A DNA stretch of 64,000 bases from contig CM020620.1 in the NCBI GenBank assembly GCA_009829735.1, positions 10,051,794-10,115,793 of the forward strand, given 5' to 3'. The translations under genes and the position numbers were made by a program. The DNA is from Pyropia yezoensis. Lineage: Eukaryota > Rhodophyta > Bangiophyceae > Bangiales > Bangiaceae. Below are positions 1-64,000 of the stretch, one piece after another. Under the pieces are notes generated by a model that worked only from the letters and a program-made list of their open reading frames with translations, had not been told where the DNA came from and searched no databases. Within the stretch, counting starts at the first letter, position 1; every line of letters starts with the position of its first letter.

Positions 1-530
1 GCGCGCGGCGGCGGGGGCGGCCGGCTCGGGAGCCCCCCGCCCCTCCCCCGCCCCCTCCCCTCGCCCATCCGCCTCTGCTCGGTGGTGGCGGCGGCGGCGG
101 CCGTGGTGGCGGGTGCGCCCGTGTAGGGGGGGGGGGGGGGCTGCGTCGTCCCCCCCACCGCACCGGGCTATACCGTGCCGCCCCTCTCTCCCTACACCGC
201 CCGCCACGGAGGGGGGCGCCGCTGACGGCGGCGTGGGCCGGGGGGGGGGTGTGACCGACGCCACCACCTCCCGTTGCCGTCCGCGCGCTCGACCGGCCCC
301 CACCGGTGGGGTGGTCCGGCCCTCCCCCCTCCCCGTCCGTCTCTGCTGTGGCTTCCCCCCTCCCCGGTCCACGCGCCGACACCGACGCGGTCTTGTCTAG
401 AGAACAACTGCCTACCTGCTTGCCTGCCTGCCTCCCCCCCCCCCCCTCCCCCTCCCCACGCCTGTCTGCCCGCCCTCTCCCGGTGCGCCCTTCCCCATTG
501 TTCCCCTCCCCGCGGGTGCCCGTCCCCCCC
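1..530. other. G+C-rich upstream region
   Basis: This region is almost entirely G/C with homopolymer runs. It precedes the first ATG of the SANT-domain gene and presumably contains its promoter and 5' leader. I see no clear TATA element; the only A/T-containing candidate is a weak CTATACC near 168-174. Open frames here have simple-sequence composition and are not credible genes. Confidence 0.6.
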
Positions 531-1278
531 ATGGACGTGCTTGCGTGGTCCCCCCCACCACCCCCCTACCCCACCTCCCCCCCCGCTGCCGCGCTCATCG
601 CGTCGGCGTTTGCCGTGTCGCCCCCGCCCGCCGGGGGTGGCGGCGGCGGCGGCGGCGGCACCTCCCCGGCGTTGGCGTCTCCACCGGGTGCCAGCCCCGG
701 CGGCGGACTTCTGCCCTACCCGCCCGCCACCCCCACTCGCACCACCCCCCCGGCTGCGACCGCCGGCGCTGCTGCCACTGCCGCCGCTGCCGCGGCCGCT
801 GCTGCTGCCATTGGGGTGGTGTCCGCCACCACTCCCGCGGCCGCCCCCGCCCCCACCGCCCCGTCCCCTGTGCCGTGGTGGGACGGGGGGGGGGGGGTCG
901 GCAGCCAGTCGGTCTTTTCGGCGCTGACGCCCACCTATGACGGCCGGCCGGGGGGCGGCGGTGGCGGCGGCGCCTGGCGGGGCGGTGACGGCCGCCGGGA
1001 GGGGCCCCGGCTGCGCGCCGACTTTGGCTGCCTCGCCGACCTGCTGGCAGACCCCCCCGCCGGGGCGGCCGCCCCACCGGCCGCCGCGCTGGCAGGGGTG
1101 ACCGCCGCGGCGGCGGCGGCGGCGGCGGCGGTGGTCGCGCCCCCGCCGCCGCCCGCCTCCCCCCCACCCCCCGTCGCACGCCCCTCCCTGCAGCCGGCCA
1201 AGCGGCCCCGCGTGCTCGTCATGGGCATGGGCACGGGCACGCCCGCCGCCGCTGCCGCCCCACCCGGCGCCCCCACCA

Positions 1279-1315
<37 letters not shown>

Positions 1316-1996
1316 GGTCCACCCCCCCCCCCCCCCCCCCCCCCCTTCCCCGCCCTCAGCCGCCGCTGGTCGGCCGCCGAAACGGCCGCCCTGCGGTCCG
1401 CCGCGGCCACCCGCCCCCGAGACTGGGCCGCCGTTGCCGCGGCGGTGGCGAGCGCGTCGGCGCGGGTGCCTCCCCGGACGCCCGCCCAGTGCCGCGCGCG
1501 GCTGCGGACGCTCCGGGAGGGGCCCACCGCCGGGGGGGGGCGTGCGCCCCCGTCGACGGCCGCGGCCGCTGCGGTGGCGGCGTCCACCCTCAGTGCCACC
1601 ACCTCCGCGTCTGCGTCGGTGGCGTCGGTGGCTGCCGCGGCGGTGGCGGGGGTGGCGGCGGCGGCGGCGGCGGCGGACGCGACGGCGGCGGCGACGGCGG
1701 CGGCGGCGTCTTCCGCCGACCCGCCATCGGCCCCCGAGTCGGCGGCGAGTGTGGCGGCCGTGAGCGGCGACACGGCTGCGGCGACGGCCGCCGCGGCGGC
1801 CGCGGCGGTGGCGGCGGTGGCGGCGCCGCCGCCGCCCCCGCGGGGGGTCCACACCGCCGCGACGAGCGGGGTGGGGCGGCCGGCCAAGCGGCGCCGCGCC
1901 GGCGGGGGGGGCACGGCCCCCACGGCCGCCGCGTCGTCCTCGGCCGCGTCGGTGGCGGCAGCGTCCCAGCGGGGCGGCAGCGGCGGCGGTGGTGGT

Positions 1997-2037
<41 letters not shown>

Positions 2038-4003
2038 AGGGAGGGGTGGGGTCGGTGGATGGGTTGGGGGAGGGGGGGGCGACGGCAGCGGCGGCGGCGA
2101 AGGCGGAGACGGGCGGCGGCCGCCGCGGCGGCCGCCGCCGGCGCTGCCCGCGTCGGGGTGTGCGGCCGCAGGGGACGCCGCCGGGTCTGGATCGACGACG
2201 GCGACGGCGGTGGCAGGCGCAGGCGCAGGCGCGGGGGCGGGGGTGGCGGCGGCGGCGGCGGCGGGGACGCCCCCCCCCCCCCCCCGGAAGCGCCCCAAAG
2301 TCACCCTCCAGCTTGTGCCGGCGTGCCCCCGGGCGGCGGCAGCACTCGCCGCCGCCCGCCTCAACCCGCGGGTCGAGGTTGTCGCCGCCGGCCGCCGCAC
2401 GCTCGGCGCGATCGCGGCGCACTTTGCGGCGCGGTGGGGGGGGGTTCTGGGCCTGCCGCCGCCGCCGCCCCCGCCGCCACCGCCCCTGCCGGTGGGGGAC
2501 GGGGGGGCACGGGGGGTGGCGGCGGCGGGGGGGGCGGGTGGATGGTCTGCCGGCCTGGTGCTCCTGCCGCTGGACAGCGGCGGCGGCGGCGGCTACGGCG
2601 GCGATGGCGGCGGTGGCGTCGGGGCCGGCGTGACCGCTGAGGCGGATGGCGGCGGCGGGCGCGGTGGGGGTGGCCCCTCCGTCGTGCCGTCGCCCGACGT
2701 GACGGTGGGGGACGCGGCCGCCGCGGCGGGGGCGGGCGGCGGGCGCCCCTTTCGGCTGCGCTGGGCCGTGGTGGGGGGGGGGGGTTGGGCGCCGGCTGGG
2801 GTGGGGGGGGGGGGGGCGGCCGCCACCGACGCCGGCCGCCAGCGCGTCGCGGCGCCGCTGCCCGCCGACGCGGCTGCGGCAGCCGCCGCCGCCGCGGCGG
2901 GCGACGCGGCCGCCGCCGCGGCAGCCGCGGCGGGCAACGCCACCGCCGCCACCGACGCCGCCGCCGCCGAGCGGCGTCGGCCACCCCTCCCCACCGCGCC
3001 GTGCGGGTGGGGGGAGGCGTCCCCCCCTAAGTGGGGCACCCCCCCCAGGTGGGGCACCCCCCCCCGCCCCCCCCTCCCTGCACGTGCGGCCCCCACGGCG
3101 TCGTCACTGGCAGCAGCGGCGGCAGCAGTGGGGGTGTCCCCCTTCCCCCCCCCCTCCCCCACGGCGTTACCACCGTCACCACCGCCACCACCACCGCCGC
3201 CGCCGCCACCGCCACCGCTGTTGTCCCCCCCCGCGTCCCTCCTCGACTGGCCCCCCCCCTCGGTGGGGGTGTCCCTCTGGGGCACACTCTCCGTCGCACC
3301 ACCACCGCCGCCGCTGCCGTCTCCCCCCGGTGGCAGCGGCAGCGGCGGCGGCGGCGACGGCCGCGGCGCTGCGAGGGGGGGCGGCCTCGGCGGCCTGCCG
3401 TCGCCGCCGCCACTGCTGGGGGGCGGCAGCGGCGCTGGAGGGGGCTCCCTCCTCGACGCCCGCCTGCCGTCGCTGAGTGACTCCCTCTTTGCGCGCATCA
3501 CCGCCGCGCCGCTGCCGTCGCCGCCGGCGGCGGGGAGCCCAGCCGCCGCCGCCGCCGCTGCCACCACACCCCCCGCCCCGGTGGCCGCTGCCGAGCCCCC
3601 CACGGGCCGTACCGCCGCCCCCGCCGACGCGGTCGCCGCCGCGGCTGCTGCCGACGCAGACGCGGCCGCCGCCGCCGCTGCCCCCCCTGCGGTCGACGAC
3701 CATGACGTTGAGCCGGCGCTGCTGCTGGGCGGTGTGGCAGACGTCACCCGCCTGCCGGGCGGCAGCGGCGGCTGTGGTGGTGGCGGCGGCGGTGCTCCCG
3801 CCGGCGGGTTGCCATCTCCCTTGCGGGGGGGTGGCGCCACCGCCGATGGGGAGGCGGCGGCGGCGGCGGCGGCGGCGTCTGCAGCGGCGGGCCTGGTGGC
3901 GAGCGGCAGCGGCGACTCGATGGGCTTTTGGGGGGGGGGGCTGTCGCAGAGCCGGGGGGCGTTTGCTGCCCTCTTTCCCCCGCCGTCGCGGCTGTCAGAC
4001 TGA
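531..4003 (+). CDS. Cramped/TSL-kinase-interacting-protein-like SANT-domain protein (frameshifted)
   Basis: About 1157 codons, mostly Ala/Gly/Pro/Ser-rich. Two conserved islands identify it. A SANT/Myb-like helix bundle (nt about 1361-1520) reads RRWSAAETAALRSAA, then RDWAAVAAAV, then RTPAQCRARLRTL. A second island (nt about 2285-2580) begins KRPKVTLQLVPA, continues NPRVEVVAAGRRTLGAIAAH and FAARWG, and ends LVLLPLD. This order and spacing match, from memory, the block following the SANT domain in plant TSL-kinase-interacting protein 1 and animal Cramped. Those proteins act in chromatin; animal CRAMP1 is linked to histone H1 gene control. KRPR and KRRR clusters may be nuclear signals. The first ATG at 531 opens one frame; the SANT part lies in another, the switch falling in C24 at 1322-1345. 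One extra C would join them. Function here is inferred. Confidence 0.62.
1322..1345 (+). repeat. C24 homopolymer at a reading-frame switch
   Basis: An uninterrupted run of 24 C inside the SANT-domain gene. The frame open from ATG 531 continues as Pro/Ala-rich sequence up to this run. The conserved SANT residues begin directly after it in a different frame. The simplest explanation is a miscalled homopolymer length; somatic or strain length variation is possible. Confidence 0.7.
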
Positions 4004-5300
4004 GGGCGACCGCGTGACTCGCCGGGGACGTGCTGGGAGCGCCCTGAGGGTGGGGACCATCAGAGGGGTGTGGGGCGTGGACGAGGTCGGGCCTGGCGTG
4101 GACACAGTCGGGGGCGGGCTGTAGGGGTGCCCTCCAGAAGTCGGTCTCGAAGTGCCGTCAAGAAAAGAAGTACAAAGAGTAAGAGAAAGGAGACAGCACG
4201 CTGAGCAGTGCGTGCTCGCCCCGCCACGCGGCTCTCCATTCTGCAGTCACCTCCTGGACCGACGCTGACCGTGAGTCGTTGCCATGAGTGGTCGCGGTGA
4301 GGCTTTTGTCATTCCCACACGCTTGGCCGCCGTCGTTTGCCGCTCGGGCGGGGGACCATGAGCGCGTCCGGGGTCTCTTGCGTGCCTTGACCAAACTGAG
4401 CGCCATGGTGTGCCGCGTCCTCGAGCAGCAAGAGCTGTTCATGGCGGCGCCGCAACACAGATGCCAGCGCGCCACGCCGCCGCACGGTCGGGCGCCTCCC
4501 TCCCTCAGGCCGGGGCGGCTGCGGCGACGGGAGCAGCGGCAAGAGCCACCGCCCGGCCGCCAGCCACTGCACCCCCCATCACACATCCACCAAGCCGGTG
4601 AGTGCCGGCGCCGTTGGGCGCCGGTGGTGGCGCGCCACCGCCGCCGGCGGTGCCGCATCCACGTGCGCAACCGTACTCCCATTCGCGCCCGCACCCCGTC
4701 CGCCGCGCCCACCGACGCCGGTGCGGCACCCCAGGGGTTGGTGGCAGGGGTGACGTCGTCGCCGGCGGCTAGTTATGCGGCACGGGCCGTGACAGCGCCG
4801 CCCCCAGCTACACCCCCGCTTTACCCAAGCGCACACCGTCCCTCTGACCGCCCTCCTGAATGACGGACGCTTCCCACCACATGCCGCGACCGCCTGAATG
4901 TGTCGCCCGCCACGCGCGTCGTCAACGTCCTCCCCGGAAGCATGCGGACGCGCCTCGGCATCACCGCCCTGACTGTCACGGGCACGTATGATGTTACGGA
5001 CCGGCGGCTGGTGGCGGGCCTGCCGCCGTCGCGCGTCGCGGAACGGGGGGACGGATGGTGGCGGTGCTAGCCGACGAGGCGGGGGGGGTGGAGGTGTGGC
5101 TCGGCCACAAGTGGCCAGAGGTCGCCCTCGAGAATTCTGGATGACCGACACGACTGCCGCTGTCGGTGTGCTGTCAACCAATGACAACAGCGGTGGCGCT
5201 GCGGCTTGCTGGACGGAGCGTTCCATTGGTCAGAATTCACGTTGTAGATGTCGAGCAAGGCGGTGAGATTTTTCCCTCGAAAGCTGTCGTCGCGCAGGTT
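4004..5300. other. Intergenic; possible decayed coding sequence
   Basis: No intact gene is recognised. Several short stretches look protein-like but lie in shifting frames on the plus strand: nt about 4348-4450 (RVRGLLRALTKLSAM), about 4905-5070 (RVVNVLPGSMRTRLGITAL) and about 5069-5145 (GVEVWLGHKWPEVAL). Together they look like an old, frameshifted gene or element fragment of unknown family. The minus-strand open frame across 4158-4712 has Arg/Trp-rich composition typical of an antisense shadow. Confidence 0.35.
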
Positions 5301-5699
5301 ATTGCTTAACCAGTGCGAGAGATTGCGCGGTATTTAAACGCGTTTGTATAAACATTGCTCCCAAGCGTAGCGATGGTCGGTCGCTTTTTTGCGCTTCACG
5401 GGAGTGCTCTCCTGCCCCGTGCGCTTCCAGTCATACCAAGGGAGGTGGCGACGACCAATCGCCCGAGCTGTTATAGGCAGAAAGCAAGAAACGGGGGTAA
5501 AAGCGGTGTCAATGATGCCTTTGAGGGGGGGTTGACGCAGGTTTTATGCAGGGTTCTGCTCTAGAACTTCCTAAAAAAGCAAGAGAGTTTTGACAGGCGA
5601 TAAGCAGTGCTGCGCAGGAACCAGCTGCGACCTCTCCCAGTGTTCTTGAGTGGATCGTGCCGAAATACAGAGAAATCCACCGAGATCGTGAGGGAAAAC

Positions 5700-5925
5700 A
5701 ACAGCTATCTGATCAACCAGCGTTTGGTACAAGACTCGCAGCGACCGCAGCCAATCATCGCCTGATTCAAAGGAAGGCCCAACAGCACGCTATTCGTCCG
5801 CTGCGAGCTCCCAGCAAGCGGTTGGCACATGGCCTTGTTTCCACGCTGTTGCTCTTGTCTCCATGAGACAAAATTCGGGGAACTGCAATACCTTGTCTCG
5901 CCAAGCATGACGTAATTGGAACACT
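5700..5925 (+). repeat. Dispersed repeat, copy A
   Basis: It shares a CCAATCAT segment and a distal core (about 5849-5892, containing GAGACAAAATTCGGGG then AACTGCAATAC) with copies near 7165-7385 (same strand) and 6885-7010 (opposite strand). No coding capacity is seen. Boundaries are approximate. Confidence 0.6.
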
Positions 5926-6884
5926 CGTTGACGGAACGGCTTCATATTTCAATCTCGTTACAGTACCATGATATGCTACAGGACCGAGGATGTCACGCAG
6001 CACGGAGGTGGACGCGCCTGCCGCTGATGTCTACGTCAATAAATGATTATTGAAGTTGATGAGCTTATGCAGAGTTCACTGTGCCTAGCATTGCGACCTG
6101 GCCGGTAGCTGCGTGACCTTGAAGCACCACCGCCATTGCTGTGTTTTAATGTGAGCTGATTCTGTGAGTTGGTGAGCGAATGAAGTACTTGTGCAACCCG
6201 TCTACTTTGAATGCAACTTTATGCGACCAACGCATACCTTCTGAATAGTAGTAACTCACGGCACCTGTCCGAAGCGTCATGTTACGTGTACTCGAGCTAT
6301 GCCGACCCTGAGATATCCGAACAATTGCAGCGTCAGGATCATATATATTTTTCAAGTAGCGCATCTACGGAGTTCGTGATTCAGCCACTCAGAGGTACTA
6401 ATTGGCCTTGCAAGCGATGCGTAACAATACGTTGCTGTCACACTTCCGTGACGTGAGAGTCTGCAATTGATTCGCGTTTGCTTGCACCCTGGTTCCATGA
6501 CGTGTTCATGGAGCGAGGCTTGCTTTCTGCAGCTTAGTTCAGATCAGACTGCTTTCAGGTTCGAGTGGCCATATGAGCGAAAAGTGAACGCCAAAAAGTG
6601 ACTTGGATCTGATGAGAGACGTGCGATAATGCGGTTCATGAATACGCTGCTCGTCTACACATAGCCGCGTATGAACTGTACTAAAGTCCTCTTTGACGCT
6701 GATGCTATACTTCTACTGCATGTCAATCCACCGCCGTGACGAAAACGTGAACAGAATCATAATAACTCCCTGCCACGTGAGCAAATACATTACTTATGCT
6801 GCACGAATATAAGGTGCCTTCCATGCGAAAGAGCTTAGTGCTGCTTTTGATGCTCAACGTGGACTACAATACAATTTGGCATAA

Positions 6885-7010
6885 ACGCGAACCTGTACTG
6901 CGATGATATTGCAGTTCTCCCAATTTTGTCCCATGTGGACAAGAGCAAGAGCAAACTGTGTTTGACCAATGATATGACTCAGATGCTGCCTCTCTGGCCA
7001 ATGACTGCTC
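6885..7010 (-). repeat. Dispersed repeat, copy B (inverted)
   Basis: The reverse complement of this stretch contains GCTCTTGCTCTTGTCCACA, then GGGACAAAATT and AACTGCAATA, matching copies A and C. With copy C it forms an inverted pair around a spacer of roughly 150 bases. Boundaries are approximate. Confidence 0.6.
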
Positions 7011-7164
7011 TGCATGAGGGTCCGTTGTCGTACGAACAGTGTGATCGGGGGTTCTCTCGGGAATTCTGACCACTTCGAGGGCAGAACAAGCACCGGCTGG
7101 GCGCTTCGGACTGTTCTTGACAGAGATGACCTGAGATTAAGGGCCAACCGGCGAGATCCGACGA

Positions 7165-7385
7165 AGAAACAAGAGTTTTTTGACCAACCAACGTTCGTTG
7201 CGAGAGCAGTTGTGGCCATAGCCAATCATCAGGTTCTTCCGACAGACGTGTTGCAGCACGCCATTGGACAGCCCTCTGCTGCGAGCATGTGATTGGCCCT
7301 TGCTCTTGTACACTTGCTCTTGCTCTTGTCCACACGGGACAAAATTCGGATAACTGCAATACTCGTCGCAAAGCATACAAGCCTA
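7165..7385 (+). repeat. Dispersed repeat, copy C
   Basis: This copy contains the CCAATCAT segment, GCTCTTGCTCTTGTCCACA and GGGACAAAATTCGG followed by AACTGCAATAC. It is the same order of landmarks as copy A, with many substitutions and small indels between them, so the family is old. Confidence 0.6.
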
Positions 7386-8059
7386 ACGCTCGACTCTTCG
7401 TTTTCCACGCTCCATTCTTCAACCCACGTAGCAATAACGAGTGGATGGCTCCGTGATGTCCAAGGACACGAAAGACTGAAACCGACGGGGTCAATGGTTA
7501 AGGGTTGCTTCAGCTTCAAATGCGCGCACCACAAAGCAGTTTCACATATTTTCCATTCCTTCTTTCATCAAACCTAGAGAAAAATAGCCATTATCCACGA
7601 GGTTGAGGCGAAACTTAGTAACCGTATCATCTCGATGTCGAGAGATTCTTTTTTGACCTCATCGCTGCTCAATTGGTTGAGCAACTCACCGACCAGGATA
7701 TCAGTATCCTATTTTCCTTCGGCGACCTCGCGGAAGCGTCCGTGAAATTCTACGAACAGCAATCACATATGTTATGTTGAGAACTCACAAGAAGCCTCGG
7801 AATGGTCGTAACGGGGCTGCCACCGGTCTGCACTACCCTTTTATGTGCCGTCGCAGATTGTTCTGATCTGCGCACCAACACCCTCGCTCCTCCTCATCTA
7901 TCTTGTCCCTTCTTGATCCGCGCCGAAGGTCATACCGGCGTCTAAACACTGTCATTCACGTTGCCATCGCGTCCATGATGCACGGACCAGAAATTAACGA
8001 ACGAAATTCCAGTATGGGACCTCGGCGTGACATAAGCTTTACCTCACTGACCTGCGTAT

Positions 8060-8215
8060 CCTAGTTCGGCTTACGCCGTTCACGAAATGATCGCTTTACG
8101 GTAGACCGTATCCCAGTTCAGTTGACGCCGTTCACGAAATGATCGATTTACGGTGGACTGTATCCCAGTTCAGTTTACGCCGTTCACGAAATGATCGATT
8201 TACGGTAGACCGCCA
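8060..8215. repeat. Three tandem 52-bp repeats
   Basis: Units at 8060-8111, 8112-8163 and 8164-8215 share the landmarks ACGCCGTTCACGAAATGATC and TTTACGGT. Units 2 and 3 differ at only a few positions. Unit 1 is a little more diverged at its start. The periodicity is exactly 52 bases throughout. Confidence 0.9.
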
Positions 8216-9600
8216 TACTGCGGTCGTTGCAGAAACGCGCTGCGAACGCACTTCAGGACTGAGAGACACGCGCTTCGCGATGGAGACGGCAGATGATATG
8301 GTGAAGGCCCTCCATTTCAGCGTGGATTTCATGCTCGTCTTCGCTTCGATGATCGAATGTGGTGTATCACTTGAGGGGCGTGGAGAAGGAGCTAGACACC
8401 ATGTTGACCGAGTGTCTCAGAAAGCGAGGAACGCTGATCCGCCTGACCGCGATCGCGGCAGAATGATCGACCAAAGCGGCGATTCGGGCCAAGGATGTAT
8501 TGCTTCTTATACTTGGACTTACCGGGCTCGGCCGTTGCGTAGAGGAGGTCGCCGCTGCGGCGGTCAAGACACCGCCCGGAACGGTAGGCTGCGGGCAGCC
8601 GCTTCTGGCAATATCGGCTGTGGAAAGAGCACCTCCGTTCATGCTCTGTAGAGGCGATTGGTCGAGGGAATTCGCCTGGACCACAAGCTGAGGTCCATTA
8701 CCGACCGCCAAATGCAGGTGCCTCATGATCTTCGCCGCAACTCTTGGCCGATCCTCTCAGGTGTGTAGAACGGTTAGGCGCCAATGTCATCCGGGCGTGA
8801 CGGGACGATCGGGCGCACGACGCAGCTCCGCACCCCGCGCCAGGCATGTCGTTAAGGTACAAACGTCCTCTTCCGTCTCGAGCTTCTGATGCGTATTGTA
8901 GAAGCCTGTCCTTTGGCAGATTGACACCGCATCGGCGACGGAAACGACGAGAAATGGCGTCGACGGCAACGGTGTTCACTGGGCCTAGATTTGCATGGTC
9001 CACTGCACAATAGCGCGTGGATTTTTTTGAAATGAACTCTGTGCGTCGCGAGACTGCGAAAACACGTTCTCAAATTGAAAAGGTTAAGCAGCCGTCCGAA
9101 CCCTTCCCTGCCCTCTTTGCCGCTGCGTCCTATGCTGGGTGTGCCCATACCCCCCCCCGCCCCGCTTCGTGCGGAGCCGCTCCTTCCTGCAACAGCTACG
9201 TTGGCCGCCATCCGTCGCCGCTACTGCCGCCACTGTGGTGGCCGCCTCCCCGCTGTCAAAGCGAATCACCGCCGATAAGGTGCTCCGTCTCCTGCTGCTA
9301 CTGCCACGCGCAACGCGACTCGCGGCAGGGGCTCGTTCTTTACCTCGAATGACCGCAAGCCGCGCCGGTTATCGTGGTCGCGTGGTACGCTGCTGTATAT
9401 AGAAGCAGCCCGGTTGAGCGCGCATACCTGTCACCCGCCTAGCGATCTATTGGCTCCAGACCTCAGCCTGGACATCCGCCCTCGGAAATCCGTAAGTCCA
9501 ACCAACGGCGGCAGATAAGCTTGCATGTATTCACCAGGATAGCTGCATTATTTTGATGGCAGTATGCTGCGCGTGTGACTGATTGCCACCTTGACTAGGT
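8216..9600. other. Intergenic with protein-like fragments, including a P-loop-like motif
   Basis: No intact gene. A plus-strand frame near 8600-8645 encodes SGNIGCGKSTSVHAL, which fits a P-loop of the deoxynucleoside-kinase type, but the frame closes immediately afterwards. Nearby plus-strand stretches (about 8283-8350 and 8485-8560) look protein-like in inconsistent frames. This is most likely a decayed gene. A GTATATAG motif at about 9395-9402 resembles motifs seen upstream of other genes in this window, but no gene follows it. Confidence 0.35.
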
Positions 9601-12304
9601 GTGCGGCCGAATGCTAAACGCTATGAAGATAATCCACGCAGCCAATTACAGCGTAAGAGTGAGCTACGTGGCTTACTCGGCGCCACCACTGATATCACAG
9701 CTGTGGACTAAAGCGTTCAACGCGGATCATGGGCTGCATAAGCAGCGTTCTCCTTAAGCGCCCGCAGTCTTATTTGTAGTGATCATCTGTGTACTCCGAT
9801 GAGCTGCTCTTGACGCAGGTACTGAGAGGTGTGGCTTGACCACCAGCGCTAAACAGCCGGCCGCCGCTCACGAGAGTGGGGCAGGCGGACTTCAGGGCGG
9901 CCAACACAGAGGAAGCGGGCCGGCCTTAGCGTGTTGAGGCCGCGGTGTTGGCGCGTCAAAGTCGGGGGCGTCTTGCACTAATGGCTTCACCATACAGCGT
10001 CAGTTCGCGCGGGCGGGGTTGTTGTCTTTGAAGTGTGGAGCGCGGGGGAAGCGGCTCCGCTGGCCGGGGCAGTGATGGGAGAGATAATTGCTGCACGGAC
10101 CTTCTTTCTTAATATCGGACTTCAGATGTGAACGCCAAATAGTACCCTTCGAAGAAAGCTCTCTTGCTGTTTGCTAGACTCTCGGCTCAAAACGGCTGCT
10201 GCAATTGCAGTACAGCACGGTCTGAATTGACGACCAGCGCGACAGCGATGCGTAATGAGCTTATTCAGAACACAATGAGCCCTCACGACCTTGAATCGCG
10301 CCACTTGCACGATATTTTTTCGTCCCATCTCTAGATATCGCTGCAAACATTATAACATCGAAAGATTGCGTGCTCATTTACAATCTTAGAAGGACGAAAG
10401 ATCTGGAATGACGACGTAAAACTCCGGGCTACAACTTTTCATGAAGAAGGTGCTTGCAAGGCCAATCAGACGCATGAAGCTGGTGCATTCTGGCTGCTTG
10501 GAGCGCGTCAGGTCCAGGGTTCTCTCTGTATTTTCGCGTATTTCTGTAATTTGTAGATGAGGACAAATCTTGGCAAGCAGCAATACGAAGGTATGTTCCC
10601 ATGACTCATCGCAGTTGTCGCCATGTTGTCTGAACTGTCCAGCAGAGTACTGCGTTGACCTACTTGCTTCGATACTCAGTCGACTTTGAAGCGGCTAGCT
10701 CTCCTGGTACGGCAAAGTAGCACAGAATTCCCTGTGCGTCGAAGGCGTCACGTGATTGGACAGGCGTGATGTCGCCAACCCCGGCCACGGCTGCAGCCGC
10801 GGGAAAGGTCACCGTTGTATCGTCGCTATCGTCGACGACTGCCCACATCTGCTGCCCTCTCCCGGTAAAGATCACCCTTTTGCGGACATATCCCTATTTA
10901 TGTCACTAGCGGCGTCCCAATGCCAGTCATAGAATAATTCTAAGCCTCGTGACTTTTTATCGCATGATATTCTTTGTGTCAGGCTTCGTCTCTAAATGTA
11001 GACATTATAATAAAAAATCATCATGAATTATTCAAATGGCTATCCTCTCTCCGCTGCGTAACGGAAAGGGAGCGTTTGTCACTCGAATTGCTGTAGCACA
11101 AGAAGTACGTTCCAAAACAGGCATCAGAGAGTTAAATAGCATTGGAAATATTTAGTTACAATTGCTTTCGCATTTTCTACGCCAACTGATTCGTGGATGA
11201 CGGAATGACTCTGAGCCCTACGACGATATCTGATGTACGTTTGATACATGACCGTTCCGCCAAGAATACTACGCTTGAATTTAATGAATGACACACTTGT
11301 GTGGCGTACATTAGGTCTACGATACACACACGAGCCTGCAATGCGCACCTTACGCATCCTTAGCGAGGCGCGGTGATGTTAAGCTTTTCTGAATTTCAGT
11401 TATTGCATTTATCCGGCAGGCTCTGATTGTCCACTGACTGAGTGATCCAAAATTCAGTGTATGTCTGCTTTGCGACGACACGCGGCTTCGTGCCGTCACG
11501 AAAGCGGGCCACGCAGCCCCAGACTGACGCCAATCAATGTCATCTTTCCGAGCAGCCTGCGAGAAAATATTGAATGCCCACGTAACACTATGGGCAGCCA
11601 TCTCAACGGCGCCCGAGTCCGACACGCGACCTTTGCCACCCACCAGCTCCTTAAAAACAGTCTTCTGTCTGTCGTCCAGCCGCTTACCAGTAGGAGTACC
11701 ATCTCGAGCTGAGGCACGCGTTGTTGCCGTATGAAAAGCTTAGTTCCGCACTGCGCGTCCGAGCGCCGCCCGTCCCACATACGCTATGCTGCTCTGAGGA
11801 TGGGTTTAAGTCGCGTTAAGGCAGGATTAACCGGCCAGTAAACCTCGACCGGATGATGATATAAATTAGACCTACTCGCTTTTATTGCGCACTGACGTAT
11901 TCAAGTTTTATTCAGTATACAATTATACAGCACCGAAGTGCTGCGCTCGGAGCGTCAATAGAGCTGTACGCAGTGTTGTCAGTGGAAAATGTATACATTA
12001 AGTTATTCGAATGACTCGATAGATTAATGAAGCGTGTTTGGCACAGGCTCGAGGAATGCGCCGTTGCCAAGGAACCATGCGCCCAGCACGGTGGCCGTCA
12101 CGGCCGCGGCGTACGCGACCCGAATACAAGCGGTGGCGACAGCGGAAAGGCGGACAGGCGATGGTGGCGACGTTGGTGACGGTGGGGACGGTGGCGAAAG
12201 TGGTGGCGGCGGTGCGGTAGCGACGGTGGCGAGGGCGGTCTGGCGATGGCGATGTCGGTGGTCCGTAAGTATTGACCACGAGGGCAGGCGGCAATAGTGG
12301 TGAC
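9601..12304. other. Gene-poor intergenic region
   Basis: Lower G+C, with frequent stops in all frames. It holds one recognisable fossil (Copia-type protease-like, about 10660-10875, minus). A minus-strand open stretch of about 125 codons (11350-11730) has normal amino-acid composition but no family I know and no ATG at its upstream end. The last 200 bases (about 12150-12300) are an imperfect GGCGACGGT-type simple repeat that served as the chromovirus insertion site. Confidence 0.5.
10660..10875 (-). pseudogene. Copia-type protease-region remnant
   Basis: The minus frame reads QQMWAVVDDSDDTTVTF, then AVAGVGDITPV, then FAVPGELAAS. The order resembles the Copia-type gag-pol protease region, in which a W..VDSGA active-site segment is followed by V.G.G.I and a conserved VPGL..NLLS. 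The catalytic Ser-Gly positions are not preserved. It is short and flanked by stops, so at best a fossil. The match is by eye only. Confidence 0.35.
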
Positions 12305-12773
12305 TGTGGCAGTATTGACCCCCAGGCACGGGGGCAACACGTGCCATGCAAGGGGCGGCAGGCCACTAGCCTGATCCGTTCCTCCCCCTGCATTTGGGTC
12401 CATATTCCCTAAGTTTGGGATAGTTAGCTTAGTAGTAAATCCAACTTGGATTTGAGGGTTTTCTGCATTTATCGTCTTGCATTTTCGTGTGGCCCGGTGG
12501 GCAGGTGCTGGGGTGGGAGATTCTGAGTGGCGAGATTCTGAGGGGACCCTGGGGGGATAAGGGGAGGGACAGCGGGGCTTGGCCCTGCGCCCCCGTCCCG
12601 ACCAAGAAACTGTTGGCCCACACACCATCTTCTTGTTTGTCAGTGGGGGGATTGCCCCACAACAGGGATAGAGTGTGTGCGACTTGCACTTCTTCCGGTT
12701 CCCCCGACACGGGAGGCAGCCCTTGTAGACCGCCCCAACTTGGGTGCCGCGTGTGCGAGAGGTTTTTGCCACA
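12305..12773 (+). repeat. 5' LTR of element 1
   Basis: 469 bp, TG...CA ends, same length as the 3' copy at 19898-20366. Visible differences are three near the left end, one in the GGGA/GCAGC stretch, one in GCGC/TCCCC and one near the right end. Confidence 0.96.
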
Positions 12774-12775
12774 TT

Positions 12776-12790
12776 TGGTGGAGCAGCAGG
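12776..12790 (+). promoter_or_regulatory. Primer-binding site of element 1
   Basis: TGGTGGAGCAGC begins two bases after the LTR end. Its complement ends in CCA, as expected for a tRNA 3' end with acceptor strand CTGCTCC and discriminator A. The same sequence with small changes follows the related LTR ending at 20913. I cannot name the tRNA. Confidence 0.7.
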
Positions 12791-12892
12791 GGACAGAGGT
12801 AAACTTTACCTCCGGGTGCACCCGGGTGTAGGGGGCCCTCTGTCTCAGTGGAACGGTAGACTGGGACCGTGTCATACGGATCGTTAGCCAAC

Positions 12893-15800
12893 ATGGCTAG
12901 CTCGGATCCCCCGTCGTCCGGGGAGTACTCGGGTGACGCACGTACTTCAGTGCCTTTGAACGCTGGTGAGACACAGGTGGGTTTACCTGGGGTCGCAGAG
13001 GGACTAGAGGTCCCTCAAGCCAGCAGGACTGGAAGTGCGGGCGGGCAACAGGCCACCCCGACTCAGTCGGGAGTTCACGCGGGTGACACTTCTGATGCGG
13101 GTGGGCCGAAGTCTGGCCACCGTGTGGTAAGCTCAACGGGAACGTCCCAAGGGGTGAGGACTGTCCCCGCGGGTTCCACTCGGGTTGGAGCCAACTTTGG
13201 CTTGGAGCCGTCACCAACTAGGCTTTCGGAGGACGGCGGACGTCCGTTGGTCGGCGATGGGCTCGCGCCCATGCCCCCGGTTGAGAATCCTGAGGATCGT
13301 GGTTACCCCTCAGGTGGACTCCCGGAGCCGGACCGAGACTCAACTGGAGTCGACAACCCACTCCTCGCGGAAACGGTCCGTCGGGAGGCGACCAATGTGT
13401 TACGGCAGACTTTGCCGGACCTGGTGGTCACGATGACGAATACTATTCTGAATCAGATTGTGGCGAGTTTGCCAGATGGCCTTAATGTCCAGACCGGATT
13501 GGGGCTTTCGAGCCCGCAGGCGCAGGGGGAATCCCTCCTGACGCCTACTCCGGGTCGCCCCGAACAGGGGGCGACCCCTGTGACTCCCAACGTGGGAGCC
13601 ACACCATACTCGGTGGGGCGTACGCCCGTCACGGGGGAGTTCCCCTCGGAAACGCCGGCGGCTACACCAAGCTCGCCGCGCCAGACTATAGGCACTGAGG
13701 GTCAACTTATCCCAGTGCCACAGCGGCTGTTCCCTCAACGTGAGGTGCCGCCCAAGATCCAGGTAGCCAACCCGGTCTACCAGAGGATCTTTGACTGTGA
13801 GACCTACACCCTCCACAACAAGTCGGTGGCGTATGGTCCTGGCCAGGCCCGAGCCATGGGCCGTGCCAAGAAGAATGCACTTCACTCTTTTGGGCACAAA
13901 GCGGAGTGGGATGGAACTCCCCCCTCCGTGTCTTTGAGTTTCTGCGTCGTTTCACAAAAGCATGTGACGACAATGCCATAAGTGAAGGCATGGCTTTCTA
14001 TATACTACAGGAGTTTACGAAGGGCGACCTGCGGACAGAACTTATGTCCGTCATGCCCAGTTCCTCAAGTGGAGGCGCTGGTGAGGTGACGTCCTATTTG
14101 GAGCTCATCAACTGGTTGTTGAGAGCCATGGTGGATGAAGCAGCGTTGGCTTCTCAAGTTGAGGAGTTTACCCAAGCTCACCAGGAAGAGGCTGAGGACG
14201 AGTTGTCCTTTGCAGAGCGAGTTCGTAAGCTCAACAATCTTTGTGGGTTTCTTCATCCACAAGCGGTGGTGAAGAGTCGGTTTGTGGAGGGACTCCATTG
14301 GTCAGTCCGCATGGAGACCCAGGAGCATAACACTGCCCGGGCGACCCTGGCCGAGTTGGCTAGGTTCGCCTACCGCAGAGGTGAGGCCTACCGCACGTTG
14401 CGGGAGGAACAACGCCAGGAGCGTCAGGCCGAGTTGGCCAAGGAACGCGAGGAGGCGCGCCAGGTCAGAGAGCTGAGGGAGGCATGCCGAATCCGCAAGG
14501 AATGGGTGGTAGCTGCCGTGGGGACTTCCCAGGGTACCTCTTCGTCTTCCCCAGTCGGGAAGACCCCTCCGGGAACTGACAATCGGTGTTGGAACTGCAA
14601 CTCCGATGGACACTGGGCATATGATTGCCCCAAGTTGAGTAAACGCATTCAACAACTTGTTAAGAATGCGAGTCGGGTCGGCTGGGAACGAAGTACGTTC
14701 ACGCCGCGAGGGTGGGCCACGACCGGTAGTGGCGGTCGCCACGCCCACGGCGGAGGGGGCGGACACGTCGTCCTCAGACTCGTCGTCTTCCCCTTCGTCC
14801 TCAGATTCGGACGCCAAGTCGGCGGGAAACGAATGACCGTTGGAGCTGGCCGTCCGAAGCTCACAACGGCAGCCCCGGCCAAGTGGGCCAGGAGGACGAA
14901 CCAACCGTGCCGGATACTGCGGCGACCTAAGGGAGTCCGCCCACCTCGGGTAGGACTCCCCAAGAACGTAAACCCACGTCGGGTCATCGCGGTGCTGACG
15001 GGTGAGAACTTCCAGGTGGCTGGACGGGTGCAACTTGCCCCCGGCCGCGCCTGTTGTGCCCGTATCGTACTTGATACCGGGTCAGGAGCCTCCTTGATAC
15101 GCAAGACGCTATTACCAAAGGAGATGAAGCTCCAACGCTGGAGGTCCAAAGCTGACCATCTGATCGATATCAATGGTGGGGTACTTCCCATCGTTGGTGC
15201 CGTGACCATACCAACTAGGTTGGGGACCCATAAGGTCGACGTGACCTATGGAATAGTCGAGAATATATCGGTACCCCTGCTTCTGGGTACCCCTTATGTT
15301 GTAACTCAAGTCCCTTTGATTTGTGGCCCTGAGTACTGGGTCACGTTGATGAATGGGGAGACCATCCCCATCCTTGGTGAGGGAAAGTCTGTGGCTCCTG
15401 TGACAGTCTCACAGTCGAAGCCCGTTTGCTCTGTGAGGGAAGGGTTTACTGCTACCCTGCGTTTAGCCCGTAAAGTCACGTTGCCCCCCATCTCGGTGGC
15501 GCACGTTGACGTTGTAACTGATTATACGGGGAACGGGTTGGTGCACCCTCACCCCCGTCTTGCTCGCAAGCACCAAGTGCATGTTGCCCTTGGCACGATG
15601 GACTCCAAAGCCGGAGTCCCGTGGAGGATCCAGGTTATGAACCTGAGCTCGTCGCCCCAGTACTTCAAGTCGGGAGCCAAGTTCGGCTATATCGACCAAC
15701 ATGAGGGACCGGTAGTAGCGGTCACCCTCAATGCGGGCGCGAGTAGCAACCCGAAGTCCGGGAAGGAGAAGCACCAAGCCAAGTCGGCCGCCTCTCCTCG

Positions 15801-15906
15801 GCCCCATGTGAACATGGAGGGTGTTCCACCCAGGTTGAGGGTTCAAGTTGAACGCCTCTTGGACCAATATCACAAGTTGTGGGATGGTCAGTTGGGACTC
15901 ATGTGA
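12893..15906 (+). pseudogene. gag-protease region of element 1 (frameshifted)
   Basis: The first ATG after the leader is at 12893. The frame is open to about 13920, then the conserved reading continues in another frame after a C6 run (13919-13924), so one base is missing or extra. The downstream part holds a gag core (EFLRRFTKACDD... region), a CCHC zinc knuckle CWNCNSDGHWAYDC (about 14586-14630) and an aspartic protease site VLDTGSGASLI (about 15068-15100). The N-terminal 300 residues are Pro/Thr/Gly-rich and disordered-looking. The frame ends at TGA 15904-15906, directly before the RT domain. The equivalent Ty3-type junction is normally open, so this stop is probably a mutation rather than a true gag-pol boundary. 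Confidence 0.88.
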
Positions 15907-16671
15907 GCCACCCAACACCGGATCGAGTTGAAACCCGGTGCACCCCCTATACGCCAACAACCGTATAGGGGAGGACCCCGTTCAAGGGCCCTCGTCAAGG
16001 AGCAAGTCGCTCGCATGGAGGCCCTCGATGTGATCGAGGCCAGCAACGCCGAGTGGGCGAGTCCGGTGGTTATTGTCCCCAAAGTTGATGGGACCCCCCG
16101 GTTCTGCATCGACTACCGTAAGCTCAACGAGAGCACGGTGAAGGACAGTTATCCCCTACCTAGGATCGACGACTGTCTGGACTCTCTGGGGGAGGCAAAC
16201 GTGTTCTCTACCCTGGACTGTAACGCGGGGTACTGGCAAATTCCCATTGCCCCGGAAGACAGGCATAAAACTACCTTTACCTGTCACTGTGGTACCTACC
16301 AGTGCAAGCGCCTACCGTTTGGACTATGTAACGCGCCGGCAACTTTCCAGCGCGCTATGGACATGATTCTGGCCGGAGTACGGTGGCAGATCTGTCTCGT
16401 GTACCTAGACGATATCATTGTGTTCTCCCGAAGTCCGGAGGAACACATTGGCCATCTTGGCCAGGTGTTCAAGCTACTTGCTGACGCCGGTGTGTCACTG
16501 AAGGCGAGTAAGTGCCACCTCTTCACTCAAGGGGTGGAGTACTTGGGACACGTTGTCCGTCCGGGGCGCCTCAGTGTCAACGAGAAGAACTTGAGGGCCA
16601 TTCGTAAGGCTCAGTACCCCCGGACCCAGACCCAGATGAGGAGCTTCCTCGGGATGTGTAACGTGTACTGA
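15907..16671 (+). pseudogene. Reverse transcriptase domain of element 1
   Basis: In frame with the protease part after TGA 15904. Ty3/gypsy RT landmarks are present in order: VIEASNAEWASPVVIVPK, RFCIDYRKLNEST, STLDCNAGYWQIPI, LPFGLCNAPATFQRAMD and the catalytic LVYLDDIIVFS (Y-x-DD box), then HVVRPGRLSVNEKN. It is broken by TGA 16669-16671 within the segment SFLGMCNVY/RFTKGFAK, where related elements encode Arg. CGA to TGA is a one-step change. RT makes cDNA from element RNA; this copy could not do so without suppression of two stops. Confidence 0.93.
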
Positions 16672-18817
16672 CGTTTCACCAAGGGCTTCGCCAAGGTGGC
16701 GAAGCCGTTGAATGAGCTAGTTAGCTCAACGCTACCGAAGAACCTGCCTCCCCCAAGTCGGGTGGAGCAGGAATTTTTTGAGACTCTTCGGGACATTTTG
16801 CTGAAGCCCCCTATCCTGGCTATTCCCAGGTTGGGAGGCCACTACATCCTGGACGTGGACGCTAGCTACGACCAACTTGGTTGTGTGTTGCTTCAGCAGA
16901 AGCCGGACAAGGAGTACTTGCCGGTGGGATACTTCAGCAAGGGGCTGAACTCGGCCGAGAAGAACTACGGAGTCACCGAGTTGGAAGGACTCGCGGTGGT
17001 GTGGGCGGTGACGTCACTTCGTCACTACCTAGAGGGTGAGAAGTTCCTCATCCGCTGTGACTACCGCGCGTTGCAGTTCATCTTCAAGACGGATTGTACG
17101 AACACTCGTCTCAACCGGTGGAGGGTGCGACTGGCACCCTTCAGCTTTGACATTGAGTACCGACCTGGCAGGCAACATGCCCTTGCCGACGGCCTTTCTC
17201 GGGTACCCACCGAGGGGCTGGACACTAACTCAGTCGATGACGACATCCCCATCGTGGGGGTAGTCACGCGCTCGGGTCAGGCGTTGAACCCCGAGGCGCC
17301 AGGGAACAAGAAGTACTTGCCCCTGTCCCTGGACGAGGTGGTAAAGTCCCAGGCCGAGGACCCCTTCTGCAAGTCGCAGAGGGATACACTGGATACAGCG
17401 GCGGAGACACGGTTCTTTCTCGGAGATGATGGCCTCCTCTTGAGGAGGGGGGTATTCCACGGGACCGAACAACTTGTCGTCCCCGCATCCCTCAAGGACA
17501 GTATTCTTGACAGGGAGCATAACGCTCCCACCGGTGGACACCTGGGGTCTCGTAAACTGTACCAGACCCTGAGGACCAGGTTCTACTGGCCGTCCATGGT
17601 GATGGACATCTACAGTTGGGTGGCTGCCTGCACAAGTTGTGCACAGAACCGTCTGATGGAACGGCGGCCTACTACGGCTATGCTATTGTTCCCGGCCAAG
17701 GAGCCCTTTGCCGCGTTGGCAATGGACATCCTTGGGCCGCTGCCAGTGACCGAGGATGGCAACCAGTACCTCCTGGTCATCTGTGACCGCTTCACGAAAC
17801 TTACGCGAGCGATCCCACTGGCAGAGATAACGGCCATGTCGGTCGTGGCAGCCTTCCTAGATCACTGGGTTGCCGCGTATGGCATCCCGGATAGTACACT
17901 ATCGGACAATGGACCGCAATTTTGCGTCTGCGCTGTTTCAGGGAGTGCTGGATATGTTGGGGGTTAAGGCAAACTATGCCACCCCCTACCACCCACAAAC
18001 TAATGGGCAGGTGGAGCGCTTCAACAAAACTATTGTTCGGCAGCTGCGCCACTATGTGAGTGAGCATGTGAAAACGTGGGACCAATACATTTCTATTCTT
18101 ACCACTGCCTACAATTCGCAGGTTCACTCATCTACCGGGGAAGTACCCCTCGCTTTTGTGACCCCCCGTCGCGTGCGGTCTATTGCCGTGCGGCGGCCGC
18201 TCCCAACTAGGGAGGATGGTGGCAGTACGCCTACTCCTACTGAGAGTAAGGCGGAGTTCGCTGCTAGGCTTGAAAACCTCATCCCTAAAGTCAGGGCTGA
18301 GATGGACAAAGCACAAAAGCGCTACAAGCGTACCTTTGACAAGAAGGTGCGCAATGCTAAGCATGTCCCCGAGCAGGGTGACTGGGTATTGGTTCACTCA
18401 CACACCCCAACTGGGGGTAAGTAGGTATTCCAGACGAAGGGGCCGTACCAGGTCCTTCGTACTGATGGGCGGCGCTTCACCATCGAAAGTGACGATGGGG
18501 TCCGCACAGTGAACGGACAGGACGTGGTCAAAGTTGCACCACCTCCTGCAGGCGACCCAGCTTGGGCGCGGGCGTTGGAAGCGTGGCGCCTCCCCTCGCT
18601 GCCTGCGGCCAAACAGGGCCCGCAGGAGTACGTGTTCGATAAGTTCATCGACCACGGCTGGGATGAGGACACTAACCGCCTCATGTTGAGGGTGCGTTGG
18701 TTCGGCTACAAAGCCAGGGATGATACGTGGGAGTATGTGGAGGACCTTCCCGCTGAGAAGGTCCGGGCATACTGTGGCCAGGATGAGATAGACCCTGACA
18801 GCCCCCCCTCAACGTGA
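16672..18817 (+). pseudogene. RNase H, integrase and chromodomain of element 1
   Basis: Continues in the RT frame. RNase H: ILDVDASYDQLGC, VTELEGLAVVWAV and IRCDYRALQFI. Integrase: an HHCC zinc site (GGHLGSRKLY to CTSCAQNR), then DDE residues in AMDILGPLP, LSDNGPQF and TNGQVERFN. An extra T in TTTT at 17920-17923 shifts the frame within the second integrase motif. A TAG at 18422-18424 interrupts the C-terminal region before FQTKGPYQVLRTDG. The last part (about 18625-18790) is a chromodomain, KFIDHGWDED, RVRWFGYKARDDTWEYVEDL, typical of chromoviruses and thought to guide integration to modified chromatin. Confidence 0.92.
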
Positions 18818-19559
18818 GGGAAGTCCGAGTAACAGTGCCAAGAGAGTGCTTCAAGCCGAAGTGGTCGAGTAACCGTGGCAGCAACGCCGGGAACCCGTAG
18901 GGGACCTCAACTTGAGGCCACCACTCGGGCTTCTTCGGGTAGTACTGCTCCTTACTGGCAGCAGACTGCTGAGGAAACTCAAGTTGAGCCGAGGTCACCA
19001 AGTAGGGACCTCGCCGGAAGTCCTTCTCCATCCGCACATCAAAGTGATGAGTGTGCGGGTCAGCCTGGTGAAGGTACGGGGGGCGAGTTGCCACCGCGTC
19101 CCAAGTGAAGGTCGGCAAGTCGCCGGGACCCGGGATAGTTCCCCCGCGGTCCATCATGGCCTTGGCCCGTTGCACGTCTTCGACCTCCTCATCATCCAGG
19201 AAGGCAAACTGGTCCGTCCTGAAGCCGGCCGGGAACCCGACCCTACGGGGATACTTCTCCCGTAGGCGGTCCCACACCTGACCCATCGCTGCGCCAAGTC
19301 GGCCACAGCGAAGAACAGTCAACCCCTCCTCATACAGAGGCCAAGCGGGGTAAAACCACCGCCCCAAGGCCTCACGCGGGACAACGTGTCCCGCCTCCGG
19401 GGGAGATCCCGCTGTCAACCCAAAGCCGGGGGACGCGGGAGTCCCATCCCCCGGAGCGATCGCGGAGCCCCCGCCGGAAGTCCCGGCGGGCGCTGCACCG
19501 TAGGAGGTGTCCTCCATACGTTCATCGAGGGAGTCCGTCTCCACCCCCGGAGTCGCCAT
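18681..19559 (-). CDS. Antisense accessory ORF of element 1 (aORF-A type)
   Basis: A 292-residue frame from ATG 19559, antisense to the element, filling the space between pol and the 3' LTR. Its 3' end overlaps the pol chromodomain on the opposite strand by about 137 bases. N-terminal 70 residues are acidic and Gly/Ala/Pro-rich. A denser region follows: LGRWFYPAWPLYEEGL, AAMGQVWDRLREKYP, FAFLDDEEVEDVQRAKAMMD. The minus ORF at 59217-59795 in another chromovirus has the same layout (GDAGPASPAE versus GDGTPASPGF; RRMAGVWTAFRHLYP versus AAMGQVWDRLREKYP; then FADDWKLARQLDDA). Placement and similarity argue against a chance frame. No family is recognised; antisense ORFs near the 3' LTR are known in some plant Ty3/gypsy lineages. 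Confidence 0.55.
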   Translation of the reverse strand: MATPGVETDSLDERMEDTSYGAAPAGTSGGGSAIAPGDGTPASPGFGLTAGSPPEAGHVVPREALGRWFYPAWPLYEEGLTVLRCGRLGAAMGQVWDRLREKYPRRVGFPAGFRTDQFAFLDDEEVEDVQRAKAMMDRGGTIPGPGDLPTFTWDAVATRPPYLHQADPHTHHFDVRMEKDFRRGPYLVTSAQLEFPQQSAASKEQYYPKKPEWWPQVEVPYGFPALLPRLLDHFGLKHSLGTVTRTSLTLRGGCQGLSHPGHSMPGPSQREGPPHTPTYHPWLCSRTNAPST

Positions 19560-19882
19560 GGCTCTCCCCAAGTTGGGGAGAGACGCCCTGGCTATAGCGG
19601 CACGAGACCCGCCTCGAGATGAGGGGAACTCGGATCGTGGGTAGACGGGTGGCCTCCCCAGCGTGGGGCGGCCCAGTGGAAGGTGAAGGGGAGGTGGTGG
19701 TGATGGTGAAGTGAGAACCGGGGAAAGCAAGCTGCCGAGTGGGCAAGCTTGAGGAGAGGGGCGGTCAACGTGACCGCCTCCACACCCGCGTTACGTACTC
19801 AATGAGGGACAGCAAGTCGCGCCCCCAACGCCGAGACGTGCGTTTACGCACCCCCTCACAGGGCCGACCGGGTCGGTCGGAA

Positions 19883-19897
19883 CTGAGGAGAGGGGAG
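19883..19897 (+). promoter_or_regulatory. Polypurine tract of element 1
   Basis: GAGGAGAGGGGAG lies immediately before the 3' LTR, the expected position for the plus-strand primer of reverse transcription. Confidence 0.85.
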
Positions 19898-20366
19898 TGT
19901 GGCAGTATTGACCCCCAGGTAGGGGGGCCACACGTGCCATGCAAGGGGCGGCAGGCCACTAGCCTGATCCGTTCCTCCCCCTGCATTTGGGTCCATATTC
20001 CCTAAGTTTGGGATAGTTAGCTTAGTAGTAAATCCAACTTGGATTTGAGGGTTTTCTGCATTTATCGTCTTGCATTTTCGTGTGGCCCGGTGGGCAGGTG
20101 CTGGGGTGGGAGATTCTGAGTGGCGAGATTCTGAGGGGACCCTGGGGGGATAAGGGGAGGGGCAGCGGGGCTTGGCCCTGCGTCCCCGTCCCGACCAAGA
20201 AACTGTTGGCCCACACACCATCTTCTTGTTTGTCAGTGGGGGGATTGCCCCACAACAGGGATAGAGTGTGTGCGACTTGCACTTCTTCCGGTTCCCCCGA
20301 CACGGGAGGCAGCCCTTGTAGACCGCCCCAACTTGGGTGCCGCGTGTGCGGGAGGTTTTTGCCACA
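19898..20366 (+). repeat. 3' LTR of element 1
   Basis: 469 bp, TG...CA ends, followed by the target duplication GTGAC. Almost identical to 12305-12773. Confidence 0.96.
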
Positions 20367-20445
20367 GTGACGGCAGCAAGGCGATGGTGGAGACGTTGGC
20401 GACGGTGTCGACGTTGGCGACGATGGTGGTTGCGGTGACGGTAGC

Positions 20446-20913
20446 TGTGGCAGTACTGACCCCAGGTAGGGGGCAGGACGTGCCATACGAGGGGCGGTAG
20501 ACAGCTTGTCTGACCCGTTCCTCCCCATGGATTTGGGTCCGTATTCCCGAAGTAAGGCATAGTTAGTTTAGTCGTAAGTCCAACTTGGATTTGAGGGTGC
20601 TCTGCATTTTATCGTCTTGAATTTTCGTGTGGCCCGGTGGGCGGGGGCTGGGGTGGGAGATTCTGAGTGGCGAGATTCTGAGGGGATCCGGGGGGGATAA
20701 GGGGAGGGACAGCGGGGCTTGGCCTCTCTTCCCCGTCCCGACCAAGAAACTGTTGGCCCACACACCATCCTCTTGTTTCGTGGTGGGGGGATTGCCCCAC
20801 AGCAGGGATAGCGTGTGTGCGGCTTGCGCTTCTTCCGGTTCTCAACGGTACGAGAGGCACCTTCGCCGTTGCCACCAACTTGGTGGAGGTTATTGTGAGC
20901 GGGTCTTGTAACA
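20446..20913 (+). repeat. 5' LTR of element 2
   Basis: 468 bp from TGTGGCAGTACTGACC to CTTGTAACA, colinear with the LTRs of element 1 through most of its length but with many substitutions and a different right end. It is followed by a GGTGGAGCAGC primer-binding-site-like sequence. Confidence 0.88.
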
Positions 20914-21303
20914 TAGGGTGGAGCAGCGGGGCGCGGAGGTAAAGTTTACCGCCGGGGGCGCCCGGAAGTAGAACGCACTTCCGTCTCCTTCCTTGGCTCG
21001 CAACGTGAGGGTCGTTAGCCGACACGGCTAGGTTGGACCCCCCGACGTTCGGATAGCTCTCCGGTGACGACTTCACTCCGGCGCCTTTGAATACTGGCCA
21101 GACACAAAGTGTTCCTGGGGTCGCGGAGGTGCTAGAGGCACTCCAGCCAGGAGGGCCGTGGGTATCGGTGCGGGCGGTATGCCACCCCGACAAAGTCGGG
21201 TGTTCACCCTGAGGGTTCTCCTCGGACCTGTGGCTCGCACTTCGGCCACCGGGTGGTACACTCAAAGGGAACGAACGACCCAAGGTGACAGGATTGTCCC
21301 CGC

Positions 21304-21503
21304 TGTGGAATAACGAAAAAGCATATATCGGAGGATCGGAATCGAACCCGGGCCCTTGAGAGGTAAACGGACTGGCGCGCTCAAACCACCAGGCAACCGG
21401 GCGAAATCCCTGACATCTCGGGCCAGATTTGGGCTTTGTCCCCATCTCATTACGACTACCTACCTTGTAGGTAAGCCGATCGCTGATTATGTATTATGCT
21501 ACA
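21304..21503. mobile_element. 200-bp nested insertion with TG...CA ends
   Basis: Comparison with the uninterrupted gag leader of element 1 (around 13160-13180) shows exactly 200 inserted bases flanked by CCCGC on both sides (21299-21303 and 21504-21508). The insert begins TGTGGAATAAC and ends TATTATGCTACA, so its ends are also short imperfect inverted repeats. It contains a tRNA-like segment on the minus strand. It could be a solo LTR of a very small retrotransposon, or a tRNA-derived short element. Confidence 0.75.
21330..21402 (-). other. tRNA-like sequence inside the 200-bp insertion
   Basis: On the minus strand it has an exact B box, GGTTCGATTCC (21338-21348), and an A-box-like TGCCTGGTGG (about 21387-21396) at the spacing of a tRNA gene, followed downstream by TTTTT. 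Acceptor and T stems do not pair properly, so it is not a functional tRNA. It is a tRNA-derived promoter or pseudogene. Confidence 0.6.
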
Positions 21504-21904
21504 CCCGCGAGATCCACTCGGGTTGGGTTCAGCTTCGGCGAAGAGCCATCGCCAACTAAGCGGGTGGGGGAAGGCGGATCTTCACTCGTCGGTGATGGGC
21601 TCGAGCCTGTGATAGGGGTCGTAACAAACTGTTATCCCCACCACCCTCAAGCAAAGTCTTTTTGAACGGGAGCGCAACGCCCCCTGGGTGGTTATCTCGG
21701 GTCTAGTACACCATATTAGATCCTGAGGACCAGGAACTCCTGGCCCTTATGGAAGTCGACGCATGTGGATGAGTTGCTGTATGCACAAGTGGTGCGTGGA
21801 GACGTCCCGCACTGTCTTGCCGCGTGTAGCATCCCTGACAGGACTTTGCCAGATACAGGACCGCAGTTTGTGTCCGTTATATTCCAATGAGTATTGGACA
21901 GGCT

Positions 21905-22680
21905 GGGGGTAGTCACGCGCTCGGGGTAGGTGTTGAACCCCGAGGCGCCAGGGAACAAGAAAATCTTGACCCTGTTTGTGGACATAGTGGTGAGGGCCCA
22001 GGCTGAAGATGCCTTCTGCAAGTCGCAGAGGGAGGCGCTGGACGCCTTGGCGGAGATGCGGTTCTTCGTCAGAGACGACGGCCTCCTCTTGAGAAAAGGG
22101 GCGATCCATGGGACTAAACAACTTGTTGTCCCCGCATCCTTCAAGAAGAGTATCCTTGAGCGGGAGCAATACGCTCCTATAGGTGGACACATGGGGTCTA
22201 GTAAACTTTACCAGACCCTGAGTACCCGGTATTACTGGCCCTTTGTGGTGGTGGACATCTACAGTTGGGTGCCTGCATGCACAAGTTGTGCGCAGAATCG
22301 CCTGATGGAACGGCGGCCTACCACGGTCATGTTGCTGTTTCCGGCTAAGGAGCCCTTCGCCGCGTTGGCAATGGACATCCTTGGGCCCCTGCCAGTGACA
22401 GAGGATGGCAACCAGTACCTCCCGGTCATCTGCGATCGCGTCACGAAACTTACGCGAGCGATCCCCCTGGCAGAGATCACGGCCATGTTGGTCGTGTCAG
22501 CCTTCCTAGTTCACTGGGTTGCCGCGTATGGCATCCCCGACAGTACGTTGTCGGACAACGGACCGCAACTGGCGCCCGTATTGTTTCAGGGTGTGCTGGA
22601 TATGTTGGAGTACGGGCAAATTATGCCACCCCCTACCACCCACAAACTAATGGGCAGGTGGAGCGCTTCAACGATGCCGC
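21905..22680 (+). pseudogene. RNase H end and integrase fragment of element 2
   Basis: Parallels element 1 from GVVTRSG onward: HMGSSKLYQTLSTRYYWP and CTSCAQNRLMERR (HHCC site), AMDILGPLPVTEDGNQYLP and LSDNGPQLAPVLF. A stop lies near 21929. A frameshift follows GVLDML (about 22608), after which TPYHPQTNGQVERFN is only readable in another frame. Homology stops at about 22675 inside the third integrase motif. Confidence 0.85.
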
Positions 22681-23153
22681 AGCGTGACGTGCGCACAATC
22701 GGTGGCCCTCGCAGCTCGACGGCGATCAGACCATGGGACTCCCCACCTCCCGACAGCTGCTGGTGCGGGCTCGAAGAGGCTTACATCAGCGCACGGCTCT
22801 CCGCCGTCACAGTTGCACACACGTGTTAAGTTTGTTGCCACGTGTTTTCATGCGCCAGCGCGTTCGGGTCGAACACCCACGGGATTACAGTAATTCGACC
22901 CTTCTTGAAAACCCGTACCCTAATCAGAATCACCCCCCCTGCAACCCTAGTACGCGTACCGGGCACATTTGAGATTTTCACAGCGTACGCGTAGAGAGTA
23001 CGCTAAAAGAATACGCCCGTAATACGCTTGTTTTCAGTACGCTGAGCAACCCCCGGTTATGTGCACTCGAAATTGAAATAAGAAATACCAAAAGAATTGT
23101 TCGTCATCCGCCACACACGATATTTACAAGCGGTCCGCGAGCTATCTTCTTCT
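22681..23153. other. Intergenic
   Basis: No gene seen. It includes a lower-G+C stretch (about 22900-23150) with several CGCGTACG/TACGC-type short motifs, presumably the 3' flank of the coiled-coil gene on the minus strand. Confidence 0.5.
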
Positions 23154-25118
23154 CTAGGCCGGCAGATCCATCTTGTTGCTGTTCGTCGTTACCGTCGATG
23201 ACGTGATGTTGGCAACGATGGAGGATTGCTTGCCCGCCGCGCCAATCTGCCCGTCCAAGTTCTGGGCGAGCTCCACGGCACGGGCGTGCTCCGCCTCAAG
23301 GTCCCGCTTCTGCTCGTCCATTACGGACTGAACCTGCGACTTGACCGCTGTGACGGTAGACGAGACGGTGGACGGGTCGCGGGCGGTGGCCAGCTGTTCA
23401 TCCAGCGACGCCATCACCTCCTTGGCCTTGGCCTGCTGAGCAGCCAGTGACGCCACTTGCGCGTCCGACGCGGCGGCCAGCTGCGCTTCCGCCGCCGACA
23501 CGGCCGAGTCGATGGGTGCAGTGTCCTCTGCTCGCGACAGCTCCTCCTCGAGGGACGAGGCCAGCTTCTTGGCCTTGGCCCGCTCCGCCTCGAGCGACCG
23601 CACCTGCGTCTCGGTGGTCGACGCCAGGTGGGCGCGCACCTTTTCAATCACCTGCTTGAGCTCCCCCTTGTCGGCCACGAGGTCCGCTATGAAGCTGTCC
23701 TTCTCCTTGACCGTGTCAGCCAACTCGGCTTCAAGGGCGGCCAGCTCATCGCCCGCGGCCGCCGTCTGCGCTCGCACCTGCTCCAACGTGGACGCGGTCG
23801 CATCCTTGGCTGCCCGCTCCTCGTCGAGCGCCGTCTGCGTGTCGGTCTTGGCGTCTTCCAGTGCGTCCTTTTGGTCAGCCAGCTTGGCAACGGTGTTTTC
23901 CAGGTCACCAACAGCAACCTCCTGTGCCTTGAGCTCGGCAGCAAGGGCCTTGCGCTCCTTGTACGCCCCCTCGAGCTGCTCCGCATTCGACTTGAGGTCC
24001 CCCTGCAGGCTCGTCTTCTCCACAGACCCGTTGGCAACGGCACCGCGCAAGCGCGCCACCTCGGAAAGCAGCTCGTCACGCTCCCGCTCAATAGAGTCAG
24101 TCTGAGCAGCGAGCACGTCGCGGGCGCCCTCCAGCTCCTCTGTCTTGCGCTCCAGCTCGCCCACGTATGCCGTCCGAGACGCGAGCGCCCCGTCCTTGGC
24201 AGCCACATCCGCCTCGAGGGCGTCCGCCGTCATTTTGAGCTCCTGAATCTTGGCAGCGTCACCGGCCTGTACCGCCGCGAGGTCCGCTTCCACCTCCCGG
24301 CGGGCCGCGTCGAGGGCGGCCAGCTTGGCGGTATTCGCGTCTGTCCGCGCGGTAGCCGCGTCCAGGTCCTCCCGCGTCGACGCGATGGCCGCCTTGGTGG
24401 CTTCCAGCTCCGCCGCCGCGCCGTCAGCTTTGGCAACGTGTTCCTCCAGGCCCGCGTTGTTCGCCTCCAGCGCCTCGTTTTCCCAGCTCACCGACTCATA
24501 CTGTGTGGTGAGCGCGGCGAGCTTGGCCTTGAGCGACTCTACGAGCGCAAGCGTGGCGGAGCTCTGCTCGCTCGCCGCCGCCTCGATCGACGTCACCTCC
24601 CCCGTTGGCACCACCATGGTCGTCGTCGTCTTGGTGCCCCGGGTGACGGTGCTGGTGAACTCGCCGTCGCCCGACGCCGCGTAGCCACCCACTGACGATA
24701 CGCTGTACATCACGTCCGACGTGGTGGCAGCCGGCACGGGTTCCGGCTCCACCCCCATTGCAGACGCCTTGGCGCGGGCCGCCTCCACCGCCGCCGCCGC
24801 ATCCTGCGTGACCGCATCGGTCACAGCGGCGACCGTCGAGTCGGCATCGCCCGCCAACCCGCCACCGGTGGTGTCATTGGTCGTGTTATCAGGCGTAGCG
24901 CTCTTGGCTGTGACAGCCGCTTGGCTGTCGCTGCTGGCGCCGCCGCCGCCGCCGCTGCCGCCGCCGCCGGCCGCCGCCGCTTCGCGGCCGACTGTGACGG
25001 GCCCATCGTCGTTGGCGGAGAACACGGCCTTGGCGCCGCCCGCCACAGCAGCGGCCGCAGACGACAGAGCGCCGCCCAGGTGACCCAGCGGGCCCTGCAT
25101 TTTCTCCCCACCAGCCAT
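23154..25118 (-). CDS. Long coiled-coil protein, paralogue of the 27.4-kb gene
   Basis: 654 residues from ATG 25118, uninterrupted. Residues 1-170 are low complexity (Ala/Gly/Thr). Residues about 185-640 are nearly continuous heptad-repeat coiled coil, Glu/Lys/Ala/Leu-rich. The C-terminal third has repeated units of about 43 residues with LEAERAKAKKLASSLEEEL-type motifs. Shared with the divergently transcribed gene at 27435-28979: LKAKLAALTTQYESV / LKAKLGALTRELDQV; REVEADLAAVQAGDAAKI / EAVEADLDAVTRGDQAKI; EKDSFIADLVADKGELK / EKDTYIAQLVGDKEELK. No signal peptide or membrane segment is evident. A structural or scaffolding role is plausible; the function is unknown. Confidence 0.85.
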   Translation of the reverse strand: MAGGEKMQGPLGHLGGALSSAAAAVAGGAKAVFSANDDGPVTVGREAAAAGGGGSGGGGGASSDSQAAVTAKSATPDNTTNDTTGGGLAGDADSTVAAVTDAVTQDAAAAVEAARAKASAMGVEPEPVPAATTSDVMYSVSSVGGYAASGDGEFTSTVTRGTKTTTTMVVPTGEVTSIEAAASEQSSATLALVESLKAKLAALTTQYESVSWENEALEANNAGLEEHVAKADGAAAELEATKAAIASTREDLDAATARTDANTAKLAALDAARREVEADLAAVQAGDAAKIQELKMTADALEADVAAKDGALASRTAYVGELERKTEELEGARDVLAAQTDSIERERDELLSEVARLRGAVANGSVEKTSLQGDLKSNAEQLEGAYKERKALAAELKAQEVAVGDLENTVAKLADQKDALEDAKTDTQTALDEERAAKDATASTLEQVRAQTAAAGDELAALEAELADTVKEKDSFIADLVADKGELKQVIEKVRAHLASTTETQVRSLEAERAKAKKLASSLEEELSRAEDTAPIDSAVSAAEAQLAAASDAQVASLAAQQAKAKEVMASLDEQLATARDPSTVSSTVTAVKSQVQSVMDEQKRDLEAEHARAVELAQNLDGQIGAAGKQSSIVANITSSTVTTNSNKMDLPA

Positions 25119-27434
25119 GGTGGGTGGCGGCGGTGAGTGGAGGGAGGTGGGATCGGGAAAGGCTGGTGCGGGGGGAAATGGCTCAGGGGGGGAAGAGGGG
25201 GCGGGCCGGCACGAGTAGGGTCACCTGGGGCGGTTGAAGGGGGGAGGATCGAGGGGGACGTTGGCGCCTCGACAAAACGCGACAAGTGTCACGGGGAAGA
25301 CGGGTGGCAGGGGATGTGCTTCAGGGCGCACGGGGTTGCATTTCGTAGGGCGTTTGTCCCCAGAGCCCGCAGTGGCGCTTTTGTAGCACGTCACGTCAAC
25401 GGCGCACGGTCCGGCAGGCCGACATGGCAGGCACGCAGAGTCGCTGCCCACCCACCCCACCATCCCCCCACCCTCCTCTCCCCGCCTGCAACCCGCCCAC
25501 CTTCCCCCTCCCCCACCCCGCCCTGGACAATACCCACCGCCGGTGGGGAGCGCCGTGCAAAACGCCCAGCCGCCCAAGCACAGCACACCCCCGCCCACCC
25601 AACCACGCGGGAGCATCCTCGTTATGCATCCAGACGCGCGGGGGGGGGGGAGGGGCGGCTTGCATGCGCAACGGGGGCTTGAGCGGCCGGCGCGGCCAGC
25701 GCAGCCTGGCAGCGGGGAGCTCGGCGGCAAGCAGCGGGGGCGGCGACAGGCCGGCGGTGGCAGGACGGGGAGGGAGAGGGACGTGTGAGGGGGGTGGGGG
25801 GGGGGGTTGGGCGGTCGCACGCGCCGCCGTCGTCTCGCCCCCCCACTGTCTGGGCGGCACACAGCTGCGGATGGCAGCCGGATCCCGCGCGTGCACACGC
25901 GGGCAAGCCCCGCAAGAACCACGCATGGAGGAAGGGGGTGGAGGCAAGCAAAACGAGACAGGCCGAGCGAGCGGGACCTTCCCGCTGGCCCTCCCTTTGC
26001 GGGCCCCAGCACCTGGCTGTGTCATGCAAACCCGTCTCGCGGGACCGGCCCGGTAAGGAGGTGATGAGCGCCAGTGTGGAGGCGCGGCGCGCCCCCCCCC
26101 CCACGCCGCCCCCACAGGCACGCTGGCCCGCGGCAGCGGCCGTCCCGACGGGGGTGGGACACCACACCGTGCGTTCGGCCGTGACGGCGGCAGCGCCTGG
26201 CCGGCCGGCCATCCACACGGTCCCACGGAAGAGGAACGAAACGGCAACGGCCGCCAACCCCGCCGGCTGGCCGCCCAAAGGGTGCGTGACGCGACAGCGC
26301 CGGTAGGACAGGTGTGTATGGCGGCAGCTGTGCCTGGTCCGCCGCTGGTATGTAGGGGAGCGCTCGCCCCCCCCCGGGCGCCCCGCAAGGGGGAGGCGTG
26401 CAAAACAGTAGTGGCATGCGCTTGCCGCTGCGGCGGTTGCCGCCCGCCGGTTTGCCGTGGGGTGGTGGCGGGCGCCCCACCGGCTGCCCGGGTGCTGGTG
26501 GAGGAAGGCCGCCGCTGCCAACCCCCGCCCCCTGCTGTCAGATGGGGTGGGTGTGCAGACTCGGAGGGGCGTGCCGCTGGCGCGTGCACCCTGGCGGGGC
26601 GGAGGGGGGTCGTGGCGGACGTCGCCCGTTGTGGAGGGGGGAAGGGGTGGTGCCGCAGGTCCGGTGTTGATCCCCCCGACCTCCCCGACTCGCGGCGGCC
26701 GACTGACGAGCGGGGTCGTCCCGTTCCCTGTCGCGCCACCGCCCCACGCCCCCGTCGTCCGTGTTCCCCCGCCGCGGCGGTGGGGGACGGGTAGCGGTGG
26801 TGAGGGTGGGCCGTAGGGGCGGCGGCGACCGTGGCGGCGACCGTGGCGGCGGGGGGGGGGGGGGGGGGGGGGTTTGCATGCGCCGATAGCTTCGTGACGG
26901 CTGCGCCGGCCGGCCGTGCGGGTGGGGACGGGTGGGGCATCTGCGGGGGGGGGGGAGAGCAGGGGGAGCGTGCAAGGCGTCGGGGGGCGGCGTGCAAGGA
27001 GGGAGGGAACAACGTGCAAGGAGCAGGGGGGTGGCACCGCGCTTCTGAACGTGCCAGAGGGGGGGCCTGCTCCGCGAGCAGCGGCGGCGGGCGCGGGCGT
27101 GTCGGGCCCGCGCCGTCCTCTCACCTACCCCCCCCCCTCCCCCCCGCTTTCAGTCGGCGTTGCGTATATACGCGATGGCCCGGCAGGCAAACCCGCGGTC
27201 AACCCGCCCCGCACCCGATACGCCGTGCACCCGCACCGCTCCCTGGTCGTCTCCTCCCCTCATTGACAGGCTCCCATCGTCGTCAGACGCCACGTAAGCA
27301 GCCGCGGGCGCATTTTTGCCACTCCGCTGGTGAACGCTGCCACCCTCACAGCCAAGGTGCCACACACTCTTTCGCTCACCTCCTGCCCCCAGCCTCCCAG
27401 CCTCCACCCCCCCCTCCCCCCGGCCATCTCCACA
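25119..27434. other. Divergent intergenic region between two coiled-coil paralogues
   Basis: 2.3 kb of G/C-rich, homopolymer-containing sequence between head-to-head genes. Long minus-strand frames (for example 25396-27012) are Pro/Arg/Ala-rich compositional artefacts overlapping similar frames on both strands. A TTGCATGCG motif occurs near both ends (about 25659 and 26872). A GTATATA element lies near 27164. Confidence 0.55.
27163..27171 (+). promoter_or_regulatory. TATA-like element
   Basis: CGTATATACG stands out in otherwise G/C-only sequence about 265 bases upstream of ATG 27435. Similar GTATATAG motifs occur about 280 bases upstream of the thioredoxin-like gene and 135 upstream of the exonuclease-like gene. 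Confidence 0.4.
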
Positions 27435-28979
27435 ATGGCGCAGAGCAGCTCTGCGACCAAGAGCGGCGCGCAGTCGGCGGCCGGCGCGGCAAAGACGACG
27501 ACCACAACTACCACAACCCGGGCGTCGGGGCTGGTCGGCGCCGACGATGTCAACACCCACCTCGAGGCGCTGCAGGCGGTCGCGACGCGCGAGTCCGTCG
27601 CGGTCGTCCGCCTCACCGAGGCGCTCAAGGCCAAGCTCGGCGCCCTAACGCGGGAGCTGGACCAAGTCACCACCGTCAATGAGGAGCTGCACACGGCCAA
27701 CAAGGGCATGTACAAGGAGCTCCAGGCTGCCGACAAGACGGCAACGGAGTTGGCCGACACGAAGGAAGCCGCAGCGGGCACCCAAGAGGCGCTGGCCGAC
27801 GCGGAGCGGGCGGCGGCGGACAAGGCGTCGCGCATCAAGGAGCTGCGGGCAGCCAAGGAGGCGGTCGAGGCGGACCTCGACGCCGTCACGCGGGGCGACC
27901 AAGCCAAGATTGACGCGCTCGCCGCGCGGGTGGAGGAGCTGGAGGCCGACGCGCGGGCCAAGGCGTCCGACATCAACGCCGCGGCACAGGCGGCGGACGG
28001 GCTGCAGGAGCAGTCGGAGCAGCTCCTTCGCGAGCAGCGCATGCTCGCCGACACGGCGGACACGCTCGAGGGCGAGCGCGCTGCGGCGGCGGCGGAGAAG
28101 GAGGACCTGACGGAAACGGTGGTGTCTGTGGCAGCAGACAGGAAGAGTGCGCAGGAGCGCCTCGAGGCCAACCGCGTCAGACTGGAGGAGCTGTTCGTGG
28201 CGCGCAAGGACCTAAAGGAAAAGCTGGACGCCGAAGCCGCGGAGAAGGAGAACCTGGAGGTTACAACCGAGGAGCTGCAGACCGCCAAAACGGAGGCGGC
28301 GGACGCCAAGGCCAAGCTGGAGGCCCAGCTTAAGGAGCAGTCGGCGGAAAAGGCGGCGCTGGGGGGCACCCTCGAAGGGGCCCAAGAGGAGGTGGCCGCC
28401 CTCAAGCGCCGCGTGGCCGACAAGAAGGCGGAACTGGAGGGCGTCACGAATGAAAAGGACACGTACATTGCGCAGCTGGTCGGCGACAAGGAGGAGCTCA
28501 AGGCGGCGCTTGGCACGATGGAGGCGGAGCTGGTGACGCTGACCACCGCGACCAAGTCCTCTCTCGAGGCGCAGCGCGCCCGGGCGGCCGCCCTCGCCGA
28601 CGACATTGTCGCGGACATGGACCACGGCCCTGGCGAGACGGTGGCGGGCGTTGTCTCTGCGGTCGAGGCGGACCTGGCCGCCGCCGCCGACGAGCGGGTG
28701 GGGGCCCTCGAGGCGGAGCGCGCGCGCGCACAGGCGCTGATCGACTCGCTCGGCAAGGACATGGCGGCGTTGCAGGTGGGCGACCCCGGCGAGACGGCGG
28801 TGATGGCCATGGAGGGGGGTCTGCGGGAGGCGGCGGCGGCCAAGGTGGCCGCCCTCAAGGCGGAACACGCCAAGGCCATGGCGCTCGTTGAAGGGTTGGA
28901 CGAGGAGGCCAAGGCCGCCCGTCAGTCGACCAAGTCGGTGGTGGAGAAGGTGGCGGTGCCGACCTCGACGGCGGCGTAA
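27435..28979 (+). CDS. Long coiled-coil protein, paralogue of the 25.1-kb gene
   Basis: 514 residues from the first ATG (27435), starting MAQSSSATKSGAQ. A short Ala/Thr-rich head (about 35 residues) includes a run of Thr. Residues 45-500 are coiled coil rich in Ala, Glu and Lys. Two approximately 43-residue units near the C-terminus carry LEAERARAQALIDSL and LKAEHAKAMALVEGL, matching the repeated units of the divergent neighbour. It lacks the neighbour's 130-residue Gly/Ala-rich N-terminal extension. Intronless, ending TAA at 28977-28979. The pair most likely arose by inverted duplication. Molecular function unknown. Confidence 0.85.
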   Translation: MAQSSSATKSGAQSAAGAAKTTTTTTTTRASGLVGADDVNTHLEALQAVATRESVAVVRLTEALKAKLGALTRELDQVTTVNEELHTANKGMYKELQAADKTATELADTKEAAAGTQEALADAERAAADKASRIKELRAAKEAVEADLDAVTRGDQAKIDALAARVEELEADARAKASDINAAAQAADGLQEQSEQLLREQRMLADTADTLEGERAAAAAEKEDLTETVVSVAADRKSAQERLEANRVRLEELFVARKDLKEKLDAEAAEKENLEVTTEELQTAKTEAADAKAKLEAQLKEQSAEKAALGGTLEGAQEEVAALKRRVADKKAELEGVTNEKDTYIAQLVGDKEELKAALGTMEAELVTLTTATKSSLEAQRARAAALADDIVADMDHGPGETVAGVVSAVEADLAAAADERVGALEAERARAQALIDSLGKDMAALQVGDPGETAVMAMEGGLREAAAAKVAALKAEHAKAMALVEGLDEEAKAARQSTKSVVEKVAVPTSTAA

Positions 28980-29887
28980 GAAGTCGGGATGAGAGGGCAG
29001 CCGTGCAGCAGGCGCTGTATGTATGTACATAGGAAGCGAATACAAGAAAAAGACACCAGACCTTGACTTTCCTTGTCCGCTCGGCACGGGTAAATTTAAT
29101 GCAGGACACTGACGCACTCACAGCTGCGTCTCATGCATTTCTCCTTTCATCATGGTCTTGTCCCTCCCCTCTTTGGTCCCACTCGTCCAGACGAGGGGGG
29201 GTGGGCTCGTCCGGAAGAGCCCACCCCCCCTCCCCCTGCCGACGGATGTCCCGCCCAGCTCCCCACCCCTGCCGCGCCAGTTGTACTGGGGGGGGGGGCA
29301 CCCGCTGGCGATAGTGCGGCGGCGGCGCCAGCTGACGCAGCCGGTACGCCCGCCCCCCCGCCCGCCAGGTCGTGACGAGCGCCCCGCCCCCCACTCGCGG
29401 CGGTCGATTGCGGGGATCCCGTGCCGCCCCCGGCCCCCCCGCCGCTCCTCCCCCCATGTCCAGACAGCAAAGTTTGTCTTGGCCGGCGTCGGCGGCCGCC
29501 CCCCGCCTCTCCTTCTTTTGCCTGCCGGTCAGGGAGGAGTCACCCACGGTGCCACGGGACTGGGACCCGCCGTGCGGGTGGTGGCCGCTTGGATTGTGAG
29601 ATGGGGGATGCGGGGGGCGGCGGAGGTAGCGGCGAGCGGTCAACAGCGACCGTGGTGGCAGTAGTGGTGGCGGTCGTGGTGGCGCCGGCGGTGGCGCCGG
29701 CGGCGATAGCGGTGGTCGTGGCGATGGTGGCGGTGCGTCGGTGGTCAAAAGCGTCCATATGAAGGCCATGCACGGGGTCGGTGTGCGCGCCGTCGACCAG
29801 TGCCGCCTCTCAGGCGCTCTGCATGCGAACCGGTAAGCGCTCGCCCCGCCCCGCGGTTGGGGTCACCAAACACAGCCCCTCCCTCTT
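28980..29887. other. Intergenic between convergent genes
   Basis: This is the 3' flank of both the coiled-coil gene (plus) and the helicase gene (minus). G-runs and GGTGGC-type simple repeats at about 29650-29740. No gene seen. Confidence 0.55.
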
Positions 29888-32800
29888 CTACTTGATGTAC
29901 AGCGACGCGGCGAAGATAATATCCCGGCGGATGAGCGCGGCGGCGGTCTCAGCCTTTGCCGCCAGCCCCCCGTTCCCAATGACACGCCCGACATTGGCTG
30001 CCTCACGCAGGAGCTCTGCGAGGCGCGTCACACACCGGACAATGGTGCCCTCTGGGGCGTCGACCAGCCCACAGATGGTGCGGAAGGGCGCGCCCGACGC
30101 CCACGCGTGGACAGCGGGGAGGAGGCCAAACTTGGCCGCCTCCCGCACGTACTCCAGCGGCGCGACGGGGAGGCCCGCCTCGGCCTGCACGCCGCCAAGG
30201 GCGGTGAGGATGCGGGTGACGGCAGCAACGCCGTCGCGGAGGCCCGTCGTCGGCACCGGCACCGCCCCATCCGAGTCAAACCGCTCCTGCACGATGAGGG
30301 CAGAGAGGAGGGCGGCCATCTCGGGGGGATCCAGCCCGTCGAGGACGTTTTCAAAGACCAGCTCCGTCAGCACCAGGCTGTCGGTGGTGTTGACCTCACA
30401 CGCCGCGCGGCCTTTGAGCCGCACCTCCCCGCCCGTCGGGGAGTCGCCACCAATGTAGCCGAGACGCCGCAGCACCGCCACGCGCTGCAGGTAGTCCGGC
30501 ATGAGCTGCAGGCTGTCGTCTGAGGCGGCAGCAGACAGCTGGGTCAGCTTCGTGCGCAGCCGAGCGGTCTGCTCCAGGTCCGCGACCGCCGCGGGCAGTG
30601 CCGACACGGTGGGGGAGGGTAGGGTACTTGACGGCGGGGGCCCCGCTCCGCCCCCCCCCCGCTCCCCGTCGGCCGCGGTCAACACACACAGGTGGGCGAG
30701 CATCGTGGCCACCGCCGCGTCCCGTTCCGCCGCGGCGGCCACGCCGTCTGCGTCAGCGCCCAGCGACCGGGGGTCGACGGGCGGCAGGCCGCCCCAGCCA
30801 GCCGGGTCCACCGCAATCGCCGCCAGGCCGGCGAGCGTCGCCGCTAGCGCGCCCCCGTCGGGGACCCCACGGATGGGCAGCAGCGCCGACACGGCGGCGG
30901 GGACGGTCGCGTCCGCATAGCCGAGGACCCCTGCAGGGGGCACGTCGGCCAGCGCCCACACCAGGCCGTCTACCTCACCGGCGGCAGTGACCAAGGCGGC
31001 CGCCCCGGCAGCGGCCGCCACCGCGTCGAGCCGCACCCGCGGGGTGACGTAGGGGGTGGGCGTGCCGTCCAGGGCGGGTCCGCCGACCAGCACCAGCACC
31101 TTAAGCGTCGCCCTCGCACCGTTGCCACCGCCGCCGCCACCACCACCACCACCGCCGCCGCCGCCTCCGCCGCCGCCGCCGCCTGATGACGACAGCGCCG
31201 GCGGCAACGGCGCGCGCAGCGACGGCCCCCCCCCCCCGGCGGCGCGACCACCCAGAGACAGCCCCCCCCCCCCGGACTTGCCCACCCCCGCCGCCGCGGC
31301 CGACGCGAGGTGCCCCCCCCGGAGGAGGGCACCGATGCCCACCCCCCGGTCTGGCCGCGCCAGCAGCACAACCCGGCCCGGCGTCCAGGCGGGCACCCCC
31401 CCGCGAGGCGTCTCGGTAGCCGCCCGCGCGGCGCGGGCGGCGGCGCCCCCCGCCGCTCCCCACAGGCTCGCATTGATTGCCGCCGACAGCCGCCGCGCGG
31501 CGGCCGCGGCGGTGGCGTACTCGGCATAGGGCGCCAGGCGCGGCGCCGCCGCCTCGAGGCGTGCCAGCGTGCGGCGGCCGCGGCGGAGGAGGACGCGCAT
31601 GCGTACTGTGTCGCGCCCCGCGGGGGCCTCGGAGAAGGAGCGGCGGATGAGGTCCTCGACGCGGAGCTCGTCGACCCGCAGCAGGTTGAGGATCATGTTG
31701 TAGGTTAGCCGGAACTGCGACACGAGCCGCAGTGGGGGGCCTGTCAGGACGCGACGCACCACCCCTTCCTCCGGTAGATGCCCGGGGGGGGAGACGAGGA
31801 AGACGTTGCCAACCGCGTCAAGGCCGCGGCGGCCGGCGCGGCCGGCCATCTGGGTGTACTCGCCAGGCTCGAGCGCCCGAAAGCCGCGGCCATCGTGCTT
31901 GGACAGGGACGCGAAAACTACCGACCGGGCAGGCATATTGACGCCCATCGCAAACGTCTCGGTGGCAAAGAGCACGCGCAGGAAGTTGCGCGCAAAGAGG
32001 ATCTCGGTGATCTCCTTGACCAGGGGCAGCAGCCCCGCGTGGTGCACGCCAATGCCCCGCTTGAGGGTGTCGCGGATGCGCCCAATCTGGGGCACCTCTC
32101 GGTCCTCGACCGACAGGCGCGAAACGGCCGCCTCAAAGATGCCGTGGATCTGGTGCTTCTCCGCATTGCCCGATGTCAGGTCCACCGCCCGCAGCGAGTC
32201 AATGGCGTCTTCGCACTTGCGCTTGGAGAAGGAAAAGACAACGGCGGGCACCAGGTTCTCCTTGACCAAGTGCGTCACGACAGGCGGCCAGTTGTGGGGC
32301 GCGTTGCCGCCCGAGCCGCGGCCGCCACGAGCCGCCTCCCGCTTGCTCATCGCCTCCTTGTCCGCCGCCACCGCCGAGCGGTAGGAGCGACTGTCAAACC
32401 CGCCCGTCGTGGAGGAGGAGAGGAAAAAGGGCGACTCCCGCGCGCCCCGCACGTACACCTGGTGCCGCAACGGCACCGGCCGGCGGTCGGTGCCGACCAC
32501 GTGCACGACACGTCGCTTAATGCGGCCGACCCAGGCGGCAAACTCCACCGCGTTGGGCACCGTCGCCGACAACATGACGAGCCCAACGTGCGGTGGCAGC
32601 ATGATGATGGCTTCCTCCCACACCACCCCCCGCTCAGCGTCATTGGCGTAGTGGACCTCGTCAAAAATCACCCACTCCACGTCCCGGATGAGGTCGGCGC
32701 CGCGGTAGAGCATGGACCGGAGGATTTCGGTGGTCATGATGACACACGCCGCCTCGGCATTAATAGACACGTCGCCTGTGACAATGCCCACGTCAGGGAA

Positions 32801-34281
32801 GCGGGCGGAAAAGTCACGGAACTTTTGGTTGCTCAGGGTCTTGATTGGCGACGAGTAGATGGCCTTAGTGTGGTGGCGGGTGGCCAGCGCGATGGCGTAC
32901 TCGGCCACCACCGTCTTGCCCGCCGACGTGTGGGCGGCGATAAAGACGCTGTCGCCCGCCTCGAGGTGCAGCACCGCCCGCTTTTGAAAGGTGTCCAGCT
33001 CAAAGTCATAGGCAATGGCGGGGACGGGCACGCGCACGGCGTAATCAGACACGTCGCCCTCATCAACCACCGCCCAAGCGTCTGTGCGAGCGGCGGTCGC
33101 AGCAGGAGGGGGGGGGTGACGCGGCCGCCGCGGTGGCCCCCGGCCGCCCCCACTACACATGCCGCCACCGCCGCCGGCCCGTGCCGACGCCGACACCGCA
33201 GCCGACCCGGACGCCCCTATCGCCGCGGGCGGTAGGCGCACACCGCCAGCGACGCCGCCGCCGCCGCCTTGGCGGCGCCAGAACGCGCCGTCGCCGAGGA
33301 AGCGGTCAATCTCACCGTCAAGGACAACCGCCACCTCGGCAGCCGCGGTGGTGCCGTCGCCACCGCCGCCGCCGCCGCCGCCGTCGGCGGCGGCCGGCAC
33401 GGCAGCGGCGGCGGCAGCCGCGTCACCCCACCCTGCGTCGTCGTCGTCGTCGTCGTTGGCTTCACCAACGTCACCGCCGCCGCCGACACCCGCTAGCAAC
33501 CCCCACACTCCCCCGTCACCACCGCCGCTGACGTCGGCATCGTCGCCAGCCCAGGCGTCGACGTCGCCTCCTTCCCCCTCCAAGTCGGCCGCCGCCAACT
33601 CGGCCGCCAGCTCGTGGCCGTCGTCATCGTCGTCGACACCGCCGGTGGTGATGCCCCCGCCCCCCCCCCCCCCCTGTGGTGGTCGTCAAAGACGGCGCCC
33701 TCACCGCCGCCCACCACCGCGTCGAGCTCAAACGCGTCCTGCCGCGAAGACGCCGGCACGCGGCTCCCCCCAACGGCGTCGCCCAGCACGTAGGCGTCCC
33801 CCGCGGCCGCCGCCGCACGCGCGCGTGCTACCTCCAGCGCCGCCAGGCGGGACTCGGAGGGGAGGGCGCCAGCGAGCAGGCCCCGGTCGTTGACGCCAAG
33901 GGAGAAGAGGTCCTCCGCTGCTGCCGCGTCGGCCGCCGCGTCGGCCGAAGCCACCGCAGCTGCCAACGCGGGGGCGGGGGTGGGTGTACCGCCGTCGCCG
34001 CCGCCGCCGCCGACACCCGTGGCCGACCGGATGGCGCCGAGGATGGCGGCGGCGAGGGCGGCATCCCCCCCCACAGCGTCAACGGCGGCCAGCGGCGGAG
34101 GGGGGTTTTGAGCGGGCGGCGCCCCCGCGGGCGGGAGCGCATCCAGCCGCGGCGCCGGTGGGCCGCCCGCGCACGCCAGCGGCGCCGGCCGGACGCAGTA
34201 GTCCAAGGGGGGAGGTGGAGGGGGCGGGACGGGCACGCCCGCACCCCCCCAGCGAGGGGAAAGAGGCGCAGCTGCCGCCAT
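29888..34281 (-). CDS. SKI2: SKI2-type DEVH RNA helicase (frameshifted near the N-terminus)
   Basis: About 1460 residues if joined. The conserved part is one open frame from about 33598 to 29888. Motifs in order: FELDTFQKRAVLHLEAGDSV, Walker A AAHTSAGKT (about 32915-32940), SPIKTLSNQKFRDF, DEVH in VIFDEVHYANDAERG, motif III MLSATVPN, HHAGLLP, FATETFAMGVNMP and motif VI YTQMAGRAGRRGLD. The C-terminus matches the DSHCT region (RLGYIG, VFENVLDGLDPPEMAALLSA, end FAASLYIK). The motif environment fits SKI2, the cytoplasmic exosome cofactor of the Ski complex, better than nuclear MTR4. The N-terminus continues upstream in another frame to ATG 34281, switching at C15 (33660-33674). A Gly-rich insert lies in the arch region near 31100-31250. 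Confidence 0.93.
33660..33674. repeat. C15 homopolymer at a reading-frame switch in the helicase gene
   Basis: Upstream coding sequence (ending FDDHHRGGGGAGAS-like) and the downstream Asp/Glu-rich stretch leading into the helicase are open in different frames that meet at this run. Confidence 0.65.
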
Positions 34282-35302
34282 GGACGTGGACACAGCCTAC
34301 GCCGTGTCCGAGGGGGGGGGCACCGTCACGGACGTCCTGTTGTGGGGATGCCGGAGTGCGGCGGATGGAGCCAGGGTTGAGGGAGCGCTAGCGATCCCGC
34401 CATAAGACCGGGGGTGTGTCGAGAAAGACGCAGTCCTGAGGGCGAAAAATGGACCGTGGTGCAAACGCCATTACAGTCATTTTCATCATTCTTCTCGCCG
34501 TCATATGGGCAATTTGGGGAGCCACGCCCTTGACTTTCCCCTTGCACTCTGCTCTTCCTCCCTGCGGTCATGTGCGCGGGAGGGGGCGCAAACCGCCGAG
34601 CCACGTCCCCGCGGTAGGGCGCTTGCGTTGCGGTGATGCCCCTCGCGGCCACCCAGGAAGGTTACACGGCAATGGCGAGTGCCTTAAAGCATCCACACCA
34701 ACCAGGGACACTCTCAAACACCCATCCCCGCGGGCATCCAAGAGGGACGAGAAGACAGGAGCATGACATGGAAGGGCGACACAGGGCCAGCAGCAAGGAA
34801 TACCCGCCAAAACAGACAGCTACGGGCCGCGACACAAAAAACAACAGCCCGTACAAGTACATACAGAGAGGGCCATAAGACCCCCGGTGGAGGGACATCA
34901 AACGCAACCCCAGCATTCATCCCAGCAGCGAGTGACAACCCACCGTCATAGCCGCCAGCCGATACTGGCGGTACACCGTGTCCCCATGAGCCTCCAACTG
35001 GCCACACCACTCCCCATCCAAATAGAAGTGCAGCCAAGGGCATAGCCCAGCCGACATGCCGGCGGCGCGTGCACGTGTGCGCCTTCACACCGCCCCCACC
35101 CGTGAAGGGCGCGGCATCAACTCCTGCCAGTTCCATCGCCAGACCAATCCCTGCATCCCTTCCCAAAAAACAAAACAAAACAACCATGGGCATAAGAGAG
35201 GAAATCGCCCGAGGGGCGGGACCCAGCATAGCGCAAAGCGCCAAAACCCACGACCACCCGCGTCACTCCTGTGCCCCGGACCCCCCCCACCTTCGCCCCC
35301 CC
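34282..35302. other. Intergenic
   Basis: Moderate G+C, no convincing gene on either strand. It holds the promoter side of the helicase gene and the 3' flank of the thioredoxin-like gene. An A-rich patch (CAAAAAACAAAACAAAACAA) lies at about 35164-35183. Confidence 0.55.
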
Positions 35303-35983
35303 TCAAAGGTTCTCCGACACTTGCTCCTCAAGCGCGTCTCGGTCGCGCGCGTAAAAGTGGTCGATGCGGACACCCCCCCGGAAGAGCACAAACGTCGGGG
35401 TGCCCCGCACACCCAGGTGGCGCATCAGCTCGTCATTCTCATCCGAGTTGGATGCGAGGAACACCGCCTCCCGGTGGACCTCACAGACGCGCGTAAACGC
35501 GCGCGCAATGCCCTTGCACGCGCGGCAGTGAGTGGCAAACACCTCCAGGACGACCAGCGGGGGGCGGCCGCCGTCGGCGGGCGCCGCCGCGTCAGCAAGA
35601 ATGGCGTCCAGCTCCGCGACGGTCGAGATGGAGCGCACGCACGTGGGCGGTGCTGCCGCAGCCGCCGCCACCGCTGCGGCCATCTCGTCCGTGGGGGGGA
35701 GGGAGGAAGAGGGTGCCTCGCCGCCGTTGTTTCCGTCGCCACCGGGTGAGCCGTTCCGGGCGTCGGGGGAGGCCGTGCCACCCAGGGGCGGGCGTGCCAC
35801 GGGGGCGGCGGCCGTCATGGTTGGCGGAGGGATGGCCCTACGCCGACGGAGGGGGAGGAGAGGAGGGGTGAGAGGCATCAGCGGGGGGGGAGGCGACACC
35901 GCCACATGGCCGGGTTGCCGCCATGGCCGCGCGTGGTTGCCGAGGGGGGCAGCGCCAGTGACAAAAGCGGCCGTGACGTCCAT
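35303..35983 (-). CDS. Thioredoxin-fold protein with a CRAC active site, probably organelle-targeted
   Basis: 226 residues from ATG 35983. Residues 1-110 are Pro/Ala/Gly-rich with few acidic residues early on, compatible with a plastid or mitochondrial transit region plus linker. Residues about 118-226 form a thioredoxin domain: PPLVVLEVFATHCRACKGI with active site CRAC, then VCEVHREAVFLASNSDENDE, then the cis-Pro segment GVRGTPTFVLFRGG. Standard thioredoxins have WCGPC; here the Trp is His and the central pair is Arg-Ala. Atypical CxxC sites occur in plastid thioredoxin-like proteins. Both cysteines are present, so redox activity is plausible. Substrate unknown. A GTATATAG motif at 36262-36269 lies about 280 bases upstream. 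Confidence 0.85.
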   Translation of the reverse strand: MDVTAAFVTGAAPLGNHARPWRQPGHVAVSPPPPLMPLTPPLLPLRRRRAIPPPTMTAAAPVARPPLGGTASPDARNGSPGGDGNNGGEAPSSSLPPTDEMAAAVAAAAAAPPTCVRSISTVAELDAILADAAAPADGGRPPLVVLEVFATHCRACKGIARAFTRVCEVHREAVFLASNSDENDELMRHLGVRGTPTFVLFRGGVRIDHFYARDRDALEEQVSENL

Positions 35984-37381
35984 GGCCGAAGGGGAGGGGT
36001 GATGAGGGAGAGCGGACAGTGGGGAGCGGGATTGACGACGCAGCGGAGCCTTCCGGGAGATTGGAGGGGGACGGTGGGGAGTGGACTGGGGGAACAGGGT
36101 CAGTCACCAACGCGAGAAACTGCGGCTTCCTCGAGGAGGTGAGTGCCCAACTATGAATGCGTCCGCGACAGCGTCGGTGAGTGGCAGTGGGGGTCGGGTA
36201 GTGGAAGTTGGCGTCGCGGAATGCAAATGAGGCCTGCGGGTGTTCGCTGGTACCAGCGATGGTATATAGCTGCGGCCAGCTGGCGTGGGGACCGCCGTCA
36301 CGACGAGCACGGTGCTGAGCGCAGTCCAACACGTGCGGATTGTCCCCCTGCGCCCCTGCGACCGCAGTGGAAGGGGGTTGTCGGCTGGGAGACCGCAGGG
36401 AACAATCCTATAGTGCGTCCCTTAAAACGTGGACGTGCTCGTGTCGTGATCATGTCAAATATCGGCCACAGGACCAATCAAACCCACACTGGACGACCCG
36501 TGCACGTCCACTCTTTGCGGGACGCACAATACGACAGTTGGTGGTGGCCCCGCAACAGCGACGTGAAGCAGCCGTGAAGCAGCAACAGATATTTTGTACT
36601 TCATACGAATGGTACCGCCTGTCACCATAATTTCTTCCCGAGGTGAGTCTAAATACTTTGTTCCCGATAGCGTTGCAGATTTATGATTGTGCTTGTCTGC
36701 CCTTTCCACACTCGACGGCGCGTTTTCAAGACAGAAACAGCCGCGCCAGTGGTGAAGGCAGGATTGGAGCGCCGGCGACGCTTGGGAGCTACGCGGCAAG
36801 GACTTGCCGTAGCCGCGGAAATGGGCATGGTGGAGCAATGAAGTTGGCGCCGTTCACCGATCAAGCCACCGGCTTCATTCGCCCGCCTTTCCTTCGCGTG
36901 TGGTGTTGGTGGCGGCGTATGTATGTACTGTGCATGGCGGAGAACGGGGCAATGGGAGGTGTCGCCCGTGACCGCGATGGGCGTTCAGATACACCAGGGC
37001 CTCGGCACGGCCGCCGTTATCACTGCCGCCTCGGCAGCAGTGTAGCGGACCGGGCCACTCTACCCCCCCCCCTCAGCCCCCTTCCCGTCGCTGTTGCGGC
37101 CGTGTCAGGGGAAGGGGGTACAGTACTGTACATCCAAGGGGCCGTGGGAGGGGCGGCGCTGGATGTACATCACACATTTACTTTTTTCACGCTAAAGGGC
37201 GGCGCACATGAAGAAATAGGGGATAAAGTGGAAAAATGAAAACCCTACTGGTGACCGTGCGGCATGGTGAGGAGTAGCAGCGCGCGCGGCGCTGCGCAGA
37301 CGCAAGTGCGTCGCCCCGGCGACTACACTGCTGGCGCCCCCCCGTCATTCTCCTATTGTGACCCGGGCCGCGCGTCGGTAC
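35984..37381. other. Intergenic
   Basis: Mixed composition, no recognisable gene. It includes the TATA-like GTATATAG at 36262-36269 (possible promoter of the thioredoxin-like gene on the minus strand). The right part is the 3' flank of the glycosyltransferase gene. Confidence 0.5.
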
Positions 37382-39976
37382 TTACGGGGTGACCTTGGCA
37401 AAGTGCTCGCCCGCCAGCCGTGCCTCAACGCCGCCAATCCTCTGGGCGGCCTCGGTAAAGCTGCTCCAATTGGAGCCGAGGAGCCCCTTGGTCTTGGATA
37501 GGCACAGTATATCCACCAGCGCCAGCCGTACGCACGCCCCGTCCCGGCCGTCGCACTCGCGGGGGGTGGAGACGACCTTGCCCGGAAAGGTCCTCGCCAT
37601 GATGTCAATAACAGCGGCCGTGTCGGTGGCAACGTAAAACTTGAGCGCCGGGTCCTTGGCCATCAGCGACCGCATCTCAGTGATAAATGAGGGGTATCCC
37701 GATGCGAGGCGCCACTTCTCCATCGTCGCCGCCGCCTCGACGCCGTACTCATCGTCAAACGACACGCCGTCAATGTCTTTGTCCAGCGTCTTGTTGCGGA
37801 TGTGCACGCCGATCATGCCCGACAGGCCCTCGGCGGCGCGGGCGGCAACCATGTCGGCGACAGCGGGGACAGGAGTCAGTGCCCGCAGCTGTTCATTGTC
37901 TAGCTCCCATGACGTCAGCGCCGGGTCGGCCTCAATGATGTAGGCGCCCTTAAAGTAGATGCTCTTGTCCTCCTCGTCGAGCACTTGCTCGCCCTTGACC
38001 GCCCCGCCACCCTCCATTTCCATATAGTTGTGGAAGTTGTACTGCTTCCAGGCGGCATCCCACTCGTGGCCGCCCTTCATGTCAGGCCACTTGGGCGAGA
38101 AGCTGTCAAGCACGGCGAGCTTCGTGGCAAACAGGTCCCCATACGACGCCTGGATGTGGGCGTCTTTCTCCCACACGATCAGCGGCACACGGCCAGTGGT
38201 GGATGCGAACGACAGGCAGCTGCCAAGCGCTCGCAGCCGGTTGCCGAGGCCGTGCATTACGTGACACAGCAGGATCCGCGGCTTTGGTACGGCTGCCGAC
38301 AGGGGGCGAGGGACGCCGCCAGCAGCGGCAGCCGCCGCCTTGACCATCTCCGCCTCTCGGGTCATCAGCTGGGTGAGGAACGTCTCCTTCATCGGCGCCG
38401 CGGCTGAAGAGAGCAGGTCCCAGGGAATATCAAACTGGTCGTGCAGCCGACGACCAAGCGACAGGTCCCACGCTGCATCAGCGTCCGCCGTCGCTGTTAG
38501 GGCGCGGAGGTCCTTGGGCACACTTTCCGCCTTGATGACCAGGTAGTTGCCGCCCGACGGCGCCGCCGCCTTGGCCCTCGTCGCGGAAGATGCCGTGTCG
38601 ATGACGCCAGACTTGGACCCCGACGTGGCGGCAACGGCGGCCAGGGCAGCCGCTGATGGCGGCCCAGGAACGGTCGGCACGTACGTGCTGCGGTGGGCTA
38701 CAGCCGCGCCGCCCTCGACTGTGCCCTTTGGCCCCACCCACACGGGCAGCTTCTCCAGCAACAGCGCGTTGAAGTCAATTTCCACGCCGACAAAGCGCAC
38801 CCCCGACTGAGCCCGTGCGCCGTCACCGTGCGGGGTGTGGCTGATCTTGTCGTAATCCAGGTCCAGGGTGCGGAGGCCCGCCTTCTCCAGCCGGTTGTAC
38901 AGGTCCTCATCATCCCAGCCGTACGTCTGGATGCGCTCATCATAGCCGCCGACAGCCCAAAAGTCGGCACGGCGAATAAAGACTGCCCCATTCAAGTGCA
39001 CCTCGTCCTCGTTGCGCGCCTTCGCATAGTTGCCCCGATAGTAGCCCGGCTTTTCCGCCTCGGTCTTTTGCGTCGCGGCGGCCGAGTCTTCGAGCGCCGC
39101 TGGCAGCGGGTGGGCCGACACGAAGTCCGGCCTCACCGAGTAGTCACAGTCAATGCGGAGTACAGACTCCATCGACGAGGCGTTGACGCCCAGGTTGTAG
39201 GCCCGCGACAGCACCCACTTTGGCTCCCCCTCTACGCGGAGGAGCTTGACGTTGGGCACTCCCGTCGCGTCGACCGTGTCCTTGAGTGGCGGGTCGGACG
39301 AGAAGTCGACAAGCACAATCTCATCGACACCCTCTACCGCCGCCCACTCGGGCAACACCTTGGCCAGCGTCTCGTGCCGGTTCATGCATGCCGCCACAAT
39401 GGCCGTTCCCGGACGAACGTCTGACTCGGGGATGTTGAGCCGCACCGTCGGCGCACCGGCGCCGCCAAAGCCACCACCGCCTCCGCCCCACCGGCCGAGG
39501 CCTCCCAACGCCGACCGGCCGCGGCCGCTCCCAGGCGACTCATCGCTAAGGATGGTGAGGAGGCCCAGCACGCACAGCACGCCCACCGCGCCGCGCGCCA
39601 CAAAACGCAAAAAGCCAGCCGACGTCAGCAGGCCGCCTGGGGCGCTCGCAGCAGGCCAGGTCCCCAACAAGCCGCCGCTGCCGCCGCTACCGCCATACGT
39701 GTAGTAGCCGCCCCCTCCGCTGGCCGCGCGGCGGATGGGGCCAAAGCCGGCCGCCCCGTTCCAGCCGCTCCCGCCGGCGCTCCCGCCGCTGCCGCCACCC
39801 CCTCTTCTCGCCGACCACCCACCACCGCTGATCGCGCCGGCCCCAGTCGCAGACCCCCCCGCGTTGAGCGTCGCAAAGGTAGCCGCCCGCACGGCGCGCT
39901 CAAAGTCATTCTTGTGCGGCGAAGTCATGTCTACCGACGTCAAAGACGGGCACGACAGGTTGCGGGCGTGGCGCAT
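37382..39976 (-). CDS. Type II membrane protein with two glycosyltransferase-like domains
   Basis: 864 residues from ATG 39976 (the frame is open further upstream but without ATG). Residues 1-120 are Gly/Ser-rich cytosolic tail. Residues about 75-96 in the 865-codon numbering (FLRFVARGAVGVLCVLGLLT) form a single membrane anchor, suggesting a Golgi type II enzyme. The luminal first half is GT-A-like: TAIVAACMNRHETLAKVLPE, an RIDCDYSV acidic metal site, and FWAVGGYDERIQTYGWDDED, resembling galactosyltransferase (GT7-type) C-terminal motifs. The second half has CHVMHGLGNRLRALGSCLSF, IGVHIRN, KFYVATDTAAV and LGSNWSSFTEAAQRIGG, a pattern seen in nucleotide-sugar-binding fucosyltransferase-like (NodZ/GT23-type) folds. 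Synthesis of a cell-wall or secreted glycan is inferred; the sugars are unknown. Confidence 0.78.
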   Translation of the reverse strand: MRHARNLSCPSLTSVDMTSPHKNDFERAVRAATFATLNAGGSATGAGAISGGGWSARRGGGGSGGSAGGSGWNGAAGFGPIRRAASGGGGYYTYGGSGGSGGLLGTWPAASAPGGLLTSAGFLRFVARGAVGVLCVLGLLTILSDESPGSGRGRSALGGLGRWGGGGGGFGGAGAPTVRLNIPESDVRPGTAIVAACMNRHETLAKVLPEWAAVEGVDEIVLVDFSSDPPLKDTVDATGVPNVKLLRVEGEPKWVLSRAYNLGVNASSMESVLRIDCDYSVRPDFVSAHPLPAALEDSAAATQKTEAEKPGYYRGNYAKARNEDEVHLNGAVFIRRADFWAVGGYDERIQTYGWDDEDLYNRLEKAGLRTLDLDYDKISHTPHGDGARAQSGVRFVGVEIDFNALLLEKLPVWVGPKGTVEGGAAVAHRSTYVPTVPGPPSAAALAAVAATSGSKSGVIDTASSATRAKAAAPSGGNYLVIKAESVPKDLRALTATADADAAWDLSLGRRLHDQFDIPWDLLSSAAAPMKETFLTQLMTREAEMVKAAAAAAGGVPRPLSAAVPKPRILLCHVMHGLGNRLRALGSCLSFASTTGRVPLIVWEKDAHIQASYGDLFATKLAVLDSFSPKWPDMKGGHEWDAAWKQYNFHNYMEMEGGGAVKGEQVLDEEDKSIYFKGAYIIEADPALTSWELDNEQLRALTPVPAVADMVAARAAEGLSGMIGVHIRNKTLDKDIDGVSFDDEYGVEAAATMEKWRLASGYPSFITEMRSLMAKDPALKFYVATDTAAVIDIMARTFPGKVVSTPRECDGRDGACVRLALVDILCLSKTKGLLGSNWSSFTEAAQRIGGVEARLAGEHFAKVTP

Positions 39977-41700
39977 TGCGCCGTCGCCACCCGGGGGGAG
40001 GGTGGTTGGCGGGGGCGCCGCAGAGTTATTATGGGCTGCGCCGCGCGCCCGCGGGCGCTGTGCAGTTCCCCGTGCAAACGTCGTGGCGTTAGGGGGGGTG
40101 GGGGGGCAAGGCCCCACGATGAGGCAACCAGGGGGGGGGTGGTGGGAGGGTAGGGGGATTAGGGGGTGGCTCGCAGTGGAATGCAGGGGGAGGAGGCTGC
40201 CCGCGGAGAGTAAAAAGAGCAGCCAGCAGCAGGCACTGCCCGGGGGGGGCTAGGCGGCAGTGTCCCGCCTCGGTCGCCCGTCAGGCAACAGGGCCACCAG
40301 AGGGGCTGGTGGCGGCAGGTCAATCGCCCGACAGTCCCAGTTGCCTATGCGACAGAGCAGGCGCGCTACTACTGCGAAGCAGCGCCAGCAGTGGGTATGG
40401 GTGGTGATGGGAATGACGATGGGGGTGGGTGCACAGGTGGTGGTGGGCCTCGGGCGGGCCCAGCAGTCTCGGCCGTTGCACCCTGCTGCTGCCTCACCAG
40501 ACACGCCAACCGCCGCCACGGGCGGTGCAGGGACCGCGCGTGGTTGACGCGGGGAAGCAGCGCGCCTCCCCGACGGTGGGCCCCGTGGTGGCCCCGCGCC
40601 CGGTGCCGCAGCTGGCACGGTGGGCGGCGGGGGCGGGTGGTGGCTGGCGGCGGCAGCAGCGGCGGCGGCGGCGGCGACGGCTGCGGCTAGTGTCGGCTGC
40701 GGCGGTCAAGATGCAGGTCGGCACAGGCGCAGGTGACCCCGTGACCCACCTGTGGGCACGATTGTGGCTGGATGACGGTGGTGGTGGTGGTCAGCCGGCT
40801 GGTGAGCCAGAGGACAGCGCGGGGAGGGGATGGAGGGGGTGGGGGGGGGGGGGTCTCAGGCACAAGGCCGCAGGGACCCTGCCAGCTGCTCTGCTGCTGT
40901 GGCTACCAAAGTAGCCGCGAGGAGGAGGGACCCGCCCGCAGCGGGCTGGCCGTGGCCACAGCAACCGCCACGGCCGCAGCGTGCCTGGCCGCCCGGCCGC
41001 AGTCGTGAGCAGCAGATGCACGGGCAGCGGCACGTCGCGGGGCGCCCACCGCAGGCAGCGGCGCCGGGTGTGCGCGACCCCCCCCCCACGACAGGCCGTC
41101 CAAACGTGGGGGGGCAGCCGCCGGTGCGTCTACGCGCGAGCACGGTGGCGGCGGTGGCGGTGGTGGCGGTGAGAGGGGAGGGGGGGGAGGGGGCGCCCAC
41201 AGCGACAAGGAGCGGCGCCGCGTGGCGAGGCGCGGCGTGGGACGGAGGAGGGGAAGGTCCGGTGGAGAGAGAGGCGGCCCCCGGTGGGGGGGGGGGGGGG
41301 GGGGGGTGGGGGCGGGCGGGTCGTCCACGGCAGCCACGACGAGGCGTAGCAGGGCGGGGGGGCGGGGAGTTGGTTTGGACGGTGGCGGCACAGCCGCCGG
41401 CCTCGGTGGTGGCGGCAAGGCCGCAGACCTCGGTGTCGGTGGCGATTGTGCGCGGGAGGGGGAGGGGATGGCGGCGGCGACAAGTCGTCTGGGCGGGTGT
41501 GGTGTGGAGTACCCTGCAACGCCAACGGGTGGGCCGTCGACGCCGCCGCGCGGCGTTTTTTATTATAGGAGCGCCGCTCCTGGTGCGCGCGCCAGCCCAC
41601 AAAGCTACGGGTGGCCCCCCGGGGACAGCTGGGGCGCCCCGGGCTCACGCTCGCGCGCCCCACGCGCGTCGGCGACCCCCAAGCGGGTAGCCCCCATCCC
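39977..41700. other. Intergenic, G-rich simple sequence
   Basis: Dominated by GGC/GGT-type repeats and G-runs (for example 41287-41306). Open frames occur on both strands because A+T is scarce. A minus frame ending at 40250 (HCWRCFAVVARLLCRIGNWD) looks somewhat protein-like, but I find no supporting upstream domain and do not call it. Confidence 0.45.
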
Positions 41701-44292
41701 CACCTCTCCTGTGGGGGGCATCCACGCGTCGGCTGTGGCGCTGGATGGCTGCTCCATGGCAGCCGGCCTGCAAGAGCGCGGAGCGCGCCGCACACAAGCG
41801 GCCAGCGTGCCCCCCCTCCCCCTCATGCGGTGAGCAGTGTGCCGAAGTGGTCGCGCCTGACCACACGACCCCCCCCGCACCCCATCTGGCCGGCGCCACG
41901 AGAGCCTGTGGGCGTCCCGGGCGGGGCCCCAAACTGGTTGAAAGGCGTGGCGATTGATCGCACATGCTGTGTGGTGGTGGCGGAGGGAGGAAGGGGGGGG
42001 GGGCACTGGTGCGCACGGCGGCGGTCCCCTCGCGGCCGCGTGACGGGGTGGCGCTGCCCAAAGCGGCAGCCGCGCGCCACGCCAGAGGTGCGCCAGAGGT
42101 GGGGTCTGCCCTTGCACGTTGGTGGGGGAGGGGCGGCAAGCGACACAGCCTGCAGCAGCGCCGCGTCTGGCGACGCTGCTGTAACTAATACACGCCTTGG
42201 ATCTGCGCTTGTGGCAGGCACACGCGCGGGCCCCGTTTACATTCGCTTCGGGAGTAGCGCGCTTTCCAGGGTACAGCGCCGGCCTTCCCCTACTCACCCC
42301 CCCCCGACCGTGGCACGAGACCAAAATCGCCAGGCTCCTCACTCAATGGTGGAATATGGACCTGCCGCCAGGCGTGTCCAGCGCGCTCCCACCGCAGCAG
42401 CATTCCCAGTGGCGGGAGCCAGTTGCCTGTCCTCTCCTGGGGTGTTCCTACGGTGGGGCCGGGAAAAAGGGGGGACGAGGGAGGGGGGGGGCAAGGTGGC
42501 TTGCTTGCCCAGGCGCTACCCCTTGCGTGCCCTTTTGTGACAGGTCTTCCGGCCAGACAGCGCGTCATGCGCAACGCGGTCCGCAGTGGGCTGCACTCTC
42601 TTCCCCGTTGTAGGCGCGGGAAGTGGGTGGGGGGAGGGGGCGCCAGCTGTCAACTGACTGAGACGGGGCGGTCCCCTTGTCAAGTTTGCGAACAGACACA
42701 AAGGAAACAGCAATCGCGTGTGCGCCATGCTTGGGGTGAGAAAGAAAGCGCGAGATCGACCTTTGCTGACATCTCTATTGACAGCAAAGACCGTTCTGTT
42801 GCAAGCCTGTCCAGTAAGAATCAGGCACACAGATAGTCAGCCAGTCAGAGGTCAGCAGACGAGACAGCCAGGAGTGGCTGGTAAGTCAGCGTGTCACAAT
42901 ATCACGAGTCAACTAAATATATTTAATCAAAGCGCTTGCGGCACGAAAGAATATCCGCTTCCATTCCAAAATCACTGCGTCCGCTCACGCCACCACCGTC
43001 CGACTGATGCCTCTGCTCGAGCGCCCGCCGTCGGCTTCTCTACTTGGGGTCGACGCTGGCTTCTCACGCAGCCACCGCGGCCTCCCTGGTCGCTGCCGCA
43101 GTGCGAATCAGGGGCAGACGCCGGACCTCTTCCCCGGCGATGCGCGGCGTCTGCTGTGCAGTGGGGCGGCCAACGGGTCAGGCGCCAGAGGATGGGTACC
43201 ATTGCCCTGCTACGCGATTTGATGGAGCTGGGGGGAAACAAATCAAAGGTTGGGGGCACCGCCGCCCCTCCCACCTTTAGCACCACTCCTCCCTACAGAG
43301 GCGGCGCTTTGGGTCGAGCAGCATGCGCCGCCCCTGCTGATCCCTTTGGCGAATGACGGGCTGACGATGTGCATCGCACTGCGGATCGCGGGCGGTAGTG
43401 CGCGTGGGTCCACCTGCTGGGCATGGCTGGAAGCCGCATCTGTTCCCGCAATGGGACGGCGGTGCGACGAGCGTGTCAGCGCTCCTCGTCATCGCGGAGG
43501 CGCATCGTAGCCGGGTGACAGAGGCGGCGATGGAGAAGGGGGAGAGGCAGAACAGGGAGGAGGGTCAGGGGGAGTACAGGCGATTAATTGATTCACATTT
43601 GATTTGTGAGGTGTACATAGACGACAAAATAAGCACCGAGACCTCAGGAGGCATCCTCTGAGCGGGCGGGGATGACCCAGGGAGGTTGTTTGTGAGGCGG
43701 CCCTGCAGAGAGGGGGCGTTGTTTGAGTGGGAGTCGGGCAGGAACTGCTTACCATAGTGAGGGGATAACTGCAGCACCAGGCGCGACGGTTTGCGCGACC
43801 GCGATGCAACAGACACCCCACGGCGAGACGCAAGCGATAGACCCGCTGGCGGTTGCGGCCGACTGGCGTGCGCGTTCAATGGTCAATGAGGCTGTGTCGC
43901 TGGTCTGTGCTGGTCAGACTTTGGCACCGTAGACTGCTTGCCCTCTTTTCTGTCTGTCTGCATGTATGTTTGTAGTACGTCCTCTTGACACCCGGGACTC
44001 TGGGGGGCTCGCCGTGGTTACACCCCCGCCCCAGAGTCACGGGAGGGCGGGGATAAGAGATTGGATAGAGTAGTACATGCCTTTACAAAACGCGGCCATC
44101 GGATACAATAGCTTCTTTTTTGGTCACGGCCCAGAACGGGGCCACTCAGACAGGGGGGTGGTGTACACGCGCGGGCGGCCTAACAGACAGCAGCGCCCTT
44201 TGCTTGGAGCCGTAAATAGAAAGCGCAGCAGCAGCAGCGGAATGGAGCAGGGGACACCCCGCGCTGGGGGGGGATGGGCGGGCGGGGTTGCC
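41701..44292. other. Intergenic, no gene recognised
   Basis: Composition falls toward average between about 42700 and 44100. There are short GTCAG-rich repeats near 42835-42890 and AT-rich patches near 42900-42940. No frame shows a domain I recognise. The last part is the 3' flank of the Hint-domain gene. Confidence 0.45.
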
Positions 44293-45947
44293 TCACAGCT
44301 CGGCGCAGACGGCCCTCCCCCGGGGGAGGAGCCCCGTCACCGCCGCCGGCGCCCCCCCGCTGAGCGCCCCCGCGGTGACGCCCGCGAGTGAGTAGGCGGC
44401 CCGGAGGGGCGCCAGCAGCGCCCGCGCGACGCCCGGCTCCACGGCGGTGGTGTAGGTTGACACGCGGAGGCCGTCGACGTACATGTCCCCGTGGAGGGTG
44501 TGGGGGTTGTACAGGCCCGTGCCGGTGGTGCGGGTGGTGGCCACCACCCGGGCGGCCGCCCCGTCGGCGGTGGTGAGGGTGTCCCCCACCGCCACCGCCG
44601 CGGCGGCAACGAGCCGGCCACTGGCATACACATAGTGGCCGGGGGTGGCCTCGACGGTGGCCCCGTCGGCGGTGGTCAGCCGCACCGTCCCGTACGTGCC
44701 ACTGGTGGTGCGGTGGGAGAAAAAGTATACGGCGCTGTAGGCAGCGTCGGTGGCGCCCGGCGCCACCCGGATCACGTCGCCAACGGCCAGGTCCGCCATC
44801 CGCACCGCGCGGCCGTCGCGGAGCTCCACGGTGGCGTCGGCGGGGAAGCACTCGGCGGCCGCCTCGGCCGACGGCTCGGGGGTCTGCTCGTCGCCCAGCA
44901 GCGGGTCCTCCTCATTCCCCTCCTCCTCGTCGTCGTCGTCATCGGCGGCCGCGTCGTCGTCAACGACGCCGTCGCCGTCCGTGTCGACAAGGTCCCCGTC
45001 GTTGTCCCCCTCCCCGTCCCCATCGCCCGTCAGGTCCACGGTGGGGAAGGTGGTCGCCTCCGCGTCGCCGTCGCCGCTGTCGCCGTCGGCGCCCTCTGGC
45101 GTCGCCGCCGGCGGGGGGGGGGGCGGCGGCGGCGCGCCGCCGCCGCCCGCACCGTCCGTGCCGGCGGCACCCTCCCCACCCCCCGCCCCGCCCGCGTCCC
45201 CGACCGCCGGTGGCGGTGGGGGCGGCGGCGGCGGCCCGCCGGCACCACCACCGTCCGCGTCGCCGCCAGCGGCGGCGGGCCCGTCATTGGCGGGGGGGGG
45301 GGGGGGGGGGGCGGCGGCGGCGCGCCGTCGGCGCCGCCCGCCGCGCCGGGCCCCCCACTCCCCTCGGGGGGCGCACCCCCCTCCGCGGGGCCGTCGGGGC
45401 CGTCGGGGCCGTCTGAGCCGACGGGACCGCCGTCGGGGCCGCCAGGACCGCCGTCAGCGGCCGGCGCGCCGCCATCGGCGCCCTCCTCGGTGGGCGCCGG
45501 GCCGCCGCCGTCGCCGCCGCCGCCGTCGCCCTCACCGGCACCGTCGGCGCCGTCGCTGGGCGCCGGGCCGTCGGCGGGCGGCGGCGGGGGCGGCGCCCCG
45601 GCGCCGCCGCCACCACCCCCACCACCCCCACCAGCGGCAGGGGGGGGGGCACCGGCGCCCCCACCACCGCCGCCGGCACCGCCCCCGGCGGCCGCGCCGG
45701 CTCCGCCACCCGCGCCGCCGCCGCCGCCACCGGCGCCGCCATTGCCACCTGCAGGGCTGCCGCCACCACCAGCGCCGCCGCCGCCGGGGCCGCCGCCGCC
45801 GCCGCCGCCGGCACCGGCGCCCAGACCACCGGCACCGGCGCCCGGACCACCGGCACCGGCGCCCGGACCATCCCCACCGGCGCCGCCGCCAGGCGCCGGC
45901 GCGCCGGCGCCACCAGCGCCAGCGCCACCACCGTTGCCGGCGCCAGG

Positions 45948-45980
<33 letters not shown>

Positions 45981-46684
45981 ACCGCCACCACCACCACCGC
46001 CACCACCAGCGCCCCCACCGTTGCCGGCGCCAGCGCCACCACCGTTCCCGGCGCCCCGGCCACCCCCGTTGCCACCGCCCCCGGCGCCACCGCCGGCCGC
46101 GCCGGCGCCACCGGCGGCGCCACCAGCGCCAGCGCCAGCGCCAGCTCCGCCACCGCTACCGGGGCCACCGCCGGCGCCGGCGCCGGCCGCCACACCACCC
46201 GGGCCGCCGGGACCGCCCGCCCCGCCGCCCCCCCCCGCACCCGCCGGGGGTGGCGGCCCCGCCGCCCCCTCCGCCTCCCCCTCCCCCTCCCCCTCCCCCT
46301 CCTCGGCCGTCGGCACCGGGCCGCCGTCTGGCCCGTCTGGCCCGTCTGGCCCGTCGAGGCCGCCCAGGCCGTCCAAGCCGCCCAGGCCGTCGGCCCCTTC
46401 CCCGCCGTCGGCGGTCGGCTCGGCGTCGGCGTCGGGGGCGGCGGCGGCGGCGCCCGGCCCCACGTCCACGTCCCCAAACACCACAATCGGGTCGCCCTCG
46501 GCAGCGTCGCCGTCGGCAGCGGCGGCGTCGTCGCCAAACGCGGGGAGCCCCACCAGCCCCGACGACGTGCCGTCCACCGGCTCCGCCTCTGCCCCGGCTG
46601 GCGGCGGCGGCGGCGGCGACAGCGTCGGGCCGTCCTCCGTGCCGTCGTCACCCTCGTCCTGGCGTACCAGCGGCCGCGCCTGCT

Positions 46685-46722
<38 letters not shown>

Positions 46723-46874
46723 CGCACCGGCCGCGCGGGCGTGGCGGCGGCGGCGGGGCCGCCCAGCGGCGCGCCCCGCACCGACACGGCGGCGGCGGCG
46801 GCGGTCAGCGCCACCGCCGCGACCGCCGCGGTGGTGGTGCGGCGGCCGGCGGAGCGGCGGCCACGGCGTGCCAT
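44293..46874 (-). CDS. Secreted Gly/Ala/Pro-rich protein with C-terminal Hedgehog/intein (Hint) domain (frameshifted)
   Basis: About 860 residues from ATG 46874. Signal peptide: basic MARRGRRSAGRR, then a long Ala/Val hydrophobic core ending near SVRGA. The middle is Gly/Ala/Pro-rich with acidic islands and tandem GLDGLGG, PDGPDG and EGEGEGE patches. An Asp/Glu stretch (LTGDGDGEGDNDGDLVDTDG) resembles Ca-binding DxDxDG loops. The Hint domain starts at AECFPADATVELRDG (Cys codon 44848-44850), continues RMADLAVGDVIRV, VEATPGHYVYAS (block-B His) and TGLYNPHTLHGDMYVDGLR. Cys-first Hint domains self-cleave a peptide bond; the retained Cys and His favour activity. The frame switches at G20 (45292-45311). 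No Hedgehog signalling domain is present. Confidence 0.85.
45292..45311. repeat. G20 homopolymer at a reading-frame switch in the Hint gene
   Basis: The signal-peptide part and the Hint part are each open for hundreds of codons but in different frames; both are readable up to this run. A one-base length change would join them. Confidence 0.75.
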
Positions 46875-47573
46875 GGAGGCTGTGAAAGTGGGGGGGGGGG
46901 GGGGGGGGGGGTGGAGAAAGGGGGGGGGAGGCGGAGGGGAGGGGCGGGGGTGGGTGAGGTGGGTGGAGGTGGTGGTGGTGGTTTGGAGAAAGGGGGGGGG
47001 GGCGGGGGGGGGGGGGGGGGGAAGAAAGTTGGAGCGGGACGGGAGGGAGGGGGGGGGCGGGGGGGGGGAAGGAGGGCAAGCAGGTGCCACGGGGGGGCTG
47101 CTCGCGGTGGGACGGTTGACGACGAGGGTGGGTGGCGGGGAGGGCGACGCTGCCACCGGGGGGGCGCCCCTATAAGCGCGCCGCCGCCGGCGCCGCGGCG
47201 CCGCGGCGTTGGCGGCGCCGCCCGCAGGCGCGGCGGGGGGAAGGAGGGGCGGTAGGGGGCGGCGGCGGGTGGCGCCAGCCGTCCCGTCGGTCCCTACCCC
47301 CCCCCCCCCCCACCTCCCCCTCCCCCTCCCCCTCCTCCCCCCTCCTCCTCCAACCCCCCCCAGCCACCCAACTCCCTCCCTCGCCCCCCACCCCCCCCCC
47401 CCCCTCCCTCGCTGTCCACCCCCCCCTCCCCCCCCTCCCCCCCACCCCCCCCGCCCCTCCCTCCCCCTGCCGCCGTGGCATTCCCCCCCGCCGCACAACG
47501 GCGGCGCATCGACGGCGCGTGGCCGGCGGCGGCGGGGGTGGACGCCACGCCGGCGCTGGCACCGGGCGTGGCC

Positions 47574-47575
<2 letters not shown>

Positions 47576-47624
<49 letters not shown>
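47576..47624. repeat. (GA)n microsatellite
   Basis: About 24 uninterrupted GA dinucleotides. Confidence 0.97.
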
Positions 47625-47631
<7 letters not shown>

Positions 47632-47979
47632 TCGGAGGGGGTCGGGGAGGGCGGGGAGGGCGGGGAGGGCGGGGGGGGGGGGGGGTGGGTGCGGCGGCGG
47701 CGGCGGGGGGAGAAAACGAACAACAACAACAAAAACAAAAAGGGGGGGCGGGGGGGAGGGGGGAGGGGAGGGGCCACGCACACCGCCCGTCGACGGGGAC
47801 CACCCCGCGGCCACGACCGCACCCCCCCCCCCCCCCCGCCCCCCCGCGTGACCCCCGCTGGGCCGCAAAGGGCACAGCGCAACGGCACGCGGGGGCACCC
47901 GGTGGCGGCCGCCCCCTCCCGCCGCGGCGGAAACCCCACCGCTGGGGGGGAGGGCGCGGGAGCGTCGTTCCCCGTGGGT

Positions 47980-47981
<2 letters not shown>

Positions 47982-48010
<29 letters not shown>
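47982..48010. repeat. A29 homopolymer next to the gap
   Basis: 29 consecutive A ending 16 bases before the N run; unusual in this G/C-rich context. Confidence 0.97.
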
Positions 48011-48013
<3 letters not shown>

Positions 48014-48026
48014 ATACCCGACCGGT

Positions 48027-48526
48027 NNNNNNNNNNNNNNNNNNNNNNNNNNNNNNNNNNNNNNNNNNNNNNNNNNNNNNNNNNNNNNNNNNNNNNNNNN
48101 NNNNNNNNNNNNNNNNNNNNNNNNNNNNNNNNNNNNNNNNNNNNNNNNNNNNNNNNNNNNNNNNNNNNNNNNNNNNNNNNNNNNNNNNNNNNNNNNNNNN
48201 NNNNNNNNNNNNNNNNNNNNNNNNNNNNNNNNNNNNNNNNNNNNNNNNNNNNNNNNNNNNNNNNNNNNNNNNNNNNNNNNNNNNNNNNNNNNNNNNNNNN
48301 NNNNNNNNNNNNNNNNNNNNNNNNNNNNNNNNNNNNNNNNNNNNNNNNNNNNNNNNNNNNNNNNNNNNNNNNNNNNNNNNNNNNNNNNNNNNNNNNNNNN
48401 NNNNNNNNNNNNNNNNNNNNNNNNNNNNNNNNNNNNNNNNNNNNNNNNNNNNNNNNNNNNNNNNNNNNNNNNNNNNNNNNNNNNNNNNNNNNNNNNNNNN
48501 NNNNNNNNNNNNNNNNNNNNNNNNNN
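48027..48526. other. Assembly gap (500 N)
   Basis: Exactly 500 N, so the true length is probably unknown. The right flank is a G run (48527-48540). Confidence 0.99.
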
Positions 48527-48755
48527 GGGGGGGGGGGGGGTGAGGGGGGGGGTGAGGGCGGGTGACGCGCTGGACGCTCGTTGGTGGCACCGAGGCGGCA
48601 CCGGCGACGAAGGGCGGTGGCCGCCGCGTGCGTTGCGGTGGCCTGCCAACAGACAGACGGCTGCCCACCCACCAAAGCGGGGCGCGACGGGCGGGGACGA
48701 CGGCTCTCAAAGGACCGGGCGCGGCGGGGGGAGTACCATACAGGAGCGTTTTTAT

Positions 48756-49817
48756 TTACGTGGTGCACTCCAAGGCAGGGGCACAGGCAGTCATGGGCGG
48801 GGGGCCGCCGAGCCGGCGGCCGCAGCCTCCATTGTCAAGACGCGCGGCGGGCGACGCGTCCATGACCGCGTCGCCCGCCCACACCACCGGCGCCGCCGGC
48901 GCCGCCGTTGGCGCCGGCCCCACCGGCGACGCCATTGCCGCCAATGGCCCGCCGGCACGGACGTTGCGCGGCGACGACATGGCGGTGGGGACGGCGGCGG
49001 GCGCCGCGGTGGGAGCGGCCAATGGGGCAGCCGGCGGCGCCGCGGTCGGCGCCCCCACACCACCGCCCTGGTTGTTGCCAACCGCCGTCACACGCCCTTG
49101 CCGAGCAGGGCCACCCACGTCTGGGTCGGCACCCCCAGCACCCCCTTCTTCTGTACCACCGCCGCCTTGGGCGCCCGCGTCACCCGGGGTGCCCGCGTCG
49201 CCTTGGCCGTCGCACAAAGGCACCACCCAATGGGACGCCGTCACCACCTCCTTGGTGCACGTCTTGGCCGTTCTCTTCAGCGTCTGGCAGATGGCCAGCG
49301 GCTTGCCCGTCGCGTCAAAGAACTCGGCCGTCCTTGCGCACGCCACCACCGCTGACGTGGTCGTCGAGCAGTCACCGTCCACCGTGTCCACCTTGTTGCA
49401 AGCCACGCTGCGTGAACACGGCGTCGGCACCTGCGTCGCGCACGCCACGACGCACGCACGCGCCACCTTCACCGTCTTGTTGCACGGCCGCGACACCGTC
49501 ACGTTGGCGTAGCAGGAGGTGGGCCCAAACGTGTGGACGGCCCCCTTGTGGCCGCCGCTGCCGTGGCACGCCACCGCCTGCCGGACGACCGTCGGGCACT
49601 GGGCGGCGACGATGCGGGAGGTGGAGCAGTCATACTTGACGAGGCAAGGGGTGGGCTTGGGCGTCGGCGCCCGCGTCGGCGCCGCCACCACCGGCTTGTG
49701 GACAACGACAAACGACCGGTCCGATGGGGTCACTGACGCGGCCACCACAGATGACGCGACGGCGGCGGTGGCGGTCACGGCGGCAACGGCCACGACAAGA
49801 GAGCGGCGCGCACCCAT
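48756..49817 (-). CDS. Secreted cysteine-rich protein
   Basis: 353 residues from ATG 49817. Residues 1-27 (MGARRSLVVAVAAVTATAAV...) are a classic signal peptide. Residues about 48-200 hold 15 cysteines, many as single Cys spaced 8-15 residues apart with Thr/Val between them (TPCLVKYDCSTSRIVAAQC, RPCNKTVKVARACVVACAT), suggesting a disulfide-bonded extracellular domain. NVT and NKT are potential N-glycosylation sites. The C-terminal 140 residues are Pro/Ala/Gly-rich with ATP/APTAAP patches. It ends with hydrophilic sequence, not a clear GPI signal. A cell-wall or matrix role is inferred from composition. I recognise no family. Confidence 0.75.
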   Translation of the reverse strand: MGARRSLVVAVAAVTATAAVASSVVAASVTPSDRSFVVVHKPVVAAPTRAPTPKPTPCLVKYDCSTSRIVAAQCPTVVRQAVACHGSGGHKGAVHTFGPTSCYANVTVSRPCNKTVKVARACVVACATQVPTPCSRSVACNKVDTVDGDCSTTTSAVVACARTAEFFDATGKPLAICQTLKRTAKTCTKEVVTASHWVVPLCDGQGDAGTPGDAGAQGGGGTEEGGAGGADPDVGGPARQGRVTAVGNNQGGGVGAPTAAPPAAPLAAPTAAPAAVPTAMSSPRNVRAGGPLAAMASPVGPAPTAAPAAPVVWAGDAVMDASPAARLDNGGCGRRLGGPPPMTACAPALECTT

Positions 49818-50694
49818 GATGGTGGTGGGCAGGAGGGGGGGTGTGGTCGCGGATGGAGAAAGTGGCCACGACGGTGGGGGTGGTCGGCAGGATGCGGGTG
49901 GTTGGAAAGGTAAAAGCCCGAGAAAGGGGGGGGTGGCTGGAGTGAGAGGGTGTCGAGTAGGCTGCTGGTGAGGAAGCGGGAGGGTTCCTGTCCCACCGAG
50001 GGCGGCGGCATCTGAGCCACCCTCTGCCACCTATGGCACACGCAGTAGGGGCAGCCGTAGCGCTACCCGTCCAAACACTGCCACCCGTCAACCCGCTCCC
50101 GCAGCGCAGCAGCCACGGCCCTCTCACAGCCACAGCCACAGCCCACCCCCACAGCCGCGCCCACCGCCCAATGCCGCCCGCCGTTCCCCACCGCCAAAGG
50201 ATCCTTTTCGTTGCTGCCATGGCGCCAGCACGTGGCACATGCAACCGTTGCCGGCCGCGCGTCCACCACAGCCGCCCCGACCACACGGGGCCCGCGTCAT
50301 GCCATGGCGCATCCACCAGAGGGATGAGCGGCGGGAGGAAGAGGGGGGAGCGGGAGACAATGGCGACCGTGGGACGAGCGCGTCACGCGGGTGCGGGCTG
50401 GCTCGTCGCCGCCGTTGCCGCCGCTGCCGCTGACGCCGTCGCCGCCGCCGCCGGTTGCTGCTGTTGCCGCCGCCTGGGTGCCGCCCGGCGAGGTGGTCCA
50501 GCACCCTCCGAAAGGGGCGCCGCAACCACCGGGGACGGCGCGTAAAGCGCAGCAGCAGGCGCCACCGCTCCCCGGTGGGCGGTCGCGGCCGCGCCACCGC
50601 CGGGGGCAGGGACCCCAGCCGGCCGCGGGGGTGGCACCACCGCCGTCGCGGCCGCGCTCCCCCGGCGTGTGCGGACCCCCCCCCCAACCACGGG
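49818..50694. other. Intergenic
   Basis: Promoter side of the Cys-rich gene, then the 3' flank of the exonuclease-like gene. From 50383 to 50691 the minus frame of that gene is open again after a TAG, but the sequence is low complexity. No independent gene seen. Confidence 0.45.
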
Positions 50695-51495
50695 CTAGGG
50701 AGACTGCACAACAGCCTCCCCGCCCACGCCAGCGGGCGCGGCGCCGCCGACGCCCGTCGCCGCCACTGTGGCGGCTGCCGCGGCCGCCCGCTGGCGGCGC
50801 TCGTTGGCCAGCCCAACGAAGCGCGCAAGCTCGCGCTTGGCGGCGGCGGGCCCGTCGCCCTCGGGACCCTCCCAGTAGGGGCTGCAGTAGAGCTCGCTCG
50901 CGGCCGCCACTCACGAGCGGCCGTCGGCATCCAACGATCGCATCATTCGGCCGCAGACGCCAATCAGGTGCTGCACGTCCACCACCGCGGACGCTCTCGC
51001 GTCGAGAGCGTCCGCGTCAAGTGGCCGCGCCGCCCACAGCGCAGGGTCGGCCACGAACCGCGCCTTGACTGCCGGCTTGAGCGCCATGTCCGCCACCGAC
51101 GCGGGCGCGTACTGGCGCAGCAGCGTCGACAGGGATACGGGTAGGGGGTGGGCGTGGCCCGCCGCCGCCACCAGCAGCAGTCCGCGTCGTGCCGGCAGTC
51201 GTGAAGCAGCTTTGTGACGGACGGGTCCTCGAGCAGCGCCCGCACCGGCGCCAGCACCCCCGCACACGTGACAGTGCCAAAGAGGTAGGCCCGAACTCGG
51301 CGATGCAATCTGCACCAGGCAGAGGCCGCCGCTGCGCGACAGCGCCACCCCCTCGCAGTCCGCCGCCGGCGTACGAAGCGTGGGCAGGTAGGCCGCCGCG
51401 GACGTCGCGGCGGCCACCGACGTGACCAGTCGCACCGCTACGCCGGTACGCAAAGAGACGGCCGCCTCGGCGGGCGACGCGGGCGGCAGGGCCAT
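50695..51495 (-). pseudogene. DEDD 3'-5' exonuclease-like gene (EXD1/Egalitarian type), interrupted
   Basis: From ATG 51495 the minus frame runs VRLVTSVAAATSAAAYL, then DCEGVALSRSGGLCLVQIAS, a D-x-E exonuclease motif. The expected next strand, RAYLFGTVTCAGVL, then EDPSVTKLLHDCRHDAD, which supplies a second catalytic Asp, is in a different frame (about 51195-51305). The original frame resumes: SVADMALKPAV, WAARPLDADALDARASAVVDVQHLI, matching the end of the family domain. A TGA at 50911-50913 then interrupts SLDADGRS/VAAASELYCSPYWEGPE, which stays open to 50695. Two compensating indels plus a stop mean a pseudogene, sequence errors or unspliced introns. Intact members are RNase D-like nucleases or RNA-binding scaffolds. 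A TATATA motif lies about 135 bases upstream of the start. Confidence 0.6.
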
Positions 51496-51768
51496 GCCCT
51501 CCTCGCCCGCCGCCGCCGCCGCCGCCGCCGTCGCCGCCGCCGCCGCCGTCGCCGCCGCCACCGCCGGGCCCGTCCAGGCCGCCCGCAGCGGCGGCGACGC
51601 GCAGCAGCAGCGGCGGCAACAGGGTGCGGTATATAGTGGGCGGGGTCGCAGCTGGCGGCGCAGGGTGACTGAGATGCGCCTGACCCAGTGTGACAAATAA
51701 TCAGATAGACATGTACAGTGTGTAGAGAGATGGTGCCAGTCAGTCAGTGCCAGCCAGATCGTGACATT

Positions 51769-51959
51769 CAGATTGTGGCAGTCAGATTGTGGCAGTCAGA
51801 TTGTGGCAGTCAGATTGTGGCAGTCAGATTGTGGCAGTCAGATTGTGGCAGTCAGATTGTGGCAGTCAGATTGTGGCAGTCAGATTGTGGCAGTCAGATT
51901 GTGGCAGTCAGATTGTGGCAGTCAGATTGTGGCAGTCAGATTGTGGCAGTCAGATTGTG
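51769..51959. repeat. 14-bp tandem minisatellite (about 13.6 copies)
   Basis: The unit CAGATTGTGGCAGT is repeated almost perfectly; only the edges vary. Because 14 is not divisible by 3 and the array lacks plus-strand stops, all three plus frames encode the same 14-residue repeat, so the apparent open frames are artefacts. Confidence 0.97.
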
Positions 51960-53175
51960 TCAAACTGGCTGGTCTCTTTTTGATTTTCTCAAAAGATGTC
52001 ACGTGTTAAGTTTAGGCCCTCTTCTCCCTCCACTTCCCCTCTTCCCGTGAAGCGCAAGCGCAGGCGCAAGCACAGCTGTGCTGTGCTTGCGCCTGTGCTT
52101 GCGCGTGCGCCGCCGCCGCCGCAACCGCGGCCGCCGCCTGCGCCTGCGCCTGCGCCACGACTGCCGCCGCCGCCCTGGTCTGCTTTGACAGCCAACGCTG
52201 GGGAGCGCCGGGGGGGCTTGTCGCCACCCCCGCCGCCGCGGTCCCGCCACCACTGCCGCCGCCCACCGCGGCGGCGGCCGCCCCCGGTCCACCCCCCTCC
52301 GCGAACGCGGCAGCAGCAGCAGCAGCGGCCGCAGCGGCCGCCCGGCGGCTGGCAGCACCGCGGACGCCGCCGCGGTGGCGGCCGGGTGCCCTGTCCGCCC
52401 CGCCGCCACCGCCGCCGCCACGCGCCCCAACCTTGCGGTCCCCCGCCGCGGGCGAAGCGGCCGAAGATGACGATAGGGGTGGGGGTGCCGGCGAGGATGC
52501 CGGCGGCGGCCGGCGGGGCGGGGGAGTTAGCGGCGATGGTGGGGGCGGGGGTGCCGACACGGGGAGGTGCCCGCCGCCCCCCGCACCGCCCCCGGACGCG
52601 GCGGCCGCCACCGCGGCCGCGGCTGGCGCCGCCGCCGCCAGCCGCGCGGTGACGGCCGCCGCATTCTGGGCGGCAGCCGCGCCCTGCTGCTGCTGCAGCG
52701 TGGTGGCGGCCGATTTATCGACGTCGCCTAGGTTGCTAAAAATGAATAATTTTTGTTGCGGCGTTCATCAATATGTACATTTATTAATTGAATTCAACAT
52801 TCTTTTAACATTCTTATGCATGTTTTTTGGAGTGAGTAAATACACTATACATGGCGTATTGAGGTGTGCTGTTCTGCCTCTGATTCAGGGTTGTCACGAT
52901 AAAAACGTATACGTTTGATGTTTGTAATTTATCTATAGATTAACCTATAGATTAATCTATCTGGGGCTCTCCGCTTTAGATTAAGTAATAACAATTCTTG
53001 TATTTGTACCACATACATTCCTGATTTCTGAGCCAATTGCGGCCACAATTGTTCGCTTGAGACTGGCTGTTGTCTCACCCGAACCCTTCTCCTCATTGCA
53101 CGAAAGTCCCCCCTCGGAGCGGCCGCGGGCCAACATCGTCGGAGTCACGGGGTGGCTTCCAGTGACACAAGGAAC
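51960..53175. other. Intergenic: low-complexity then AT-rich sequence
   Basis: From 52010 to about 52735 the sequence is Ala/Pro/Gly-coding-like in one plus frame, with no start and no recognisable domain. It may be a fragment of a host gene. From 52736 the composition turns abruptly AT-rich, including repeated ATAGATTAA motifs (about 52933-52960) at the edge of the hAT fossil. Confidence 0.4.
52052..52104. repeat. 25-bp inverted repeat (hairpin) with 3-base loop
   Basis: Arms 52052-52076 and 52080-52104 are complementary at 24 of 25 positions. The arms consist of GCGCAAG-type units. Confidence 0.9.
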
Positions 53176-53950
53176 TCATTCTTCCTCCAGCCCATCCATA
53201 CCGCGCCAGCCCTCACCCACACTACCGGTTGCACCACCACTCTCCCCATCCTCTGCAGCAACTGAACCAAAGAAGTCGAGGTCGTCCTCGCTCACGTTGA
53301 CGCCGTCCAGGAGCTTGAGGTTCATGTCTACAAGCATTAGCTTGGCCACCTTGTCATGGGTGAGCCTGTTCCGGATGAAGGAATGGATAGACTTTTGCGT
53401 TGAGAAGGACCTCTCCACAGCGCAGGATGACCGCACTATGCCCACGAGCGCCTTCCCAATCTCGCGCAGCGCGGGTGAGGAGCCCCCAAAGAGAGACCAC
53501 CAGCCCCAGAGGTCCCATGGAGAGGCTACGACCGCGCGAACTTCGACGACAGATCCAGGAGCGCGCGCAGCTTAGGCCCCTTGCATGAACGATCCCGACA
53601 TCCCAGCGTACTGCGTGAACTCCTCCCGCAGGAGCAGCATGCGCTGGTCGTCGGTTGGCCCCGCCAACTGCTGGGCCGAGAACACGTGGGGCGAGCGCAA
53701 GAAGTACACGCGGCTTGCCGCGTCAGGCGCCTGCGGGTCAAATGCCTTCGGGTCCAAAGCAGCCGCCAAGTAGTGCACGTGCGTGAGAAGCGGGACTCTA
53801 ACCCAACGATCGAGAGGGCCCGACGCCCGCTTTTGAACTGCCGCGGATACTTGCTGAACTCAAATTGAAGGGCTACCTCTATTTTGTCTACATTTAGGTC
53901 TGAATTCAGTCGATCCTGGACCTGACTTATTAATATGTTTATCAACGTTG
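53176..53950 (-). pseudogene. hAT-family transposase, C-terminal fragment
   Basis: The minus strand encodes the hAT dimerisation motif CAVERSFSTQKSIHSFIRNR, LTHDKVAKLMLVDMN (about 53310-53440). Further upstream, in shifted frames, are HYLAAALDPKAFDP (about 53735-53775), typical of the region before the dimerisation domain, and RQFKSGRRALSIVGLESRF (about 53790-53850). Several indels and stops separate these parts. The catalytic N-terminal half is absent. AT-rich flanks contain related ATAGATTAAT / CAGATTAATC motifs (about 52940 and 53990) that might be worn termini. Confidence 0.75.
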
Positions 53951-55810
53951 ATTAAACACAATAAAACCTAAAAAACGCATTGCTTTAATCTACAGATTAA
54001 TCAAGTCAAAATAAAAAATGTTATGTTTTTGCCAACCATGCTCTGATTGCTGTTCACGGTTTCGCCGAGTTTGCTTTGTTGCACCCCGTGGGTGACATCT
54101 GCTTCGTGCCTGTGGTTGCTGGTTGCGACCCGGCCCTCCCTTTCCCCAGAAAGCCCCGCGCAGTCTCCTTCGCACTTGCCCCTATTGTGCTTCGCGTGGT
54201 GACGCATGAAGGACTCTCGCACAGCTCCTGAGGTCGGCGCCGGTGCACGAGCTTTTAGCGAGTCTTAGGGTCGCGGTTAGATAGACACTTCAGCGACGGC
54301 TGCGGCTGGAGAAGAGTGTACGGCGGGAATCAAACAAGGTGCGGATGACGGTGCTGGAGGCTCAAGGCTCCCGACCTCGCGCCCCAGTATTGGCTCGGGC
54401 CGCAGGGCGAGTGACACGATGTTGGAGTTTGATTTGCTGCCTGGAGTCGGGGCTGTTTGTCGTTTTTGTAAAAACCTGGTGCAGGACCAGCAGCTGAGCG
54501 GGACTCCGCTAGGAAGTCATCTATAAAACTGCGGCAAGTGTCGCCGCGCCCCAGCAGGAGGGGGGGGGGCGCTGGCTCAGCCTCTTCGCAGGGCCCTCGC
54601 GCGGTCTCGACGGAGGGGCGCCCGAAGATGGCAATGGAAGGAGAGAGGTGTTGGCACCTCCGCCGGCACGGCGAGCGTGCGGAGACCATGGTGGAACAAC
54701 TACGAATCAAGTTGAAATTGTCCATGATTTTCAGTACAAGTGGTCACTTAAGTAGACACTCAATGAACGGTGCGTCTCTGGGACCCTTTCAAAGTGCATT
54801 CATTAATTGATACATTCATGAAAATAAAATAAATTCATTGAACCTAGGGGATTTCGCACGTACGCTGACGACGGTGCATTGACAACTGTGCATTGGTTGG
54901 GCACTATGCCACTGTCAACCACCTCCATCGCTTCTTCTGGGCTGGAGGTGCAGACGCACATTGTTCTTCAGTACTCGCTGCACGTTTACAAAGAGCTTGT
55001 AGGGAGAGCTTTCCCGTAAGTGCATTTTTCAGGGTTCCTTCTGTATGGCTTATGGTGCGCTGCATCGTCGGAGTTTCCTAACACACAAATGATGGACTAA
55101 CGAACTGGAAACGCGCACCCGGGGACGTTCCTGATTTTGTGACGTGTTCCAGAGTGTGAGTAGAGAAGATGTCTACGGCATGGTGCGTTTGATCTTTCAC
55201 GCGACGATGGCCTCGAAGCGGAGAGCAAGAAAGCAACTAAATGCCAAACGGTGAATATCAGAACCGCTTTTTTTCTGCGGTTTGTCTCGGGAGGCTGGTC
55301 ACGAACTGGTTGCGGAATGCCACAGCGTAGCGGAGTGGAAGATGTCGTCCGGAGAGGAATCGTGGCGGTTTCCTATAGAAGACTCAGTTTTATGCGCATC
55401 CAAGTTTCTCACTTTCTCATCACAGTCGATGCAGCTCCACGAGCTCATTCTGTTCATACAGAATTTGAGTGTGAGATTAGTGAGTGGGAATAGAATTAAC
55501 AGCGATAGTCGCCCCCGACCTGACGAGGTTAGACTCGGGTCGGGGCCACTCGGGGGTATGGGGGGGCTACCTGGCCAACGTGCCGAGGATCCCCCAGATG
55601 CACGTTAAGAGGGACAGCGAGGCGCCCTTGGCCCGCGCCCTCAGGAAAAAGACAACTGCGCGTTTGCTTTCCTCTTCCCCGTGTGCAATACCATGCGTAT
55701 CTGTTCGCTCTGCGAGCAGGCACGTGAGGCAACTGGCATACCACTCTCGTAGTTCCCCTTTCTGTGTTACCTGTCCCTTTCCCCCGAGGGATACTGACAC
55801 GTGTCTAACA
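53951..55810. other. Intergenic, no gene recognised
   Basis: Average composition, stops in all frames. An AT-rich patch lies at about 54795-54845. Homology to chromovirus pol begins abruptly at about 55811. Confidence 0.5.
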
Positions 55811-57924
55811 GGATCGAGTTTTATACCACAGAGCTCCGCGACTGTCTTCTGAAGCCTCCCATATTGGCCCTCCCTCGGGAGAGAGCCCATTACATTGTGG
55901 AGGTGGACACAAGCTATGAGCAGCTGGGTTGCGCCTTGCTGCAGCAGCAAGAGAACGGGGAGTATCTCCCCGTTGGGTATTTTAGTCGGGGTTTATCCCC
56001 GGCGGAACGGAACTATTGTGCCACAGAAATTGAGGCCCTAGAGGTCGTATGGTCTGTGACCTACATGCGTTCCTTCTTGGAAGGAACCGAATTTCTGGTA
56101 CGTTGTGATCACTCCGCCCTCACTTCGGTGATGACGAGTAGTAGCCCCAATCGACGCCTTACGGGCTGGAAACTCCGCTTGGCGGAGTTTTCGTACCAGA
56201 TTAAGCACAAGCCGGGTGAGGACCACAAGGTGGCTGATGCTCTATCGCGCCTTCCTACGGATTGCTTGGATAAGACTCCTCTGAATGATCAAATCCCCGT
56301 TCTAGCGGTGACGAGGTCAGCAAAGGCCCTTACGGACCGGAGCCCTAAGGGCCTCGGCAAGATTACGCTCCGAGAGCTCATTGAGGCCCAGGCTTCGGAT
56401 GAGTTCTGCAAGCAGCGTCGCATGGAGGGGCCTATGGTCTCTCCGAAGGATGCCCGTTGGCAACGCAATGCCTTGTTCTTCGAAGATGACGATGGTGTAC
56501 TGTGTCGCCATTTCCTCCTCAGGGGGAACAACCAGTGGGTCGTTCCAATGTCGCTTCGAAAGCGTATCCTGGAAATGTACGATGACGCGCCTACGGCGGG
56601 TCACCCGAGGTTTCGGAAGATGTATCGTACGATGCGGCAGTATTTTTACTGGCCCGCCCTAGTGGCGGACGTATACGGGTATGTTTATAACTGCCCAGAA
56701 TGCACTAGGAATCGCATATCGGACAAGAGGCATACGTCTCCTATGAAGCTGTTCCCCGCGCGGGAGCTATTCCAAGCCGTGGCTATGGACTTGTTGGGCC
56801 CGCTCCCGAAGACGGAGAATGGTCACACTATGCTCCTGGTAATATGTGATCGCTTCACCAAGTTGGTGAGGGCCGTCCCACTGTCGGAAACCACTGCCCT
56901 TGGGGTAGCTTCGGCTTTCATTGACTACTTAGTAGCTTCCTACAGCATCCCGGATTCTACGCTCACGGACAACGGACCTCAGTTAGCTGCCGTGTACTTC
57001 GAACGAGTCATGGGGCTCCTAGGGATCGCCACAAACTTCACGACCCCATATCACCCACAGACCAATGGTCAAGTGGAGCGGTATAACAAGACGATTATGC
57101 GACAGCTACGGGCGTACTCGTCCGAGCACCCACGGGAATGGGATCGCTATGTGTCCTTACTGACGACTGCATATAATATGCAGGTACATTCGAGTACTGG
57201 GGTTGCCCCACTGACCTTCGTAAGCCCTCGGCGATTGGAGGCCTCGAATATTGAACGTTTACCTAAGGTACGCTCCGTGGACACGGAGGAACCTGACGCC
57301 GATTCGGCGGCGGTTCAATACGTGAAAGAGCTGCGCAACCTAATCCCAAGGGTTAGGAAGAATTTGGATAAGGCCCAACTGGCCTACAAGCGTGTCTATG
57401 ACGCGGGTATTCGAGAAGACAATGAGGCTATGTCTCAAGGGGATTGGATTTATGTGAAATCCTATGCTAAGGGGCAAACCCAGATGTCGTCTAAGGCGAA
57501 GGGACCGTACATGGTGCTACGCACTGACGGTCAACGGTTTCTTATTGAAACCCCTACGGGAGAACAGACCCAGAGTAGTGACAATGTCACAAGCGCTCCC
57601 CCGCCTGAGGCAGGGGACCCGGTGTGGAAACGGGCGCGGGAAGCCCGTGACGCATTCAATGAATGCCCTGAGGAAACCTCGGGGAAGGATGTGTTTGAGT
57701 AGATCGTCGGCCACCAATGGGTGGAAGACGACAACGGGAAATCCGACTTGGACTTCCGAGTCCGTTGGTTTGGCCACGGACCCGAAGTGGACACTTGGCA
57801 CCCCAAGAAGGAGGTACCACGAGCGGCTCTGCTGAAGTATGCCCGGAAGCACAAGCTCCCCATCGGGGGGCGGGACCAAGGGTCCCGACTGTTCCTACCA
57901 GGGGGGATAGACGAAGAAGGATAA
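55811..57924 (+). pseudogene. RNase H-integrase-chromodomain region of element 3
   Basis: One open frame to TAG 57700-57702, then the same frame continues to 57924. RNase H: IVEVDTSYEQLGCALLQQ, TEIEALEVVWSV, VRCDHSALTSV. Integrase: GHPRFRKMYRTMRQYFYWP and CPECTRNR (zinc site), AMDLLGPLPKTENG, LTDNGPQLAAVYF and HPQTNGQVERYNKT, all catalytic residues intact. The chromodomain (IVGHQWVEDDNG, RVRWFGHGPEVDTWHPKKEV) lies beyond the TAG, which replaces a sense codon after GKDVFE. One substitution (CAG or AAG to TAG) accounts for it. Without the 5' half the copy is dead regardless. Confidence 0.92.
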
Positions 57925-58004
57925 CAAGCTATTCCCCTAGGGGGAAACGTGTAAAAAGAACATACTATTACGAGAGACGTCTCTATGAGGCGTCCTACAT
58001 TGCA

Positions 58005-59075
58005 TTAGTAACCCTGGTGCCCATAGGGCAGGGACCCATCATGGTATCGAGGTCCATGTCCTCCACCACCGTACGCGGCTTCGGCCGCGCCTCGAAGGGA
58101 CGAACTCGGGATCTGCACCATGGTATCCATGTTAGCTCTCCCGAGTTCTCGGTCCAGGCGCTCGGAAAGCGCCGACTGAGATAGCAGTGGCAACGCCACC
58201 GGCGGAATATCCCGCCAGTCCCGACGTGTGGTGAAGATCGCCGCAACGTCGTCAGCCAGACTCGTGTAGGCCCTGCACAGCCCCATAACGAGGGAGTCTT
58301 CGACTGCATCCCTAAGGGATGAGGGGGGTGGATCAAAGACTCGCGCCAGTGCCGCGATGGTAGTACCCGGGATAGGTCGAGGCATCGCCAAAGGCGGACC
58401 ACCCCAACGGAAGGGAGCCACTGGCTCAGGGACCGTTGCCCGCCGTCCGCTAGGCGACCGAACCTCCTCGCCGGGGGGATAGTTCCTCCTAAGGGGCGTT
58501 CCGAAGGGTCGCCCAGAAAATGACGCGCCTTGGACACGGCTCCCCCTCGGAGAGTTCGGCTGCATAGACGGGCCATACCGCTCCTGGCCAAACCCGGGGA
58601 GACAAGGCCCCTCTTCCTCCATGCGAGGCTCCGGATTGGGCACCCGCGTGGCGGCCATTAAGCCCGAAGGGTAGGGTAGCTCCTCGTGACCCAGCCCTTC
58701 TTCCAAGAAGAGAACTCCCTCGGCGGTCAAAGACTTCGCGCATCGTACCAGCGCACGAGCTCGAAGAGAAAGACCCAAGAAGGAGGGCAAAGCCTTTTGA
58801 TGGACCTTCTCGATCAGGAGGAGAAGTGATCGGAGGTATGCCGCGGATTCGGGGTTACCCTGACACAACGCGTCAATGGGGCTCTCCGGGAGAGCACGCA
58901 GAAGGGGGATCGGGACAAGCCAAGAATGTCCGTAATACAACCCCGAGGAAAGCAGGACGTCGGCTACCTCCACCAGCCAGCAGGTGTTCAGAGCTGCTCT
59001 GTCCGCCGAGTCCGGGCCGTCGGCCATCAGCCGACTCCCCCGTACGGCAACTAAGTTGCCGATACGCGCGGCCAT
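58005..59075 (-). CDS. Antisense accessory ORF B of element 3
   Basis: 356 residues from ATG 59075, antisense to pol and ending only 80 bases from it. N-terminal half is globular-looking: NTCWLVEVADVLLSSGLYYG, then SPIDALCQGNPESAAYLRSL, then SFLGLSLRARALVRCAKSL. The middle (residues about 150-245) is Pro/Gly/Arg-rich linker. A C-terminal helical part contains SLVMGLCRAYTSLADDVAAI and RRDWRDIPPVALPLLSQSAL. The plus ORF at 62536-63669 has the same arrangement, with SCLRYFGSVLASRPVHPL and GQASSFLLSV in the N-terminal half and STLVQLCTEVTRVIDRREIA in the C-terminal part. The shared pattern is weak but ordered. Intact over 1 kb although the neighbouring pol is broken. Function unknown. Confidence 0.6.
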   Translation of the reverse strand: MAARIGNLVAVRGSRLMADGPDSADRAALNTCWLVEVADVLLSSGLYYGHSWLVPIPLLRALPESPIDALCQGNPESAAYLRSLLLLIEKVHQKALPSFLGLSLRARALVRCAKSLTAEGVLFLEEGLGHEELPYPSGLMAATRVPNPEPRMEEEGPCLPGFGQERYGPSMQPNSPRGSRVQGASFSGRPFGTPLRRNYPPGEEVRSPSGRRATVPEPVAPFRWGGPPLAMPRPIPGTTIAALARVFDPPPSSLRDAVEDSLVMGLCRAYTSLADDVAAIFTTRRDWRDIPPVALPLLSQSALSERLDRELGRANMDTMVQIPSSSLRGAAEAAYGGGGHGPRYHDGSLPYGHQGY

Positions 59076-59216
59076 GCCGCGCGGAACCTCGTAATCGCTC
59101 CAACAAGAGGGAATGACCGGCTACAACTTGAGGCGCTCTCCGTGGGAGAAGCACTCGACCTCCCGTTGCTCTGCGCAGGCAAAGATGCCACGGCGCCGAC
59201 GGTGCCGATGCTCCGC

Positions 59217-59795
59217 CTACGCTTGGCGTAGGAAGTAACCGCGAGGGCGTCGCCCAATGACCGCCAACGGACCCGGGGAATACGCCAAGTCGAAGACCGG
59301 CATTGTCCCTTGTGGTAACGGGGGGCGCGAGCATGCGTCGTCCAGCTGCCGAGCGAGCTTCCAATCGTCCGCAAAGCGGAGCACGGGGTAGTCCGTCGGC
59401 GTCCCAGTCGGGACCTCGTAGAGGTCCGGGTAGAGATGGCGGAATGCTGTCCACACCCCCGCCATGCGGCGTGGATCCACCTCAACCCACAGGTCGGTGA
59501 CCACGCCGGGATGTGGGTGCGGATAGGGCCACTCCTGATGGAAGGGGATAATTTCCCCGAAGGGGCCAGGCCCCTCTGAGTCCGCCAACGGCGGAGCAGG
59601 TACCTCCGCCGGCGAAGCCGGACCGGCATCACCCTGGCCACTCCCAGCGTCGTCCATCAGGACGTCGCCAGCGGCGGCGGGTGGCATACTCGTGGCGGAA
59701 GGGCCACGCGGGGAAGACGGAGCAGGCGGGGACGAGCCCTCGCTATCGTCACCCATGGTGGCGGTGTTGCCCGGTTGCCCCGACCGGGTAGTCAT
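59217..59795 (-). CDS. Antisense accessory ORF A of element 3
   Basis: 192 residues from ATG 59795 (an internal ATG at 59756, MGDDSEGSS, is an alternative). The same frame stays open upstream without need. The N-terminus is Ser/Pro/Asp-rich and disordered. The C-terminal approximately 110 residues are compact: FHQEWPYPHPHPGVVTDLWV, RRMAGVWTAFRHLYPDLYEV, LRFADDWKLARQLDDACSRP, GRRPRGYFLRQA. It resembles the antisense ORF of element 1 (18681-19559) and, more weakly, the ORF at 61300-62520. Located upstream of ORF B on the same strand with 141 bases between them. Unknown family. Confidence 0.58.
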   Translation of the reverse strand: MTTRSGQPGNTATMGDDSEGSSPPAPSSPRGPSATSMPPAAAGDVLMDDAGSGQGDAGPASPAEVPAPPLADSEGPGPFGEIIPFHQEWPYPHPHPGVVTDLWVEVDPRRMAGVWTAFRHLYPDLYEVPTGTPTDYPVLRFADDWKLARQLDDACSRPPLPQGTMPVFDLAYSPGPLAVIGRRPRGYFLRQA

Positions 59796-60662
59796 ATATG
59801 ACCACTCTCCGCAGGAGACGGGGGGGGGGGAATGTGTGTGGATGTCACCCCTAGCCTTAGGGTGAGGGAGAGGGGGACGCGCGTATGCCGGTGGTAGCGA
59901 GGAGGAGATGAGGGGGGAAGGAGACGGTGGCCGTCCTTGCGGCGAGCACCCGTCGCCACTACCGCCTGCTCCGATTGACCCCTCGCGGGTGGGCAGACGG
60001 CCCTCTCCTACCCATCGGCCCCCCATCACAGGGATGAGGAGGTTGCAGAGGAGGGCCCCAAACCCCTCGCTCCCGGCCACGCAAGGAGAGCCAGTCCCCT
60101 CGCGTCCCCACCCTGTGCGGGCAGGGCCGTGGGAGGCGACGGGCCATATCCTTGCCGCGACCCCCACCCCTCGAATGGTGGTTTTGAGGGGGGTGTCCCT
60201 ACGTATCCCCCCCTGTCGTTCGACGGGGGCGGCCATGACTGTCTCCCCAAGGGGGAAAACCATGGGGCCGTGCTGACCCAGTGTCATCCACCCCCCACCG
60301 GGATGGGTACACTCTGTGGTGAGGACGGCGTGCTGCCAAGTGGCACTGTGTAGCACAATAGGGATCCGTCGCACGTCCACTCTCAGGGAACACTCACCAA
60401 GGGGGATCGACACCAACGTCACCGGGAGGCCAAGGTTGCTGTCCTTGGAGCGCAAGCCACGGGACCAAGATGGGAGCCCAAATGGGAGGGGTTTGTTGTT
60501 CTGCCTTGGCCGGCGGTGGAATCGCCGCCGGCCCCCACGTTATAAACCCTCGGAGACACTACTAACTACCCTCCACCCCAAGATGCAAGTCCCTCTGGTC
60601 ATACGTAACTTATAGATACCGTGACCAGTACGGACTATCAAATTGAAAGCCAAGGATTAGAA

Positions 60663-60710
60663 GTAGCCCCCCTAATATTAGGGTCACAATATGGCCAACC
60701 ATATTGCTAC
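60663..60710. repeat. Nested inverted repeats
   Basis: A perfect 8-bp stem CAATATGG/CCATATTG (60687-60694 and 60699-60706, 4-base loop), a 10-bp palindrome CTAATATTAG (60672-60681) and outer arms GTAGC/GCTAC (60663-60667 and 60706-60710) lie within 48 bases of AT-rich sequence. Confidence 0.85.
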
Positions 60711-61187
60711 ATATCCCCCCCTTAGATTCGGCCCGTCCTCGGGTCGAGTTGCATTCGGGTTACCGAATGTAAGTGGGTCGCGTGACCGTTTACCAGTCGG
60801 GTGGGGCTTTGCGCCCTGTCGCGACAGACACCCCTTTTCGAGGTTGTCTGAGGGGGGTGCCCCCCTTTGTGTGGTACACACACGATCCGTTTTCCGGACC
60901 GTTAAATTCCCGATGCGGGTTTCTGTTCACGACCCCCCTTTCCGAGGGGTGGTGCAAGCGGATCCGCCACCAGGTGTCTGGTGGTAGGGGGGCCCCTCTC
61001 GTGTGGACGATTGAGTGGAGGGCGGGGGCTGCCCGCGTTGAGTGGGGGCGGTTGGGGGTGACCCCCCTTGATTGCCCCGTGTGGGGGGGGCGTGGCTCCG
61101 GTCCAGGTGCCTGGGTGGAGCGCCCTCGTAGCTCGGCTGGCGTGGGTCGTCCCGCGCTGCCGTATCGCTCGTGCTGAGCTGTGTGGT

Positions 61188-61193
61188 TATAAG
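61188..61193 (+). promoter_or_regulatory. TATA-like element upstream of the ORF A/B pair
   Basis: TATAAG within G/C-rich sequence, about 107 bases before ATG 61300. Confidence 0.45.
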
Positions 61194-61299
61194 CGCGGTT
61201 GCCCGCGCTTCCCTGGCTCGTCCGCGCGAGCGTTCCTTGTACCGGGTCGAGCCCGCCTCGGCTTTTCTGACGGGGCGCCCCTGCTACCCTGGTTTCACC

Positions 61300-62520
61300 A
61301 TGTCGGACCCCCAGGTACCCGGGGGCGAGGACGACTTCCTGCTTGAGGAGGAGGAAGAGGTGATGGTGGACGACGTTCCCGTCTCTGCCACCGCCGCCGA
61401 GTGCTTCTTAGCGAGCTCGTCGGAGGACGAGGACGACCGGGTGACCGTTCGTGCGGCCCCGGAAGGCGCGCCGGGCGGGTTGTCGTCCGTGTGTAGCGGC
61501 ACGACGGCTCCGTCGGGTGGCGGAAAACCGCGTGTAGCGGTGGCCTCTACCGCTACTCCTCCGGCGGCCCGGATGGCTTCAGTCGCCGGTGCCGGCGCGG
61601 CTCTACCTCAAGACGGTGTCGCCGGCGTGGCGGATGGTAGTGGCGGCACCCCGGCCGGTACGGCGGGTCAAGACGGCGCGGGTGCCCGCCCGGTTGGTGT
61701 GTCCGCTGCGGCTGGTAGCGGGTCTACCCGTGCTGCCCCCGTGGTACCCTCGTCGGGCCCGGGTGGCGGCGATGCTCTGCCCGCGGTGCCGCGGACGCGT
61801 GATGGTCAAGAGTTATCTACCCCGATGGCAGTGGACTCCGGGAGCTACTCCGGGCGGGCGCCCGCCCTTCTTCTTCCTCCTCGGCCTCGTGCACCTTCGG
61901 CGCCGGCCCATCTGCCGGTGGGGCATCCCCCGGCGCCCCCGATTCTTCCTGGTCTTGCCCGGGTTGCCCCGTTGGGTGGCGGCGTCGCCGTGGCGGCGGG
62001 TCAACCCGCCATGTCGATGTCCGACTTGGTGGCTCGGGTTCGAGGCATGACTGTGCAAGAGTCAATGGAGTCCGCTGGGCGGATGAGGGTGGACTTCCAC
62101 CAATCGCGTCTCTCTGGAGGGACTTCCCGCCGCGTCAGGGTGGACCCGAGTTGGGAGCGGGAGTTGGTGCGGCTGGTCAACCAGCCGAACGCGGTGCGGG
62201 TGGAACACCATTGGATCCTGAGTCAGCCGGACGACCGGCATGCGCAGCTCTGGCGCACCCGGGTGGGACGGGGTGAGGTCTACCTCGACCCCGCCTTCGG
62301 GGTATGCGACCTGATTGCCCCCGCGTTGCCGCGGGAGGTTGACTACCCGGCTAGTGCTCGGGGGATTGCGGCGGCGGCGGAGCCGGTTGCGTTTGGGGAG
62401 ACGGTGGGCGATACCGGTCGGTATCCCGACTTTGATTATTACCCGGGGGTATCCCCGTATCTGTCGTTGACGGCTCCCTACCCGCCTATGTCGGGTTTGA
62501 AGTCGGCGTCGAGCTGGTGA
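61300..62520 (+). CDS. Accessory-type ORF A (third copy), acidic N-terminus
   Basis: 406 residues from ATG 61300, the first ATG downstream of a TATAAG motif. Residues 1-50 are strongly acidic (a run of Glu after DDFLL, then SSSEDEDDR). Residues 60-240 are Ala/Gly/Pro/Val-rich and disordered. Residues about 245-350 are compact: MSDLVARVRGMTVQESMESA, RRVRVDPSWERELVRLVNQP, EHHWILSQPDDRHAQLWRTR, VYLDPAFGVCDLIAPALP. The C-terminus is Tyr/Pro-rich (PDFDYYPGVSPYLSL). The disordered-acidic start, a compact domain with VDP...LV and DD..AQLW, and its place before ORF B match the element 3 antisense pair in layout. Sequence similarity is weak by eye. It ends TGA CGT, a stop context known to be leaky, in the same frame as ORF B. 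Confidence 0.6.
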   Translation: MSDPQVPGGEDDFLLEEEEEVMVDDVPVSATAAECFLASSSEDEDDRVTVRAAPEGAPGGLSSVCSGTTAPSGGGKPRVAVASTATPPAARMASVAGAGAALPQDGVAGVADGSGGTPAGTAGQDGAGARPVGVSAAAGSGSTRAAPVVPSSGPGGGDALPAVPRTRDGQELSTPMAVDSGSYSGRAPALLLPPRPRAPSAPAHLPVGHPPAPPILPGLARVAPLGGGVAVAAGQPAMSMSDLVARVRGMTVQESMESAGRMRVDFHQSRLSGGTSRRVRVDPSWERELVRLVNQPNAVRVEHHWILSQPDDRHAQLWRTRVGRGEVYLDPAFGVCDLIAPALPREVDYPASARGIAAAAEPVAFGETVGDTGRYPDFDYYPGVSPYLSLTAPYPPMSGLKSASSW

Positions 62521-62535
62521 CGTAACCATGGTGTC

Positions 62536-63669
62536 ATGGCGGATGTGTTCCGCACCGATATAACGTGTGCGTTGCAGACCGGCAACGGTCGTGCGCTGGT
62601 ATACACTCCCGTGCGCCCGCCTCTGTGGCAGGAGGGGTGGGAACCCGCCCCTGCTTTCCGGTTTGACACCGGCTCCTGTCTCCGATACTTCGGGAGTGTG
62701 TTGGCCTCCCGGCCGGTCCACCCGTTGCAGGGTACCTTCACCCTTGAGGTTACCCTCGGGCAGGCTTCCTCCTTCTTGCTGTCCGTCCGCCGGCAGGGGC
62801 GCCTGTTTCATCTTCCGACGGGTGTCCGTCGGCACATCGCGCAGTTGGGCGTGGACCTGATAGCCGCCAAGACCGGGTTGGCCCGGGAGTTCGAGGCCCT
62901 GCTGGCTGTTCACGATGCCGTGAACTGGGCTGGGGTGTTGGCCCTTCCCCCGTACCGGGACCCGCAGGCTGGGGCTTCCCCCTTGCCTCGTCACTCGTTG
63001 CGTATCCGGCGTACTCAGCCGGGTGAGCCCAATTGCCTTGGGTGGGCGTCCACCGAGGCCGTTGCTGACCCGGGTATTCCCATGGTTATCCATGACCCTC
63101 TTCAGGTCCTTGCCCCGTGGTTCGGTAACCCGGTACCGGCGGCGGTTGGCCGTCGTCCCCGAGAGTGGGGCTCTGCGGGTGGGGAGCGTGAGGTGTCCCG
63201 TCGTCGGGCGGAGCCCCGCCGGGGTTACGGTAGAGCCCCTTCGCTGGGGTCCTACCGGGCCTCATATCAGGCGTCACCGGCTCCGGTGGTGGCCGCGTCG
63301 GCTCCTGTGGCTCCGCTGGCTGCGCCAGGGTCACCTCCCGCCCCTCTCATGCATGACTGGGGTCCCCGTCTCTGGTATGAGGGCGTTGACGCCCTTGTTG
63401 CCCGCGCAATGCGGGAGGGTCTCTCTGTTAGCTGGGGGGACATCCCCCCAGGTGCTGCGCTGGTTGGGTCAGCGCGTTGCTTCGGTGGTGTGCTTGACCG
63501 CCTCCAGATAGCTCTGGAGGACGTGGAGGCTGGCCGCAGCACCCTCGTCCAGCTATGCACCGAGGTAACTCGGGTGATTGACCGTCGTGAGATTGCCGAC
63601 CGGTGGAGCACGGAGGTATACGCGCTTACGCGTGAGTGGCCTCCCTCGGGCAGTGGGTCTACCCACTGA
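62536..63669 (+). CDS. Accessory-type ORF B (third copy)
   Basis: 377 residues from ATG 62536, 15 bases after the ORF A stop and in the same frame. Residues 1-150 look globular: LVYTPVRPPLWQEGW, GSCLRYFGSVLASRPVHPLQ, LEVTLGQASSFLLSVRRQG, LPTGVRRHIAQLGVDLIAAK. The middle is Arg/Pro/Ala/Ser-rich linker. Residues about 275-365 are helical: WYEGVDALVARAMREGLSVS, LDRLQIALEDVEAGRSTLVQ, TRVIDRREIADRWSTEVYAL. Its best counterpart here is the minus ORF at 58005-59075. Two cistrons 15 bases apart are unusual for a nuclear genome; readthrough, reinitiation, polycistronic mRNA or an element-type expression strategy are possible. I know no family for it. Confidence 0.62.
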   Translation: MADVFRTDITCALQTGNGRALVYTPVRPPLWQEGWEPAPAFRFDTGSCLRYFGSVLASRPVHPLQGTFTLEVTLGQASSFLLSVRRQGRLFHLPTGVRRHIAQLGVDLIAAKTGLAREFEALLAVHDAVNWAGVLALPPYRDPQAGASPLPRHSLRIRRTQPGEPNCLGWASTEAVADPGIPMVIHDPLQVLAPWFGNPVPAAVGRRPREWGSAGGEREVSRRRAEPRRGYGRAPSLGSYRASYQASPAPVVAASAPVAPLAAPGSPPAPLMHDWGPRLWYEGVDALVARAMREGLSVSWGDIPPGAALVGSARCFGGVLDRLQIALEDVEAGRSTLVQLCTEVTRVIDRREIADRWSTEVYALTREWPPSGSGSTH

Positions 63670-64000
63670 GGAGCGCTATTGTTTGTGAGGGAGAGGGCCC
63701 CGGTAACCCTTATGGTGGCCGGGTAGTAGTGAGTATGAACTCCTTCCCCGCTGGGGCGTTTGCATGATACCAATGCCTGCCATTGGGGAGTACCCCGTTT
63801 GACTTAGCCGTGGCTTGCCTCGGTTCTTTCCCGCCTCCCCCAACCCATCCTGGTTGGTTAATACTCATGAAGGTCAACCTTTTTGGTCCGTCACTTGCCT
63901 CCTGGCTGAAGGTTTACCTTGGTGTAAGCCTTAGGTTACTCTGAGATTATCGGAGTTAGTCATCTCCTTCAAGTAAACTTGTAAAAGTCAGTAGCTTACT
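63670..64000. other. 3' flank of the ORF A/B pair, to window end
   Basis: No gene on either strand. In particular no antisense chromodomain or integrase end is visible in these 330 bases, so a linked pol gene, if any, lies beyond the window. Confidence 0.55.

What the first reader, a model, noticed from the sequence alone, without database searches (positions are those of the whole stretch)
58005..63669. Recurring two-ORF accessory module linked to chromoviruses
Element 3 carries two intact ORFs (A: 59217-59795; B: 58005-59075) antisense to pol, in the space before its 3' LTR. About 1.5 kb away a plus-strand pair (61300-62520 and 62536-63669) repeats the order A then B with comparable architecture: A with a disordered acidic or Ser/Pro start and compact C-terminal domain, B with a globular N-terminus, Pro/Gly/Arg linker and helical C-terminus. 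Element 1 has an A-type antisense ORF in the same position. The ORFs are intact although the adjacent pol genes are broken. I recognise neither family. Antisense ORFs in plant Ty3/gypsy elements are known, but a conserved A+B pair in this setting may be new. Roles such as silencing suppression or element regulation are speculation.
Basis: partly seen in the sequence, partly recalled or inferred. Interest (0 to 1): 0.85.

Follow-up and report, generated by a model that had tools for sequence, protein, structure and literature searches.

The report
Backwards gene in nori seaweed retrotransposons
Copy-and-paste DNA elements of the nori seaweed carry one extra gene that runs backwards behind their replication genes and shows signs of being kept by natural selection; the suspected two-gene module is that single gene, cut in two by chance mutations in the copies seen here.

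Summary
The ORFs are real and the arrangement recurs, but there is no two-gene module. In intact copies A and B are one frame of 596 codons, and A' and B' one of 789. The window copies are split by in-frame stops at 59217-59219, 59121-59123 and 62518-62520. The A/B junction evolves as coding DNA (dN/dS 0.118).

The plus-strand pair belongs to a second Ty3/gypsy element of about 10.7 kb, on the minus strand and nested in element 3 (5-bp target duplication; LTRs 99.4% identical). So it too is antisense to its own pol.

The genome matches Pyropia yezoensis. Antisense, tail-to-tail aORFs occur in at least four lineages; 19 of 19 loci holding both genes are antisense. dN/dS of the F1 core is 0.10-0.13, of pol 0.085. 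F1 and F2 aORFs are distant homologues. No significant Pfam or PDB relative.

Antisense ORFs before the 3' LTR are known in plants and a fungus. This is a new protein family of that kind, probably an accessory regulator of transposition; not strictly needed, since 16 of 48 F1-type pol places keep only its start.

The parts
58005..59795 (-). Frame of 596 codons, broken in this copy by TAG 59217-59219 and TAG 59121-59123.
   Evidence: single stop-free frame in L002, L004, L005, L006; dN/dS of the A/B junction 0.118.
55801..57702 (+). RNaseH-integrase part of pol of element 3 (F1 lineage); the copy lacks the upstream pol and gag in the window, and its frame stops just before the stretch that codes for the chromodomain-like end in L029.
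61300..63669 (+). Frame of 789 codons, broken in this copy by TGA 62518-62520.
   Evidence: single stop-free frame in L010, L012-L016, L020.
60349..60711 (-). 3' LTR of the nested F2 element (363 bp, TG...CA; partner at L022:6704-7066, 99.4% identical). The element runs on past the window end and carries gag and pol on the minus strand (L022:4298-6490 and 123-4391).
60344..60348 (.). Left copy of the 5-bp target-site duplication CACTG of the F2 insertion (right copy at L022:7067-7071); insertion lies between the start of the F1 aORF and an F1-type LTR (L022:7151-7847).
18855..19079 (-). Remnant of an F4-type aORF, antisense and downstream of the pol of element 1.
   Evidence: 41% over 76 aa to F4 (L044), 31% over 88 aa to F5.
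14992..18583 (+). pol of element 1, which falls next to the F4 lineage in the pol tree; repeats 12296-12701 and 19889-20294 (97-99% identical, spacing 7593) look like its LTRs.

Best explanation
The feature is one antisense accessory gene (aORF) in Ty3/gypsy LTR retrotransposons of a red alga (Pyropia yezoensis), tail-to-tail with pol, between the integrase end and the 3' LTR. It encodes a protein of roughly 600-800 residues in three parts: a disordered, fast-evolving N-tail, a conserved mainly helical core, and an Arg/Gly/Pro-rich basic linker followed by a helical C-end. Shown: single frame, antisense position, homology, purifying selection. Inferred: it is transcribed from a promoter near or in the 3' LTR and its product is an accessory regulator of the element, most likely a nucleic-acid-binding protein acting on expression, silencing or nuclear steps, comparable in role to what has been proposed for plant antisense ORFs. 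It helps the element but is not strictly needed, or can be supplied by other copies.
For: One frame in intact copies. Antisense in 19 of 19 short loci that hold both genes, of 25 examined; the other 6 hold no pol match. Also antisense in L037 and L039 and L032. F1 L002-L035 dN/dS: core pieces 0.132 and 0.103, junction 0.118, linker 0.159, C-end 0.134, N-tail 1.02; pol in the same lineages 0.085. F2 L010-L039b 0.298. Relatives in Pyropia vietnamensis (P0003, P0007, P0008, P0009), and continuous across the A/B junction where the protein covers it (P0007, P0012). Close F1-F3, F1-F4 and F1-F5 profile matches; combined profile against F2 exceeds all shuffles. In F1, F2 and F4 the N-tail is acidic (net -6, -15, -2) and the linker basic (+4, +6, +4); only the linker was computed for F3 (+5).
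Against: Many related pol copies lack it: of 48 F1-type pol places, 27 have the B part, 16 only a short start, 5 nothing within 4 kb; of 22 F3-type, 4 have it and 18 do not. One short-start copy (L046) has about 610 bp of unrelated DNA in place of the core. Direct F1-F2, F2-F3 and F2-F5 profile comparisons are weak. No domain, solved structure or confident model gives a function. No expression data were available. F2 pol shows no Pfam chromodomain.
Confidence: 0.62

Rival explanations
1. Two separate genes A and B form a conserved accessory module.
For: In the window both elements show two ORFs in the same order, and the breaks fall at nearly homologous places.
Against: Intact copies have one frame; the stretch between A and B evolves as coding sequence (dN/dS 0.118) and aligns with the homologous part of F2; relatives in other sources are continuous (P0007, P0012). 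Breaks in other F1 copies fall elsewhere (L007, L008, L018).
Confidence: 0.03
2. The selected product is the antisense RNA, not a protein: a convergent transcript forms double-stranded RNA with the genomic RNA and limits or tunes the element; the frame is a by-product.
For: Tail-to-tail layout with nearly constant end-to-end distance within a lineage would make a long complementary transcript. Antisense RNA roles are discussed for other elements (PMC7264820, passages).
Against: Changes are concentrated at the third codon position (F1 L002-L035: 104, 69, 256 by position) and dN/dS is far below 1 in the core while the N-tail is near 1; RNA-only selection would not do this.
Confidence: 0.1
3. An env-like or structural gene.
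For: Position between pol and the 3' LTR, where env sits in retroviruses.
Against: Antisense orientation in all loci that could be judged. Highest 19-residue hydropathy 1.35-1.76 in seven proteins, so no clear membrane segment (the usual cut-off of about 1.6 is recalled, and the F5 protein alone exceeds it). No similarity to the same elements' gag (six profile comparisons, scores 14-21).
Confidence: 0.05
4. A captured host gene carried along with little function.
For: No gag or pol similarity; F5 copies (at least 22 full-length matches at 83-100%) were not found next to a pol in the two short loci read (L042, L045), so relatives may exist outside LTR elements.
Against: Antisense position shared by lineages whose pol proteins are only about 38% identical, and aORF divergence follows pol divergence; constraint similar to pol. 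No non-repeated host homologue was seen in the rows returned, which are capped.
Confidence: 0.15

Closest known systems
Antisense aORFs (aORF-3R) of plant Ty3/gypsy elements: Grande gene23, RIRE2, Retand ORF4, PvRetro13
   Same: Extra ORF between pol and the 3' LTR, antisense to gag-pol, conserved across copies and species, function unknown; nuclear or DNA-related role proposed (PMC7264820: part 1 of 3 of the text, passages and section 7 seen; PMC11963269: passages seen).
   Different: Host is a red alga, not a flowering plant. No Transposase_28 (PF04195) match in eight intact aORF proteins at E up to 5. The review passages seen do not mention algae ('alga' 0 occurrences in both papers).
Boty of Botrytis cinerea (fungal Ty3/gypsy with an antisense ORF)
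   Same: Antisense ORF in the same position, outside plants (PMC7264820).
   Different: Only named in the review; sequence not compared here.
Antisense genes of deltaretroviruses (HTLV-1 HBZ, HTLV-2 APH-2)
   Same: Works-like comparison only: antisense coding gene near the 3' LTR with a regulatory role (PMC11963269 passages).
   Different: No sequence or domain relation was tested or is suggested; promoter and activity here are unknown.
Extra ORF3s of bdelloid rotifer LTR retrotransposons
   Same: Family-specific extra ORFs 3' of pol, gained by several lineages (PMC5408684 passages).
   Different: Known rotifer ORF3s have recognisable enzyme folds (DEDDy, GDSL); none was found here.

Membership tests
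Antisense aORF between pol and 3' LTR (aORF-3R type) | Antisense to gag-pol | tested here: met
   19 of 19 short loci with both genes (25 examined); L037, L039.
Antisense aORF between pol and 3' LTR (aORF-3R type) | Lies between pol and the 3' LTR | tested here: met
   F1 L029/L030, L031/L032, L033/L034; F2 window/L022, L025/L026, L027/L028; F3 L037/L038, with LTR pairs 98.6-99.6% identical.
Antisense aORF between pol and 3' LTR (aORF-3R type) | Present in most copies of a family | tested here: inconclusive
   27 of 48 F1-type pol places with the B part, 16 with a short start, 5 without; 4 of 22 F3-type with it. Not counted for F2 and F4, whose lists are capped.
Antisense aORF between pol and 3' LTR (aORF-3R type) | Conserved as protein | tested here: met
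   dN/dS 0.163 over the whole F1 frame L002-L035, 0.10-0.13 in core; 0.298 F2 L010-L039b; youngest pairs rise to 0.79-1.20.
Antisense aORF between pol and 3' LTR (aORF-3R type) | Antisense transcription | not testable with these tools
   No RNA data available.
Retand-type aORF | Transposase_28 domain (PF04195) | tested here: not met
   Eight intact aORF proteins, Pfam E up to 5: only DUF6214 in one, E 0.016, below cut-off.
Chromovirus (chromodomain Ty3/gypsy) | Chromodomain at the pol C-end | tested here: inconclusive
   Chromo matches below the curated cut-off in F1 (19.4 bits, cut-off 25.1) and F3 (21.0); none in F2 at E up to 0.1. F4 not tested. The F2 pol end looks chromodomain-like by eye (recalled motif, no call).
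Two-gene accessory module | A and B are separate frames in intact copies | tested here: not met
   Single frames in L002, L004-L006, L010, L012-L016, L020, L035.
env-like gene | Sense orientation with a membrane segment | tested here: not met
   Antisense; hydropathy maxima 1.35-1.76.

The most novel reading that the evidence does not exclude
A previously undescribed family of antisense accessory proteins was already present in the common ancestor of the main Ty3/gypsy lineages of Bangiales red algae, before F1 and F2 pol diverged to 38% identity, has been inherited with pol since, and acts as a dedicated regulator of the element (anti-silencing or feedback control), a red-algal counterpart of the HBZ-like strategy; sub-lineages that dropped the core spread by borrowing the protein from full copies.
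Probability: 0.3. Interest if true: 0.72.

Novelty: new variant of a known kind. Interest (0 to 1): 0.5.

Why it matters
Antisense genes near the 3' LTR have been found repeatedly in plants, a fungus and retroviruses, and the plant ones have no known function. A deeply conserved, high-copy antisense gene in red algae, with a protein family unlike any in Pfam, shows that the strategy reaches far outside flowering plants. The same genome holds closely related elements with the whole gene and with only its start, which is a natural comparison for asking what such genes do for an element.

Tried and rejected
Two-gene reading: rejected because intact copies hold one frame. Relation to the elements' own gag: six profile comparisons gave scores of 14-21, at the level of shuffles, while gag F1 against gag F2 gave 69. 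Fold search: not run, because both structure models are of low confidence (mean pLDDT 39.4 and 34.2). Solved structures: one match at E 0.77, taken as chance. Pfam: DUF6214 at E 0.016-0.036 over the Pro/Arg-rich linker, below cut-off, taken as compositional. Genome-wide orientation count for F2: not possible, searches exhausted; the 19 loci were used instead. Whether F3-type pol copies without a hit carry some other antisense ORF: not examined, their DNA was not fetched. Literature: no red-algal antisense ORF appeared in the listings; this is an open-access library only, and absence there is weak evidence.

Limits of counts: genome searches score only the best candidates, so stop counts there lean towards intact copies (B' 2 of 109 rows with a stop, A' 16 of 102, F4 11 of 74). 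One search used 70 pol rows (6 secondary fragments of the 76 dropped), 50 of 114 B rows, 49 of 95 A rows and 14 of 83 F3 rows; the dropped rows are fragments, duplicates and weak distant matches, and I looked through the remaining lists by eye only. Its limit was 4 kb; two of the five F1 'none' places have an antisense hit about 10 kb further on.
Full report
Host. The window is part of a 107.5-Mb assembly whose three largest contigs are 43.59, 34.33 and 29.39 Mb. The Pyropia yezoensis genome paper gives scaffolds of 29.4, 34.3 and 43.6 Mbp and says nearly half the genome is repeats, mostly LTR retrotransposons (PMC7423979, passages). Named relatives of B' are from Pyropia vietnamensis. I take the host to be P. 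yezoensis.

What is at the coordinates. The four ORFs exist. A (59217-59795) and B (58005-59075) lie on the minus strand, downstream of an RNaseH-integrase frame on the plus strand (55801-57702). In F1 copies elsewhere, A and B are one frame: L002, L004, L005 and L006 (596 codons from the A start), and the more diverged L035. In the window copy two in-frame TAGs divide it. In the same way A' and B' are one 789-codon frame in L010, L012-L016 and L020, divided in the window by one TGA. Breaks in other F1 copies lie elsewhere (L007, L008, L018), so the shared position in the window looks like chance.

The second pair is a nested element. LTR copies of 363 bp, 99.4% identical, lie at window 60349-60711 and at L022:6704-7066. 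They are flanked by the 5-bp duplication CACTG. Between them, on the minus strand, are a gag frame (731 aa) and a pol frame (1423 aa) with protease, reverse transcriptase, RNaseH and integrase matches (the protease matches are below cut-off and the gag has no Pfam match). An F1-type LTR lies at L022:7151-7847. So a 10.7-kb F2 element is inserted between the start of the F1 aORF and what is presumably the F1 3' LTR, and A'B' is antisense to its own pol.

Recurrence and orientation. Complete F1 elements (for example L029/L030, about 9.75 kb, LTRs 99.1% identical) and an F3 element (L037/L038, LTRs 99.1%) have the aORF in the same place. In the short loci, 19 of 19 that hold both genes are antisense, of 25 examined; the other six hold no pol match. 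Two of the 19 are the window's own copies. The distance from the end of the pol match to the end of the aORF is 308-312 bases in eight F1 loci, 457-485 in eight F2 loci and 417 in both F4 loci. Element 1 of the window carries an F4-type remnant, and L032 another F4-type relative antisense to its pol.

How general it is. Of 22 F3-type places (55-59%), 4 have an aORF and 18 do not in the rows compared. None was in sense orientation or upstream (the rows left out are told under Tried and rejected). The one short-start copy read (L046) has pol-end DNA, about 610 bp without similarity, and then DNA for the first part of A, leaving a frame of 103 codons from the homologous ATG. Since several such copies have pol without a stop in the matched part (for example C2:24194308 and C1:30164636), the core is either dispensable or supplied by other copies.

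Selection. Between L002 and L035 dN/dS is 0.163 for the whole frame. By region: N-tail 1.02, A-core 0.132, junction 0.118, B-core 0.103, linker 0.159, C-end 0.134; pol (RNaseH-integrase) between the same lineages 0.085. Changes by codon position are 104, 69 and 256. F2 against F2b (L010-L039b) is 0.298, with core pieces at 0.23 and 0.21. The closest pairs rise to 0.79-1.20, as expected where recent copies decay freely. These are Nei-Gojobori pairwise values on GC-rich DNA; dS of the B-core is 1.56, so values there are rough.

Homology between families. Profile comparisons: F1-F3 probability 100 (E 1.7e-38), F1-F4 98.5 (3.4e-15), F1-F5 99.3 (9.2e-21), F3-F4 98.8, F3-F5 97.3, F4-F5 97.1. F2 is distant: alone against F1 6.6, F3 0.2, F5 0.6, F4 68.3. 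The combined F1+F3+F4+F5 profile against F2 gives 94.05 (score 67.3; best of 60 locally shuffled controls 25.3). With more sequences it gives 92.7 (score 64.7; best of 100 controls 39.5). The aligned stretch runs across the A/B junction. As a yardstick, the gags of F1 and F2 score 69.1, so aORF and gag have diverged about equally. The aORF divergence order follows pol (F1-F3 57%, F1-F4 44-51%, F1-F2 38%).

What the protein is. No Pfam family above cut-off, no solved relative, and models of low confidence. The poor models agree on a run of helices in the core, a strand after it and helices at the C-end, but the two alignments share sequences, so this is weak. In F1, F2 and F4 the N-tail is acidic and the linker basic; for F3 only the linker was computed, and it too is basic. 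Further relatives with one continuous frame came from public collections (P0012, P0013, P0016); only the 7,991 candidates sharing most words were scored.

How it most likely works. Shown: one antisense, selected protein gene that has stayed with pol over long divergence. Inferred: transcription from the 3' LTR side, and a product that binds nucleic acid through its basic linker and regulates the element. Plant antisense ORF proteins have been placed in the nucleus (Grande) or given DNA-binding domains (Retand, PvRetro13) in the literature (PMC7264820 section 7; PMC11963269 passages). The convergent layout would also make double-stranded RNA if both strands were transcribed, which fits a role in balancing or countering silencing; that is conjecture.

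Known or new. Antisense ORFs between pol and the 3' LTR are an established kind in plants and are reported for the fungal element Boty (PMC7264820). This is a new protein family of that kind in a red alga. It lacks the Retand-type Transposase_28 domain. I found no description of it in the listings, which cover open-access papers only.

Noticed in passing
L046 (G000:C2:24196170-24197300) and 15 further places: F1-type elements that keep only the start of the aORF; in L046 about 610 bp of unrelated DNA replaces the core. Several have pol without a stop in the matched part.
   Followed up: partly
L042:1558-2433 (-), L045: F5 aORF family, at least 22 matches over the whole 292-aa query at 83-100%, not next to any pol in the two short loci read; the shared repeat unit is at least 2.2 kb. 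Carrier element unknown.
   Followed up: partly
Pol places with 55-59% identity: 18 of 22 F3-type pol places have no aORF hit within 4 kb in the rows compared, although the F3 lineage has one in L037 and L039.
   Followed up: no
L036:5958-7748 and repeats 2408-4026 / 8388-10000: Related pol (43%) in an element with repeats of at least 1.6 kb, only about 640 bp between pol match and repeat, and no aORF match.
   Followed up: no
window 44293-45039 (-): ORF with a stretch that by eye resembles a Hint/hedgehog-type autoprocessing domain (CFPADATVELRDG...); no search done.
   Followed up: no
window 51686-52007: Tandem array with a 14-bp period, 16 register positions listed.
   Followed up: no
window about 47990-48535: Stretch that translates as X in the ORF list, so a gap or masked bases.
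   Followed up: no
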